Source: Brevundimonas mediterranea
Lineage (GTDB): Bacteria; Pseudomonadota; Alphaproteobacteria; Caulobacterales; Caulobacteraceae
Reading direction: 5' to 3'
DNA: 64,000 bases
Assembly: GCF_011064825.1 (NCBI RefSeq)
Contig: NZ_CP048751.1
Location: 1,922,001-1,986,000, forward strand
The number at the start of each line of letters is the position of its first letter. Within the stretch, counting starts at the first letter, position 1. The notes under the pieces were generated by a model, which saw nothing but the letters and a program-made list of their open reading frames with translations, did no database searches and had not been told where the DNA came from. Shown piece after piece: positions 1 to 64,000 of this stretch. The translations under genes and the position numbers were made by a program.

Positions 1-238
1 CCTCGTCCTCTTCCAGCAGCTCATCGAGCCTGGCCTGGAACGGCGCCAGCCTCGGCAACGGCTGCACCGCCCGCCGATAGGCGAACTCCGCATCCGGCTC
101 CCGGATCGCCTTGCGCACCACCTTGCGCGACAATCGAAGGTCACGCGCGATCGCCTTGATCGCCTTCCCGGACGCAAACTCGCGCCGAATCCTCAACACC
201 GTCTCCAACACCAACATCCCGAACTCGCCGCCTGACAT
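1..238 (-). CDS. istA: IS21 family transposase IstA, N-terminal fragment (runs off the window)
   Basis: The frame starts with ATG at 238 and runs to the window edge without a stop, giving about 79 residues. The translation opens MSGGEFGMLVLETVLRIRRE and continues through an arginine/lysine-rich helix-turn-helix segment (KAIKAIARDLRLSRKVVRKA, residues 26-45). This is the typical DNA-binding N-terminus of IstA, before the DDE core. The rest of the gene lies left of the window, so it cannot be judged whether the transposase is intact. Confidence 0.8.
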   Translation of the reverse strand, partial: MSGGEFGMLVLETVLRIRREFASGKAIKAIARDLRLSRKVVRKAIREPDAEFAYRRAVQPLPRLAPFQARLDELLEEDE

Positions 239-272
239 CCGCCAAGCCGCCACCGTTAGACCTCAGGAATGA

Positions 273-333
273 GGGGTCCTTATTCGACGCCGATCACACC
301 GCTAACGGGGTCCCTTTTCCACGCCGATCCACA
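273..333 (-). repeat. Two terminal repeats of the IS21-family element
   Basis: On the minus strand the outer repeat (333-307) begins TGTGGATCGGCGTGG and ends GGGACCCC. The inner repeat (298-273) begins TGTGATCGGCGTCG and ends AGGACCCC. They differ at a few positions and are about 8 bp apart. Such repeats act as transposase binding sites in IS21 elements. The outer one is read through as the last codons of the adjoining HEPN-like gene. Confidence 0.7.
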
Positions 334-1351
334 GCCAGAGGTCGGCGAGCGGCTGAGAGGCGATTGCGGCGACCAAATTTTCCCGATTGAGGCCGGCGAT
401 CAGCGGCAGTAGCGCGGCGCGGAATTGTGGGACAGTCACGCCTGCCAGAATGCGGTAGTCAGCGAGCGCCGCGGGGTCGGCGTTGTCGATGGTCGCTTGA
501 AGGGCCGTCCGAGTCGGCTCCTGAAGCTGCGGCCAGAAATCCGGAAAAGCGGCGATGAACGCGATGGCGCGAGGGCGGTTCGCCGGCTCGAGGTTGTCTA
601 TGAGCCTGACGATCGCCAGCGATATATCCGGCCAGGCCTCAGCGGCGCGTTCGCGCACCGCGACCAGCGAGGGGATTATCTTGCGATGGAGCGGCTCCCA
701 TTGCGCGGGCACGCCCTTGAGAATGGATTTTGCGAGCACCGTGCCGAAGTTGCGGACGTTCTGAGCGCGGACGCGCGCCAGGTAGCGCTGGTCGACATAG
801 TCCAGGATGCGCGCGTATTCCGTTGGAAAGCCGGGCGACTGCACGTCGATGTCGTACAGCTCGAAGATCGCTTTGCCTTGCAAGGGCTCCTGCGACAGAA
901 CAAGATCGACCGCATTGACGAGGTGAAGCCGCACCAGCTCGGGCGACGGCGCGAAGAGATCCGCCTCGGCCGAGAAGGCCGGGTGCGCGCAAAGATGTCT
1001 ATCTTCGCGCAGGCGCTCCAGATGCGTTCGGGCGATGCGATTGACGACCTGAGTGTTGGCCGTTGCGTCTTCGAGGATGCCTCCCTCAAGCTGAAGCAGC
1101 TTGGGGATATCGCCTGTGACGGTCGCGTTGTCCCACGCCTGAAGAAATGCCGTGGCGGCCGCATCGCCCATAGCGCTCAGCTCGCGATACTTGGCGATCA
1201 GGTCGTAGACCAGGGCGACCCAGGCTGAGGTGAGTGCGCCACGCAGCGCGCCGGCCTTGTAGGCTTTCACCGCATCAAGAAAATACACCTTCGACTGCGG
1301 ATGCCGAATTCGGGTGATGAGGATGTCGAGATCAACAAATCCAGTGTCCAC
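302..1351 (-). CDS. HEPN-like protein, C-terminus replaced by IS21 end
   Basis: Last gene of a four-gene minus-strand cassette, 3 bp downstream of the preceding gene. The 349-aa product has an alpha-helical N-terminal half (residues about 25-160) with the motif R118-H-L-C-A-H123, which fits the R-x4-6-H signature of HEPN ribonuclease domains. The rest is helical and unrecognised. The final ten or so codons (W-I-G-V-E-K-G-P-R, stop at 302) are encoded by the terminal repeat of the IS21 element, so the native C-terminus is lost. HEPN RNases are common effectors in toxin-antitoxin and defence systems. That role is inferred here from one motif and the neighbours. An unrelated helical protein is possible. 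Confidence 0.6.
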   Translation of the reverse strand: MDTGFVDLDILITRIRHPQSKVYFLDAVKAYKAGALRGALTSAWVALVYDLIAKYRELSAMGDAAATAFLQAWDNATVTGDIPKLLQLEGGILEDATANTQVVNRIARTHLERLREDRHLCAHPAFSAEADLFAPSPELVRLHLVNAVDLVLSQEPLQGKAIFELYDIDVQSPGFPTEYARILDYVDQRYLARVRAQNVRNFGTVLAKSILKGVPAQWEPLHRKIIPSLVAVRERAAEAWPDISLAIVRLIDNLEPANRPRAIAFIAAFPDFWPQLQEPTRTALQATIDNADPAALADYRILAGVTVPQFRAALLPLIAGLNRENLVAAIASQPLADLWLWIGVEKGPR

Positions 1352-1354
1352 GGT

Positions 1355-2206
1355 TCAGACCCCTCCAATTATGTGTCGGTCCCCGCCGAGCGGGATGATC
1401 CAGCCACCAGCGCGGTCCGGTCGGGCGACCGCGAGCGGTCGCGGAAAGGTCTGGCGTGTGAGCGTGCGCAGCGCCTGTGCGAGTTCGGCATGGCCAAGGG
1501 GCTCGATCAGGTTGGCGACATGCAGGCGGAGCAGCCCGATGAACGGGGCGTCCTTGTCTTGCGGATCAATGGGAACGCCCTCGTCGATGGGATCGCGAAC
1601 CGACAGGTGAGCATCAGCGGGATTGGAATTGGCCACGCCCCAACGGGTGGCGACCGCGATCCGCTTTACGGTGACCTTTTGGCCTTTGACCGTCACGTCG
1701 ATGCGCCCGGCTTGTGTCCAGGCGCGCGCGAGTGCTTTCGCGGGGCCTCCCGGGTCGTGACAGCTCTTGGCCTCCGCGATCGTGAGCGAGGTCAGATCGG
1801 ATTTGCATGCGATCCAGTCAGGGAGGTCGCCTCGGGCGAGGCGCTTGATCCTGGCCTGCTTGCGGCGATCGAGATCGATCACTTGGTTGCCGAGATGGGC
1901 GAAAACGGAGAGGTCAAAATATCGTTCGAGATAAGCGCGGGCGACGAACCGCCCGAACAGGCCCGACAACGCGACCTTCACTTCGCGCGCCTGGCCCAGC
2001 GGCTGCCTGAAGAGGAAGGATGTGCCCGCGCCGGTCGGGGCGAGGAGAGCATCCAGGATCGACCAGGCGCCATAGGCTGCGCCCGGCGTCTGGAGCACTT
2101 CGCGGATGCCGGCGTCTTCGATGTCGGAGACGTCCAGCGCGATGGTCGCGCCCGGGAACGGGTCCAGTGATGGCGGCGTGAAGTTGTAGATGAAGGTTCG
2201 GGTCAT
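1355..2206 (-). CDS. Conserved unknown protein with PD-(D/E)xK nuclease-like motif
   Basis: Third gene of the hipB-hipA cassette. Its ATG overlaps the hipA stop (ATGA, 2203-2206), which suggests translational coupling. The 283-aa protein has a helix (residues 84-100), a basic stretch (about 114-125), then P129-D130-W and, after a short strand, E145-A-K147. Spacing and order resemble the D...(D/E)xK core of PD-(D/E)xK nucleases. No signal peptide or membrane segment is visible. No family is recognised with certainty. A nucleic-acid-cleaving or DNA-binding partner of the HipA kinase is inferred from context. Confidence 0.55.
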   Translation of the reverse strand: MTRTFIYNFTPPSLDPFPGATIALDVSDIEDAGIREVLQTPGAAYGAWSILDALLAPTGAGTSFLFRQPLGQAREVKVALSGLFGRFVARAYLERYFDLSVFAHLGNQVIDLDRRKQARIKRLARGDLPDWIACKSDLTSLTIAEAKSCHDPGGPAKALARAWTQAGRIDVTVKGQKVTVKRIAVATRWGVANSNPADAHLSVRDPIDEGVPIDPQDKDAPFIGLLRLHVANLIEPLGHAELAQALRTLTRQTFPRPLAVARPDRAGGWIIPLGGDRHIIGGV

Positions 2207-3450
2207 AGCGCCAGCGCCCGCTTGAGATCATCGTGCTCGAAGGCGCTGGCCATCCGGGTAATTTCGGCGGAGCGGGCGCCGACGGCCTTGGCGGTGTCAC
2301 GCCACGTCGCGGTCACGGTCGCGACCTCTTTGATGATGGCGCGGGCCTGCTGCAGCGTGAGGCCGAAGAACTCCGAAGCCGCCTCAAGCAGGTCGAGCGA
2401 GCAAGTGCCCTCATCGAGGTCGATGTTGGTCGTCAGCACACGCGCCTTGAGGTCGGTGGGCACAGGGTTGAGGTCGTAAGCGGGAGAGAGGGACCATCCC
2501 GTCTTGCCGAGCCAAAGGAAGCCATGGTTGCGCAGGTGATCATCGACATTGGAAATCAGCACGTTGAGGACGACCCGCCGATAGAGGGCATGAGCGTCGG
2601 TCTTCCCCTGAGCGCCATGTTGCGTAAGCGCGTCGACGATCTCCGGGTAGCTGCCGCGCTCGCCGTCCTTGGCGCCCATCATCGCCATGGCTGACAGGAA
2701 AGGCGTGCGGATCGGGCCGGCGCGATCGAAGCGCCGCGACAGCATCACCGCCTTGCCGGCGACCTCAATGAGTTCATGGTGAGGGGTGGTGATGCCCGCC
2801 TGGCCAGCCAGTCGGAGCGCGATCTCTTCCCACGTCTCTATGCTGTATTCGTCGGTCTCCTTCGGAAATTTGGCGATGGAGAGGTGTCCGTGCTGGTCGA
2901 TGACCGACGCTTTGGGCCGGGCCCCGCCCAGGGAAGAGCCGGGGGCGAAGATGAGTTGAAGGTCCTCGTCCGTTTCCTCGTCGCGGAGGACCCGTTCGGT
3001 GATCTGGAGCAGCCGCCCGAGTTCGATCAGGGCGGGGACGCCGGCGCGGATCGGGGCCTGGAACATATCTTCGCCCGCCCAACGAAATCTGAGGGCCCCC
3101 AGGCGGGTCTCGTCGGCGACGCCGAGCAGGTAATCGCTTTCCGCAAGGGTGCGAACGGCGCGGCCTTCGCGTTCGGCAAGGCGGCGTTCGGCCCGTTGCA
3201 TAAGACGTCGCCCCCATGTGTCGGGCGCTGAGTCTCCGATGGAGCCGAAAGTCGCCAGTCCGGCAGGAGGGGCGAAGGCACCGCGGGTCAGGGCAAGGGC
3301 AGGCTCTAGCGAGAACCGGTCTGGATCGGCGAGCCACGCGCCATCATATTCGAAAAGGATGGTCTCCGTGCCTCGAACGCGATTGCTCCTCGCCAGGCCG
3401 ATAGGGCGCGTGCGTCCATCCAGGTCGAGATGTACCTCAAAGTCAGTCAT
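2203..3450 (-). CDS. hipA: HipA-family serine/threonine kinase toxin
   Basis: The product is 415 aa, starting MTDFEVHLDL. The start was placed at 3450 because the upstream in-frame sequence only encodes the antisense of hipB, and the family starts with a short HipA N-terminal domain. Visible HipA features are the flexible G-S172-S-L-G-G-A-R-P-K loop (residues 171-180), a lysine in SIAKFP (K194), the catalytic N301-x-D303-D-H-x2-N308, and the metal-binding D326 in SPAYDLNP. Known HipA kinases phosphorylate aminoacyl-tRNA synthetases (GltX in E. coli) and cause growth arrest. The start overlaps the hipB end by 8 bp, as in other hipBA modules. All catalytic residues are present, so the kinase is probably active. 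Confidence 0.9.
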   Translation of the reverse strand: MTDFEVHLDLDGRTRPIGLARSNRVRGTETILFEYDGAWLADPDRFSLEPALALTRGAFAPPAGLATFGSIGDSAPDTWGRRLMQRAERRLAEREGRAVRTLAESDYLLGVADETRLGALRFRWAGEDMFQAPIRAGVPALIELGRLLQITERVLRDEETDEDLQLIFAPGSSLGGARPKASVIDQHGHLSIAKFPKETDEYSIETWEEIALRLAGQAGITTPHHELIEVAGKAVMLSRRFDRAGPIRTPFLSAMAMMGAKDGERGSYPEIVDALTQHGAQGKTDAHALYRRVVLNVLISNVDDHLRNHGFLWLGKTGWSLSPAYDLNPVPTDLKARVLTTNIDLDEGTCSLDLLEAASEFFGLTLQQARAIIKEVATVTATWRDTAKAVGARSAEITRMASAFEHDDLKRALAL

Positions 3451-3778
3451 CGCGAGATGATCCGCCTGTTCGCTTGAGATGGACGCGCTTGGGCAGTTCC
3501 GCGCTGGCCAGCGCTTGTCCGACCGGGTCGTTGCCGATGTCGGCGATCTGGCCCAGACCGTCGAGCAGGCCGAGCGCCTGAAGGACGCCAGCATAGATGC
3601 CGATGCTGACATTGGTGTCGCCAGCCTCGATCTTCTGCAGGGTCGAACGGGACGTGAAGGCGCGCTCCGCGACGACGGCCATTGGCAGCCGCCGACGCCG
3701 ACGGGCGTCGTGGATGTCCGCGCCGAGCTTTCGCATGACGCGCCGCACGGCGGCGGGAGGCGTATGTGGTGTAGGCAT
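3443..3778 (-). CDS. hipB: HipB-like XRE-family antitoxin/repressor
   Basis: A 111-aa helix-turn-helix protein. HTH residues are about 33-58, with the recognition segment S43-R-S-T-L-Q-K-I-E-A-G, typical of Cro/C1-XRE regulators. The ATG at 3778 is preceded by an AAGGTG ribosome-binding site at good spacing. An alternative GTG 15 bp upstream would place that site inside the gene. As antitoxin it would bind HipA and repress the operon. It overlaps hipA by 8 bp and leads the four-gene cassette hipB-hipA-PD-(D/E)xK-HEPN. Confidence 0.85.
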   Translation of the reverse strand: MPTPHTPPAAVRRVMRKLGADIHDARRRRRLPMAVVAERAFTSRSTLQKIEAGDTNVSIGIYAGVLQALGLLDGLGQIADIGNDPVGQALASAELPKRVHLKRTGGSSRDD

Positions 3779-3790
3779 TTGACACCTTCG

Positions 3791-3817
3791 CACTACGGAT
3801 TGGCCTAATATGTAGTA
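3791..3817 (-). promoter_or_regulatory. Possible HipB operator/promoter of the hipBA cassette
   Basis: Just upstream of hipB, CACTAC (3791-3796) and GTAGTA (3812-3817) form a short inverted repeat around an AT-richer stretch that includes TATTAG on the minus strand. XRE antitoxins commonly bind such dyads over their own promoter. The arms are only five bases of exact match, so this is tentative. Confidence 0.3.
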
Positions 3818-3854
3818 CGAAGCTTACAATTTATCTACCCCTCGCAGAGAGCGC

Positions 3855-4406
3855 CTAGCGGGCTTGCTTAACTGCTTTCATGATGCTCAAGGCGACCGAG
3901 AGGCTCAGACCCATGTCCAGGCACAACTTGAAGAACTCTTCCGAAGCCTGATGGGCCTCCAGACCGTATTGACGCACGAGTTTGCGGGCGTGTTTGCCAA
4001 GCGGGATAGCGTCGCTGAGCGAGACCCACTCGGGATTGCCGGCTTGTTCCTCGAAATCGAGAATAAGCGCTTCCGGCAAGTCGGCGCCGAGCAATATGTA
4101 GCGAAGGTGCTTGATGAAATTCGGGTGCGTATAGATGTCTTCGCCCCGGCAGTTATTGCGTTCGAACCCGCCCTTTCTCGACGCTTTGATCCGGCCGGGA
4201 TTGTATTCGACATCGTTCCAGTAGCGGACCCTCTGGGGCGGCACGCCGTCTCGCTCGCTGAGCGAAGCCAGGAGGGCGAGAATGGGTTCGGCATTCGCGT
4301 TGTAGGCGGCATGGGCTTCATCGTGATTGCGATGAGACAGGCGCAGGTCGATCTTGGAGACCAGCGCTTCTTCGGCCTCGGTTAGGGCTATGCGGTACTT
4401 ATCCAT
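3855..4406 (-). CDS. Unknown 183-aa soluble protein
   Basis: I do not recognise a family. The protein starts MDKYRIALTEAEEALVSKID and is rich in charged helices. It has a compact central segment with a YWNDVEYNPGRI motif (residues 62-73) and a C-terminal helical bundle (about 145-180) containing E-E-F-F-K-L-C-L-D. There is no signal peptide, membrane segment or metal cluster. It lies on the same strand as hipB, 76 bp upstream of it, and downstream of the Mrr-like pair. A 200-bp gap separates it from that pair, so it may have its own promoter. Island context suggests an accessory or defence role only by association. Confidence 0.6.
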   Translation of the reverse strand: MDKYRIALTEAEEALVSKIDLRLSHRNHDEAHAAYNANAEPILALLASLSERDGVPPQRVRYWNDVEYNPGRIKASRKGGFERNNCRGEDIYTHPNFIKHLRYILLGADLPEALILDFEEQAGNPEWVSLSDAIPLGKHARKLVRQYGLEAHQASEEFFKLCLDMGLSLSVALSIMKAVKQAR

Positions 4407-4606
4407 GCGATCCTTTCATCTGTCTTCAGCAGGGGATGACCAAACAATGCCGCCAAGGCTGATGGCAGCGAAACCGGCGGTGCAGGCGCCCGCACGTCAG
4501 AATGTCACGAGATAGGCGGGGTAGAACAACTCAACGGGCCCAAGCACATGCCTGTCCTTGAGGACGCTGGCGCGCCCTGCGCGTACTTCAGGGCCGCACG
4601 GCTTTT

Positions 4607-5539
4607 TCACCAGGAATGTTGCGGGAGCGGTGCAAGGTCAGCGGCAAGGAGCAATCGATTCAAGGTTGTGACCACGCGACGCCGCTTGTCTTCCAAAGCC
4701 TGTTGAACCGCGAAGTTCGGGATCATCAGCCAGTCATTGTGCTGGCTTACATCGCCGTTTCGCTCGGCTCTCAGCAAGGTGGTCCTGAAGTCGTTCAGCT
4801 CACCGGCGAGAGCCTCAGCTCCAAGACGAAGATCGTCATCGTTGAGCGTGCGAACCCCACCAATAGCCCGTTGCACCCGTCTCCCCTCCCTGTCGAGAAG
4901 ATCACCGGTCGCGAGAAGGCGCTGAGTGTCGATTAGGGCCTGTTTGAAATTGTCGGCATGCTCGCAGCTCAACGGGTCGCGAAACGCAGGACGATCAAAA
5001 GCGACCGCGAAAAGCCCGAGCAGTTTCTGATCGCGCTCGGGCGCCGTGAGCCCCTGGGCGACGGTCCGATAATATTCATCCTGCAGCCGTGCATCGCGAT
5101 TCAGGACCGCGTCATAGTCGCCCCAGGACCAGGTCAGGACACCGAACTTTCCAACCTTCTTGCGGGCAGCCGCCATGGCGGCCGCCTTGTTCTGGATTGC
5201 CCGGTCCGGCTTGGCCGTCGTCGCGAGAATAAACAGGTCCAGTTTCGCCGGATGGCTCTCGGCGCGCCGGACAGCGTCCGTCAACGCCTTGACCGTGATG
5301 GCCCCGCCAGCCAGAAGCACATTGTCCGCGTCGCGCTCATCGCGCTGTTTGCACTGGATGCCGATTGTGCGGCCATCTTCCGCCTGAACGAGCACGTCGA
5401 GTCCGTTCTGGCTCTGGCCCTGCCGCCCGACCTTCTGCGGCGTCGGGTCGCCGAACACGACACGGGCCGCGCCTACGGTCAGGTCTTCGAACTGCTGCCA
5501 ATAGGCGGGCGGAGCGTGCCCCTGTGTAAGATCAGGCAT
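4607..5539 (-). CDS. Mrr-type restriction endonuclease-like protein
   Basis: A 310-aa protein whose N-terminus has the Mrr/PD-(D/E)xK arrangement: E18 in YWQQFEDLT, then G46-L-D48-V-L-V and G60-I-Q62-C-K64, the D...QxK core seen in Mrr-like nucleases. The remaining 200 residues are helical and unassigned. Mrr-like domains cut DNA and are frequent effectors in anti-phage systems. It follows a 108-aa gene after a 12-bp gap, so the two are likely an operon. The product could be a type IV restriction enzyme or the effector of a signalling system. No cyclase or sensor is adjacent. Confidence 0.7.
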   Translation of the reverse strand: MPDLTQGHAPPAYWQQFEDLTVGAARVVFGDPTPQKVGRQGQSQNGLDVLVQAEDGRTIGIQCKQRDERDADNVLLAGGAITVKALTDAVRRAESHPAKLDLFILATTAKPDRAIQNKAAAMAAARKKVGKFGVLTWSWGDYDAVLNRDARLQDEYYRTVAQGLTAPERDQKLLGLFAVAFDRPAFRDPLSCEHADNFKQALIDTQRLLATGDLLDREGRRVQRAIGGVRTLNDDDLRLGAEALAGELNDFRTTLLRAERNGDVSQHNDWLMIPNFAVQQALEDKRRRVVTTLNRLLLAADLAPLPQHSW

Positions 5540-5551
5540 GGGGCGTCCTTA

Positions 5552-5878
5552 TCAGCGCAAGCGGGCGATGTTTGCGACGTAGCCGCCCAGAGAGGTTGGC
5601 TGCGTGACCTTGCCCCAGTACCGGGCGCTCGCGCTTGACACCTTTCGGAGGATCAGGAGGTCGAGATCAGAATCGAGGCCGGCGACCACCGCCTTGCCGA
5701 CCACGTCGATGTCATCATCGGCTTCGAACAGAATGAACGAGGTCGTCTCGTCCCAGTAGCCCGAGTCGAAGACCTGGACGGCCGCATAGATCGACTGGCG
5801 GCGAAGAGACTCGACGCCTTTCGCTGCAGAACGTTCAGTCGCGACCATGAAGCTCAGCCAATAGTTTGCAGTGGCCAT
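5552..5878 (-). CDS. Small unknown protein paired with the Mrr-like nuclease
   Basis: A 108-aa soluble protein starting MATANYWLSFMVATE. A GTG/ATG-like start five codons upstream is possible. Alternating strands and helices (F-I-L-F-E-A-D-D-D-I-D-V-V-G-K, then D-L-D-L-L-I-L-R-K-V) suggest a small alpha/beta, perhaps ferredoxin-like, fold. The family is not recognised. It is the first gene of a two-gene minus-strand operon with the nuclease 12 bp downstream. This arrangement would suit a regulator, antitoxin or specificity subunit. Confidence 0.6.
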   Translation of the reverse strand: MATANYWLSFMVATERSAAKGVESLRRQSIYAAVQVFDSGYWDETTSFILFEADDDIDVVGKAVVAGLDSDLDLLILRKVSSASARYWGKVTQPTSLGGYVANIARLR

Positions 5879-6068
5879 GTGCGGCACCCCCATCCCGTCG
5901 AAAACTCGACCATCGGAGATATGGATACGGCAAAGCTAGGCCGCAATCGCGGGTGGCCGTATCGCGCGACTACCGCGCAACGGTCGCGCACAGGAGGATC
6001 AATCCCTTTGTGCGGTTCGCCCTATGTTCTCGCCGTGCTAGGGCTGACGCGTCAACCCGGAGCCGGCC

Positions 6069-6941
6069 GTGAAACGCCTTTTCGATCATTACGAGCAGAT
6101 GACCCACAACGCGGTCAAGCCGGTCGCCGACCGATTCGGCCTGTCCATTTTTCCGAAAGTTCGGGTCGCGGACGTGATTGATCCCGACGAGGTCGGGGCA
6201 ACCGGCGACCTCAAGACCTACGCGCTAAAAGCGCACTTCGATTTTGTGATCTGTCGCAATGACTGTGACCCGGTCTACGCGATCGAGTTCGACGGAGCGT
6301 CGCACCGAAGTGTCCGCCAGCGGGAGCGAGACGCCAAGAAGGACGAGCTCTGCAAGCGAGATAACCTGCCGATCCTTCGGATTCACAGCGAGCATCTAAC
6401 TACTGGCTACAGCCATCTCACTTTGCTTGGCTGGCTGGTCGAAGTGGCCGAGATGAAGGTGGCGTTCGACGCGGAGCAAGAAGCAGGGCGGATTTCTTGG
6501 GAAGAGGATTTCGACCCGTTTTTCCTTATGAGCATTGAGCCGGGCGAGCCGAAGTTTCCTTACTGGATCTCCGGGTTGCCGCGGGTGCGCATCGAGCGGC
6601 TGCACAAGCGCGGCCTGATCCACCATCCGTGCGGATCCGGCTTCTTTGGTCTGACGGACGACAAGCTTTATCGAGGCGCAGAACTGATCGCCGTCACCCC
6701 GACGGTCGGAATCCTGCTCAAGGGCGCGATGCGCGATCAGAACTTCCCGGCGCCCTTTGGCGACCTCCTGAGTGAAATTCTGTCCGTCAAGTTGGCCGAC
6801 CGTGTCCAGCACTGGGTTCAGAGCGGCGAGGGCGGCAAACCGATGGAGGCTGTTTATGCGGAAGCCCGCGACCTGATGGGGGGCCTCCAGCTCCGAGGGA
6901 GTCATTCCTGCGGCGACGTCACAGATCGGTGGCACCTGTGA
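6069..6941 (+). CDS. DUF2726-like PD-(D/E)xK nuclease-fold protein
   Basis: A 290-aa protein. Residues 57-105 carry HFDFVICR, then A71-I-E73-F-D75-G-A-S-H79, R87-D88-x-K90-K, and P101-I-L-R-I. This is the pattern of DUF2726/Vsr-like restriction-fold domains, in which E/D and the D-x-K lysine form the active site. The C-terminal half is unassigned. The start ATG at 6069 follows 190 bp of non-coding sequence shared with the divergent small gene. The next gene starts 24 bp downstream on the same strand, so the two are probably co-transcribed. Confidence 0.6.
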   Translation: MKRLFDHYEQMTHNAVKPVADRFGLSIFPKVRVADVIDPDEVGATGDLKTYALKAHFDFVICRNDCDPVYAIEFDGASHRSVRQRERDAKKDELCKRDNLPILRIHSEHLTTGYSHLTLLGWLVEVAEMKVAFDAEQEAGRISWEEDFDPFFLMSIEPGEPKFPYWISGLPRVRIERLHKRGLIHHPCGSGFFGLTDDKLYRGAELIAVTPTVGILLKGAMRDQNFPAPFGDLLSEILSVKLADRVQHWVQSGEGGKPMEAVYAEARDLMGGLQLRGSHSCGDVTDRWHL

Positions 6942-6965
6942 CATTGTTTTCCGGAAAGGGCGAGC

Positions 6966-7784
6966 ATGCAGTTCCGTCATGAGGCCCGTCAGGCACTTGC
7001 GCGGGCGAAGGCGCTGCTGGCCCAAGGTGACGACCAGGCGCTACGCTATGCCGCCTTGGAACTGCGCCTGACGCTCGAGGCGATCGCTTACGACCGGCTG
7101 CACGACTACAGGCGAGATGTCCCGCCCAGCGTCTATGAGACGTGGCAGCCACCTAAGGTTCTGAGGCTGCTTCTTGAAATCGACCCTCGGGCCGATACTC
7201 CACAGACCGTCAAGATCGCCCGCAACCTGGCTCCCGGAGTGGATGACGCGCGCGCCGCTGTCTTCTTCGAGCAGCCCATCCGCCAAGCGACGTTGAAGGA
7301 CAATTACGGCGCCATTGGGAGCTACCTGCACTTCCCGACCCTGAAGCAGCTAAATGAAAAGGGCGGCCCCGATTTCGAAAAGTTGCGGCGGCGATGCGAA
7401 GCCTTGGTTGAGGAACTCGATCCTGTCGTCACGCCAGCGAAGACCTCCTTCATTATGGGGACCTTCTCTCACTGCCCGTGCTTCAGATGTGGCGAGGACA
7501 TGCGCAAACGCTTGCCGCGCGACGAAGCAGGTCAGTTTCCTGCAAAATGCGTAGCCTGCGGCGCTGACCATCTCGTCTTCTTCGAGGAGGACGGGGAGGG
7601 AAAATGGACAACGAAAGCCTTTCCAGCGCCATGCGCACACGAGAATTGCGACGGTATCCATCGGATTTTTCCCGACGAGATCCGCCAGGGTTTCCAATGG
7701 ACCTGTGACGCGTGCGGCCGCGATAGCGTGTTCGACTTCGCGATATGCCCAGTTCTTCCGCCCGAGACATCCAGCCAATGCTGA
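6966..7784 (+). CDS. Unknown protein, helical N-terminus plus C-terminal zinc ribbons
   Basis: A 272-aa protein. The N-terminal 160 residues are helical, with RYAALELRLTLEAIAYDR (28-45) and a GSYLH motif near 118-122. The first of these resembles HEPN/DUF4145-type helices. The C-terminus has four cysteine pairs: C172-x2-C175, C195-x2-C198, C223-x4-C228 and C247-x2-C250, consistent with two zinc ribbons. It directly follows the DUF2726-like gene on the same strand, 24 bp downstream. A nucleic-acid-binding role is plausible. The function is unknown. Confidence 0.55.
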   Translation: MQFRHEARQALARAKALLAQGDDQALRYAALELRLTLEAIAYDRLHDYRRDVPPSVYETWQPPKVLRLLLEIDPRADTPQTVKIARNLAPGVDDARAAVFFEQPIRQATLKDNYGAIGSYLHFPTLKQLNEKGGPDFEKLRRRCEALVEELDPVVTPAKTSFIMGTFSHCPCFRCGEDMRKRLPRDEAGQFPAKCVACGADHLVFFEEDGEGKWTTKAFPAPCAHENCDGIHRIFPDEIRQGFQWTCDACGRDSVFDFAICPVLPPETSSQC

Positions 7785-7912
7785 AGGGTCGGATTGATCG
7801 AAATTGCAGGTTTATTGGTCGGCCTATTGGGGCGCCCTGAGTGTCGTAACTTGCGGCCTGTCAAACTCGGATTGGATCCTTATGGCATACCTGCCCATCA
7901 GAGAGACGCTTG

Positions 7913-9205
7913 CTAAGTCACCTTAGGACTGAAGCGCTCGCCAATCCGTTCCGCAAGCGCCCGAACTGGGTCATCGCTCAAATGGGCGTACCGTTCTGTA
8001 GCGCGGCTGTTGGCGTGTCCCAGCGCCTTGCCGATCATCGGGAGGCTGGCCCCGTCGGCCAAGGCGAAGCTTGCGAAACTGTGGCGCAGGTCGTGGATGC
8101 GCACGCCTTCCAGCTTGGCTTTGGGGAGCACCTTGTCGCGCCAGATCTTGGACTCGGACGTCGCATATCCGTTGTCGCCCTTGGTGGCCGGGAAGACGAA
8201 CTGGCTTCGCCCGCGCGTCTTGTAGAGACGCTGCAGGATTCCGAAGGCCATGTCGTTGAGCGAGATCCGACGATCCCCCGTGCGCCCACCGGCCTTGGTG
8301 CGGCTCGGCGGCAGCACGAGCCGGCGCCGGTCGAAGTCGACCTCCGTCCAGCGCAGACCAGCGATCTCGTTGCGCCGCGCACCCGTCAGAAGCAGAAGCC
8401 GATAGACCGCGCCCTGCCGTTCGGAGATCGTCGCATCCGCTTCCAGAGCGTCGAGCGCGGCGATCAGGTCCTGGGCCTGGGACTCGGACAGGAAGCGCTC
8501 GACCGCCGGTCGGCGCTTGCGTTCGACCTTCGCGCAGGGGTTCGGGCCGGCGAAATGGCCCTTATCGATCGCCCAGTTGAAGGTCGCCCGCAGGGTGGAA
8601 TAGGTGCGGTCAGCGATGCCTGCTCCGCCCTTCACGATGGATCGACCACGAAATTTGGTCTTTACATCCTTGGCGGTCTTCCCGGCCGTGATCGATCGGA
8701 TCATCCCGGTGATGTGGTCGCGGGTGACCGTATCAAGCGCCATCTTCCCAAGCAGGGGCGCGACGTGGCGCTCGAGGTTGGTCCGGTCCATGGCCCATGA
8801 CGAATCCCGTTTGGTCGGTTTGTCGTCCGGCCCTTTCTCCAGATACAACTCGACCAGGCCTTTGACGGTGAGGCCCTCGATGCGCCTGCGGGCTTCTCCG
8901 GGATCGATGCCGCGCCGCGCATCGACCACCACCGACGCCGCCTCCTTGCGAGCCCGATCCGCCGTGAGCTTGTCCGGCCCATCCCCATGCTCGCCAAGCG
9001 TCAGCCAGCGCTGGATCCCGCGGACCCGATATTTGATGGCGAACATCCTTCGGACAGGCTTGGCGGCATGGCCCTGTCGGGTTTCGGTCCCGGGATAGAT
9101 CCGGAGGCAGAAGCCTGCGATCTCGCTGTCCCAAATTCGACCCTCGCCGCTCTCCGGAACGGGCGCGCTCTCAACCACGCGCTTGGTGAGTTTTTGCTTC
9201 GTCAT
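7913..9205 (-). CDS. Tyrosine recombinase/integrase (P4-type) of the island
   Basis: A 430-aa integrase with an N-terminal arm-binding DUF4102-like domain (about 1-95), a SAM-like core-binding domain (about 110-220) and a C-terminal catalytic domain. All catalytic residues are visible: R277 in TGARRNEIAGL, H371-D-L-R374-H375, H397 in LGHANSRATERY, and nucleophile Y406. It lies 172 bp from the tRNA-Gly att copy at 9378 and reads away from it, the usual layout for integrative elements. It is probably the enzyme that inserted the island into tRNA-Gly. The length is normal and no disruption is seen. Confidence 0.93.
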   Translation of the reverse strand: MTKQKLTKRVVESAPVPESGEGRIWDSEIAGFCLRIYPGTETRQGHAAKPVRRMFAIKYRVRGIQRWLTLGEHGDGPDKLTADRARKEAASVVVDARRGIDPGEARRRIEGLTVKGLVELYLEKGPDDKPTKRDSSWAMDRTNLERHVAPLLGKMALDTVTRDHITGMIRSITAGKTAKDVKTKFRGRSIVKGGAGIADRTYSTLRATFNWAIDKGHFAGPNPCAKVERKRRPAVERFLSESQAQDLIAALDALEADATISERQGAVYRLLLLTGARRNEIAGLRWTEVDFDRRRLVLPPSRTKAGGRTGDRRISLNDMAFGILQRLYKTRGRSQFVFPATKGDNGYATSESKIWRDKVLPKAKLEGVRIHDLRHSFASFALADGASLPMIGKALGHANSRATERYAHLSDDPVRALAERIGERFSPKVT

Positions 9206-9237
9206 GGCGATGGAAATCTACGCTCATTTCCGAGCCA

Positions 9238-9257
9238 CCGCTACCACTCCGCTACCA
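9238..9257 (+). repeat. Direct repeats CCGCTACCA, candidate integrase arm sites
   Basis: CCGCTACCA occurs twice, at 9238-9246 and 9249-9257, between the start of the intact integrase and the first att copy. Closely spaced short direct repeats at this place are typical arm-type binding sites for the integrase N-terminal domain. The sequence differs from the TGGGAAGC repeats around the second, defective integrase. That is consistent with two integrases of different arm specificity. Confidence 0.4.
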
Positions 9258-9377
9258 ACTCAAGTGAAACCGGGCGAAACGCTCCGTAACCGGATAAACA
9301 AGAAAACCTAGTTAAAACAACATACAAAACTGATTTTTGGAACGTGCTGAAAAGCCCGGAAATGCTGATCCCCAACC

Positions 9378-9422
9378 TTGCCAAGGTTGGGGTCGAGAGT
9401 TCGAATCTCTTCGCCCGCTCCA
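9378..9422 (+). repeat. att site, 3' half of tRNA-Gly(GCC), copy 1
   Basis: These 45 bp run from TTGCCAAGG (anticodon loop and 3' anticodon stem) through the T-arm (GAGAGTTCGAATCTC) to the acceptor end and CCA of a tRNA-Gly(GCC). The 5' half of the tRNA is absent upstream, so this is not a gene but an attachment-site duplicate. An identical copy lies at 10607-10651. It marks the right end of the element that carries the integrase at 7913-9205. Confidence 0.88.
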
Positions 9423-9474
9423 GTCGAGACCAAGGTAGACAAGCAGTTAGCCTTCCCCTCCGGGGTCCCAAACT

Positions 9475-9529
9475 GCTTCCCAGTCACCCGAGCGACCCTC
9501 TGGGAAGCAAATGGGAAGCAGTGGGAAGC
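9475..9529 (+). repeat. Arm-type repeat cluster, left end of mini-element
   Basis: GCTTCCCA (9475-9482) is followed by three direct copies of its reverse complement TGGGAAGC at 9501, 9512 and 9522. A near-identical cluster lies at the other end of the same segment (10429-10473). Clusters of this form on both sides of an integrase gene look like the P and P' arms of an attachment site. The remainder of the 480-bp gap 9206-9687 shows no gene. Confidence 0.55.
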
Positions 9530-9687
9530 GCAAAATATCGCATCGTATAAAGTCACGGCGTAACTCCATTGCGTTGGTGTGATTTTGCGCGCGCGCTGAC
9601 GAGCGTGCAAACAGAAAGCTCACAGGTTTGACGGCGAGGTCAGAGGCGCGTTGGCGGCCCGTCTGAAGGCGTTCGGCCGTTCTCTGG

Positions 9688-10392
9688 TCAGGTGTCTGCG
9701 ATGCCAGCCAAAGAGCGGTTCAGTAGGGCCAAGGCCTCAGCGAGGTGCGCCTGCACGGCGACGGGCGACATATTCAAGTGCAGCCCAATCTCATCGTATC
9801 GCAGGCCCGCCATGCGATGGAGAAGAAATACATCTCGCGCCTCGGGTGGAAGTTCGGCGATGGCCTGAATTAGGGCCTGCCGTTCACCGGATGGCGGGCC
9901 GCGCCGAGCTCGCCGTTTCCGTCGGACCTTGAGAGCGGTCAGTCCTTTGATGGAGCGCGAGCCTAGGAGCGGGCGGATGTGGGTGTCGATCCGACTCTGA
10001 TCCATGTCCAAGGTGGCGGGCTTGATGGGGCGCCGCCGCCGTCCAAGGATACGGCCCGACCGGGCGTGTTCCAGATACCAGTCGCAAAGCTCGCCCACCG
10101 TGAGGCCGTTGCGCATGGCGCGCCGTTCCTCCGACGGGTCTTCGCCGCGCGCGACGGCGGCGAGTTTCTGGCGGGCGAGGTCGCGGGCCTGGTGGACGGT
10201 CAATGCGCCGTGTTTGCCCAGGACGAGCCTTCGCGTCCGGCCTTCGGTGTTTCGGTACTGGACGAGATAGGTCTTGGAGCCCGTCGCCCTGGCGCGGACG
10301 CCGAAGCCCCGCAACTCGCTGTCCCATTCGAAGATGTCTGGGCCGCCTTTGGCGTCGAGCGCCTCAATGATCCGTTTGGTGAGCTTTCCCAT
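9688..10392 (-). pseudogene. Integrase remnant: catalytic domain missing, fused to sigma region 4
   Basis: The open frame encodes 234 aa. Residues 1-155 are an ordinary P4-type integrase start: an arm-binding domain (FEWDSELRGFGVRARATGSK, residues 21-40) and a core-binding domain with THIRPLLGS. The catalytic domain with R, HxxR and Tyr is then absent. From about residue 166 the protein becomes a sigma-70 region 4 like sequence (LPPEARDVFLLHRMAGLRYDE 181-201, then EIGLHLNMSPVAVQAHL). The join is in frame and passes through a basic linker (VRRKRRARRG). This most likely arose by deletion between two genes. It cannot recombine DNA by itself. Whether the fusion is expressed is unknown. Confidence 0.75.
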
Positions 10393-10428
10393 GTCCCGCT
10401 TCTTTCAATGACTGATGTTCTCCGAAGT

Positions 10429-10473
10429 GCTTCCCAATTTTTGAGGCGGGGCTCTGGGAAGCACATGGGAAGC
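10429..10473 (+). repeat. Arm-type repeat cluster, right end of mini-element
   Basis: GCTTCCCA (10429-10436) and two copies of TGGGAAGC (10455-10462, 10466-10473) repeat the pattern seen at 9475-9529, including the shared CTCTGGGAAGCA stretch. The cluster lies between the start of the integrase remnant and the att copy at 10607. The 316-bp interval 10393-10708 holds this cluster, the att copy and a terminator, with no gene. Confidence 0.55.
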
Positions 10474-10606
10474 AGCAGAAGGGGTATTCGCCGGATATCC
10501 GGGCGAAGGGGAGGGTGGGGTATGTTGTATATTAGCGCAACGATATCGGCCGGTTATCGTAGAATCGGCGGTGATTAGAAACTGTAGAGAAAACGCTGTT
10601 TTTCGA

Positions 10607-10651
10607 TTGCCAAGGTTGGGGTCGAGAGTTCGAATCTCTTCGCCCGCTCCA
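10607..10651 (+). repeat. att site, 3' half of tRNA-Gly(GCC), copy 2
   Basis: The same 45 bp as at 9378-9422, ending in CCA, again without any tRNA 5' half upstream. A strong terminator follows 20 bp later, as expected behind a native tRNA gene. This copy is therefore the original chromosomal 3' end, displaced from its 5' half by the island. It marks the right junction of the whole island. Confidence 0.88.
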
Positions 10652-10671
10652 AGTCGAGACTGACAAAATCA

Positions 10672-10706
10672 GGGGCCTGTCGTTCTCGGCAGGCCCCGAT
10701 TTTTTT
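10672..10706 (+). terminator. Terminator of the displaced tRNA-Gly gene
   Basis: The stem GGGGCCTG / CAGGCCCC with a 10-base loop is followed by GAT and seven T. It sits 20 bp after the tRNA-Gly CCA end and 4 bp before the end of the convergent DUF3429 gene. Confidence 0.8.
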
Positions 10707-10709
10707 GCC

Positions 10710-11161
10710 CTAGATCAACCCGGCGGCGAGGGTCAGGAGGCCCAGTCCGAGCGACGGGGGCGCGCGGAGAGCCAGCCATCCTTGGGGCGTCATGCCGGCG
10801 GCCTTGAGCCGGAGATCGACGCTCAGGCTGGCGGCGATGAGAACTCCCAGGATGATCAGGGATGGGCCGGGCCAGGTCTGGCCGGTCGCCCAGGGCCAGG
10901 CCGTCGCCAGGGCCGCGTCGCCCCACCACGCGCCATGGCGGCCAGACCCCACCAGACCCCGCCCAGGAAGCTGAAGATCAGGGCAGCGTAGGCGTAGGCG
11001 AGGCTGAGGGCCGCGAACCGGACGTCCGGCCCGCCGAGGATCAGGACCGCGACCGCCGCCGCTTGGGGCAGAAGTCCGGCGAAGCCCAACACGCGGGCGA
11101 AGGGCGGCAACACGGGGCGGCCGGTCATTTCGGCATCCATCGGATATCGGCCATCGGTCAT
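10710..11161 (-). pseudogene. DUF3429 family inner-membrane protein, frameshifted
   Basis: The first half (from 11161) reads through two membrane helices to FLGGVWWGLAAMA, the conserved DUF3429 stretch. It then runs into arginine/proline-rich nonsense. The family-like continuation (AWPWATG, LIILGVLIAASLSVDLRLKAAG, WLALRAPPSLGLGLLTLAAGLI) is in another frame from about 10945 to 10710. One small indel near 10930-10945 would restore a single protein of about 150 aa. It is either a recent pseudogene or a sequencing error in a GC-rich run. The gene is next to the island junction but outside it. Confidence 0.65.
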
Positions 11162-11266
11162 CGATCTGGGCGGCGTCTGATCCAGGTTATAGAAATTTGC
11201 GTATAGGATTGCGACTGCGCGCTGCGTGCCCGGAAGGCCGTCGTCGTTGATGACTGGAGCCTTTCC

Positions 11267-11653
11267 TTGCCCCCAACCCCGACCCTAGCCCCGACCAAGG
11301 CCCCGCTGCTCGTCTGGTACGACGGCGGCTGCCCCCTGTGCCGCCGTGAGATCGCCTTGATGCGGCGGCTGGATCGCCGGGACGCGATCCAGTTCGTCGA
11401 TGTGGCCTCAGGCGATGACGCGTCCTGTCCCCTGGATCGCGACGCCCTGCTCGCCCGGTTCCACGCCAGCGAGGACGGGCGGCTGTTGTCCGGAGCGGCC
11501 GCCTTTGCCGCCATGTGGCGGGCCATTCCCCTGCTGCGGCCCCTCGGGCTGGCGGCGCGCGCGCCCGCAGTGCTGGCGGGGCTAGAAGCCGCCTATCGGG
11601 TGTTTTTGAAGGTGCGACCCCGGCTTCAGGCCCTGGCCCGCAAGGCGGGGTGA
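11267..11653 (+). CDS. DCC family thiol-disulfide oxidoreductase-like protein (DUF393)
   Basis: A 128-aa protein with the diagnostic motif LLVWYDGGCPLCRREI (residues 14-29, C22-x2-C25) of the DCC/DUF393 family, a predicted thioredoxin-like fold. The frame appears to start at TTG 11267. No better ATG is in frame. It ends 3 bp before the photolyase gene, so the two are probably one operon. DUF393 genes are often found beside photolyase-type genes, but their biochemical role is not established. Confidence 0.8.
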   Translation: MPPTPTLAPTKAPLLVWYDGGCPLCRREIALMRRLDRRDAIQFVDVASGDDASCPLDRDALLARFHASEDGRLLSGAAAFAAMWRAIPLLRPLGLAARAPAVLAGLEAAYRVFLKVRPRLQALARKAG

Positions 11654-11656
11654 GCC

Positions 11657-13195
11657 ATGGCCATGCTGCGGCTGGTGCTGGGCGACCAGCTGTCCGATGG
11701 CCTGTCGGCGCTGGAGGGGCTTGAGCCCGGGGTCGATGCGGTCCTGATGGCCGAGGTGCGCGACGAGGCGGCCTATGTCCGCCATCACAAGCAGAAGATC
11801 GCCCTGACCTTCGCGGCCATGCGCGGCCATGCAGAGCGGCTGGCGGCGCGGGGCGTGCGGGTGCGCTATGTGCGGATCGACGATCCTGAGAACAGCGGTT
11901 CGATCACCGGGGAACTGGCTCGGGCTCTGGACGCCGGCGACTATGGGCGGGTCGTTCTGACCGAATGCGGCGAATGGCGGCTGGCTGAGCATCTGGCGGC
12001 CTTTGCGGAAGGGGCGAGCCTGCCGGTTGAAATCCGCGAGGATCGACGTTTCGTCTGTTCGCACGACCGGTTCCGGCGCTGGGCCTCGGGCAAGTCGCAG
12101 CTGCGGATGGAGTTCTTCTATCGCGAGATGCGGCGCGAGACCGGCCTGCTGATGGACGGCGCGCAGCCGGAGGGCGGGCGCTGGAACTATGACGCCGAGA
12201 ACCGCAAGAAACTGCCGCGCGGCATGACGCCGCCGTCGCGGATGCGCATTCCGCCGAACCCGACTGCGCAGGACGCCATCGCCGATGTCGAGCGGCTGTT
12301 TGGGGACCATTTCGGGTCGCTGGAGGCCTTCGGCTGGCCGACGACGGCGGCGGAGGCCGAGGCGGTGCTGGCGCATTTCCTGGAGGCGATCCTGCCGTCG
12401 TTTGGCGACTGGCAGGACGCCATGGCGGAGGATCAGCCGTGGATGTGGCACGGGCTGATCTCGACCTCGCTGAATCTGGGCCTGCTCGATCCGCTGGACG
12501 TTTGCCGCCGGGCCGAGGCGGTCTATCGCGCCGGCCGCGCGCCCCTGAACGCCGTCGAGGGCTTCATCCGCCAGATCCTGGGCTGGCGGGAGTTCGTTCG
12601 CGGGATCTACTGGCTGAAGGCGCCGGAGTATCGGCTCAGGAACTTCCTGGACGCGGACCGGACCCTGCCGTGGTTCTACTGGTCCGGCGAGACGGACATG
12701 GCCTGCGTCGCCGATGCGGTGAAGACGACGCATGACAACGCCTACGCCCACCATATCCAGCGGCTGATGGTGACGGGAAACCTGGCCCTGTTGCTGGGTG
12801 TCCATCCCGACGCCGTGGACGATTGGTACATGGCCGTCTACGCCGACGCCTATGAGTGGGTGGAGATGCCCAATACGCGGGGCATGGCCCTGTTCGCCGA
12901 CGGCGGAATCGTGGGGTCCAAACCTTATGCGGCGTCAGGGGCCTATATCGACCGGATGAGCGATTACTGCGGCGGCTGCCGCTATGACGTGAAGAGCAAG
13001 AGCGGCGACGCGGCCTGCCCCTTCAACCGACTTTACTGGGGCTTTCTGGAGCGCAATCGGGGCCGGCTGAGGGAGAATGTGCGGCTGGCCATGCCGTATC
13101 GCACCCTGGACGGTTTCGGCGTAGCCAGGCGCGCGGCGCTAGCGGCCGAGGCGGAAGCCTGTCGCAAACTGCTGGGCGCGACGCCAAAGGATTGA
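11657..13195 (+). CDS. Fe-S bacterial (6-4) photolyase / cryptochrome-like protein
   Basis: A 512-aa flavoprotein of the FeS-BCP family (deoxyribodipyrimidine photolyase-related protein). It begins MAMLRLVLGDQLSD. The four [4Fe-4S] ligands are visible at C350 (DMACVADAV), C438 and C441 (YCGGCRY) and C454 (ACPFNRLYWGF). These positions are the same as in the characterised Agrobacterium PhrB. PhrB repairs UV-induced (6-4) photoproducts using FAD and a ribolumazine antenna. Co-transcription with the upstream DCC gene is likely, with a 3-bp gap. The full length and all ligands suggest an active light-dependent DNA repair enzyme. Regulation is not evident. Confidence 0.93.
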   Translation: MAMLRLVLGDQLSDGLSALEGLEPGVDAVLMAEVRDEAAYVRHHKQKIALTFAAMRGHAERLAARGVRVRYVRIDDPENSGSITGELARALDAGDYGRVVLTECGEWRLAEHLAAFAEGASLPVEIREDRRFVCSHDRFRRWASGKSQLRMEFFYREMRRETGLLMDGAQPEGGRWNYDAENRKKLPRGMTPPSRMRIPPNPTAQDAIADVERLFGDHFGSLEAFGWPTTAAEAEAVLAHFLEAILPSFGDWQDAMAEDQPWMWHGLISTSLNLGLLDPLDVCRRAEAVYRAGRAPLNAVEGFIRQILGWREFVRGIYWLKAPEYRLRNFLDADRTLPWFYWSGETDMACVADAVKTTHDNAYAHHIQRLMVTGNLALLLGVHPDAVDDWYMAVYADAYEWVEMPNTRGMALFADGGIVGSKPYAASGAYIDRMSDYCGGCRYDVKSKSGDAACPFNRLYWGFLERNRGRLRENVRLAMPYRTLDGFGVARRAALAAEAEACRKLLGATPKD

Positions 13196-13273
13196 GCGGG
13201 AACCTCGACTGGAACCTCGACGCGGGCTGCGGGATTTGCTTGGCTGTTCCGCAAATCGTGCACGAGGCCGCCT

Positions 13274-14032
13274 GTGATCCCTGTTCGTCGCCCCTTCCGT
13301 GTCCTGGCCGTCGCCGCCGTTGCGGCCTCGGCCCTGTCCGCCTGCGCCTATAACGAGGCGCTGGGGCGCAATCAGCTGCTGCTGGTGGACAACGCCGCCC
13401 TGTCGCAGCAATCGACCGCCGCCTGGCGCGAGGCCATCGCCAAGCCGGGCGTCCAGACCTCCGGCGCCCAGGTTGATCGGATACGGCGTGTCGGCGGGCG
13501 GCTGGTGCAGGCGGCGGGCCTGGGCGGCCGGACCTGGGACTACGCCGTCTTCAGCGAGAAGAGCCCCAACGCCTTCGTCCTCCCGTCCGGCCAGATCGGC
13601 GTGACCGACAGCCTGCTGGCCCTGGTCCAGAACGACGACCAGCTGGCCAGCGTCATCGGTCATGAGATCGGCCATGTCGTCGCCAACCACGCGGCCGAGC
13701 GCGCCTCGAGCCAATCGCTGACCGCTGTCGGTCTGGCGGCCGTGGGCGGTGCGGCGGGACGCTATGGCGATGCGGTCAACGCCTATGGCGGTCTGGCGGC
13801 CCAGTACGGACTGCTGCTGCCCTATTCGCGGCGCGATGAGCTGGAGGCCGACCGGCTGGGCGTGGACTATATGGCGGCGGCGGGGTTCAGGCCCTCACAA
13901 GCCGTCGCCCTGTGGCGACTGATGGCGGCGCAACGCCAGGCCAGCGTCCCGCAGTTCGCCTCGACCCACCCGTCGGATGCGACGCGGATCGATCTGCTGC
14001 AGCAATATATCGCCAGCAAGGGCTGGAACTGA
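13274..14032 (+). CDS. M48 family metalloprotease, lipoprotein
   Basis: A 252-aa protein starting at GTG 13274. The N-terminal signal sequence ends in a lipobox (LSAC, Cys about 26), so it is likely an outer- or inner-membrane-anchored periplasmic protein. The M48 zinc motif HEIGH occurs in SVIGHEIGHVVANHAAE, and the third ligand region is ELEADRLGVDYMAAAG (about 195). It resembles LoiP/YcaL-type small M48 peptidases involved in envelope quality control. It converges on a small gene on the other strand with no gap between the stops. Confidence 0.9.
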   Translation: MIPVRRPFRVLAVAAVAASALSACAYNEALGRNQLLLVDNAALSQQSTAAWREAIAKPGVQTSGAQVDRIRRVGGRLVQAAGLGGRTWDYAVFSEKSPNAFVLPSGQIGVTDSLLALVQNDDQLASVIGHEIGHVVANHAAERASSQSLTAVGLAAVGGAAGRYGDAVNAYGGLAAQYGLLLPYSRRDELEADRLGVDYMAAAGFRPSQAVALWRLMAAQRQASVPQFASTHPSDATRIDLLQQYIASKGWN

Positions 14033-14287
14033 TCAGACCTTGATGTCGAGATAGGTGCCCGGGCGCATGATCCGGGGCGTTTCCCCATCGGCTGCCGGCG
14101 GCGGCGCAATCGGGCGGGTCGCAGTGGCCACCGGCGCCTGGGCCTGAATCGGTGTGGTTTGAACCTGGGCCGCCTGGACCTGATTCATCGCGGCGCGGAA
14201 GAAGGCGGCCTGGGCGTTTCGCGCAGACGGAGCCTCGCCCACGGACGTGGGCAGGGACTGCGGCAAACCGGGGCGAATCGCGCTCAT
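14033..14287 (-). CDS. Small conserved proline/alanine/glutamine-rich protein of unknown function
   Basis: An 84-aa product starting MSAIRPGLPQSLPTS, with an upstream TTG alternative two codons away. It has a low-complexity Q/A/P-rich middle and the tail RIMRPGTYLDIKV. No signal peptide or domain is recognised. Its stop abuts the M48 gene stop. The tail may be a short interaction motif, but this is speculation. Confidence 0.55.
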   Translation of the reverse strand: MSAIRPGLPQSLPTSVGEAPSARNAQAAFFRAAMNQVQAAQVQTTPIQAQAPVATATRPIAPPPAADGETPRIMRPGTYLDIKV

Positions 14288-14345
14288 GCCCAATCGTTAA
14301 CGCATCCGGAGCGATCAATCGTTAACAAGGCCTCTCGAAAGAGGG

Positions 14346-14912
14346 TTAACGCGCTTTTTCGTTCGGCAGGGGTCTCGGCGGGGCCTGCATGGAGGCGACG
14401 AGTCGTTCGATGTCGGCGTCGTTCAGCAGGGGACCGGACTGTTTGGCGGTGATCCGGCCCATGGCGTCGACGGCGAAGGTCTCGGGCACGCCGGATATGC
14501 CCAGGTCCAGACCGGCCCGACCCTCGCGGTCCACCAGAACCATGGAATAGGGGGCGCCCAGCTCGTCCAGGAAGGCGCGGGTGGCGACCGGCTCGTCCTT
14601 GTAGGCCACGCCGACGACGGCGATCCCCCGCGCCTTCAACGCCAGCAGCTTGGGGTGTTCGATCCGGCAGGGGGCGCACCAGGAGGCGAAGACATTGACC
14701 AGCATGGGCCGGCCCACGCCCGCTGTCTTCAGGTCCAGATTGCCGGGTCCGGCGGTATCGCCGGTCAGCATGGGCAGAACCGTTTCGGGGATGGGCTGGC
14801 CGACCATGGCGTCGGGCTTGAAGGCCGGATCGCGTTTCAGCGACCAGCCGATGAACAGGGCGGCGAGCGCGCTGAGCACCACCAGGGGCAGGAGGGCCAG
14901 CCAGCGGTTCAT
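14346..14912 (-). CDS. ccmG: Cytochrome c maturation thioredoxin CcmG/DsbE
   Basis: A 188-aa membrane-anchored periplasmic thiol-disulfide oxidoreductase. ATG 14912 was chosen because it gives an immediate transmembrane anchor (LALLPLVVLSALAALFIG) and a 4-bp overlap with ccmD. The active site is W-C-A-P-C at about residues 75-79 (ASWCAPCRIEH), and GISGVPETFAVD is the conserved cis-proline loop. It reduces apocytochrome c or CcmH so that haem can be attached. It is the last gene of ccmABCD-G here. ccmE, ccmF and ccmH are not in the window. Confidence 0.93.
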   Translation of the reverse strand: MNRWLALLPLVVLSALAALFIGWSLKRDPAFKPDAMVGQPIPETVLPMLTGDTAGPGNLDLKTAGVGRPMLVNVFASWCAPCRIEHPKLLALKARGIAVVGVAYKDEPVATRAFLDELGAPYSMVLVDREGRAGLDLGISGVPETFAVDAMGRITAKQSGPLLNDADIERLVASMQAPPRPLPNEKAR

Positions 14913-15127
14913 TCTTTTGGCCCTACCGCGCTTTGCGCTACTTGAGGGCGATTGGAGTCTGCGGCGTCTGATGTCGCGCTCTGGTCTTTTTCCAGACGCT
15001 CGAGTTCGCGCTTCCATTTGCGGGAGGCGATGACGGCGCGGGCGACCAGGGCCGCCAGCACCAGGGTGCTGACGCCCCAGGCGGGCCAGACGAAGGCGGC
15101 GTAGGGGGTCATGTCGAGGTCGAGCAT
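14909..15127 (-). CDS. ccmD: Haem exporter protein CcmD
   Basis: A 72-aa protein with a single membrane span (residues about 10-33: YAAFVWPAWGVSTLVLAALVA) and a charged cytoplasmic tail starting RKWKRELERLE, the CcmD signature layout. CcmD stabilises CcmABC and helps release holo-CcmE. It lies 1 bp after ccmC and overlaps ccmG by 4 bp. It is slightly longer than usual because of a low-complexity tail. Confidence 0.88.
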   Translation of the reverse strand: MLDLDMTPYAAFVWPAWGVSTLVLAALVARAVIASRKWKRELERLEKDQSATSDAADSNRPQVAQSAVGPKE

Positions 15128-15128
15128 C

Positions 15129-15848
15129 TTACGCCTCCAGCGCCTTTCGGGCGCGCAGGGTCAGGACGCGGCGACGGCGGACCTCGGTGCGGATCGCCGT
15201 CAGCCACAGGGCCGAAAACAGCACGCCATAGGCCGCCAGCATGGTCAGGAAGGGCGGCAGATAGACCGGGTCCAGGCCCGAGGATCCGGGGGTCAGGAAG
15301 CTGGCCGGCTGGTGCAGGGTGTTCCACCAGTCGACCGAGAATTTGACGATGGGCAGGTTGATCAGGCCGACCAGGCCCAAGACGGCGGCGGCGCGGGCGC
15401 CCTTCTGCTCGTCGTCGATCGAGGCCCGCAGCGCCATATAGCCGAGGTAGAAGAGAAACAGGACCAGCACGCTGGTCAGGCGCGCGTCCCACACCCACCA
15501 TGTCCCCCACATCGGTTGGCCCCACAGCGAGCCGGTGAACAGGGCCAGGGCCGTGAAGGCGGCGCCGGGCAGGGCGGCGGCGCGGGCGGCGGCGTCGGCC
15601 AGGGCGTGGCGGAACACCAGGGCGAAGAAGCTGGAGACGCCCAGGGCCGAATAGGCGCCCAGACCCCAGACGGCGGCGGGCACATGGACGAACATGATCC
15701 GCACCGTGTCGCCCTGCTGATAGTCGGCAGGGACGGTGAAGCTGAGCCAGGTCCCGACCGCCAGCAGCACGGCCGCGACCGCCCAGAGCAAGGGCGTCAG
15801 GGGGCCGGTGAAGGCCATGAAACGCTGCGGGTTGGACAGGCCGAACAT
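15129..15848 (-). CDS. ccmC: Haem transport protein CcmC
   Basis: A 239-aa inner-membrane protein with six predicted spans. It carries the tryptophan-rich haem-handling motif GTWWVWDARLTS and flanking periplasmic histidines (FVHVPAA, WWNTLHQPAS). CcmC attaches haem to the chaperone CcmE. It sits in operon order ccmA-ccmB-ccmC-ccmD-ccmG, 54 bp after ccmB. Confidence 0.95.
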   Translation of the reverse strand: MFGLSNPQRFMAFTGPLTPLLWAVAAVLLAVGTWLSFTVPADYQQGDTVRIMFVHVPAAVWGLGAYSALGVSSFFALVFRHALADAAARAAALPGAAFTALALFTGSLWGQPMWGTWWVWDARLTSVLVLFLFYLGYMALRASIDDEQKGARAAAVLGLVGLINLPIVKFSVDWWNTLHQPASFLTPGSSGLDPVYLPPFLTMLAAYGVLFSALWLTAIRTEVRRRRVLTLRARKALEA

Positions 15849-15902
15849 GGCGTCAGCGATTACGCGGGGTCGCGACGGCGGGCAAGCGGCGGATCACCTC
15901 CG

Positions 15903-16610
15903 TCATCCCTGGGCGTTCCTGACCGCCGCCGCCCCGGCGAAGGCGGCGATGACGCCGGCGAACAGGACATAGGCGCCCAGGAAGGCCAGGGCCGGGGCGG
16001 GCGACTGGCCCGAGGCGGCGCGTTCCAGCGCCCCGGCGCCGAAGACGACCGGGGGGATAAACAGGGGCAGGACCACGACGGCGATCAACAGCCCGCCCCG
16101 CTTCGCCCCAAGGGCCAGGGCGGCGCCCAGGGTTCCGGTGCAGGCGAAGCCCGCCCCGCCGATCAGGGCCGACAAGGCGGTGAGCGGGACCAGGGCCGGC
16201 GGCAGGCCCAGGGCCAGGGCCGCGACCGGGGCGGTGAGGGCCAGGGGCAGGCCGACGGCGATCCACTGGGCCAGGGCCTTGATCAGAACGACCGATTCCA
16301 GCGGCAGATGGCCAAGGGCCAACAGGTCCAGCGCCCCGTCCTCCAGATCCCGCTCGAACAGCCGCTCCAGCGACAGCAGCGAGGCCAGGGCCAGGGCCAG
16401 CCAGGCGATCCCTCCCGCCACGGGCGAAAGCGTGCGCGGATCGCCCCCGACAGCCAGGGGCAGGACGGCGGTCAGACAGGCGAAGAAGCCGCAGGCCAGC
16501 AGGGGGCCGCCCCCGCCGCTCCAGGCCAGGTCCAGCTCCCGCTCCAGCAGCACGCGCGTCGCGCCGCGCAGGCCGGGCGGGCGGGGTTCGGCGTCTATCT
16601 GACGGCTCAC
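15903..16610 (-). CDS. ccmB: Haem exporter permease CcmB
   Basis: A 235-aa six-span membrane protein of the CcmB family ([14 protein letters not shown] at the start, then alternating hydrophobic helices). The start is GTG 16610, which overlaps the ccmA stop, as is usual for this operon. Upstream in-frame sequence is only antisense of ccmA. With CcmA it forms an ABC transporter needed to release holo-CcmE. Confidence 0.92.
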
Positions 16611-17230
16611 GTCAGGCCTCCCAGGTCCAGGCTGCGGGCCGGGAGGGGCAGGGGGTCGTGGACGGCGGCGAGGATCAGGCCGTCCGCGTCGAGATGGCGG
16701 CGCATCTGGTCGGCGAAGACGGCGCGCCAACGGGCGTCCAGCGGGGCCATCGGCTCGTCCAGCAGCCACAGGGCGCGCGGCGATCCGACCAGCCGGCCCA
16801 TGGCCAGGCGTCGGCGCTGGCCGGAGGATAGACGTCGCACCTCGAGATCGAGCATAGGCTTCAGGCCGAAAGCTTCGACCGCATCGTCCATGCCGCATTG
16901 GACATGGCCCAGCCAGTCGCACTGGAAGCCCAGTTCTTCGCGCGCCGTTCGGCTGGTCTTCAGTCCGTCCTGATGGCCGAGGAAATGGGTTTCGCGGCCG
17001 CGCGCCAGCCGCTCGTCCAGCGGATTGCCGTCGCCGTCGTGGAAGGCGACCTCTCCCGCATCCGGCCGCAACAGGCCGGCGATCGTTCGCAGCAGACTGG
17101 TCTTGCCCGCGCCGTTGGCGCCCGTCAGCACCACGGCTTCCCCGGCTTGGATGCGCAGGTCGAGCCCCTGGAATAGGAGGCGCTCGCCGCGTGAGACGGT
17201 CAGGTCGGAGATCGAAAGGGTGTGGATCAT
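16607..17230 (-). CDS. ccmA: Haem exporter ATP-binding protein CcmA
   Basis: A 207-aa ABC ATPase: Walker A GANGAGKT (37-44), signature [14 protein letters not shown], and Walker B ALWLLDEP. It is the first gene of the ccm operon and starts 355 bp from acnA, which is divergent. It supplies energy for holo-CcmE release during cytochrome c biogenesis. Confidence 0.95.
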
Positions 17231-17373
17231 TGGAAAATCTCCCTCCCCTTTATGGGGAGGGACGGCGAGGCGTCAGCCGAGCCCGGGTGGGGGCGTGTCC
17301 GCCGATGCGATCCTGACGGCCCCACCCTGATCGCTGCGCGATCGTCCCTCCCCATGAAGGGGAGGGAGAAATA
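17229..17373. repeat. Intergenic palindromic repeat between ccmA and acnA
   Basis: The segment begins CTCCCTCCCCTTTATGGGGA and ends CCCCATGAAGGGGAGGGAG, giving two nested inverted repeats around a GC-rich middle (GTGGGGGCGTG...GGCCCCACCC). Similar C/G-rich palindromes flank other genes in this window (38753, 43570). It belongs to a dispersed, probably non-coding, REP-like family. Confidence 0.6.
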
Positions 17374-17398
17374 CGAGAGGGAGAAGAATGCCTTTGTT

Positions 17399-17415
17399 TT
17401 GAGAACCTTTCTCAA
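17399..17415. promoter_or_regulatory. Palindrome TTGAGAA-CCT-TTCTCAA upstream of acnA
   Basis: A perfect 7-bp inverted repeat with a 3-bp spacer, 170 bp upstream of the acnA start. It also fits TGA-N9-TCA, the IRO-box pattern of the iron/Fe-S regulator RirA in rhizobia. Iron control of aconitase would make sense, but the regulator is not known here and the match may be fortuitous. Confidence 0.4.
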
Positions 17416-17584
17416 TGTCCGCATCAAGGGTGTGGACACATGGACGGTGCGCGATGAGCGGACTATAGGCACGATTGCCGCAGCAGGCTTTCGCCGCGCG
17501 CGCAGGGGCCCTGTGAGCCGCTGCGTCTGCCGCGCGAAGGCGCAACCGGATTGTCGGGCGGCGCTGACCAGAGGAAAACTCTCC

Positions 17585-20311
<2,727 letters not shown>

Positions 20312-20337
20312 TCCGGCGACTGATCGCTGAAACAGAA

Positions 20338-20370
20338 GGGCCGGCGGAGCGATCCGTCGGCCCTATTCTA
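20338..20370 (+). terminator. acnA terminator
   Basis: The stem GGGCCGGCGG / CCGTCGGCCC has one mismatch and a 6-base loop, followed by TATTCTATTT. It lies 26 bp after the acnA stop and 5 bp or less from the end of the convergent gene. Confidence 0.65.
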
Positions 20371-20724
20371 TTTGGCGCTGAAGGTAGCGCCCATGCAGAC
20401 AGGCACTTTGAAGGAGACGCGGTGTGTCAACTGCGACGATGCGCTGCTTTTGGATGCCTCGGTAGAACCGCCCGAACCATCGAACTTCATAATAGACGCT
20501 ACCGTCAGCCCTCCTCCCAAACGGCCATCCTTAGACGAAGCGAGCTCTCCCCCTTCGGAGACTACAAGGGAAACGTCGAAATCGATGTAGGTGATCTCTG
20601 TAGTCTGTTGGCCGTTGATGCGACCGGGGGCTATTGCGAGGACTTCCCATGATCGCTCCTTGGCTGCTCGGACACCTCTAGCGATTTCGCTTAGGGTTTC
20701 ATCGATCAGATCGCCTAGTTTCAT
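20368..20724 (-). CDS. Hypothetical 118-aa protein
   Basis: The product starts MKLGDLIDETLSEIARGVRAA and has an N-terminal amphipathic helix, a central strand region (TEITYIDFDVSLVVSE) and a glycine/serine-rich linker. There is no signal peptide and no recognised catalytic motif. The region has lower GC than its neighbours, which may reflect recent acquisition. The helix plus beta-sheet layout resembles other uncharacterised conserved bacterial proteins with 'IARGVRAAKE' starts. The function is unknown. Confidence 0.55.
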   Translation of the reverse strand: MKLGDLIDETLSEIARGVRAAKERSWEVLAIAPGRINGQQTTEITYIDFDVSLVVSEGGELASSKDGRLGGGLTVASIMKFDGSGGSTEASKSSASSQLTHRVSFKVPVCMGATFSAK

Positions 20725-20820
20725 CGTCTCGCTCTCCCATTTGAGGAGTTACCGCCGCATACGTCATCTAATTGCGCAAGACAAAAGGGCCGGCGGACGA
20801 TCCGCGGACTCCTTTCGTTC

Positions 20821-21342
20821 TCATCCGACCGTGGCGTTGTGCGGGCCAGGCCGGCGAGGATTGCGGGCGAAGGCGGCGTCGCACAGGGCGCGGCCGAAGG
20901 CCTCGGACACGATCATCTGCCGGTCGCCCGCCAGACCGGCGATCCGGCCGCCGGCGCCGACGGACACCTCGATCGGATAGCGGCCGAGGATCTGGCCCTG
21001 ACGGGCGGGATCGACCAGTTCGGCGACCGCGCGCAGCCGATGCTCGCCGTCGCCTCTGAGCAGGACCGCGAGGCGGCCTGCACGCTCGAGGTCCTCGACA
21101 TGGACGCGAACCTGCACCGGATAGGTCCCGTAGGCGCACATATCCAGCTCCTCCATCACCTCTTCCGAGAAGGTTTCGGCGAAGTCGTCCTTCGCATCCA
21201 ACCACTCGCTGGAGAGGACGACGGAGGACACGCGGGCGGTTTCGGCCAGACCCGGCGGCAGGTCCAGCGGCGGACCGCCCTGGACGACGGGCGCACAGGC
21301 GGCGGATGCGCTGAGCGTCAGTGCGGCGAACAGGCGTTTCAT
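20821..21342 (-). CDS. Putative lipoprotein, unknown function
   Basis: A 173-aa protein with a short signal peptide and lipobox (SASAAC, Cys about 16), so it is probably membrane-anchored in the periplasm. The mature part contains a strand-rich core (YPVQVRVHVEDLERAGRL and GRYPIEVSVGAGGRI). No family is recognised. It stands alone between two minus-strand genes. Confidence 0.65.
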   Translation of the reverse strand: MKRLFAALTLSASAACAPVVQGGPPLDLPPGLAETARVSSVVLSSEWLDAKDDFAETFSEEVMEELDMCAYGTYPVQVRVHVEDLERAGRLAVLLRGDGEHRLRAVAELVDPARQGQILGRYPIEVSVGAGGRIAGLAGDRQMIVSEAFGRALCDAAFARNPRRPGPHNATVG

Positions 21343-21448
21343 GGGCGTTCACTCCTCCCGCCGTCTGTGAACCGCGTCCCTCCGCTCATCCAGTGAACAT
21401 TGGTTTATGTAAGTGAATTCGCCGTAAGTCGCCGAAGAGCTGGTTTCT

Positions 21449-22348
21449 TCAATCCAGCTTCAGCGCCTCGGCCAGCAGCCTAGCCTCGGCGGCGCGGCTG
21501 GAGCCGGAGCGCCAGGCGACGACGATTTCGCGGTGGGGCGGGACGCCGTCGGCCTGGTTCTCGAAGGCGCGGATGACGACCGAAGGCGTGTCGGCCAGGC
21601 CGGCCTGAACCGCCATCTTGGGCAGGAAGCTGACCCCCAGGCCCGAGCCGACCATCTGGATCAGGGTGTGCAGGCTGGTGGCGGCGAAGACGTCGTCGCC
21701 GCGCGGGGCCTCGATGTCCAGCGCCGCCAGGGCGTGGTCGCGCAGGCAGTGGCCGTCTTCCAGCAGGATCAGGTCCTCGGCCCGCAGCGAACCGGGCCGG
21801 ATCGGGCCTGGCGCGGCCAGGGCGTGGTCGTGGGGGGCGGCGGCCATGATCTCGTCGTCGCCGATCCGGGCGTGTTCGACCCCCGGCGCGTCGTAGGGCA
21901 GGGCGATGACGGCGGCGTCGATCTGGCCCGCCTTCAGGGCGGCGATCAGGCGCGGCGTCAGGTCCTCACGGATGAACAGCTTCAGGTTCGGATAGGCGAT
22001 CTTCAGCGACGGCAGTTTGGCGGGCAGCAGGAAGGGGGCCACGGTCGGGATGACGCCCAGGCGGAACCGGCCTGACAGCAGCCGGCCGGCGTTCTTGGCT
22101 GCCTCGACTAGGTCCTCGGTCCGCGCCAGCACGTCCTCGGCCCGGCGCACGGCCTCGACCCCCACCGCAGTCATGATGACGGCGCCGCGCGCGCGCTCGA
22201 CCACGGGGGCGCCCAGGATCCGTTCCAGCTCCTGCACCCCGGCGCTGAGGGCGGGCTGGCTGACGTGGGCGGCCTCGGCGGCGCGGGAGAAGCTGCCGTG
22301 TTCGGCGAGAAGCTTCAGATACTGGAGTTGACGCAGGGTGGGGAGCAT
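21449..22348 (-). CDS. oxyR: OxyR-type LysR regulator with a single cysteine
   Basis: A 299-aa LysR-family protein: N-terminal winged HTH (FSRAAEAAHVSQPALSAGVQ, residues 20-39) and a periplasmic-binding-like sensor domain. The OxyR peroxide loop is recognisable at residues 196-207 (LLEDGHCLRDHA), where C201 matches the peroxidatic C199 of E. coli OxyR. The position of the resolving cysteine (C208 in E. coli) is L210. C201 is the only cysteine in the protein, so the usual intramolecular disulfide cannot form. It is divergent from katG, the classic target, and an OxyR-like site lies between them. Confidence 0.9.
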   Translation of the reverse strand: MLPTLRQLQYLKLLAEHGSFSRAAEAAHVSQPALSAGVQELERILGAPVVERARGAVIMTAVGVEAVRRAEDVLARTEDLVEAAKNAGRLLSGRFRLGVIPTVAPFLLPAKLPSLKIAYPNLKLFIREDLTPRLIAALKAGQIDAAVIALPYDAPGVEHARIGDDEIMAAAPHDHALAAPGPIRPGSLRAEDLILLEDGHCLRDHALAALDIEAPRGDDVFAATSLHTLIQMVGSGLGVSFLPKMAVQAGLADTPSVVIRAFENQADGVPPHREIVVAWRSGSSRAAEARLLAEALKLD

Positions 22349-22357
22349 TTGGGACGA

Positions 22358-22394
22358 ATAGGACCGGTCTATACAAAAATCAAAGATAATCGAT
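22358..22394. promoter_or_regulatory. OxyR binding site between oxyR and katG
   Basis: The sequence follows the OxyR pattern of four tetranucleotides spaced by 7 bp: ATAG (22358), CTAT (22369), TCAA (22380), CGAT (22391). The first two match the ATAG-N7-CTAT consensus exactly, the last matches three of four, and the third is poor. It starts 10 bp upstream of the oxyR start codon and about 100 bp before katG. It could therefore serve autorepression and katG activation. Confidence 0.65.
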
Positions 22395-22422
22395 TGGCTT
22401 TATGAAGCTGGGCTGCGCATGA

Positions 22423-24762
<2,340 letters not shown>

Positions 24763-24782
24763 TTTAAGCCGGAGTACAGGCG

Positions 24783-24820
24783 GCGAGGGGGCGGACGCAT
24801 GCAGGCGTCCGCCCCCTCGC
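24783..24820. terminator. Bidirectional hairpin between katG and the convergent gene
   Basis: A perfect 16-bp stem (24783-24798 with 24805-24820) and 6-base loop lies 20 bp after katG and 11 bp from the end of the opposite gene. There is no T-run, so it may act as an RNA-stabilising hairpin or a weak terminator. Confidence 0.6.
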
Positions 24821-24831
24821 TGTGTCGGGGA

Positions 24832-25605
24832 TCAGCGCAGCTTGATCTCGAACAGTTGCGGCCACCGTTTGCCGGTGACGAACAGGCGTTTGCCGCCTGC
24901 GTCCCAGGCGATGCCGTTCAGGACGTCGTCGTTCGGGTCCAGGCCCGCATCCTGGGGGACCAGGGCCGTCAGGTCGATGAAGGCTTTCACGACGCCGGTC
25001 TCGGGATCGATGCGGGCGATGCGGTTGGTCTGCCACAGGTTGGCGAAGACCTCGCCGTCGATCCACTCCAGCTCGTTGATCTGGTCCAGCGGCTCGCCGT
25101 CGGCGGTGACGGAGATACGGCCGGTCTCGGCTAGGGTGTCGGGGTCGAGGAAGCGCAGCTGGTCCGTGCCGTCGCTCATGATCAGCCGCCGCCCGTCGGT
25201 GGTCAGGGCCCAGCCCTCGCCCGGATAGGAGAAGCCGCCCAGGGGCGAGAAGTCGTCCAGCTTCCAGATGAAGCCGATGTGGTTGCGCCAGGTCAGGCTG
25301 TAGAGCTTGCCGTTCAGCGTGGTCATGCCTTCGCCGAAATAGACGGTCGGCAGGTCGCGCTGGCGCACCACTTCGCCCGTCTCGAGCTGAACCTGACGGA
25401 TGAAGGAGGGGTAGAGGCCCGTGCTCTCGTACAGGGCGCCGTCATGGAAGAAGAGGCCCTCGGTGAAGGCCGTCTTGTCGTGCGGATAGGCGCGGACGAC
25501 TTCATAGGCCTGGACCGGAACCTCGGCCCGGGCCGGAAGGACGCCGCCTGTCGCCAGCAGCAGGCCGGAGACGAGGCCGGCGAGGCGTGACGACAGGCGG
25601 ATCAT
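24832..25605 (-). CDS. Glutaminyl-peptide cyclotransferase (plant/bacterial QC type)
   Basis: A 257-aa exported protein with an N-terminal signal sequence ending PARA. The mature part is the five-bladed beta-propeller family of papaya-type glutamine cyclotransferases: FTEGLFFHDGALYESTG (residues 47-63), then INELEWIDGEVFANLWQTN and NGIAWD. The enzyme forms N-terminal pyroglutamate in exported proteins. It follows the terC gene by 4 bp and is likely co-transcribed with it. Confidence 0.9.
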   Translation of the reverse strand: MIRLSSRLAGLVSGLLLATGGVLPARAEVPVQAYEVVRAYPHDKTAFTEGLFFHDGALYESTGLYPSFIRQVQLETGEVVRQRDLPTVYFGEGMTTLNGKLYSLTWRNHIGFIWKLDDFSPLGGFSYPGEGWALTTDGRRLIMSDGTDQLRFLDPDTLAETGRISVTADGEPLDQINELEWIDGEVFANLWQTNRIARIDPETGVVKAFIDLTALVPQDAGLDPNDDVLNGIAWDAGGKRLFVTGKRWPQLFEIKLR

Positions 25606-25609
25606 CGGC

Positions 25610-26437
25610 TCAGGCCTTCTCGGCGGCGGCTTCCGCCTCGGCCTTCCTGGCGCGGGCCTCGGCCTGGTTGGCCTGGGCGCGGGCGGCCGTGGCCTTTTCC
25701 TTCTTCGTGGCGGAGCGACGGCCCAGCATGTTCAGGGCCTCGACCCCGGCCGAGAAGGCCATGGCGGCGTAGATATAGCCCTTGGGCACATGATAGCCGA
25801 AGCCGTCGGCGATCAGCACCATGCCGATCATCAGCAGGAAGCCGAGGGCCAGCATGACGACGCTGGGGTTCTCGTTGATGAAATTGGCCAGCGGGTCGGC
25901 GGCCAGCAGCATCACGGTCACGGCGACCAGGACCGCCACCACCATGATGGGCAGGTGTTCGGTCATGCCGACGGCCGTCAGAATGGAGTCGATCGAGAAG
26001 ACCAGGTCCAGCAGGATGATCTGGAAGATCGCCGCGCCGGCGTTGGTGATCATCACGTCCTTCTTGTCCATCACGTCGTGGGTGGGCGTGGGATCGACGG
26101 TGTGGTGGATCTCCTTGGTGGCCTTCCAGACCAGGAACAGGCCGCCCGCGATCAGGATCAGGTCCTTCCACGAGAATTCGTTGCCCATCAGGGTGAAGAC
26201 CGGCTGAACCAGACCCACCAGCCAGGCGATGATCGACAACAGGGCCAGGCGCATGACCAGGGCCAGGCCGATGCCGATGCGCCGCACCTTCTGGCGCTGA
26301 TGCTCGGGCAGTTTGTTCGACAGGATCGAGATGAAGATCAGGTTGTCGATGCCGAGCACGACCTCCATCACGATGAGCGTCACCAGCGCGGCCCAGGCGG
26401 CTGGGTCGGAGAGCAGGGGCGTAATGCTGTCGAGCAT
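25610..26437 (-). CDS. TerC family integral membrane protein
   Basis: A 275-aa membrane protein with about seven spans and the TerC signature ([20 protein letters not shown], residues 25-44, and [15 protein letters not shown]). The intramembrane aspartates are typical of the family. TerC/Alx proteins are implicated in manganese export and tellurite resistance. Its C-terminal tail is an alanine/lysine/glutamate-rich helix (from about 240). It precedes the QC gene with 4 bp between. Confidence 0.9.
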
Positions 26438-26548
26438 TTAGGTGTCCTAGGTGGAAAAGCGTCAGCGTTAAGCGCTAGGGCCGCCGCAGGTTCCGATCAA
26501 GCGGTCGGGGGCGGCGCAATGGTCGCACCCCGGTCCTCAATTGTGCGA

Positions 26549-27445
26549 TCATTTTTCGTCCGGCGCGACATCGACGACCACGGGGAAATGGTCCGAGATC
26601 ACCTGGCCGCTGAAGGAATCGGTGGGTACGCCGTAGCGTTCGACCGAGAGGCCGGGAGCGACGAAGACATGGTCGATTGCGACGCCGTCATTGTCCCTGG
26701 CGATGTCGAAGTCGTTGTAGGTGCCGGCGGGACCGAACACGACAGGGCTGACGGCGCGGGCGTCGCGCAGCCCGGCGGCGAGGACGCGGCGATAGGGGGC
26801 CGTGTCCGGCCCGGCGTTGAAATCCCCCATCAGCACCACCGCCGCCGTCGCCCCCTCGACCGTCGCCGGGGCCAGATCGGCGGCCAGGGCGGCGCACTGT
26901 TCACGGGCGACCGCGCCGACATGGTCCATGTGGGCGTTGCGCACGTCCAGAAGCCGGCCGCTGGCCCGGTCGCGCAGCACGACGCGGGTCACGGTGCGCG
27001 GCAGGGCGGCGTCCCACCCCTTGGACGGACGGTCCGGCGTGGGCGAGCACCACAGGGTCTGGGTGCTGACCGCCTCGAATCGGGCGCGGCGCCAGAACAG
27101 GGTCGTCGTCTCGCCCGCCTGGGCGCCGTCGTCGCGGCCGACGCCGTAATGGTCATAGGCCGGCGCCTGATCGGCCAGATAGGCGACCATCGGAATCAGC
27201 GCCTCCTGAACCCCCAGGACGTCGGGATCGAAGAAGGCGATCTGGCGCGCCATGTGCGGCCGGCGCTGCAGCCAGTTCGGCGTGTCGTCGGGAGCGTCAT
27301 AGCGGATGTTGTAGCTCATCAGCCGCACGGAGCGGGGAGCGTCCGCAGGGGCGGTCAGGCCGCCGGCCCGGGCGTGGGACGGGGCGGCGACGCAGGGCGC
27401 CAGGAGGGCGCAGGCGGCGGTGATCAGCAGCGGGTGCGGTTTCAT
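26549..27445 (-). CDS. Exported endonuclease/exonuclease/phosphatase family protein
   Basis: A 298-aa protein. ATG 27445 was chosen because it opens a clear signal peptide (LLITAACALLAPCVAAPSHA). The EEP fold motifs are in order: SYNIRYD (44-50), G-V-Q-E, NAHMDHVG, GDFNAGPDT, and the final SDHFPVVVDV (metal-binding D and catalytic H). It could be a periplasmic DNase, phosphodiesterase or sphingomyelinase-like enzyme. The substrate is not deducible. Confidence 0.85.
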   Translation of the reverse strand: MKPHPLLITAACALLAPCVAAPSHARAGGLTAPADAPRSVRLMSYNIRYDAPDDTPNWLQRRPHMARQIAFFDPDVLGVQEALIPMVAYLADQAPAYDHYGVGRDDGAQAGETTTLFWRRARFEAVSTQTLWCSPTPDRPSKGWDAALPRTVTRVVLRDRASGRLLDVRNAHMDHVGAVAREQCAALAADLAPATVEGATAAVVLMGDFNAGPDTAPYRRVLAAGLRDARAVSPVVFGPAGTYNDFDIARDNDGVAIDHVFVAPGLSVERYGVPTDSFSGQVISDHFPVVVDVAPDEK

Positions 27446-27549
27446 CTCGGCTCTCGTCGGCAGGTCGGCTCGTGATTTCACATGGAGGGATGACCGGGGT
27501 GCGACACCCGATGCGACAGGGTGCGGCTTCATCACCCCTTCACACAATG

Positions 27550-27578
27550 TTGCGAGCAGCAAAACCCCGTGCTATCAG
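27550..27578 (+). promoter_or_regulatory. Candidate promoter of the atp operon
   Basis: TTGCGA (27550-27555) and TATCAG (27573-27578) are separated by 17 bp, a fair match to housekeeping sigma promoters. They lie 130 bp upstream of atpH in the 265-bp gap after the divergent EEP gene. Confidence 0.4.
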
Positions 27579-27710
27579 GCGCCCGGCTTGAAGGGGGCGT
27601 ATTCACGAATACGGCCTCTGTCGTGCTTTCCGCAAGCATTTCAAGCTTTTGACCGTTGCGACCCTCGCATTCGGTCGCGACCCTGACACAACGACCTCGG
27701 ACCCTAATCA

Positions 27711-28265
27711 GTGGCTGATGATTTCAGAACGACGGAAGTCGGCGATCGCTACGCACAGGCGCTGTTTGATCTGGCGCTGGAAACCGGCCGCCTGGACGCC
27801 GTCCGTGCTGACCTGACGTCGTTGAAGGCCGCCTGGATCGAGAGCGCCGACCTGCGCCGCCTGGCGACCTCTCCGGTCATTTCGGCCGAGGATCAGGGCA
27901 AGGGCCTCGTCGCCATCGCCGCCAAGGCCAAGTTCGAACAGACTACCGCCAACTTCCTGGGCCTGCTGGCCCAGAACCACCGCGCGCGGGACCTGCCCCA
28001 TGTGATCGCCGGGTTCGAAGCCCGCTACGCCAAGCACGCCGGCATCGTCGCCGCCGAGGTCGTCTCGGCCCAGGCGCTGGACGCCAAGCAGCTGGCCGCG
28101 ATCAAGACCGCGCTGAACGCCAGCCTGGGCAAGGCGCCGGAGCTGACCACGCGGGTCGATCCGGCCATCCTGGGCGGCCTGAAGATCAAGGTCGGCTCGA
28201 AACTGTTCGACGCCTCGCTGAAGACCAAGCTCGACCAGATGAAGTTCGCCCTCAAGCGAGCGTAA
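27711..28265 (+). CDS. atpH: ATP synthase F1 subunit delta
   Basis: A 184-aa delta/OSCP subunit with a GTG start at 27711 (MADDFRTTEVGDRYAQALFD). It links F1 to the peripheral stalk. The C-terminal conserved segment is RVDPAILGGLKIKVGSKLFDAS. It is the first gene of atpHAGDC. As in other alphaproteobacteria, the Fo genes are elsewhere. Confidence 0.96.
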   Translation: MADDFRTTEVGDRYAQALFDLALETGRLDAVRADLTSLKAAWIESADLRRLATSPVISAEDQGKGLVAIAAKAKFEQTTANFLGLLAQNHRARDLPHVIAGFEARYAKHAGIVAAEVVSAQALDAKQLAAIKTALNASLGKAPELTTRVDPAILGGLKIKVGSKLFDASLKTKLDQMKFALKRA

Positions 28266-28289
28266 GCCCGCTCCCCGCCCCAAGAATGA

Positions 28290-29873
<1,584 letters not shown>

Positions 29874-29907
29874 ACCCCGCCGGTAGTTAGAGGAAGAGCA
29901 ACGCCGG

Positions 29908-32359
<2,452 letters not shown>

Positions 32360-32361
32360 TC

Positions 32362-32877
32362 ATGCGCAAGGCCTTCGTCAGCCTCATTGTTTCCTTCCTG
32401 CTGGCGCCCGTTTCGGCGCAAGCTCAGGTCGGAGATTTTGAAGCCATGGCGGGGGCCTGCGACGCTTTTCTGGCTGATGGTCGTTTCCCCCCAGCTACGG
32501 CTGAGGCTGCGTTCTTCCTTGATAGAGGATTTAAGGGCGCGGCCATGACGGCCCGAGACGGCGAGGTTTCTCGAAGTTACACACGGTCCGGCACACCCGT
32601 TGATCCTGTTCGGATCATGGTGGCTCGACCGACAGAGACGGGCGGCGAAAGCTGCAGCGTGCTGGACCTGAGCGGCCCGGAGGCTGGCGATAGCTTCATC
32701 GTAAAGACTCGCGCTGAACGCTCTTGGACGTTCGATAGCGAGTCCGATGATGTGAACGGCAAGGGCGTTCTTTTCGAGCGAAGCGTCGCCACCAACATGA
32801 TCTTTCTGTCGATATGGGGAACGGGCGGCGCCTACCCCGTTTCCATCGCATCCTATCAAATCGGAACATCGGACTGA
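32362..32877 (+). CDS. Exported protein of unknown function inside the atp operon
   Basis: A 171-aa protein with a signal peptide (MRKAFVSLIVSFLLAPVSAQ, cleavage near residue 22) and two cysteines in the mature part (GACDAF and ESCSVLD). It starts 2 bp after the atpD stop, and its stop overlaps the atpC start by one base (TGATG). It is therefore translationally coupled into the F1 operon. Its codon use looks less GC3-rich than the atp genes. No domain is recognised. It may be a distant relative of the two-domain protein at 33259. A periplasmic protein has no obvious place in F1. Confidence 0.75.
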   Translation: MRKAFVSLIVSFLLAPVSAQAQVGDFEAMAGACDAFLADGRFPPATAEAAFFLDRGFKGAAMTARDGEVSRSYTRSGTPVDPVRIMVARPTETGGESCSVLDLSGPEAGDSFIVKTRAERSWTFDSESDDVNGKGVLFERSVATNMIFLSIWGTGGAYPVSIASYQIGTSD

Positions 32878-33146
32878 TGGCTGGCAAACTTTCCTTCTCC
32901 CTCGTCTCGCCGGAACGCGAGGTCTTCTCGGGCTTGGTGGACCAGGTGGATGCGCCGGGCGTCGAGGGCGACTTCGGCGTCCTGCCGGACCACGCCCCGT
33001 TCATGACCGCCCTGCGCGAGGGTCTGGTGACCGTCTATGTCGGCGCCGCCCGGACCCAGTATGACGTCAAGGGCGGCTTCGCCGACGTCAACGGCGAAGG
33101 CCTGACCATCCTGGCCGAACAGGCGACCGAGGTCGTCGCGGCCTGA
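32877..33146 (+). CDS. atpC: ATP synthase F1 subunit epsilon
   Basis: An 89-aa epsilon subunit beginning MAGKLSFSLVSPEREVFSG. It contains the beta-sandwich domain (APGVEGDFGVLPDHAPFMTAL), while the C-terminal helical hairpin of longer epsilons is largely missing. Such short forms are seen in alphaproteobacteria. The start codon overlaps the preceding exported-protein gene by one base. It ends the operon and is followed by a strong terminator. Confidence 0.94.
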   Translation: MAGKLSFSLVSPEREVFSGLVDQVDAPGVEGDFGVLPDHAPFMTALREGLVTVYVGAARTQYDVKGGFADVNGEGLTILAEQATEVVAA

Positions 33147-33171
33147 TCCTTTCCAAGGGTCGTAAAGATTG

Positions 33172-33203
33172 AGGCCCCGCATTTCGGTGCGGGGCCTTTT
33201 TGT
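33172..33203 (+). terminator. atp operon terminator
   Basis: The stem AGGCCCCGCA / TGCGGGGCCT with a short loop is followed by five or more T, starting 25 bp after atpC. It is a classical intrinsic terminator. Confidence 0.88.
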
Positions 33204-33258
33204 CATGCGACCGTGATGGAACTTCGGTAGCGCGGAGACAACCTTCGCGCTTGTCGGG

Positions 33259-34173
33259 ATGAATGGCATGGGTTCGGTAGTCTGGTTCAAGGCCCTGGTG
33301 GCGATGGCTGCGTTGGTGACGCCGGGCGCACAGACCGACGCCCCCATAGCCGTCGACCGGACGCCACTCGCCGCCGCCGTGGACTATTGTGTCGCCGTGG
33401 CGGAGGCCGACATGACTGACGCCCCTCCGATTGTCGAAGGCCCCAGGGATTTTCAGAGACTCGACGGCCGGTACGGCGCGCAAAGATGGGCCACGGGCGC
33501 GCCGGACAGTTCCGGCGGGATCATGGTTGAGCCGAACGACGGCAGTTGTTCGGTCTATGCGTTCAAAGCCTCGGAAGCCGATGTGGCGGCTTTGTTCGAA
33601 GCGCGAGAGGGCTATGAGCCATATAACCAGGCGGGTACGGCTTATCTTCGTCTGTTCGACGGCGGCGGTGTTCTCGCCTACTCAAGGCCTGTGGGGGGAG
33701 ACGGGGGCGTGGTTCTATCTGTCGCCTCCAGAAAGAACGAGCCCAAGCAGGTCAGCGACATGTCCGGTGAGAGCGCGCCGATAGAGGCCTTGGCTACAGG
33801 GCTGGCCTTCTGCCTTGCGGCCGGAGAGGCGGAGCTTCTGGACTTGCCGCCGGTGGACGGCCCCGCCCACTTCGCTGAAGAAGCCGGACAATACGGCCAA
33901 AAATCTTGGGCGGCGGGGACGCCCCGCGCCCTGCGCTCGGTGGACATATCCATGAACGAGGCCCAGTGTTTCATCCTGGCCCATGGCTTTGCTTCGGACC
34001 AAGTCGCGGCGTGGATGGCGGAAAAGACTGACTATGCCGTGATCGAGGATCGTCACCACGCACGTCAGGTCCGCGATGGCTGGGTCCAGATCGTATGGGG
34101 GAAACTCAAAGACGATGCGACCCTTATCCTTGTGACGACGAGGAAGGGTGAGGACAGGCCGGATGTCCTTTGA
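33259..34173 (+). CDS. Exported protein with duplicated cysteine-pair domain, unknown function
   Basis: A 304-aa protein with a signal peptide (about 1-25). It contains two related segments of about 100 residues. In each, a Tyr/Phe-Cys near the start of a helix (VDYCVAVAEADM; LAFCLAAGEAEL) is followed by an acidic proline patch (DAPPIVEGP; DLPPVDGP), a G-Y/Q-YGxxxWAxGxP motif, and a second cysteine in a strand (GSCSVYAF; AQCFILAHGF). This points to tandem duplication with one disulfide per domain. No family is recognised. It lies just downstream of the atp terminator. Confidence 0.65.
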   Translation: MNGMGSVVWFKALVAMAALVTPGAQTDAPIAVDRTPLAAAVDYCVAVAEADMTDAPPIVEGPRDFQRLDGRYGAQRWATGAPDSSGGIMVEPNDGSCSVYAFKASEADVAALFEAREGYEPYNQAGTAYLRLFDGGGVLAYSRPVGGDGGVVLSVASRKNEPKQVSDMSGESAPIEALATGLAFCLAAGEAELLDLPPVDGPAHFAEEAGQYGQKSWAAGTPRALRSVDISMNEAQCFILAHGFASDQVAAWMAEKTDYAVIEDRHHARQVRDGWVQIVWGKLKDDATLILVTTRKGEDRPDVL

Positions 34174-34212
34174 CCCTTTCCCCGGCCGGAGGTCCGGGGC
34201 TATGACCGCGCC

Positions 34213-35346
34213 ATGACCGACCCCATCGATATTCAAGGCCATTGCGAACCGCGCTTCGACGCCGTGCGCGAGGCGTTCGCCGCCAACTTCACCGACGCGC
34301 CCGAGGGGCTGAACGAGCAGGCGGCGCGGTTCAGCGTGCTGATCGGGGGGGAGACGGTCGTCGATCTGTGGGCGGGTCATGCCGACACGGCGCGGACCAC
34401 GGCCTTCACCGAGACGACCCTGACGCCGGTGTTCTCGACCGGCAAGGCGGTGATGGCCCTTCTGATCGCCACCGCGGTCGAGGCGGGCCGGCTGGATTAC
34501 GAGCAGACGGTCGCCAGCCTGTGGCCAGCGTTCGGGGCGGCGGGCAAGGCCGGAATCACCGTGGGCCAGTTGATGAGCCACCAGGCGGGCCTGCCGGGCT
34601 TTTCCGAGGCGGTCGATCCGTCGGTCTGGTTCGAGGCGGCGTCCGTGCTGGCGCGGCTGGCGGCCCAGGCGCCGATGTGGGAGCCCGGCACGGCGTCCGG
34701 CTATCATCCCGTCACGGTCGGCTACATGGCCAACGAGGTCTTCCGCCTGGCGACGGGGCGGACCATGGGCCAGGCCTTGCGGGCGGACTTCCCCGACCTG
34801 GATCTGTGGATCGGCCTGCCCGAGAGCGAGCATGGCCGGGTGGCCCAGATGCGCAAGCCCACGGCGGCGCCCAGTCTGGGAACCGTCGATCCGATCAAAC
34901 AGGCGGCCTTCCTGGACCGGGGCTCGGCCCCCGGCGGGCGGGGGTCGGCCGAATGGCGCAAGATGGAGATCCCTTCGGCCAATCTGCACGGCACGGCCCT
35001 GGGCCTGGCGCGGATCATGGGGGTGGTCGCCAATGGGGGCGTTCTGGAGGGACGGTCGGTGCTGTCGGCCGGGACGCTGGACCAGTTGAGGCGCGAGCGG
35101 ATCCACGGCCCGGACAAGGTGCTGCCCTATGTGATCAGCTGGGCGGCAGGTCTGATGCGCAACGACGGGCTGAACGTCTTCGGGCCGGGCGAGTCCTTCG
35201 GCCACTACGGCTGGGGCGGGTCGATGGCCATGGCCGACCCGTCGCGTCGGCTGTCGGCCGCCTATGTGATGACGCGTCAGTCGCCGCACCTGATCGGCGA
35301 CCCTCGCCCCCGGCGGCTGCTGGCGGCCCTATACGGCGCGCTCTAG
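34213..35346 (+). CDS. Serine hydrolase, beta-lactamase/EstB-like family
   Basis: A 377-aa class C beta-lactamase-fold protein. The nucleophile motif is S-T-G-K (in TPVFSTGKAVMAL, about residues 73-85). A YxN-like element occurs in GYHPVTVGYMANE, and HYGWGGS stands where HTGxGG is usual. No signal peptide is visible, which fits cytoplasmic EstB-type esterases rather than true beta-lactamases. It ends in a CTAG shared with the convergent rarD-like gene. Confidence 0.88.
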   Translation: MTDPIDIQGHCEPRFDAVREAFAANFTDAPEGLNEQAARFSVLIGGETVVDLWAGHADTARTTAFTETTLTPVFSTGKAVMALLIATAVEAGRLDYEQTVASLWPAFGAAGKAGITVGQLMSHQAGLPGFSEAVDPSVWFEAASVLARLAAQAPMWEPGTASGYHPVTVGYMANEVFRLATGRTMGQALRADFPDLDLWIGLPESEHGRVAQMRKPTAAPSLGTVDPIKQAAFLDRGSAPGGRGSAEWRKMEIPSANLHGTALGLARIMGVVANGGVLEGRSVLSAGTLDQLRRERIHGPDKVLPYVISWAAGLMRNDGLNVFGPGESFGHYGWGGSMAMADPSRRLSAAYVMTRQSPHLIGDPRPRRLLAALYGAL

Positions 35347-36266
35347 ACCGTTTCGGACAGGACGACGGCGCGCCGTGCGGCGCGCGACCGCCGCGCGGCG
35401 CCGATCGCGAACACCCCCGCTCCGGCCCAGATGAAGCCGAAGGAAACGATGCGCAGCGGCGTCAGGGCCTCGCCCGCCCAGACGCCGCAGGCGAACTGGA
35501 GCGTCGGCGCCAGGAACTGGATGAAGCCGAGGGTGGACAGGGGCAGACGTCGCGCCGACCAGGCGAACAGCACCAGCGGAATGACCGTCGCCGGGCCGTT
35601 GACCAGGGCCCAGGCCAGGCCGGCGGGGGAGGCGAAGCCCGTCGCCTGGCCGTGCGTGGCCAGCCAGGCCAGGAACAGGGCGCCGATGGGCAGCAGCACC
35701 AGACATTCGACGAACAACCCGGTCTGGGCCGAGGCCGGCACGCGCTTTCGGATCACCGCATAGGCGCAGAAGGTGACGGCCAGGGTCAGGCCGATGATCG
35801 GCACATGGCCCAGGGCGATGGTCTGGATCACCACGCCGACGGCGGCCAGGCCGATGGCGAGGCCGCTCCAGCGGTCGATCCGTTCACGGAATAACACCGC
35901 CCCCGCCGCCATGTTCAGCAGCGGGTTGATGTAGTAGCCGAGGCTGGCCTCCAACGTCGCATGATGGGTGGTGGCGAAGACGTACAGGCTCCAGTTCGTC
36001 GCGATCATCGCCGCCGACAGGGCCAGCCAGGCCAGGGTGCGCGGCGTCGCCAGCACCTGTTTCGCCTCGCCCCATTGGCCTGCGAGCAGCAGGAACAGAC
36101 CCGCCACGAAGACCGACCACACCGCCCGGTGGGCCAGGATCTCGGGCGCGCCGAACCCATGGGCCGCCAAGGCCATGAACAGCAGGGGCAAGAGGCCCCA
36201 CAGGCTGTAGCAGGCGACGGCGGTGGCGACCGCGCGGGGATCGTTGGGGGTGGCGGCGGCGGTCAT
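35343..36266 (-). CDS. rarD: EamA family transporter RarD
   Basis: A 307-aa ten-span membrane protein with the RarD features YSLWGLLPLLF (N-terminus), ILAHRAVWS, and ATNWSLYVFA. The start ATG 36266 (MTAAATPND) was chosen because upstream codons lie in repeat-like sequence. RarD proteins are DMT-superfamily permeases. The substrate is unproven. The stop overlaps the esterase stop in a CTAG. Confidence 0.92.
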   Translation of the reverse strand: MTAAATPNDPRAVATAVACYSLWGLLPLLFMALAAHGFGAPEILAHRAVWSVFVAGLFLLLAGQWGEAKQVLATPRTLAWLALSAAMIATNWSLYVFATTHHATLEASLGYYINPLLNMAAGAVLFRERIDRWSGLAIGLAAVGVVIQTIALGHVPIIGLTLAVTFCAYAVIRKRVPASAQTGLFVECLVLLPIGALFLAWLATHGQATGFASPAGLAWALVNGPATVIPLVLFAWSARRLPLSTLGFIQFLAPTLQFACGVWAGEALTPLRIVSFGFIWAGAGVFAIGAARRSRAARRAVVLSETV

Positions 36267-36286
36267 TGGCGACTCAACTTCACTTT

Positions 36287-36454
36287 CGTCATTCTCCGGC
36301 AAGCCGCGCCTTCGCGGCGCAGACCGGGGAACCCAGCGGCGCCGAAGGCGAAATCTCCCAGCAGCATGACGGCCGAAATCGTGTCCGCGACAGGTTCGCG
36401 CTCACGCGCGCCGCTGGGTCCCCCGGTCGCGCTACGCGCGCCGGAGGATGACGA
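36287..36454. repeat. Intergenic palindromic repeat between rarD and asd
   Basis: The ends CGTCATTCTCCGGC and GCGCCGGAGGATGACGA are inverted repeats. Inside, AACCCAGCGGCG and CGCCGCTGGGT form a second pair. The 168-bp segment fills the gap between two minus-strand genes and has no convincing frame. It is a REP/MITE-like element of the kind that recurs in alphaproteobacterial genomes. Confidence 0.6.
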
Positions 36455-36460
36455 AAGACA

Positions 36461-37507
36461 TTACACCGTGATCGAACGATACCCCGACGACGAGGTGATG
36501 ACGCCCGTCTCGTCCAGCAGCTGGGCGATCTGGACGGCGTTCAGGGCGGCGCCCTTGCGCAGATTGTCGGACACGACCCACAGGTTCAGGCCGTTCTCGA
36601 CGGTCGGATCCTTGCGGATGCGGCTGACATAGACGGCGTGTTCGCCGGCGGCGTCGACGGGGGTGATATAGCCGTCGTGCTCCTGCTTATCGATCACCAG
36701 CACGCCCGGCGCCTCGCGCAGGATGGCGCGGGCCTCGTCCGGGGCGAGGGGGCGGTCGAACTCGATGTTCACGGCCTCGGAATGGCCGACAAAGACCGGC
36801 ACCCGCACGCAGGTGACGGTGACCTTGATGTCGGGGTCCAGCATTTTGTGCGTCTCGTCCGACATCTTCTGCTCCTCGTCGGTCGAACCGTCCTCGAGGA
36901 AGGAGCCGATATAGGGGATGACGTTGAAGGCGATCTGTTTGGGGAATTTCTTGGGACGGGCGTCGCCCAGGCCGTAGATGGCCTTGGTCTGGTTCCACAG
37001 CTCGTCCATGCCTTCCTTGCCGGCGCCGGACACCGACTGATAGGTCGAGACCACGACCCGCTTGATCCTGGCCGCGTCGTGCAGGGGCTTCAGCGCCGTG
37101 ACCAGCTGGATGGTCGAGCAGTTGGGGTTGGCGATGATGTTCTTCTTCTTGGCGTCCTTGACCGCGTCGGGGTTCACCTCGGGCACGATCAGGGGCACGT
37201 CGGCGTCCTTGCGGAAGGCCGAGGAGTTGTCGATCACGATGGGGCCGGCCTTGCCGATCTTCTCGGACCAGGCGCGCGAGACCTCGCCGCCGGCCGACAT
37301 CAGGACCAGATCGACCTTGGAGAAGTCAAACTGTTCGATGTCCTGGCATTTGATGGTCTTGTCGCCGAACGAGACCTCGACCCCCTTGGACTTGCGCGAG
37401 GCGATGGCGTGGATTTCATCGACGGGGAATTCCAGCTCCTCGAGGATGTTCAGCATTTCGCGGCCCACATTGCCCGTGGCCCCGACGATCGCGACGCGAT
37501 AACCCAT
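36461..37507 (-). CDS. asd: Aspartate-semialdehyde dehydrogenase
   Basis: A 348-aa NADPH enzyme of lysine/threonine/methionine and peptidoglycan precursor biosynthesis. It starts MGYRVAIVGATGNVGREML (Rossmann loop GATGNVG). The active-site cysteine is C130 in NPNCSTIQL, with E-H-D-G-Y and the S-G-A-G-K-E-G segment later. Upstream in-frame residues come from the antisense of zapE, so they were excluded. Confidence 0.97.
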   Translation of the reverse strand: MGYRVAIVGATGNVGREMLNILEELEFPVDEIHAIASRKSKGVEVSFGDKTIKCQDIEQFDFSKVDLVLMSAGGEVSRAWSEKIGKAGPIVIDNSSAFRKDADVPLIVPEVNPDAVKDAKKKNIIANPNCSTIQLVTALKPLHDAARIKRVVVSTYQSVSGAGKEGMDELWNQTKAIYGLGDARPKKFPKQIAFNVIPYIGSFLEDGSTDEEQKMSDETHKMLDPDIKVTVTCVRVPVFVGHSEAVNIEFDRPLAPDEARAILREAPGVLVIDKQEHDGYITPVDAAGEHAVYVSRIRKDPTVENGLNLWVVSDNLRKGAALNAVQIAQLLDETGVITSSSGYRSITV

Positions 37508-37648
37508 GATGATTGGTCCTTCGGACGCGCTATCGCTCGGCCCACGGGGCCTCGCTGCTTGAGCGCGATGTGTTGTGTGGTGTGCATTTAGGCGTTCGCA
37601 GCCGCGAAGCAATCGCTTTTCGGCGGCAGGGACTTTAAGCAGGGGCTC

Positions 37649-38740
37649 ATGACCTCCCGCATCCGAAACGCCTACGACATCCGCGTGGAAGAGGGCGTGC
37701 TGACGCCCGATCCGGCCCAGGCCGAAGTGCTCGTCGCCCTGGAGCGGCTGGAGACCGATCTGGCCCGGCGCGGCCTGTTCGGGCGCCCGCCCGAGGTGAA
37801 GGGGATCTATCTGTGGGGACCGCCCGGACGGGGCAAGTCCATGCTGATGGACCTGTTTTATTCCGCGACGCCCGAGCCCCGGAAAAGACGCGCCCATTTC
37901 CACGCCTTCATGGCCCGGGTCCACGACCTGGTGCGCCAGTGGCGCGAGGGCGACTCCAAAAGCCGCAAGGCCGTGTTCGGGACGCATAAGGGCGACGATC
38001 CCATTCCGCCCATCGCCAAGCTGATCGCCTCCGAAGCCCGGCTGCTGTGTTTCGACGAGTTGCAGGTGACGGACATCGCCGACGCCATGATCCTGGGCCG
38101 GCTGTTCGAGGCCCTGTTCGAGGACAAGGTGGTGCTGGCCATCACCTCGAACCGGGCGCCGGAGGACCTGTACAAGAACGGCATCAACCGCCAGCTCTTC
38201 ACCCCCTTCATCGACATCATCCGCGACCGCTGCGCCGTGGTGCAGACGGCGGGCGCACGCGACTGGCGGCTGGACCGGCTGAGTTCGGCCGAGATCTGGC
38301 ACACGCCGGACGACCGGGCCGGGTTCGAGACCCTGTGGCGCGAGCTGAAGGGGGGCGAGCCGGAGGAGCCGGCGCATCTGACCGTGCTGGGGCGCGATGT
38401 CGTGGTGGAGCGGACCGTGGGCTCGATGGCGCGGGCGAGTTTCGCGGACCTGTGCGGCCGGCCTCTGGGGCCGCAGGACTATCTGGCCATCGCCGAGCGG
38501 TTCCACACCCTGTTCCTGGAGGACGTGCCGATCCTGGGGCCGTCGAACCATCAGGAGGCGCGCCGCCTGGTGACGCTGGTGGACGCTCTGTACGAGGCCA
38601 AGACCAAGCTGATCGTCCTGGCCGCCGCCCGGCCTGAGGCCCTCTATACCGAAGGGGTGGGGGCGTTCGAGTTCGAACGCACCGTGTCGCGCTTCAACGA
38701 GATGCAGAGCAAGGACTGGCTGGCCCACGTGCGGGAGTGA
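37649..38740 (+). CDS. zapE: Cell division ATPase ZapE (AFG1-like)
   Basis: A 363-aa AFG1/ZapE family AAA ATPase. Walker A is GPPGRGKS (57-64 of YLWGPPGRGKSMLMDLFY), Walker B is LCFDELQVTDIADAM, and sensor-1 is AITSNRAPEDLYKNG. ZapE binds FtsZ and affects ring stability, and AFG1 homologues act in protein quality control. It is divergent from asd, with 141 bp between. Confidence 0.93.
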   Translation: MTSRIRNAYDIRVEEGVLTPDPAQAEVLVALERLETDLARRGLFGRPPEVKGIYLWGPPGRGKSMLMDLFYSATPEPRKRRAHFHAFMARVHDLVRQWREGDSKSRKAVFGTHKGDDPIPPIAKLIASEARLLCFDELQVTDIADAMILGRLFEALFEDKVVLAITSNRAPEDLYKNGINRQLFTPFIDIIRDRCAVVQTAGARDWRLDRLSSAEIWHTPDDRAGFETLWRELKGGEPEEPAHLTVLGRDVVVERTVGSMARASFADLCGRPLGPQDYLAIAERFHTLFLEDVPILGPSNHQEARRLVTLVDALYEAKTKLIVLAAARPEALYTEGVGAFEFERTVSRFNEMQSKDWLAHVRE

Positions 38741-38743
38741 CAC

Positions 38744-38906
38744 GAAAGACCCTCTCCCGCTTGCGGGGGAGGTGGCCCGGCGTTCGCGAAGCGAACCAGG
38801 GTCGGAGGGGGGAGTCTTGTTTGGCTGGAAGAAAACTTCCCCCATCGTCAGCCGTCTCGCTGCGCTCGACGAGCTGACACTTCCCCCGCAAGCGGGGGAA
38901 GATCTG
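38744..38906. repeat. Intergenic palindromic repeat between zapE and mdh
   Basis: GACCCTCTCCCGCTTGCGG and the distal ACTTCCCCCGCAAGCGGGGG are inverted copies bounding a GC-rich middle with GTTCGCGAAGCGAAC (perfect palindrome). The start is almost the same as the repeat at 43570 (TTGCGGGnGAnGGTGGCCCG). It is a member of a dispersed family. Confidence 0.6.
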
Positions 38907-38914
38907 GAAAGCGC

Positions 38915-38955
38915 AAAGAAAAAGGGCCTGCGGATTGCTCCGCAGGCCCTTCGTC
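38915..38955 (-). terminator. mdh terminator
   Basis: Read on the minus strand, GGGCCTGCGG / CCGCAGGCCC pair around a short AGCAAT-type loop and are followed by TTTTTC. It is positioned 20-60 bp after the mdh stop. Confidence 0.8.
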
Positions 38956-38974
38956 ATTCGATCTGTGCGATCGC

Positions 38975-39949
<975 letters not shown>

Positions 39950-40043
39950 TTATTGCGTGTGCGAAAGGGGATTAATCGTGCGGGCGGTCTAGACCCGCAT
40001 CGGCCGCGCTGCAAGGCTGGGAAAACCCTGTTGCGGAGACGCC

Positions 40044-40445
40044 ATGACCGACTTTCGTCCAGACCCCGCCTTCGAAGCCGGATCGGTCGCCGCCGCCGAA
40101 TGGCCGCTGTGCCATGTGCGGCTGCAGGACGACGCACGGTTTCCCTGGCTGATCCTGATCCCGCGTGTCGAGGGGGCGGTGGAGCTGGAAGACCTGAGCG
40201 TCGAACAGCGGGCCGCGCTGATGGAGGAGACGGTGCGGGCCGGCGCGCTGGTGCGGCGGTTGGGAACGGTCGAGAAGCTGAACGTGGGGGCCATCGGCAA
40301 TGTGACGGCCCAGTTGCACCTCCATGTCGTCGGCCGCCGTCGCGACGACGGCCTGTGGCCCGATCCGGTCTGGGGGCGAGGGCCGGCGGTCTCCTATGCG
40401 GCGGAGGCGCGGGCGCGGCTGTTGGACGTGATCCGAGGCGGGTAG
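40044..40445 (+). CDS. HIT-like family protein
   Basis: A 133-aa histidine-triad-like protein: the C-terminal motif QLHLHVVGRR has Q in place of the first H of HxHxHxx. The core strands (LCHVRLQDDARFPWLILIPRV) match the family's nucleotide-binding sheet. It is probably a small nucleotide hydrolase or transferase. The start ATG 40044 has an adjacent GGAG-like sequence. Confidence 0.88.
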   Translation: MTDFRPDPAFEAGSVAAAEWPLCHVRLQDDARFPWLILIPRVEGAVELEDLSVEQRAALMEETVRAGALVRRLGTVEKLNVGAIGNVTAQLHLHVVGRRRDDGLWPDPVWGRGPAVSYAAEARARLLDVIRGG

Positions 40446-40505
40446 CCGAACCGACGACCGACGTGGCGTCGCGCCCCATTTGCGTCAGCCGCTCTCGCAC
40501 CGCAT

Positions 40506-40808
40506 ATGAGCCCTATGGAAGACGCGCTGCGCATCCGGCTGGACGAACGCCAGGTGAACCTGATCGCCAAGGCCCTGGCGGAGCCGCGTCGCCGTCAGAT
40601 CCTTAAGGAGATCGGCGCGGCCAGCGAACCCACCCCTTGCGGCGCGGTCGCCCAGCTTGTCTCGGTCAGCGCCCCCACCTTCTCGCACCATATGAAGGAA
40701 CTGGAGACCGCCGGCCTGATCCAGATCTGCCGGCAGGGCAAGTTCGCCTTCCTGGTGCTGCAGCGCGACGTCCTGAACGCCTATTTGGCCCAGCTCGCGG
40801 AAATCTGA
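40506..40808 (+). CDS. ArsR-family transcriptional regulator
   Basis: A 100-aa winged-HTH protein. The recognition helix is [17 protein letters not shown] (residues about 57-73), followed by the wing [14 protein letters not shown]. There is no CxC metal site, so it is probably a non-metal ArsR-type repressor. It lies 98 bp upstream of an SDR gene on the same strand. It likely controls that gene and itself. Confidence 0.88.
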
Positions 40809-40855
40809 GGCCGGTTTCAGAAAATCAACAGCCCCGCTTATTGAATCAGTTCGAT

Positions 40856-40875
40856 GGTTATCTAAATATCAAACC
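40856..40875. promoter_or_regulatory. Possible ArsR-type operator before the SDR gene
   Basis: GGTTATCTAAATATCAAACC is an imperfect AT-rich dyad (GGTT...AACC ends), 32 bp upstream of the SDR start and downstream of the ArsR gene. AT-rich dyads of this type bind ArsR/SmtB-family proteins. Inference only. Confidence 0.3.
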
Positions 40876-40906
40876 GTTCGCCGCTGAAGGCGACCGGAGA
40901 GAGATC

Positions 40907-41656
40907 ATGAGCAAGCTTTCAGGCAAGACCGCCGTCGTCACCGGCGCATCGAAAGGCATCGGAGCGGCCATCGCCAAGGCCCTGGCCGCCGAGGGCGCCG
41001 CAGTGGCGGTCAACTACGCCTCCAGCCGCGAAGGGGCGGACAAGGTCGTGGCCGAGATCACCGCCGCCGGCGGCAAGGCCATCGCCGTCCAGGCGTCCGT
41101 GGCCAGCGGCGACGATGTTACGCGGCTATTCGACGAGACCCAGAAGGCGTTCGGCGGGGTGGACATCCTCGTCAATAACGCCGGCGTCTATGCCTTCGCG
41201 CCGATCGAGGACTTTACCGAGGCCGAGTACCGTCGCCAGTTCGACACCAATGTTCTGGGCTTGCTGCTGGCCACCAGCGAGGCGGCCAAGCGCTTCAGTC
41301 CCGACGGCGGCAGCGTGATCAACATCAGCTCGGGCGCCACCACCGTCGATATCCCGACCGCCTCGGTCTACACGGCCACCAAGGCCGCCGTGGACTCGAT
41401 CACCCGCGTGCTCGCCAAGGAGCTCGGCCCGCGCAAGATCCGGGTCAACGCCATTGCGCCCGGCGCCGTCGAGACCGAGGGCACCCACGCCACGGGCATC
41501 ATCGGCTCGGATCTGGAGGTCCAGATGGTCGCCCAGACCCCGCTCGGCCGCATGGGTCAGCCGTCTGACATCGCGCCTGTCGCTGTCTTCCTGGCCTCGC
41601 TCGACAGCGCCTGGATCACCGGTGAAATCATCGCGGTGGCAGGCGGAAACCGCTAA
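40907..41656 (+). CDS. SDR family oxidoreductase (FabG-like)
   Basis: A 249-aa NAD(P)-dependent short-chain dehydrogenase: TGASKGIGAAIAK (12-24), NNAG, catalytic Ser in INISSGATT, and the YxxxK motif in YTATKAAVDSITR. The start ATG 40907 has a GGAGAGA ribosome-binding site. The residues resemble 3-ketoacyl reductases, but with ArsR control it is likely a redox or detoxification enzyme. The substrate is unknown. Confidence 0.92.
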   Translation: MSKLSGKTAVVTGASKGIGAAIAKALAAEGAAVAVNYASSREGADKVVAEITAAGGKAIAVQASVASGDDVTRLFDETQKAFGGVDILVNNAGVYAFAPIEDFTEAEYRRQFDTNVLGLLLATSEAAKRFSPDGGSVINISSGATTVDIPTASVYTATKAAVDSITRVLAKELGPRKIRVNAIAPGAVETEGTHATGIIGSDLEVQMVAQTPLGRMGQPSDIAPVAVFLASLDSAWITGEIIAVAGGNR

Positions 41657-41672
41657 ATCAAGCCGTGGCGAG

Positions 41673-41699
41673 GGACGCGGCCGGGGTCCGGCCGCGTCC
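41673..41699. terminator. Hairpin between the SDR and aldo-keto reductase genes
   Basis: A perfect 10-bp stem GGACGCGGCC / GGCCGCGTCC with a 7-base loop, located between convergent genes (stops at 41656 and 41707). No T-run is seen, so it is a likely but weak terminator. Confidence 0.55.
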
Positions 41700-41706
41700 G
41701 CATCCC

Positions 41707-42543
41707 TCAGATGATGTCCAGCGGGGTCTCGCGCGTGGGCGGGGGGAAGGCGGCGTCGAGGCGTTCGATGTCCTCGAGGTCGAACTGGATCTCCAGGGCG
41801 TCGGCGTTGGCCTCGACGTGTTCGATCGAGCCGGCCTTGGGAATGGCGATGACCCCGTCGTGGCGCAGGATGGCGGCGAGCGCCACCTGAGCCGGGTCGG
41901 CGCTGTGGCGGTTTGCGATGTCGCGGATCAGGGGCTGTTCCAGCAACTCGCCCCGTCCCAGGGGCGAATAGGCCATCATGGGCATGTCGCGGGCCTGCAT
42001 CCAGGGCAACAGGTCGAACTCCACCCCGCGCGAGCCGAGATTATAGAGCAGCTGGTTGACGGCGCAGTCCTCGGCCCCCTCGATCTCCATCAGCCGTTCC
42101 ATGGCGCGCAGATCCAGATTGGACACGCCCCAGCGGGCGATCATTCCCTCGTCGACCAGTTCCTGGAAGGCGGCGACCGTCTCTTCCAGCGGGACATTGC
42201 CTTCCCAGTGCAGCAGATACAGGTCCAGCCGGTCGGTCCCCAGCCGTTCCAGCGACTTCTCGCAGGCCAGCATCATCTTCATTTCCGAGGCGTTCTCGGG
42301 CCGGACCTTGGAGACCAGAAAGACCTCGTCGCGGCGCCCGGCGATGACCTCGCCCACCAGCCGTTCGGAACGGCCGTCGCCGTAGAGCTCGGCCGTGTCG
42401 ATCAGGGTCAGGCCCAGGTCGATGCCGCGCGCCAGGGCCTGCTGCTCCTCGTCGCGCCAGGCGGGATCGTCGCCCATCTCCCACGTGCCTTGGCCCAGGG
42501 CGGGAACGGTCGTACCGTCTGCAAAGGTGACGAGGCGGGTCAT
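41707..42543 (-). CDS. Aldo/keto reductase
   Basis: A 278-aa AKR-family TIM barrel with the tetrad visible: D and Y in LIDTAELYGDGRSERLVGE, K in FLVSKVRPE, H in LLHWEGNVP. NADPH binding is suggested by AIPKAGSIEHVEANA near the C-terminus. It resembles YajO/YdbC-type AKRs of unknown substrate. It is divergent from the hydrolase at 42591 with 47 bp between. Confidence 0.9.
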   Translation of the reverse strand: MTRLVTFADGTTVPALGQGTWEMGDDPAWRDEEQQALARGIDLGLTLIDTAELYGDGRSERLVGEVIAGRRDEVFLVSKVRPENASEMKMMLACEKSLERLGTDRLDLYLLHWEGNVPLEETVAAFQELVDEGMIARWGVSNLDLRAMERLMEIEGAEDCAVNQLLYNLGSRGVEFDLLPWMQARDMPMMAYSPLGRGELLEQPLIRDIANRHSADPAQVALAAILRHDGVIAIPKAGSIEHVEANADALEIQFDLEDIERLDAAFPPPTRETPLDII

Positions 42544-42590
42544 GTCCGTCCTGTTCGATGAGCGGCGGAAGAGCCGCCTGCGAGGTTGAG

Positions 42591-43562
42591 ATGCGCACCC
42601 GGCTTATCAAGACCGACGGCCTTGTCCAACAGATGCTGGAGGCGGGGTTCGAAGACCTCAACGCGCCATTGGTCCTGCTGATCCACGGCTTTCCGGAACT
42701 GGGGATCAGCTGGCGGGCGCAGGTCGAGGCCCTGTCGGCGGCGGGATACCACGTCGTCGCCCCCGACATGCGCGGATACGGCGGCACGGACAAGCCCAAG
42801 GGCGTCGACGCCTGTTCGATCCTGCATCTGGTCGGGGACATGGTCGATCTGGTCCGGGCGCTGGGCAAACAGAGCGCCGTCGTCGTGGGCCACGACTGGG
42901 GGGCGCCGGTCGCCTGGCATTGCGCCCTGTTGCGGCCGGATCTGTTCACGGCGGTGGCCGGCCTGTCCGTGCCGTTCCAGCCCCGTCGCCCCCAGGGCCC
43001 GCCGACGACCGTCATGGCCATCCTGTCCGAACGGGCCGGGCTGGGCGATCTCTATATCAGCCGGTTCCAGGCGGCGGACGCCCATCTGGCGCTGGAGGCT
43101 GATCCGGCGACGACGCTGAGGAAACTGTTCTGGTCCTATGACGGCGCCACCCCCGCGTCGAAACGGGCGACCGGCTTCATGGCGCGCGGCGTCGGCCTGC
43201 TGGACAGCATCGACGACGGCGCCGACCTGCCGCCGTGGATGACCCCCGCCCATTTCACCGAATATGTCGAGGCCTTCACGGCCGGCGGCTTCGACGCCCC
43301 GCTGAACTGGTATCGAGCGATCGATCTGAACTGGTCGCTGACCGCCTTCGCGCAGGAGCAGCGGATTCTCCAGCCCGCCCTGTTCATCGTCGGCGAGGAC
43401 GATCCGGTCCGACACTATGCCGGCTCGGCCGAGACCGGGCTGAAGGACTGGGTTCCGAACCTGACGCGTTCGGTGGTCCTGCCCGGCGCTGGCCACTGGA
43501 TCCAGCAGGAGCGGCCGGATGAGGTGACTGGGCTGCTGCTGGGGTTTCTGGGGGAGCTCTGA
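42591..43562 (+). CDS. Epoxide hydrolase-type alpha/beta hydrolase
   Basis: A 323-aa protein. Motifs: the HGFPELGISW oxyanion loop (about residues 26-35), the nucleophile in VVGHDWGAPVAW (GHDWG, Asp nucleophile), a lid with LNWYRAIDLNW, and the catalytic His in GAGHWIQQERPDEV. These are the hallmarks of soluble epoxide hydrolases. ATG 42591 is preferred over 42558 because of the GAGGTTGAG ribosome-binding site. Confidence 0.88.
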   Translation: MRTRLIKTDGLVQQMLEAGFEDLNAPLVLLIHGFPELGISWRAQVEALSAAGYHVVAPDMRGYGGTDKPKGVDACSILHLVGDMVDLVRALGKQSAVVVGHDWGAPVAWHCALLRPDLFTAVAGLSVPFQPRRPQGPPTTVMAILSERAGLGDLYISRFQAADAHLALEADPATTLRKLFWSYDGATPASKRATGFMARGVGLLDSIDDGADLPPWMTPAHFTEYVEAFTAGGFDAPLNWYRAIDLNWSLTAFAQEQRILQPALFIVGEDDPVRHYAGSAETGLKDWVPNLTRSVVLPGAGHWIQQERPDEVTGLLLGFLGEL

Positions 43563-43565
43563 CTC

Positions 43566-43747
43566 GCTTCCTTCTCCCCTTGCGGGAGAAGGTGGCCCGA
43601 AGGGCCGGATGAGGGTTCCGCCGGTGGGCCAACTCGCACTACCTTGCCCCTCACCCTTTGGCTGCTTCGCGCCGCCCTTCGGGTCGCGCAAGACCGATCG
43701 CTACGCTCTCGGGCGCTCAAGCCCTCTCCCGGCGGGAGAGGGGACGG
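43566..43747. repeat. Intergenic palindromic repeat between the hydrolase and LLM genes
   Basis: The segment begins CTTCCTTCTCCCCTTGCGGG and ends CCCTCTCCCGGCGGGAGAGG, with other palindromic pieces (GGCCCGAAGGGCC). The opening nearly matches the repeat at 38753. It fills the space between the convergent genes without coding potential. Confidence 0.55.
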
Positions 43748-43749
43748 GT

Positions 43750-44757
<1,008 letters not shown>

Positions 44758-44858
44758 GACGCCTAGATCGGGGCTGACGGCCGAGGTTCAAGGGCAGGGA
44801 GCGGGGAACCGCAACCGGGTCGGGCGCTTTACCTCCGACGAACCCGGAGACATGAGCC

Positions 44859-45137
44859 ATGACGGACGTTGACGCCGAAAAGACCGAAGCCGAGTGCGAG
44901 GATGCGCGCGAGGCCGCCGACATGGGCGAAAAGCCGGACCTGGGGCACAAGGCCGACGCCCTGATCGAGGCGTTGGACGGCACAGATTCCGGCTCCGACA
45001 CCCGCGCCGGCTCGCTGCGCGGCGGGTCCGCCAGCGGATCGGACGATGATCCCGACTCGCTCGAGATCAACGAGGCCCTCGCCGAAGAAGGGCGGGCCTC
45101 GGCGGGGACACGGGGCCGCGCTGAAAACGACGATTGA
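44859..45137 (+). CDS. Small acidic low-complexity protein, unknown function
   Basis: A 92-aa protein with a high content of Asp/Glu/Ala and no hydrophobic core. It may be intrinsically disordered. It is separated from the divergent LLM gene by about 100 bp. No family is recognised, and a regulatory or structural role cannot be assigned. Confidence 0.5.
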
Positions 45138-45212
45138 CGCTGACGCCTTGCTGCCGCCGCATCCTTGCGCCACGGTGGCGCCTTGACCATGGGTCCAAGG
45201 GACGATTCCCCG

Positions 45213-45722
45213 ATGATACGCCGTCTGGCGGCCTCGGCCGCCTTAGTCTTGCTTTGCCTTGCAGGTTGCGACGACCGGTCCAGGACCGAAAAGGCGCCGG
45301 CCCAGGCCTCCCTCGCCGCCCCTGACCAAATGACCGCCCCGGCTTCGCCGTCGGAGGGAGAGGCTGCGCCTGCGCCCGAGGCGATGACGGCGGATATCCC
45401 CGCTGCACCCGGCGCGCCCGCTTATGCCGCCCTGTACCCCGGAGCCGCCCTGGACCAGCCGGCGACGACCGCCGCCGGGCCGGACGGCGAGGGCGGGCTG
45501 GTCACCTTCACCACCGCCGCCACGCCCGACGAAGTGGTGGCCTTTTATCGCACCCGCGCCGAGGAGGCGGGCCTGACCTCGGTCATGGGCATGAACCAGG
45601 GCGACGCCCGGGCCTATGGCGCGGCGGGCGGCCAGGCGGGCGCGACCAATCTTCAGGTGGTGGCGGCGCCGGGCGCCGGCGGCGAGACCTCGGTGCAGCT
45701 GAGCTGGAGCGCGGGTCTGTGA
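45213..45722 (+). CDS. Putative lipoprotein
   Basis: A 169-aa protein starting MIRRLAASAALVLLCLAGCD, with a lipobox (LAGC, Cys 19). The mature N-terminus is disordered and Pro/Ala-rich. The C-terminal domain (from about 75) contains LVTFTTAATPDEVVAFYRTRAEEAGL, the pattern of small alpha/beta domains in exported proteins. The next lipoprotein gene overlaps its stop by 4 bp (GTGA). Confidence 0.68.
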   Translation: MIRRLAASAALVLLCLAGCDDRSRTEKAPAQASLAAPDQMTAPASPSEGEAAPAPEAMTADIPAAPGAPAYAALYPGAALDQPATTAAGPDGEGGLVTFTTAATPDEVVAFYRTRAEEAGLTSVMGMNQGDARAYGAAGGQAGATNLQVVAAPGAGGETSVQLSWSAGL

Positions 45723-46543
45723 GACCGGTCGCCGCTCTGATCGCGGCGACGGTGATCCTGCCTTCGCTGCCCCTGGCGGCCTGCGCCCCGGCCGGGCGGC
45801 CTTCGCCCCGTCCGATCTTCAGCACGACCGACGAAGGCTATCTGTCGCCCGGCGTCGTCGCGCGGCTGGCCCAGGCCGTGCCCCCAGCGCCCGTGGCGGG
45901 ATCGGCCCAGGATGCGGCCGACCGGGCGGCGTCGGCGCGGTTCACGGCCTTGGAGGATTCGGACCGCTGGCTGATGGCGACCGCCCATGCCGAACTGCGC
46001 CCGCCGCTGGCGCTTCAGCATTTCGACTGCGCCCTGGGGGTGCGACTGGGGTCGGCCGAGACGCCGACGCTGGACCGGATGATGGCCAAGGTCTTTCATG
46101 ACGCCCAGGCGGCGGTCGTGCTGGCCCAGGCCCAGGCGCGAGGTCGTCGCGCCCGGCCGGTCGCCGAGGATCCCGCGCGCCGGGCCTGCCAGACCCTGAC
46201 GCCGGCGATGCGGCGCAGCCCGTCCGCGCCCTCCGCCGGCGCGGCGTTGGGAACCGCCTATGCCGAGGCGCTGGCCCTGATCGCGCCGGACCGGGCGGCG
46301 GCGGTGCGGCGCATCGGCCATGAGATCGGCGTGAGCCGCCAGATCTGCGCCATGGACTATCCCAGCGATGGGCTGGCGGGCGAGGCGCTGGGGCGGGCCG
46401 TCGTCGCCGAAATCGTCGCGACGCCGGACTTCCAGGCCGAGATGGCGGCGGCGCGCGACGAACTGGCGGCGGCGCGGGCGACCGGGCGGACCAATCCCGG
46501 CTGCGCGGCCGAGCGCGCGGCCCTGGCTGTTCCCCTGCCCTGA
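45719..46543 (+). CDS. Putative lipoprotein, possible acid-phosphatase-like (PAP2) protein
   Basis: A 274-aa protein with GTG start at 45719 and lipobox LAAC (Cys about 22). The mature part contains LLDRMMAKVFHDAQAAV-like and GTAYAEALALI...HEIGVSRQICAMDYPSD segments. The G-x-x-x-S-R-x2-C-x2-D-Y-P-S-D pattern and a His before it recall the class A acid phosphatase/PAP2 signature (GxSR...HxxSD). The match is partial, so the enzyme role is tentative. It is coupled to the preceding gene by a 4-bp overlap, and the next gene starts one base after its stop. Confidence 0.6.
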   Translation: MRPVAALIAATVILPSLPLAACAPAGRPSPRPIFSTTDEGYLSPGVVARLAQAVPPAPVAGSAQDAADRAASARFTALEDSDRWLMATAHAELRPPLALQHFDCALGVRLGSAETPTLDRMMAKVFHDAQAAVVLAQAQARGRRARPVAEDPARRACQTLTPAMRRSPSAPSAGAALGTAYAEALALIAPDRAAAVRRIGHEIGVSRQICAMDYPSDGLAGEALGRAVVAEIVATPDFQAEMAAARDELAAARATGRTNPGCAAERAALAVPLP

Positions 46544-46544
46544 G

Positions 46545-47501
46545 ATGTGGAGCGGCCTGATCCTGCTGGCGGCGGTTCAGGCGGGCGATCCCGCAGGCGC
46601 GCGGGCCTGCACCCTGGCCGAGGTGCGCGACCTGACCGCCCCGTCCGATCAAGCCTATCGCCTGACGTGCCGCGCCGACCTGGCGGGCGTCGCCGTGCGG
46701 CGGCCTGTTCTGGTGGAGGGGGCCGAGGCCTCGGGCGCGGGGATCGACTGCGGCGGCGGGGTGATCCGACCGGCGCGCGAGGCGACGTCACAGACGCCGA
46801 CGGTGGCGATCTGGTCGCGGCGTCAGGGCGACGGCTGGAGCCGTCCGGTCCAGACCTATGTGCGCAACTGCACCGTCGTCGGCAATGTGCGGATCTGGGG
46901 CATGGGGGCGGGCGGGTCGATGCGCGACCTGCTGGCCTCGTCACGGACGCCCGATCACACGACGGCGGCCCAGAGCGCGGCGCCCCTGGGCACGATTCTG
47001 GAGCGGGTGCGGTTCGAGGGCGTGGGGACTATCCCCCTGTATGTCGGGCCGGGGGTGACGCAGACCGTGGTGGCGCGCTCGCGCTTTTCGGGCCGGTCGG
47101 TCTCGACCGCCGTCTATCTGGACGCAGAGAGCGCCGGAACGGTGATCCAGGACAATGACTTCACCATTCGCACCGGGCGTGAACAGATCGCCGTGGACGG
47201 ATCGGGCGCCAATCGCATCATCGGCAACCGCTTCGCCCTGGGCGGCCGCGGCGGGGTCTTCCTGTACCGCAACTGCGGCGAGGACGGGGTGATCCGTCAC
47301 CAGACGCCGTCCTATAATCAGATCACGGATAATGTGTTTTCCGGCGTCGGCTGGCTGCGCCCCCGGACGGTGGTGGTGGGCGCGCGCGAGGGGAACCGGT
47401 CCTATTGCGGCGATGACGCCGGCTATCCGTTCGGGTCCAGCGCCGACGACGGCGACGGGGCGACCGGCAACCGGGTCGAACGGAACCGGACGCGTCCCTG
47501 A
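46545..47501 (+). CDS. Exported right-handed beta-helix repeat protein
   Basis: A 318-aa protein with a short hydrophobic N-terminus (MWSGLILLAAVQAG). The body carries pectate-lyase-like coils with repeated N-x-x-x-G-N turns (VRNCTVVGNVRIWG, VIQDNDF, GANRIIGNRFALGG, NQITDNVFSG). Several cysteines are present. Parallel beta-helix proteins are often polysaccharide-binding or -cleaving. No catalytic set is obvious. It belongs to the run of exported proteins starting at 45213. Confidence 0.72.
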   Translation: MWSGLILLAAVQAGDPAGARACTLAEVRDLTAPSDQAYRLTCRADLAGVAVRRPVLVEGAEASGAGIDCGGGVIRPAREATSQTPTVAIWSRRQGDGWSRPVQTYVRNCTVVGNVRIWGMGAGGSMRDLLASSRTPDHTTAAQSAAPLGTILERVRFEGVGTIPLYVGPGVTQTVVARSRFSGRSVSTAVYLDAESAGTVIQDNDFTIRTGREQIAVDGSGANRIIGNRFALGGRGGVFLYRNCGEDGVIRHQTPSYNQITDNVFSGVGWLRPRTVVVGAREGNRSYCGDDAGYPFGSSADDGDGATGNRVERNRTRP

Positions 47502-47544
47502 CCCCGCACTTGCGAAATGACGCCAGCTCGGCCCTATTGGCGCG

Positions 47545-49452
47545 ATGACGCCTCGGGGGATGCATCTAATGCGGCTGGTCTTGTTGTTGGCGGCCCTGGC
47601 GGCGGCGCTGGGGTTGGCCGTGATCACGACACAGACGCCTCGGCCCGCGCCGACAAGCGCCGCCGCGACCGGATTTTCGGCGGAGCGGGCCATGGCGGAC
47701 GTGCGAGTCATGGCCCGCTCCCCCCGTCCCATAGGTTCGACCGATCACGCCCTGGTCCAAGCCTATCTGCAGGGCCGAATGGCGCAGCTGGGCCTGGCGC
47801 CCACGCTCCAGGCCGGGGCGCTGTCGCCCGCCGCCGTGCGCCGGATCGAGGACCGGGGCGAGTCGGTCGAGGGCCTGTCGGTGGTCAATCTGGTCGGCGT
47901 CCTGCCGGGCCGGAACCCCAGCCTGCCCCTCGTGGTGCTGATGGCCCATTATGACAGCGTGCCCGGCTCGCCGGGCGCCGCCGACGACGCCAGCGGCGTG
48001 GCGGCGGTGCTGGAGGCGGTGCGGGCGATCAGGGCGCGCGGACCGGCCGACAGGGGGCTGGTCGTGCTGCTCACCGACGGGGAGGAGCTGAACCTGGACG
48101 GGGCGCGGGCCTTCTTCAGCGAACATCCGTTGCGGGGTCGGGTCGGGGCGGTGGTGAACCTGGAGGCGCGCGGCGGCGGCGGTCGGGCCATGATGTTCGA
48201 GACCGGCCCCGGCAACGCCCAGACCATCGACCTTTACGCTCAGGCGACGCGCCGGGCCGACGGGGGCGCGGCCAGCAACGCCCTGGCCATCTTCGTCTAT
48301 CGGCTGATGCCCAACGGCACCGACTTCACCCTGGCCGCCGACCGGGGCCTGGCCGGGATCAACCTGGCCTTCATCGGCCGGCCGGCCCAGTACCATTCGC
48401 CCAGCTCGACGCCGGACGCCCTGGACCAGGGCAGCCTGCAACATATCGGATCCCAGGCGCTGGAAATGACCGACGCCCTGGTGCGGGCGCCCGTCCTGCC
48501 GAAGGCCACGCAGAACGCCGTCTACGCCGATGTCTTCGGCCTGGGGGTGTTGCGGCACGGGCCGGGGACGGGGTGGAGGCTGCTGGGTCTGGCCTTTCTG
48601 TTGACCGGTTTCGCCGCCTGGGGCGCGCGTCACGCCACGGGCCTGACCTTGCGTCAGTTCGGCAAGGGGCTGAGCGGGGGCGTCTGGCTGCTGGCCGCCG
48701 GGATCGTCGTGGCCCAGGCGGTGCGGGTTCTGGCCGGGCCGGTCGGCGGCCGGATCGAATCGGCCGAGACCTATTATGTCCTGCTGCGCCGCCTGCCCTG
48801 GATGGAGGCGGGCGTAGGCTTGGCCGTGCTGGGGGTGATGTTCGCCCTGCTGGCGGGGCGGGCCCTGATCGGGCGGCGTCTGCTGGCGGGGGTGATCGCC
48901 GCGGCGGCGGTTCTGGCCACGGGCCTGGGCGGGTTCGATCCGGTGGTGCTGGGTGCGGCCCTGGTCGCCGTGGGTCTGAGCCTGTGGCCTGGCGGCGAGG
49001 ACGAGACGGTCTGGGGCGGCTGGCTGGGGGCCGTCGTCCTGGTGCTGATCCTGGGCGTCCTGGTTCAGGCCGTGGCGCCCGAGGCGGCTTTGCTGTTCGT
49101 CTGGACCGGGTTGGCGGCGGCCGGCGCAGCGGCCCTGGCGGCGGGGATCGGGGCGCGGCTGGAGCGATGGGCCGCCTTGGCGCCCGCGGCGGTCGCCACC
49201 GGGGTCGTCGGCGGCTGGCTGGCGGGGCTGGGCCATTTCGTCTTCCTGGGCGTGGGGATGGACCAGCCGGGCGCGCTGGGCCTGATCGCCGTGCTGATCG
49301 TCGCCCTGGCCCGGCCCTTGGCTCCGGGTGGGGGAAGCGCGCGCCACACCCTGGCCGGGCTGGCGGCGGCCATGCTGATCCTGGGCTGCGGCCTGTCCCT
49401 GGCGGCCCGCCATGCCGAGCCGGCGGTTGAGGCGCCGGTCGCCGTTCCCTGA
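47545..49452 (+). CDS. M28 family zinc peptidase with C-terminal membrane domain
   Basis: A 635-aa protein: N-terminal membrane anchor ([18 protein letters not shown], residues 11-28), a periplasmic M28 aminopeptidase domain (about 45-320) with zinc ligands H135 (MAHYDS), D148 (ADDASG) and E180/E181 (TDGEEL), then about eight hydrophobic segments (residues 350-625). The fusion of an M28 peptidase to a polytopic domain is seen in some bacterial Fxna-like peptidases. It may process peptides in the envelope. Other in-frame ATGs near the start are possible. Confidence 0.88.
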
Positions 49453-49502
49453 TGCGTCAAAATCGGACGTAGGGTTCGGATGTTCTCATCGGTTCCAGAT
49501 GA

Positions 49503-49517
49503 GAACATCTTGTGAAC
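49503..49517 (+). promoter_or_regulatory. LexA SOS box upstream of recA
   Basis: GAAC-ATCTTGT-GAAC is an exact match to the alphaproteobacterial SOS box GAAC-N7-GAAC. It is 105 bp upstream of recA. A nearby GTTC-N6-GTTC is not correctly spaced and is probably chance. Confidence 0.85.
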
Positions 49518-49621
49518 TGGAACAAACCGTGCACATAGTCGGCCTCACAAAAACGGGGGCGGGTCCATGGCGGGTCTCTCCCAAGCTTCTGACGGGAATC
49601 ATGGCAAGGGAGACGAAGGCA

Positions 49622-50701
49622 ATGGCACAGGCGGCTTTGAAACTGGTGGGCAAGGAAGACGGCGACAAGCAACGGGCCCTGGAGGCGGCGATCGCGCAGA
49701 TCGATCGCGCCTTCGGCAAGGGTTCGGTGATGAAACTGGGCAAGGGCGGGGTCGCCGACGTGATCCCCTCGGTGTCCACCGGATCCCTGGGCCTGGATAT
49801 GGCCCTGGGCATCGGCGGCCTGCCGCGCGGGCGGGTGATCGAAGTGTTCGGCCCTGAATCCTCGGGCAAGACGACCCTGGCCCTGCACACCGTGGCCGAG
49901 GTTCAGAAGGCCGGCGGCACCGCCGCCTTCGTCGACGCCGAACACGCGCTGGACCCCGGCTACGCCCAGAAGCTGGGCGTGAACCTGGATGATCTGCTGG
50001 TGTCCCAGCCGGACACCGGCGAACAGGCGCTCGAGATCGTCGACACCCTGGTGCGCTCCGGCGCTGTGGACATCGTGGTCGTCGACTCCGTCGCCGCCCT
50101 GACCCCGCGCGCCGAGATCGAGGGCGAGATGGGCGACAGCCTGCCCGGCCTTCAGGCGCGTCTGATGAGCCAGGCGCTGCGCAAGCTGACCGCCTCGATC
50201 TCCAAGTCGAACTGCATCGTCCTGTTCATCAACCAGATCCGTCACAAGATCGGCGTCATGTACGGCTCGCCCGAGACGACGACAGGCGGCAATGCGCTGA
50301 AGTTCTACGCCTCGGTGCGTCTGGACATCCGCCGCACCGGCGCGATCAAGAACCGCGATGAGGTGGTCGGCAACACCACCCGGGTCAAGGTGGTCAAGAA
50401 CAAGGTCGCCCCGCCGTTCCGCGAGGTCATCTTCGACATCATGTACGGCGAGGGCATCTCCAAACTGGGTGAGATCATCGACCTGGGCGTCAAGGCCGGG
50501 GTGATCGAGAAGTCGGGCAGCTGGTTCAGCTATGACTCGACCCGGATCGGTCAGGGCCGCGAGAATGTGCGCGAATTCCTGAAACAGAACCCGGACATCG
50601 CCGCCTCGATCGAAAAGGCGGTGCGGGCCTCGACCAGCAAGATCGCCGACGAACTGCTGGGCACGCCCGAGCCGGACGAAGGCCAGGATCTCGAAGGCTG
50701 A
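49622..50701 (+). CDS. recA: Recombinase RecA
   Basis: A 359-aa recombinase. The start ATG 49622 ([16 protein letters not shown]) was chosen because the alphaproteobacterial start matches. An upstream ATG at 49601 would add seven residues. Walker A is GPESSGKT (77-84). Other RecA motifs are [16 protein letters not shown] and [20 protein letters not shown]. It mediates homologous recombination and SOS induction. An SOS box precedes it and a strong terminator follows. Confidence 0.98.
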
Positions 50702-50774
50702 CGACCGTCTCGCCTTCCTAGACACTCCGTCGCCCCAAGCGACCCGCCACCGACCCCGCGAGGGACGGCGGAGC

Positions 50775-50809
50775 GACCCGTCCGACCTCGTGTCGGGCGG
50801 GTCTTTTTT
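50775..50809 (+). terminator. recA terminator
   Basis: The stem GACCCGTCCGAC / GTCGGGCGGGTC has one mismatch and is followed by a run of six T. It lies about 75 bp after the recA stop. Confidence 0.85.
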
Positions 50810-50859
50810 GGGATCACCATATCCGCCAGGCCCAGGCGGCCGAGCGTGGATTTATGCCG

Positions 50860-51147
50860 TCATTGGGCGAGATACCGGCCAAATAGTCCGACAAGGCTGC
50901 TGGCGACGATTAAGGCGCGCGCCAGCCAGACCGCAGCCTTGCTCCCGACCGGCACGTCTGGAGACGGCGCCCGACCCAGGATCCAGTAAATGACGAGACG
51001 ACCACGCTCGTAACTGGCCAGGGACGAGGGCGGTTGAAGTCTATTTCCATGTCGCCTTGCGTCAGCCTCCAGGCGTCCAGCCAGGGGAAACAAGGTCATG
51101 GTGGCCATCAGGGTGGCGATCGATAGGATGAATTGAACAGCAAACAT
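50860..51147 (-). CDS. Small membrane protein, unknown function
   Basis: A 95-aa protein with two hydrophobic segments (VQFILSIATLMATMTLFPLA and AVWLARALIVASSLVGLFG) joined by a polar stretch. No domain is recognised. It lies alone between the recA terminator and the convergently placed beta-oxidation operon end. Confidence 0.5.
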   Translation of the reverse strand: MFAVQFILSIATLMATMTLFPLAGRLEADARRHGNRLQPPSSLASYERGRLVIYWILGRAPSPDVPVGSKAAVWLARALIVASSLVGLFGRYLAQ

Positions 51148-51231
51148 GGTGGCCAGTGAACGTTTGGATTGACCGCATCATATCGCGTGAACATGACACG
51201 CGTATGGGTTGCTGCGTGGCTATCTAACCAA

Positions 51232-51257
51232 AACGGGCGACCCGAAGGCCGCCCGTT
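51232..51257 (-). terminator. Terminator of the beta-oxidation operon
   Basis: On the minus strand, AACGGGCG and CGCCCGTT pair around a 10-base loop and are followed by TTGG. The hairpin is 28 bp after the fadJ-like gene. Confidence 0.65.
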
Positions 51258-51284
51258 CCGTCGTTCTACGATGTCCGCAACCGA

Positions 51285-53483
51285 TCAGGCGGCGGCCTTC
51301 TCCGGGGCGAACTTGCCGTAGAAGGTCTCGTTCTTGGCCGCCATGTCGCGCAGCAGCTGCGGGACCTTGAACCGGTCGCCGTAGGTCGCGGCCAGACGGT
51401 CGGCGGTTTCCACGAACTGGGCCAGGCCGATGCCGTCGATCATGCTGATCGGGCCGCCGGTCCAGGGCGCGAAGCCCCAGCCCAGGATAGCGCCCAGATC
51501 GGCTTCACGCGGGTCGTCGATGACGCCCTCTTCCCAGCAGCGGGCGACCTCGACCGCCTGGCGATACAGCAGGCGGGTCTTCAGCTCGTCGATCTGGGCG
51601 AAGGCGGTCGCCTCCTCGGGCTTGTCGATGCCCTTGGTGGTCGGCGCCAGTTCGCCCAGTCCCTTCCAGATTGTCTTGGGCTTCTGATCATAATCATAGA
51701 AGCCCTTGCCGTTCTTGCGGCCGTACCGTCCGCCCTCGACCATCTTGGCGACGATGTCGGCGCCTTCCGACGGGACATATTTGTCGCCCAGGTCCAGCGC
51801 CGTCTGTTTGGCGATCTTGTAGGACAGGTCCAGGGCCACGTCGTCGTGCATTTCCAGCGGGCCGCGCGGCATGCCGGTCATCCGACCGACATTGTCGATC
51901 AGGGCCGGGCCGTAACCCTCTTCCAGCATCGCCATGCCTTCCATCAGGAAGGTGGAGAAGCAGCGCGAGGTGTAGAAGCCGCGGCTGTCGTTGACGACGA
52001 TCGGGGTCTTCTTGATCTTCAGCACATAGTCCAGTGCCTTGGCGATGGCGGCCTGACCCGTCTTCTCGCCCAGGATGATCTCGACCAGCATCATCTTGTC
52101 TACGGGCGAGAAGAAGTGGATGCCGATGAAGTCCTCGGGACGGACCGAGGCCTCGGCCAGGCCGGTGATCGGCAGGGTCGAGGTGTTGGAGCCGAACACG
52201 GCGCCCTCGGCCAGTTGGGCCTCGGCGCGCTTGGTCACATCGGCCTTGATCTCGCGGCTTTCGAACACGGCCTCGACCACCAGGTCCGAACCCTTGATGT
52301 GGTCATAGTCGGTCGTCGCCGTGACCAGGGCCAGGGTGGCGTCATATTTGTCTTGGGTCATCTGACCGCGCGACAGACGCTTCTTCAGCAGCTCCTCGAC
52401 ATGGGCCTTGCCCTTGTCGGCGGCTTCCTGGGTCTGGTCGATCAGGACGGTCTCGATCCCGGCCATGACCTGCACATAGGCGATGCCCGCGCCCATCATG
52501 CCGGCGCCGAGGACCGAGACCTTCTTCGGATCGGACTTGGGCACGTCGGCCGGACGCACGGCGCCCTTGTCCAGTTCCTGCTTGGACAGGAACAGGCTGC
52601 GGATCATGGCCTGGGCCTGAGGCGTCATCAGGGTCTTGATGAAATAGCGGGTCTCGATCCGCAGAGCCGCATCCATCGGAACCTGGGTCCCCTCGTAGAC
52701 GGCCTTCATCAGGTTCACCACGGCCGGATAGTTGCCGTAGGACTGTTTGCGCAGCATGGCGTTGCCGACCATGAAGTTCTGGATGCCGGCCGGGTGATAG
52801 GGGCCGCCGCCGGGCAGTTTGAACGACTTGTCGTCCCACGGCTGGATGGCCTTGCCGCCGTTCTTGATCCAGGTCTTGGCGGCCTCGACCGACTGGCCCT
52901 TCTCGACCACCTCATGGACGATGCCGGCGCCCTTGGCGTCATTGGGGCGGAAGGACTTGCCTTCGCTCATGGCCATCATGGCGTTCTGAACGCCGACCAG
53001 GCGGGTCAGGCGCTGGGTGCCGCCGCCGCCGGGGAAGAGGCCGACCTTGATCTCGGGCAGGCCCAGCTGGATCTTGTTGTCGTTCTCGACCACGCGATAA
53101 TGGCAGGCCAGGGTGAACTCCAGCCCGCCGCCCAGGGCCAGGCCGTTGATCGCCGCCGCCACCGGCTTGCCGCAGGTCTCCAGCGCGCGGAAGGCGCCGT
53201 TCAGCTTCCAGCCGGCGTCGAACGCCTTCTGCAGGTCGCCGCCGCCCGACAGCACGCCGCCGGCCATGTCGCCCAGGTCCGCGCCGGCGCAGAAGCCCGA
53301 GGCCTTGCCCGAGGTGATGACGGCGCCCTTGATGGCCTCGTCGGTCTTGATGCGTTCGACCAGCTCGGGGATTTCCTTCATCACCGAGGAGGTCAGGGTG
53401 TTCATCGAACGGCCCGGCACGTCGAAGGCGATGACGGCGATGCCGTCGGCGTCGATGTCGATCTTGAAGTTTTCCATAGTCAT
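51285..53483 (-). CDS. FadJ/FadB-like trifunctional beta-oxidation enzyme (enoyl-CoA hydratase/3-hydroxyacyl-CoA dehydrogenase)
   Basis: A 732-aa protein. The N-terminal crotonase domain has [15 protein letters not shown] (about 59-73) and the glycine-rich [13 protein letters not shown]. The HADH domain has the Rossmann loop [14 protein letters not shown] (about 330) and the [15 protein letters not shown] catalytic His-Glu region. It performs hydration and NAD-dependent oxidation of fatty acyl-CoA. It forms an operon with the thiolase upstream (10-bp gap). FadB versus FadJ cannot be separated from sequence alone. Confidence 0.93.
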
Positions 53484-53493
53484 TCGCTCCGGA

Positions 53494-54699
53494 TCAGACG
53501 CGTTCGATGACGGTGGCGGTGCCCATGCCGCCGCCGATGCACAGGGTGATCAGGGCCGTCGACTTGTTCGAGCGTTCCAGCTCGTCCAGGGCGATGCCGG
53601 TGATCATGGCGCCGGTGGCGCCCAGGGGGTGGCCCATCGAGATGCCGCCGCCGTTCACATTCATCTTGGCGTGGTCGATGTTCAGGGCCTGCATATAGCG
53701 CAGGACGACGGCGGCGAAGGCCTCGTTCAGCTCCCACACGTCGATGTCGTCGGGCGTCATGCCCAGCTTGCCCAGCAGTTTGCGGGTCACATATTCCGGG
53801 CCGGTCAGCATGATCGACGGCTCGGAACCGATTGAGGCGCCGCCCAGGATCTTGGCGCGCGGCTTCAGGCCCAGGGCCTGGCCGGCTTCCAGCGAACCGA
53901 TCAGCACGCCGGCCGAACCGTCGACGATGCCGGACGAGTTGCCGGGGGTGTGGACGTGGTTGACGCGCTCGACCTCGGGGTAGCGTTGGTTGATCACGCT
54001 GTCGAAGGCCATCTCGCCCATCATGGCGAACGACGGGTTCAGGCCGCCCAGGGTCTGCATATCCGTGTTCGGACGAATGGTCTCGTCACGGTCCAGGATG
54101 GTCAGGCCCAGCTGATCCTTGACCGCCAGAACCGAGTTCTTGAACCGGCCCTCGGCCCAGGCCTGGGCGGCGCGCTTGTGGCTCTCCACCGAATAGGCGT
54201 CCACGTCGTCGCGGCTGAAGCCGTATTTGGTGGCGATCATGTCGGCCGACACGCCTTGCGGCACGAAATAGGTGGGGAAGGCCGACGACGGATCGGTCGG
54301 CCAGGCGCCCATGTCCGAACCCATGGGCACGCGGCTCATGGCCTCGACGCCGCCGCCGACGGCGAAGTCGGCCTCGCCGGACTTCACCTTGGCCGTGGCC
54401 ATGTTCACGGCTTCCAGGCCCGAGGCGCAGAAACGGTTGACCTGAACCCCAGCGGTATATTGCGACCAGCCGGCCGAGAGCACCGCCGTGCGGGCGATGT
54501 CGGCGCCCAGTTCGCCCACAGGGGTGACGCAACCCAGGATGACGTCGTCGACCTTAGAGGTGTCCAGGTCGTTGCGGTCGCGCAGGGCCTCCAGAACCTG
54601 GGTGGCCAGGCTGAGGCCGGTGATCTCGTGCAGCGAGCCGTCCTTCTTGCCCTTGCCGCGCGGGGTGCGGACGGCGTCGTAGATATAGGCGTCAGCCAT
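53494..54699 (-). CDS. Acetyl-CoA C-acyltransferase (thiolase, FadA-like)
   Basis: A 401-aa thiolase. The nucleophile is Cys in [11 protein letters not shown] (about residue 91), and the C-terminal [16 protein letters not shown] and [14 protein letters not shown] supply His and the second Cys. It catalyses the last step of beta-oxidation. It is the first gene of the two-gene operon, with a LiuR-like operator upstream at 54809. Confidence 0.95.
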
Positions 54700-54808
54700 G
54701 GGCGTGTGTCTCCATTTTGATCCCGGCGCTCAAGGTCCGCCGAATGGGCGAACGTCTCGCGACCTTGGGGGAAGGACGGGTCTAAGCTCGGACGTCAAAA
54801 ACCCTACG

Positions 54809-54824
54809 TTTACGTCAACGTCAA
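54809..54824. promoter_or_regulatory. LiuR-like operator upstream of the thiolase gene
   Basis: TTTACGTCAACGTCAA has the spacing TTn-ACGT-nn-ACGT-nAA of the MerR-family regulator LiuR, which controls branched-chain amino acid and fatty acid degradation genes in proteobacteria. It lies 110 bp upstream of the thiolase start. The interval 54700-54958 otherwise holds no gene. Confidence 0.55.
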
Positions 54825-54958
54825 GTAATAAGCCGCGTGAACGGCCGCGGCGACAGGGCCGCACAAATCCAGATGGTGACCGGTCGGAGGTCGCGCCAGC
54901 CATAAAAGCGCGCAAGGCGCCGGCCACGGCCGTTACGGTCGGGCCGGCTCCGGCTGTG

Positions 54959-55180
54959 TCAGCGCGGCGGAATGCGGGTGGCGCCGCCCGTGATGCGGCA
55001 GGCGTATTCGGTCTCGGGTCGGCCGCTTTGCAGGCCGGTCGGGGTCAGAATGCCCTGACGCTCGGTGCAGCTCGCTTCAAGTCGCTTGAGGTCTTCCTGA
55101 TAGGTGTTCGTCTGGCCCGTCGAGGCGCAGGCTGTCATCAGCGGTGCAGTCATCAGGATGGCGAAGAAGAGGGTGCGCAT
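54959..55180 (-). CDS. Small lipoprotein, unknown function
   Basis: A 73-aa protein starting MRTLFFAILMTAPLMTACAS, with a lipobox (MTAC, Cys 18). The mature part has two further cysteines (EASCTERQG and EYACRITGG), perhaps a disulfide. No family is recognised. It precedes a PQQ-type dehydrogenase on the same strand. Confidence 0.65.
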   Translation of the reverse strand: MRTLFFAILMTAPLMTACASTGQTNTYQEDLKRLEASCTERQGILTPTGLQSGRPETEYACRITGGATRIPPR

Positions 55181-55240
55181 GGTGTCTCCTGTTTTCCGAA
55201 ACGCGTCGGCGTTTCGGTCCTGCCCCCCGGCGCCGCCAGA

Positions 55241-56473
55241 CTACTGCGCGACCGCCAGCCTGACCAGCTTGCCGTCGGCTTCATCGGTGATGGCCCAGAC
55301 CGCGCCGTCCGGCCCCACAGCCACGTCGCGGACGCGTTCGCCCAGGTCGGTGAGCAGCCGCTCCTCGCCGACGACGCGGTTATTTTCGATCACCAGCCGG
55401 GCGATGTGTTTCTCCTTCAGGCCGGCCACCAGCAGATCGCCGTTCCAGCCGGGGAACATGGCGCCCTGATAGAAGGTCGCCCCGCCCGGCGCGATGACCG
55501 GATCCCAGTAATAGACCGGCTGCTCCGTGCCCTGCGCCTGCGTATTGCCGCCCGTGATCTGTCCGCCCGCGTATTCCACGCCATAGGCCGCGTCAGGCCA
55601 GCCATAGTTCAGGCCCGGCTTGTCCAGGTTGACCTCGTCGCCGCCGCGCGTGCCGTGCTCAATGGTCCAGACTGCGCCCGTGCCGGGCTGGACGGCGATC
55701 CCCTGGACGTTGCGATGGCCCAGGCTCCAGATCTCGGGCAGGGCGCCCTCACGGCCGACGAAGGGATTGTCCTGGGGCACGGAGCCGTCGGCGTTGATCC
55801 GGATGGTCTTGCCCATGTGCGAGCCCAGGTCCTGGGCCTGCGCCCGCATCGGCCTGTCGGAGCGTTCGCCCAGGGTGATGAAGAGCTTGCCGTCCGATGC
55901 GAACGCCAGGGACGAGCCGAAATGCTTGTCGCCGTCATAGACGGGCAGGGCGCGGAAGATGACCTGGACGTCCTCCACCCGCGCCCCGTCGTTGGACAGG
56001 CGACCCCGGGCGACTGAGGTGGCGTTGCCGCCATCCCGAGGCTCCGCATAGCTCCAGTAGATCAGCCGGTCCTGGCCGAATCCGGGGCTTGTGATAACGT
56101 CCAGCAGGCCGCCCTGGCCGCGTGCATCGACGCGGGGCAGGCCCTGGACCGGTTCGCCGACCTGGCCCTGGGCGGTGATGATGCGCAGCCGACCGGGCTT
56201 TTCCGTCACCAGCCAGCGCCCGTCAGGCATCAGGGCCAGGCCCCACGGATGCGTCAGGCCCGAGGCGACGACGCTGTGGCTCAGGGCGACGTCGGTCTTC
56301 ACCCCCGGCGCCCGGGTCTGACCGGGGAAGGCGGGCTGCTGGTCGGGGTTGTTGGCCGGCCGGGTCTCCGGCGCGCCCGCCTGGCTTGAGGCCGGAGCGC
56401 TCTCGCCGTTGGCGCCGCAGGAGGCGGCGAGGACGAGCAGGGATGTCGAGGCGGCGAGGACGATCAGGCGCAT
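55241..56473 (-). CDS. PQQ-dependent aldose/sorbosone-type sugar dehydrogenase
   Basis: A 410-aa exported protein with lipobox-like VLAASC. It is a six-bladed propeller of the soluble glucose dehydrogenase/YliI family: HPWGLALMPDGRWLVTEKPG (residues 75-94), GHRNVQGIAVQPGTGA, and IEHGTRGGDEVNLDKPGLNYGWP. The GxxxH-rich calcium/PQQ regions are typical. It probably oxidises sugars with PQQ in the periplasm. Confidence 0.88.
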   Translation of the reverse strand: MRLIVLAASTSLLVLAASCGANGESAPASSQAGAPETRPANNPDQQPAFPGQTRAPGVKTDVALSHSVVASGLTHPWGLALMPDGRWLVTEKPGRLRIITAQGQVGEPVQGLPRVDARGQGGLLDVITSPGFGQDRLIYWSYAEPRDGGNATSVARGRLSNDGARVEDVQVIFRALPVYDGDKHFGSSLAFASDGKLFITLGERSDRPMRAQAQDLGSHMGKTIRINADGSVPQDNPFVGREGALPEIWSLGHRNVQGIAVQPGTGAVWTIEHGTRGGDEVNLDKPGLNYGWPDAAYGVEYAGGQITGGNTQAQGTEQPVYYWDPVIAPGGATFYQGAMFPGWNGDLLVAGLKEKHIARLVIENNRVVGEERLLTDLGERVRDVAVGPDGAVWAITDEADGKLVRLAVAQ

Positions 56474-56694
56474 GGCGGGGGAAGCTCCGGCGAGGTCTTG
56501 AGGGGATCTGGGACGGACTGGGGGCTGACATCGGCAACGACCCCTTCAGCGTTACCGTTCCCGCCGAGGCCTGTCCTGCGCCGCATCGCCGCACGATCTG
56601 CGTCGAGACGACTTGAACCGCGCGCCCGACGGCGATATAGGCACGCCTCTTTCGCGCTGGCCCGAGGTCGCGCGGACGCCCGGAGACGGGATGC

Positions 56695-56771
56695 GACTGG
56701 GTAGCTCAGATGGTTAGAGCGGTGGATTCATAACCCACAGGTCGGCGGTTCGATCCCGCCTCCAGTCACCA
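56695..56771 (+). tRNA. tRNA-Met (anticodon CAT)
   Basis: The cloverleaf folds with acceptor GACTGGG/TCCAGTC, D-arm GCTCAGATGGTTAGAGC, anticodon loop TTCATAA, T-arm GGCGG TTCGATC CCGCC and CCA encoded at the end. Elongator Met is most likely. The CAT anticodon could also be the lysidine-modified Ile2 form, which sequence alone cannot exclude. It is not the initiator type, because it lacks the C1:A72 mismatch. Confidence 0.9.
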
Positions 56772-56845
56772 CCTTCTCATAAGCTCCGATGCCCAAGGGA
56801 AATGGTCCGCCCTTAGAGAGCGGACCGATAGGTTCTGTTGGAATT

Positions 56846-57088
56846 TTATGACCAAATGCCGCCGCAGTACTCGCCGTAATATAGCGCGCTGGCGGTGCGA
56901 TAGCATTGCTTCCAAGCCGTCGTACCGTAGGTATAGCCGCCCAAGTATGTGCAGTAGTCTTCGGGCGGCATGATGCAGACAGGATCTGATGGATCGGCAG
57001 ACGCCACAGTCACGGAAGCAAGCGACGCAGTAGCGGCCATCGCGAGGGCAGCGCTGAACCGGGCGAAGCTCGAACGGAACAATTTCAT
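56846..57088 (-). CDS. Small exported cysteine-rich protein, unknown function
   Basis: An 80-aa protein with a clear signal peptide (SAALAMAATASLASVTVASA, cleavage about residue 31) and a mature part of about 50 residues with four cysteines (PVCIMPPEDYC, WKQCYRT, EYCGGIWS). Two disulfides are likely. AT content is higher than the neighbours. The family is not recognised. Confidence 0.6.
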   Translation of the reverse strand: MKLFRSSFARFSAALAMAATASLASVTVASADPSDPVCIMPPEDYCTYLGGYTYGTTAWKQCYRTASALYYGEYCGGIWS

Positions 57089-57270
57089 TTCATTCCTCCT
57101 GGGGACTATTCCCTAAGAGAGGGAACCATGTTTATAGCCGGCAAGCAACTGTGGGTTTTCTTTTGTTACCTGAAGTTGCGTCTGTGGCAAACGACCTCGC
57201 AGAAGCTCTTTTGGCAACCGGCCCGGTCCTGCCGCGTTCAGCGGCCGACAACCTTGACCGGAGAGACCTC

Positions 57271-57579
57271 ATGACCATCCGAACGAAAGCCCTGCTGACA
57301 GCCGCCGCCGTCCTGTCCCTGGGCGCCGCCGCCTGCACCGAGGCCGAGCAGGAAAAGACCGAAGCCAACGCCGAGGCGGCTGCGGATCGCACCGGCGAAG
57401 TCGCCGCCCAGGCGGGCGAAGTCATCGAGTCCGGCGCCATGAAGGCCGCTCAGGCGGTCGAGACCGGCGCGGGCAATGTCGCCGACGAGTTGGAGGAAAA
57501 CCAGGCCGAGGCCGCCGCCGAGGGCAAGCCCGGCGCCGTCAACCCGAACACCGATCAGCGCGTGCCGGCCGACAACTGA
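57271..57579 (+). CDS. Small lipoprotein, helical and Ala/Glu-rich
   Basis: A 102-aa protein starting MTIRTKALLTAAAVLSLGAA, with a lipobox (GAAAC, Cys 22). The mature part is an Ala/Glu-rich amphipathic helix (EAAADRTGEVAAQAGEVIES). A GGAGAGA ribosome-binding site precedes ATG 57271. Its stop lies 4 bp from the end of the convergent tlpA gene. It is a possible envelope spacer or stress lipoprotein. The function is unknown. Confidence 0.68.
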   Translation: MTIRTKALLTAAAVLSLGAAACTEAEQEKTEANAEAAADRTGEVAAQAGEVIESGAMKAAQAVETGAGNVADELEENQAEAAAEGKPGAVNPNTDQRVPADN

Positions 57580-57583
57580 CGCC

Positions 57584-58247
57584 TCAGGCGCCCGGCGTCG
57601 CCCCGACCGGGGGCGCGCCCTCCGCCAGCAGGGCGTCGATCAGGGCGTGGGCCTCGGGGCTGTTCCAGTCGGCTTCGCCCGAGAAGGTGGCGCGGATACG
57701 GCCTTCGCGATCCAGGAAGATGGTCTGGGGCATCTTGCCCTTGCCCGGAAACTCGAACGGCAGCTGGAATTTGATGTCGCTGTACAGCGGCAGGGGCTCG
57801 TGAACGTCGATGAAGCTCTTGGCGTCGGCCAGGGCGTCGGGCGAGGCGTCGACATTGATCGGCAGGACGATCAGATCCTCGTTGCGCTGATAGGACCGGG
57901 CCAGCTGGGCCAGGGTCGGCATTTCGGTGCGGCATGGCGCGCACCACATGGCCCACAGATTGACCACCACCACCTTGCCCTCGAAGGTCGAGAACCGCAC
58001 GGCCGTGCCGTTGCGGTCGCGGAACATGTATTCCGGCGCGGTCTTCAGCTCGGACGGCGTCTCCAGCGACGCCAGCGGCCCGACGGCGAACCGGGCCAGA
58101 TCGCTTTTCGCGACGGGCGTCGTCTGGGGTTGCGCCTTCTGCCGATGATTGGCGTATAGCGACATCGCCAAGCCGCCGGCGCCGGCGAGCGTGCTGAACA
58201 GCACGAGCGCGCCGACGACCGCCCAGATCGCCTTTCTCGAGCCACTC

Positions 58248-58249
<2 letters not shown>
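57584..58249 (-). CDS. tlpA: TlpA-like membrane-anchored thiol-disulfide reductase
   Basis: A 221-aa protein starting [20 protein letters not shown], with one membrane anchor (residues 6-28), a linker, then a thioredoxin domain. The active site is W-C-A-P-C (about residues 101-105, in [16 protein letters not shown]). TlpA reduces periplasmic thiols, including the copper site of cytochrome oxidase. The ATG at 58249 overlaps the argH start (58248), on the opposite strand. Confidence 0.88.
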
Positions 58250-59680
<1,431 letters not shown>

Positions 59681-59684
<4 letters not shown>

Positions 59685-59911
59685 AAAAGACCCTGATCCT
59701 CGCGGGCCTGCTCGCCCTGTCGGCCGCCGGCTGCGGCCGCATGGCCGACCTGGAATCGCCGGCGCGCGAGACCGAGCGCGCGCCGCGCAGCAGCCGCGCC
59801 CCCGGCCTGCCCGAACCGGCGACCCTGAACCGCCCGTCCAGCAGCGTGCCGATCGACGGCGGTCCCTCCAATCCGATCGGCGCCGGCGCCGCCCAGAACG
59901 ATCCCCGCTAG
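59681..59911 (+). CDS. lptM: Small lipoprotein, LptM-like
   Basis: A 76-aa protein starting [20 protein letters not shown], with lipobox SAAGC (Cys 18) and a Pro/Arg-rich disordered tail. The size, the GCGR start of the mature protein and the location immediately before lysA match the LptM (YifL) group, which assists maturation of the LPS translocon LptD in enterobacteria. The tail is not conserved, so the assignment is inference from position and form. It overlaps argH by 4 bp and ends 6 bp before lysA. Confidence 0.7.
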
Positions 59912-59917
59912 GCCGCC

Positions 59918-61192
59918 TTGCATCATTTCGACCTGAAGGACGGCGCCCTGTACGCCGAGGGCGTCCCGCTCGAGATCATCGCCGACGAGGTGGGGACGCC
60001 CGTCTATGTCTATTCCACCGCGACGCTGAAGCGGCACTACGGCCTGTTGCGCGCCGCCGCCGACGCCCATCGCGAGGCCCTGGGCGAGGCCCTGATCGCC
60101 TTTGCGGTCAAGGCCAACTCCAACCTGTCGGTGCTGGCGACTCTGGCCAAGTTGGGCTCGGGCGCCGACACGGTGTCCGAGGGCGAGATTCGTCGCGCCC
60201 TGGCGGCGGGAATTCCGGCTGACCGGATCATCTTCTCCGGCGTCGGCAAGACGGATGTGGAGATGGTCTTCGCCATCGGCGTCGGCGTGCGCCAGATCAA
60301 TATCGAATCCGGCGCCGAGCTGGATCGGCTGATCGCGGTCGCCGCCCTGATGCAGGCGTCGCCCGCCGTGGCCGTGCGGGTCAATCCGAATGTGGGGGCG
60401 GGCGGCCACGCCAAGATCACCACGGGCGGCAAGGGCGATAAGTTCGGCGTGCCGGTCGAGGAGGCGATGGCCCTGTACGCCCGCGCCTCGGCCTCGCCCT
60501 ATGTCACGCCCGTCGGCCTGGCCTGTCACATCGGCAGCCAGATCAACGACCTGGCCCCGCTGGAGGCCGCCTTCACGGTGCTGGCCCAGATGACCCGCGA
60601 CCTGCGGGCCCAGGGGCATGCGGTGACGCGGCTGGACCTGGGCGGCGGCCTGGGCGTGCCCTATTCGGGCGGGGTCGAACCCCCGTCGCCGGCGGATTAT
60701 GTCGCCATGGCCGCGCGGGTCCTGTCCGGGCTGGACGTCGAGGCGGCGTTCGAGCCGGGGCGTCTGCTGGCCGCCAACGCCGGGGTGCTGCTCAGCCAGG
60801 TGATCCAGGTCAACGAACGCTCGGACGGGCGGCGCTTCCTGGTGCTGGACGCGGCGATGAACGACCTGATGCGCCCGGCCCTGTACGACGCCTTCCACGA
60901 CATCAAGCCGGTCAATCCCCGTCCCGGCGCCGCCCTGTCTCATGACGTGGTGGGGCCGGTCTGCGAGACGGGCGACACCTTTGCGCGCGACCGCAGCCTG
61001 CCGCCGCTGGAGGCCGAGGATCTGGTGGTCTTCACCGGGGCCGGCGCCTATGGGGCCGTCATGGCCAGCGAATACAACAGCCGCCCCCTGGTCCCTGAGG
61101 TTCTGGTCGACGGCGACCAGTGGGCCGTCATTCGGCCGCGCCCCACCTATGAAGACATGCTGGACCGGGAACCCTTCGCCGACTGGCTGTAA
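59918..61192 (+). CDS. lysA: Diaminopimelate decarboxylase
   Basis: A 424-aa PLP enzyme converting meso-diaminopimelate to lysine. The start is TTG 59918 (MHHFDLKDGALYAEG). The PLP lysine is K65 in FAVKANSNLSVL. The HIGSQI and GGGLGVPY loops and the C-terminal CETGDTFARDR motif (Cys of the partner active site) are intact. It is coupled to argH through the intervening lipoprotein gene. Confidence 0.96.
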   Translation: MHHFDLKDGALYAEGVPLEIIADEVGTPVYVYSTATLKRHYGLLRAAADAHREALGEALIAFAVKANSNLSVLATLAKLGSGADTVSEGEIRRALAAGIPADRIIFSGVGKTDVEMVFAIGVGVRQINIESGAELDRLIAVAALMQASPAVAVRVNPNVGAGGHAKITTGGKGDKFGVPVEEAMALYARASASPYVTPVGLACHIGSQINDLAPLEAAFTVLAQMTRDLRAQGHAVTRLDLGGGLGVPYSGGVEPPSPADYVAMAARVLSGLDVEAAFEPGRLLAANAGVLLSQVIQVNERSDGRRFLVLDAAMNDLMRPALYDAFHDIKPVNPRPGAALSHDVVGPVCETGDTFARDRSLPPLEAEDLVVFTGAGAYGAVMASEYNSRPLVPEVLVDGDQWAVIRPRPTYEDMLDREPFADWL

Positions 61193-61209
61193 GGTGGAAT
61201 TGGTCTCGA

Positions 61210-61226
61210 CCGTTATAAAGTAACGG
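61210..61226. promoter_or_regulatory. Palindrome CCGTTA-N5-TAACGG before a membrane protein gene
   Basis: A perfect 6-bp inverted repeat with core GTTATAAAGTAAC, 16 bp upstream of the start at 61242. The core is similar to the Zur consensus GTTATA-n-TATAAC (two or three differences). A related CGTTA-containing palindrome precedes the CDF transporter gene downstream. Confidence 0.45.
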
Positions 61227-61241
61227 AGTATAGCCCCACCC

Positions 61242-61898
61242 ATGTCGCCCGTCTCCGAACCGTCCGTGTTGCTGTCCCTGCTCGGGGGCGGCTTCGTCGC
61301 GGCCTTCCTGCACGCCGCCCTGCCGACCCATTGGCTGCCCTTCACCCTGGTGGGTCGGGCGCAGGGCTGGCGGGCGTCGCGCGTGCTGCTGGCCGTAACG
61401 GCGGCGGGCCTGGCCCATATCGCCTCGACGGCGGTGGTCGGCGGCCTGATCGTGGCGGCGGGCCTGGCGCTGGATCAGTGGGTCGAGGGGCTCCTGCCTC
61501 ATCTGGCGGCGGTGCTGCTGTTCCTGTTCGGCGCCTTCTATCTGGCGCGCGCCACGGTGTTGCGGCCCGCAACGGCGGGCGGCCCGACGATGGAGGCCGC
61601 GCCGCCGGCCGTGTCCGACAAGGCCGCCTTCCTGGGTCTGGTCGCCATGATGGCGGTGTCGCCGGGCGAGGTGCTGCTGCCCATCTATCTGTCTTCGGCC
61701 TCCCAGGGCCTGGCGGCCCTGGCTCTGCTGACCCTGGTCTTCGCCGTCGGCACCATCGCCGGCATGGCGGTGTTCACGGGCCTGGCCAGCGCGGGCGCGT
61801 CGATCCTGCGGATGGAGCGGTGGGCGCGCTATGAGGGGGCGGTGCTGGGCGTGGCCCTGATCGCCCTGGGGCTGGTGATCGTTCTCCAACCGCATTGA
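61242..61898 (+). CDS. Polytopic membrane protein, possible metal transporter
   Basis: A 218-aa protein with about six membrane spans and the intramembrane motif FLHAALPTHWLPFTL (residues 21-35), where two histidines sit in or near the first helix, as in some metal permeases. A second conserved patch is MMAVSPGEVLLPIYLSS. The fold resembles NicO/LysE-type exporters without an exact family match. It sits between lysA and a cation diffusion facilitator, and both are preceded by palindromes. Metal transport is inferred. Confidence 0.6.
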   Translation: MSPVSEPSVLLSLLGGGFVAAFLHAALPTHWLPFTLVGRAQGWRASRVLLAVTAAGLAHIASTAVVGGLIVAAGLALDQWVEGLLPHLAAVLLFLFGAFYLARATVLRPATAGGPTMEAAPPAVSDKAAFLGLVAMMAVSPGEVLLPIYLSSASQGLAALALLTLVFAVGTIAGMAVFTGLASAGASILRMERWARYEGAVLGVALIALGLVIVLQPH

Positions 61899-61909
61899 TG
61901 GGTATTACA

Positions 61910-61932
61910 TGATAACGTTCAATGCGTTATCA
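61910..61932. promoter_or_regulatory. Palindrome TGATAACG-N7-CGTTATCA before the CDF gene
   Basis: A perfect 8-bp inverted repeat with a 7-bp spacer, 44 bp upstream of the CDF start. The size and the promoter-proximal place fit an operator. It contains the same CGTTA half-site as the palindrome at 61210, in opposite orientation. The regulator is unknown. Confidence 0.5.
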
Positions 61933-61976
61933 AGTACCAGCTTGGCCGTTGGCGCAAAGAGCGTATAGGCGAAGCC

Positions 61977-62960
61977 ATGAACGTCTCGCTCGAACACGAC
62001 CATTCCGATCATGGGCACGATCATGATGATCACGGCCATGACTCTTCGCATGGCCATCACCACCATCATCATGGGCATGGGCACGCCCATGGACCGGTGG
62101 ACACCGGCGACTGGCGCTACGCCGTCGGCCTGGTGGTCAATCTGGCCTTCGTGTTCTGCGAGTTCGGCGCGGGCCTGATCGCGGATTCGACCGCCTTGCT
62201 GGCCGACGCCGGGCATAATTTGTCGGATGTCCTGGGCCTGGCCATGGCGGGCGGCGCGGCCTGGCTGGCGCGGCGCGGGGCGCACGGGGCGGCGGGCGGG
62301 CGGCGCACCTACGGCTTCGGCAAGGCCACGGTGCTGGCGGCCCTGGGCAACGCCCTGCTGCTGATCTTCGCCTGCGGGGCCATCGCCTTCGAGGCCGTGC
62401 GGCGTTTTGCAGAACCCGCGCCGGTCGGCTCGGGCGTGATCATGACGGTGGCGGCCATCGGCTTCTTCATCAATCTGGGCACCGCCCTGCTGTTCATGAA
62501 GTCCCAGCACGACCTGAACGCGCGGGGCGCCTATCTGCACATGATGGCCGACGCCGGCGTGTCGCTGGGGGTGGTGGCGGCGGGCGGGCTGATCATGCTG
62601 ACCGGCTGGTCCCTGGTCGATCCGATCGTCAGCCTGGTCATCGTCGCCGTGATCCTGTGGTCGACCTGGGGCTTGCTGAAGGACTCGGTCAATCTGGCCA
62701 TGGACGGGGCGCCCGCCGACGTGGACGTGGCCAAGCTGGAAAAGGCGCTGATGGGGCTGCCGGGCGTGCGCGCGGTCCACGACCTGCACGTCTGGGGCCT
62801 GTCCACGACCGAGACCGCCCTGACGGCCCATCTGGTCCACGACCGCGAGGACGGCGTCGCCCTGCTGATGGAGGCTCAGGCGCTGGCGAAACGCCATTCC
62901 ATCCGCCACACGACGCTTCAGCTGGAAAGCGAGGCCCTGCCGGACTGTCCGGGGTGTTGA
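61977..62960 (+). CDS. Cation diffusion facilitator (CzcD/ZitB-type metal exporter)
   Basis: A 327-aa six-span transporter. The N-terminus has 17 histidines within 38 residues. The zinc-site pairs are H and D in DAGHNLSDV (TM2) and H and D in HMMADAGVSLG (TM5). The C-terminal cytoplasmic domain holds VRAVHDLHVWGLSTTE. It exports Zn, Co or Cd in exchange for protons. The His-rich tail and the palindromic site upstream support metal-responsive expression. Confidence 0.93.
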   Translation: MNVSLEHDHSDHGHDHDDHGHDSSHGHHHHHHGHGHAHGPVDTGDWRYAVGLVVNLAFVFCEFGAGLIADSTALLADAGHNLSDVLGLAMAGGAAWLARRGAHGAAGGRRTYGFGKATVLAALGNALLLIFACGAIAFEAVRRFAEPAPVGSGVIMTVAAIGFFINLGTALLFMKSQHDLNARGAYLHMMADAGVSLGVVAAGGLIMLTGWSLVDPIVSLVIVAVILWSTWGLLKDSVNLAMDGAPADVDVAKLEKALMGLPGVRAVHDLHVWGLSTTETALTAHLVHDREDGVALLMEAQALAKRHSIRHTTLQLESEALPDCPGC

Positions 62961-62980
62961 GTTCCACCCACCCCCACAAC

Positions 62981-63108
62981 CGTCATCCTAGGCCTTGTGC
63001 CTAGGATCCATAGACTCAGGACCCGCCGCATAGCGAAGAGCGGCAAAGTCTGCGCCTCATAGTCCGACACCGGGAGTATGGATCCTAGGCACAAGGCCTA
63101 GGATGACG
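62981..63108. repeat. Long inverted-repeat element with 32-bp perfect arms
   Basis: Arms at 62981-63012 and 63077-63108 are exact inverted copies (beginning CGTCATCCTAGGCCTTGTGC) around 64 bp. It lies between the convergent CDF and murI genes and holds no gene. It could form a long RNA hairpin acting as a bidirectional terminator, or be a MITE-like repeat. Confidence 0.7.
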
Positions 63109-63146
63109 TGCGGTGGCGGAGCACCGCGTCGGCGCCGTGTCCGCCC

Positions 63147-64000
63147 CTACGCCTGGGCGAACGCCAGCGGCGCGCCCCAGAATTGCGACACCATTTCCGA
63201 CTGCGGACCGGCCTGGCCCGTCGTCAGGAAGTCGCGGCGGCCGCTGTCGCCCAGTTCGAATTCGGGATGCCGCGCGAAATACCGCTCCAGCGCATCGGCC
63301 ACGGCGGTCGGCTGATTGATCAGCACCGTGCCCGCCGGCAGGGCCGAGGCGAACAGTTCGGCGATGATCTCATAGTGGGTGCAGCCCAGGATGGCCTTGT
63401 CCGGGTGGCGGCCGATGCGGCGGCGCAGGGCGTCGACGTGGTCGTCCACCACCACCTTCAGCTCCTCGCGCGGGGCGCCCAGCTCGATCAGGCCCGCCAG
63501 GCCGGGGCAGGGTTCGGAGAAGACGGCGATGTCCTCGCGCCGCTTGTCGATCTCGATCTCGAAGACGCGGCTGATGGCGGTGGCGGCGGTGCAGAAGACG
63601 CCGGTGACAGCGATCGCCTCGACCTTATCCCCTTCTGCGGCGCGCTCCGCCTCGAAGCTCCAGGGCTTGCCGGTCGCGGCCTCGATGGTCGGCACGATGA
63701 TGCCCAGCACATTGACCGGCCGGCCCAGCCGTTCGCGCAGGCCGGGGATCCAGGTCTGTTGCAGGCGGCGCAGGGCGATGGCGCTGGCGGTGTTGCAGGC
63801 CAGAACCACGACCGAGGCGCCGGCCTCGAACAGCCGCTCGCACCCCGCCCGGGTCAGTTCGACGATGTCCTCGCCGCCGCGCCCGCCATAGGGCGCGTGG
63901 GCCTGGTCGGCCAGATAGACGAAGTCCCGCTGGGGAAAGCGTCGGGTCAGTTCACGGTGGACGGTCAGGCCGCCCACGCCGGAGTCGAAAACGCCAATAG
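63147..64000 (-). CDS. murI: Glutamate racemase (start beyond the window)
   Basis: The open frame runs from the right edge (reading IGVFDSGVGGLTVHREL) to the stop at 63147, giving at least 283 residues. Both catalytic cysteines are visible: VLACNTAS and ILGCTHYEI. It supplies D-glutamate for peptidoglycan. The N-terminal residues and promoter lie right of the window. Length and order are otherwise normal. Confidence 0.95.
   Translation of the reverse strand, partial: IGVFDSGVGGLTVHRELTRRFPQRDFVYLADQAHAPYGGRGGEDIVELTRAGCERLFEAGASVVVLACNTASAIALRRLQQTWIPGLRERLGRPVNVLGIIVPTIEAATGKPWSFEAERAAEGDKVEAIAVTGVFCTAATAISRVFEIEIDKRREDIAVFSEPCPGLAGLIELGAPREELKVVVDDHVDALRRRIGRHPDKAILGCTHYEIIAELFASALPAGTVLINQPTAVADALERYFARHPEFELGDSGRRDFLTTGQAGPQSEMVSQFWGAPLAFAQA

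Follow-up and report, generated by a model that had tools for sequence, protein, structure and literature searches.

The four-gene locus of Brevundimonas mediterranea described here is probably a decayed member of a modular, toxin–antitoxin (TA)-controlled and effector-swapping family of defence operons in Alphaproteobacteria, whose activity and regulation we infer. The locus lies within the window, which is the whole 64,000-nucleotide stretch of DNA that was analysed, and comprises hipB, hipA, a PD-(D/E)XK-like gene (g3) and a HEPN gene (g4), all on the minus strand. Judged by gene order among relatives, hipB–hipA–g3 is a conserved recurrent unit, and the gene behind g3 varies.

The hipB–hipA–g3 unit and its putative operator

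The hipB gene (3443–3778, ATG start, 111 aa) is intact, encodes a helix-turn-helix (HTH) antitoxin or repressor (HTH_31, 2.1e-7) and is 100% identical to the copy of B. vesicularis (locus L046). It overlaps by 8 bp the likewise intact hipA gene (2203–3450, ATG start, 415 aa), which encodes a HipA-family Ser/Thr kinase (Pfam HipA_C, 7.6e-45). The motif D-x-H-x-x-N...YDL is the catalytic motif of HipA kinases, and the corresponding region of the window protein aligns with solved HipT structures. The hipA gene meets g3 (1355–2206, ATG start, 283 aa) in an ATGA overlap, and 3 bp separate g3 from g4 (302–1351, GTG start). The gene junctions and the HipA motifs had been claimed in a sequence-only reading of this DNA, and both were confirmed here. 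As in hipBA type II TA pairs, the HTH gene stands upstream of and overlaps the HipA_C kinase gene, and an operator-like inverted repeat is found at the putative hipB promoter; unlike in such pairs, a PD-(D/E)XK-like gene and then a defence effector follow these genes, and in seven loci a qat operon next to them has the operator as well.

A single scan, made with two peptide patterns, yielded 63 g3 loci on 61 contigs, belonging to at least 18 named families. In 48 of these 63 loci, hipB–hipA lies directly upstream of g3 in the same orientation; of these 48, 45 have an ATGA junction between the end of hipA and the start of g3. Similarity with close relatives (L005–L008) spans from just upstream of hipB to the g3 stop. 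The predicted HipB-type operator of the window (3786–3822, 7 nt upstream of hipB) is the inverted repeat CTTCGTACTAC-N15-GTAGTGCGAAG, and the pattern CTTCGTGCTAC-N15-GTAGYRCGAAG precedes hipB in all 47 hipBA loci with upstream sequence, where conservation amounts to 0.6–0.8 and drops to 0.34–0.42 beyond position −60. Whole-genome sites with at most one mismatch fall at hipB (37 of 38 mapped loci) or at qatA, and the operator of the window is single in its own genome, no second HipB target site being found there with three mismatches allowed. The pattern was also seen in two viral contigs with the same proteins, as a repeat just behind a gene that resembles a tail sheath by eye, and these matches are taken as chance or a terminator.

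The operator precedes qatA in seven loci in which qatABCD abuts hipB, and at up to four mismatches it is absent from all seven qat loci that have no hipBA in the stretch examined. Relatives with intact genes include Devosia sp. Root436 and Kumtagia ephedrae 6GN-30 (L017), the latter having the operator at both hipB and qatA. When plasmids were searched by blastn with the qat operator, the sole matches lay close to hipB on two Methylocella plasmids. Judging by these relatives, the HipB antitoxin may also switch an adjacent qat defence system; the window genome itself yielded no QatA at an E-value of 1e-40.

The most serious alternative, to which we would give a minor but appreciable chance, is that hipBA merely stabilises the DNA as an addiction pair in front of a nuclease/effector pair, the coupling being co-transcription only. 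Close copies of hipBA do stand alone on plasmids, and all seven plasmid regions read carry the same operator. These regions were picked from 25 listed matches as those with no third gene annotated over hipA, and a search for g3 in the plasmid records carrying these copies found none; for L119, whose region ends ~100 nt behind hipA, the absence of g3 comes from this record-level search. In addition, g3 is followed by PDC-S06 without hipBA in 9 of the 63 loci. Simple cargo status, however, is hard to square with the retention of the ATGA junction in nearly all hipBA-bearing loci and with the HipB-type operator in front of qatA.

Interchangeable genes behind g3

The first recognised gene after g3 is PDC-S06 in 38 of the 63 loci (8 of these partial or cut by a contig edge), with profile E-values of 1.9e-185 (L007) and 3.3e-191 (L078). 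The remaining loci carry c4 (four loci), Gabija, DSR1 or PD-T7-3 (one each), a gene of the class 'other' (17) or a contig edge (one). Family and PDB searches found no significant relative of c4. Within the 'other' class, a downstream same-strand open reading frame, sometimes not the first, was scanned in eight loci (L025, L044, L047, L053 and L055–L058), and ZacC and SIR2 are further defence matches in this class. The g3 tree, which took 51 of 64 rows and left out broken g3 copies and L069, requires five changes for the presence of hipBA and nine for effector type, with 'other' counted as one type.

The gene g4 follows g3, the window aside, in the B. vesicularis locus, which is one of the 63 genome loci, and on the Sphingomonas AAP5 plasmid, which retains only a hipA fragment and has a g3–g4 gap of 12 nt. 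In nine other contexts of g4-family genes, no hipBA was present within the stretch seen; contexts were checked for a minority of g4 homologues, and additional g3–g4 pairs may exist, since two g4 homologues lie on contigs equal in length to contigs of g3 homologues. The sequence-only reading had placed both genes in one joint system with hipBA, which holds for g3, found mainly with hipBA, and fails for g4 as far as contexts were checked. Its broader idea of a multi-effector or anti-phage system survives in that defence genes are involved, while a conserved four-gene set was rejected, as g4 adjoins g3 in this single genome locus and one plasmid, and the window copy is degenerate.

Such variation could also arise if g3 and its neighbours were separate defence genes brought together by recombination at a hotspot, with the effectors being neighbours and not partners. 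Closely related g3 genes do precede different known systems (Gabija in L005, PD-T7-3 in L046 and PDC-S06 in L006–L009), and the remaining g4-family genes examined lie away from both hipBA and g3. We nevertheless regard mere shuffling as unlikely, since S06 or a fragment of it lies 62–109 nt behind g3 in 38 of the 63 loci, including L050, which branches deeply in the g3 tree, and since g3 and g4 are so closely spaced in the window and on the AAP5 plasmid.

The g3 and g4 proteins and the decay of the window copy

No Pfam or NCBIfam match of g3 reached the cut-off. The protein carries the PD...(E)xK catalytic signature of the PD-(D/E)XK superfamily, and residues P129, D130, E145, K147 and Q165 are invariant in 84 aligned sequences, which upholds the nuclease-like assignment earlier made from D130...E145-x-K147; fold comparison with a model of an intact relative gave weak support for the PD-(D/E)XK core fold. 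We regard g3 as representing a PD-(D/E)XK-like family that neither Pfam nor NCBIfam has named, and as a predicted nuclease.

The fourth protein had been called HEPN-like from R118-x4-H123, and this call was strengthened: R118 and H123 of the R-x4-H motif are invariant in 39 aligned sequences, and the window protein matches the PD-T7-3 profile at 1.2e-29. An intact relative (P0122) covers profile positions 5–401 of 432, and another (P0121) matches the PDB entry 9wxf, 'Dandelion', at 1.1e-16 as a single sequence. This value was used, and the E-value of 3e-122 given by the A7 profile against 9wxf was set aside as circular, because A7 includes L098, which shares its viral contig with L100, and L100 is itself a 100% match to the P2-EC30 protein. 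A Foldseek search with g4 gave E-values all above 0.001, the 50 matches shown being mostly helical-repeat proteins. By homology, g4 falls into PD-T7-3, a known family of HEPN defence proteins with the solved PDB structure 'Dandelion', and would be expected to act as an RNase.

The window locus is a decayed copy in which two of the four genes, g3 and g4, are damaged. Relatives of g3 have ~374 aa, against 283 aa in the window, where its C-terminal part is shortened by a net in-frame loss of 91 codons after residue ~258, with the deletion junction near 1428/1429; a g3 match shortened in the same way is also present in B. vesicularis S00192. Relatives of g4 have ~455 aa, and the window gene is cut at about codon 339, with ~116 codons missing, because an IS21-family element has inserted. 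Comparison with relatives places the breakpoint at 334, where the native frame (334–1351) ends and the end of the element begins, the last ~10 codons (302–333) being IS-derived. The right end of the element (1–333, minus strand) contains the istA start and continues to the left of the window; terminal inverted repeats were found and reach ~304–335, and in L071 istA and istB were matched at 4.4e-91 and 1.8e-78. The C-terminal region of g4 is complete in B. vesicularis L046 and incomplete in the window, and the window gene is a truncated relative of PD-T7-3/Dandelion, not a complete member.

As hipB and hipA are the sole intact genes, the locus has likely kept only the function of an ordinary hipBA TA pair. 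That all four genes still work here as a multi-effector system, as the sequence-only reading proposed, would fit the tight overlaps, the intact hipB and hipA and the g3 catalytic and g4 HEPN motif regions still in frame, but is highly improbable given the codons lost from g3 and, through IS21, from g4, and a four-gene set that is not conserved among the loci examined.

Proposed mechanism and relation to known systems

In the favoured explanation, that of a TA-controlled operon family with swapped effectors, an autonomous hipBA pair, behind a conserved upstream stretch with a palindromic HipB-type operator, would now head an operon that joins the PD-(D/E)XK nuclease-like g3 to one interchangeable anti-phage effector downstream, usually the AAA/SMC-like ATPase PDC-S06 and here the PD-T7-3/Dandelion HEPN protein. 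HipB, with HipA, would bind the operator and repress the operon, as well as any adjacent qat operon that carries the site. If infection depleted or titrated HipB, the HipA kinase would be freed and expression of the nuclease and effector genes would rise, and their joint action would result in growth arrest and nucleic-acid attack. More tentatively, and with less than even confidence, HipB may be a shared defence-island switch, one repressor acting through the same operator on two adjacent operons (qatABCD and hipB–hipA–g3–effector), so that its loss on infection would free HipA and induce the nuclease/ATPase or HEPN arm together with Qat; in that case hipBA–g3 would be a portable front end for control and killing that captures diverse known defence systems (PDC-S06, Gabija, DSR1 and PD-T7-3).

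Several known systems share parts of this arrangement. The g4 gene is a homologue, with R-x4-H, of PD-T7-3 (Vassallo et al. 2022, PMC9519451), 'Dandelion' (9wxf) and ORF1 of the P2-EC30 Z-region, but family members read elsewhere stand apart from hipBA and g3, while the truncated window gene lies behind them. PDC-S06, a phage-defence candidate of PADLOC, is what most often follows g3 in relatives, where a nuclease-like gene adjoins it upstream, but is absent beside the window cassette. Seven relatives have Qat (QatABCD) immediately before hipB and preceded by a HipB-type operator, but the window genome does not, given the QatA search above.

HipAD/DS-6, reported with DefensePredictor, likewise has a HipA-family kinase, which is used in anti-phage defence and is partnered by a DUF3037/DUF1829 protein that does not resemble HipB; unlike here, the parts of that report consulted (PMC13092281) mention neither a PD-(D/E)XK gene nor a swappable effector. 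Membership in HipAD/DS-6 was rejected, g3 and g4 having no DUF3037/DUF1829 Pfam match. HipBST, too, consists of three genes in one operon and includes a HipA-like kinase; its antitoxin HipS corresponds to the N-terminal part of HipA, according to the abstract of PMC9325769. This assignment was rejected as well, as hipB directly overlaps hipA with no HipS-like gene between them and g3 has no such family match. Among the open-licence PMC records listed by literature searches, none described a hipBA–g3–effector operon or a HipB-controlled qat operon, and other reports may exist.

If the proposed explanation is true, hipBA modules would gain a direct, testable role beyond persistence and plasmid addiction, in which they control the transcription of anti-phage effectors and are coupled to them. 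The explanation would also place a PD-(D/E)XK-like family ahead of several defence systems that are usually treated as self-contained, and it would imply an island-level regulon in which one antitoxin has two operators.

Anatomy of the window cassette and identity of its fourth gene

The window cassette lies on the minus strand and consists of hipB (3443-3778, an ORF with an HTH match), hipA (2203-3450; HipA_C, 7.6e-45), the PD-(D/E)XK-like gene g3 (1355-2206), and g4 (302-1351; PADLOC PD-T7-3, 1.2e-29). The four ORFs described in the sequence-only reading were borne out together with their couplings: hipB runs 8 bp into hipA, hipA meets g3 in an ATGA overlap, and 3 bp separate g3 from g4. For g3, nothing reached the cut-off in Pfam and NCBIfam gave no match. 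Intact g3 relatives have about 374 aa, and the window protein aligns only to residues 1-258 and the final ~25, which amounts to a net in-frame loss of 91 codons. Intact g4 relatives have about 455 aa, and the homology of the window frame ends at about codon 339. An IS21 element begins at window position 333 (istA 4.4e-91, istB 1.8e-78, terminal inverted repeats); the rest of g4 was searched for on its far side and not found, and ~2.8 kb is missing there when Brevundimonas vesicularis S00192 is taken as reference. The S00192 locus (L046), which is 99.9% identical to window 334-9433, has the same g3 deletion and a complete g4. Since hipB and hipA are the sole intact genes, the defence arm of the window copy is probably dead.

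The neighbourhood upstream of the cassette (window 6069-9205) resembles a defence island, with a DUF2726 protein (6069-6941; PF10881, 4.9e-19) and a tyrosine integrase (7913-9205; 7.6e-24). Closer to the cassette, a 310-aa protein (4607-5539) had no Pfam, NCBIfam or PADLOC match; by eye, its GLDVLVQ...IQCKQ stretch resembles a restriction-endonuclease motif.

The intact g4 relative P0121 matched PDB 9wxf, "Dandelion", at 1.1e-16. As ORF1 of the phage P2-EC30 Z-region has the same sequence as Dandelion over the extent of the printed alignments and scores 558 bits on the PD-T7-3 profile, the names PD-T7-3, Dandelion and ORF1 denote one family. The R118-x4-H123 motif noticed earlier in the fourth protein is upheld by an alignment of 39 family sequences, in which R118, A122, H123 and P124 are invariant. 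Passages of a review assign a HEPN domain to PD-T7-3 (PMC10952713), and passages of another source report that the protection PD-T7-3 gave E. coli was stronger for T-even phages than for T7 (PMC9519451).

Defence genes behind g3 and modules found apart

A single pattern-based scan of 84,980 species genomes yielded 63 g3 loci, three of them sharing one contig. Directly upstream of g3 stood hipB and hipA in 48, a hipA fragment in one, neither in 13 and a contig edge in one. Behind g3, the tested gene was PDC-S06, a PADLOC candidate AAA/SMC-like ATPase, in 38 loci (including 8 with S06 partial or cut by a contig edge), the unnamed family c4 in 4, and GajA, DSR1 and g4 in one each, with another gene in 17/63 and an edge in 1/63; nine of the 63 loci carried g3-S06 without hipBA. 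Among the 17 "other" loci, family scans covered a downstream ORF in 8: L057 has a ZacC/ZacB protein, L058 a SIR2 protein, L056 a weak restriction-like match and L025 an additional HipA_C protein; in L047, ParB-like and strawberry-notch-helicase proteins lie farther away, and L044, L053 and L055 gave no match. Within one clade of close g3 relatives, Gabija follows in L005, PDC-S06 in L006-L009 and PD-T7-3 in L046. The g3 tree, built on 51 of 64 rows, implies five changes for hipBA presence (at least four forced by starred branches) and nine for effector type. Because a Sphingomonas AAP5 plasmid carries hipA-fragment/g3/g4, the order hipBA-g3-g4 was present in two lineages.

Several further arrangements were observed. 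One Pseudogemmobacter bohemicus contig holds three hipBA-g3 cassettes (L029, L030, L034) with identical g3 and an S06 remnant. The c4 protein (355 aa, without known family; L012 11865-12932 and relatives) stands behind S06 in many loci and directly behind g3 in three Bradyrhizobium loci. Behind hipBA-g3-S06, four loci (L006-L008 and L026, ~12000-16340) carry a type III restriction-modification pair, with qatA coming after the pair in L006 and L008. Distant g3 relatives adjoin an AbiJ-type Abi protein on Sphingobium pYGP1 (L070 4676-7759) and a 304-aa protein with a weak HEPN match on Rhizobium johnstonii pRL8 (L079 6863-9066).

With regard to INDEPENDENCE of modules on plasmids, the best hipA match reached at least 80% identity in 177 of 801 matching records (coverage unfiltered), and g3 matches of any kind occurred in only 29 plasmid records. 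Seven plasmid regions, chosen among 25 listed matches, hold hipB-hipA without g3. Nine more contexts of g4-family genes, namely those of two close relatives on plasmids, of distant relatives from plasmids and phages, and of L068, showed no hipBA within the stretch viewed. Among 385 genomes of the class, each count including the window genome, g3 was found in 3, hipA (close or distant) in 16 and g4-like genes in 3. The g3/g4 homologues P0026/P0132 and P0029/P0130 lie on contigs of equal size within each pair, and further g3-g4 pairs are therefore likely to exist.

A HipB-type operator at hipB and at qat

A predicted HipB-type operator, CTTCGTGCTAC-N15-GTAGYRCGAAG, lies upstream of hipB at window 3786-3822. 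All 47 hipBA loci having upstream sequence possess it, with no more than one mismatch in 44 and a distance of 6-8 nt to hipB in 46, and so do 7/7 standalone plasmid hipBA; past -60, conservation is at background level. A whole-genome scan with fixed spacing and three mismatches allowed was positive in 40/47 genomes; the L057 genome has hipBA with a different operator spacing. The site lay at hipB in 37 of 38 mapped loci, the 38th (L027) being at a contig break with its site on another, unmapped contig. Six genomes each had one extra site with at most one mismatch, ~5.1 kb off; other sites comprised four stray ones with three mismatches and, at a hipB remnant, one with two, compared with seven hits for the reversed-pattern control. 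In viral contigs, the only exact matches (L174 4675-4712 and L175 9594-9631) sit just behind a tail-sheath-looking gene on contigs sharing the same proteins, and are probably a hairpin terminator or chance.

The extra site is located at the promoter of qatA, the first gene of the qatABCD defence operon. L017-L022 and L044 share the order operator-qatABCD-operator-hipB-hipA-g3, with 56-76 nt between the end of qatD and hipB; Qat proteins were confirmed for L017, L019, L020 and L044, and in L019 the operator arms are one base further apart and qatA is frame-broken. Six of these seven loci have S06 behind g3, and the next gene in L044 was unrecognised. Two points count against a link between operator and qat: with qatA 92-100% identical among them, these seven related loci may go back to a single event, and the downstream qatA of L006 and L008 (74%) lacks the site. 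In seven qat loci whose fetched stretch holds no hipBA, no site was found at up to four mismatches, and one such locus, L166, had a single 5-mismatch match inside qatA. On a Celeribacter ethanolicus plasmid (L169 6120-8962), a RES/Xre-MbcA toxin-antitoxin pair directly precedes qatA with a 4-bp overlap, which is a second toxin-antitoxin family in front of Qat; the HipB operator is absent there.

Proposed working of the operon

The module anatomy, the varied defence genes behind g3 and the operator placement are established. Passages of PMC13092281 describe E. coli HipB as repressing the hip promoter and neutralising HipA. In a working model drawn from hipBA biology and the effector families, HipB would hold the hipBA-g3-effector operon at low expression, and a drop in its level would let the HipA kinase stop growth while the nuclease-like g3 protein and its effector would attack nucleic acids. 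The literature searched yielded no description of a hipBA-g3 front end with interchangeable effectors, nor of a HipB-type operator at qat. The components are already known, and their assembly belongs among toxin-antitoxin-linked defence operons.
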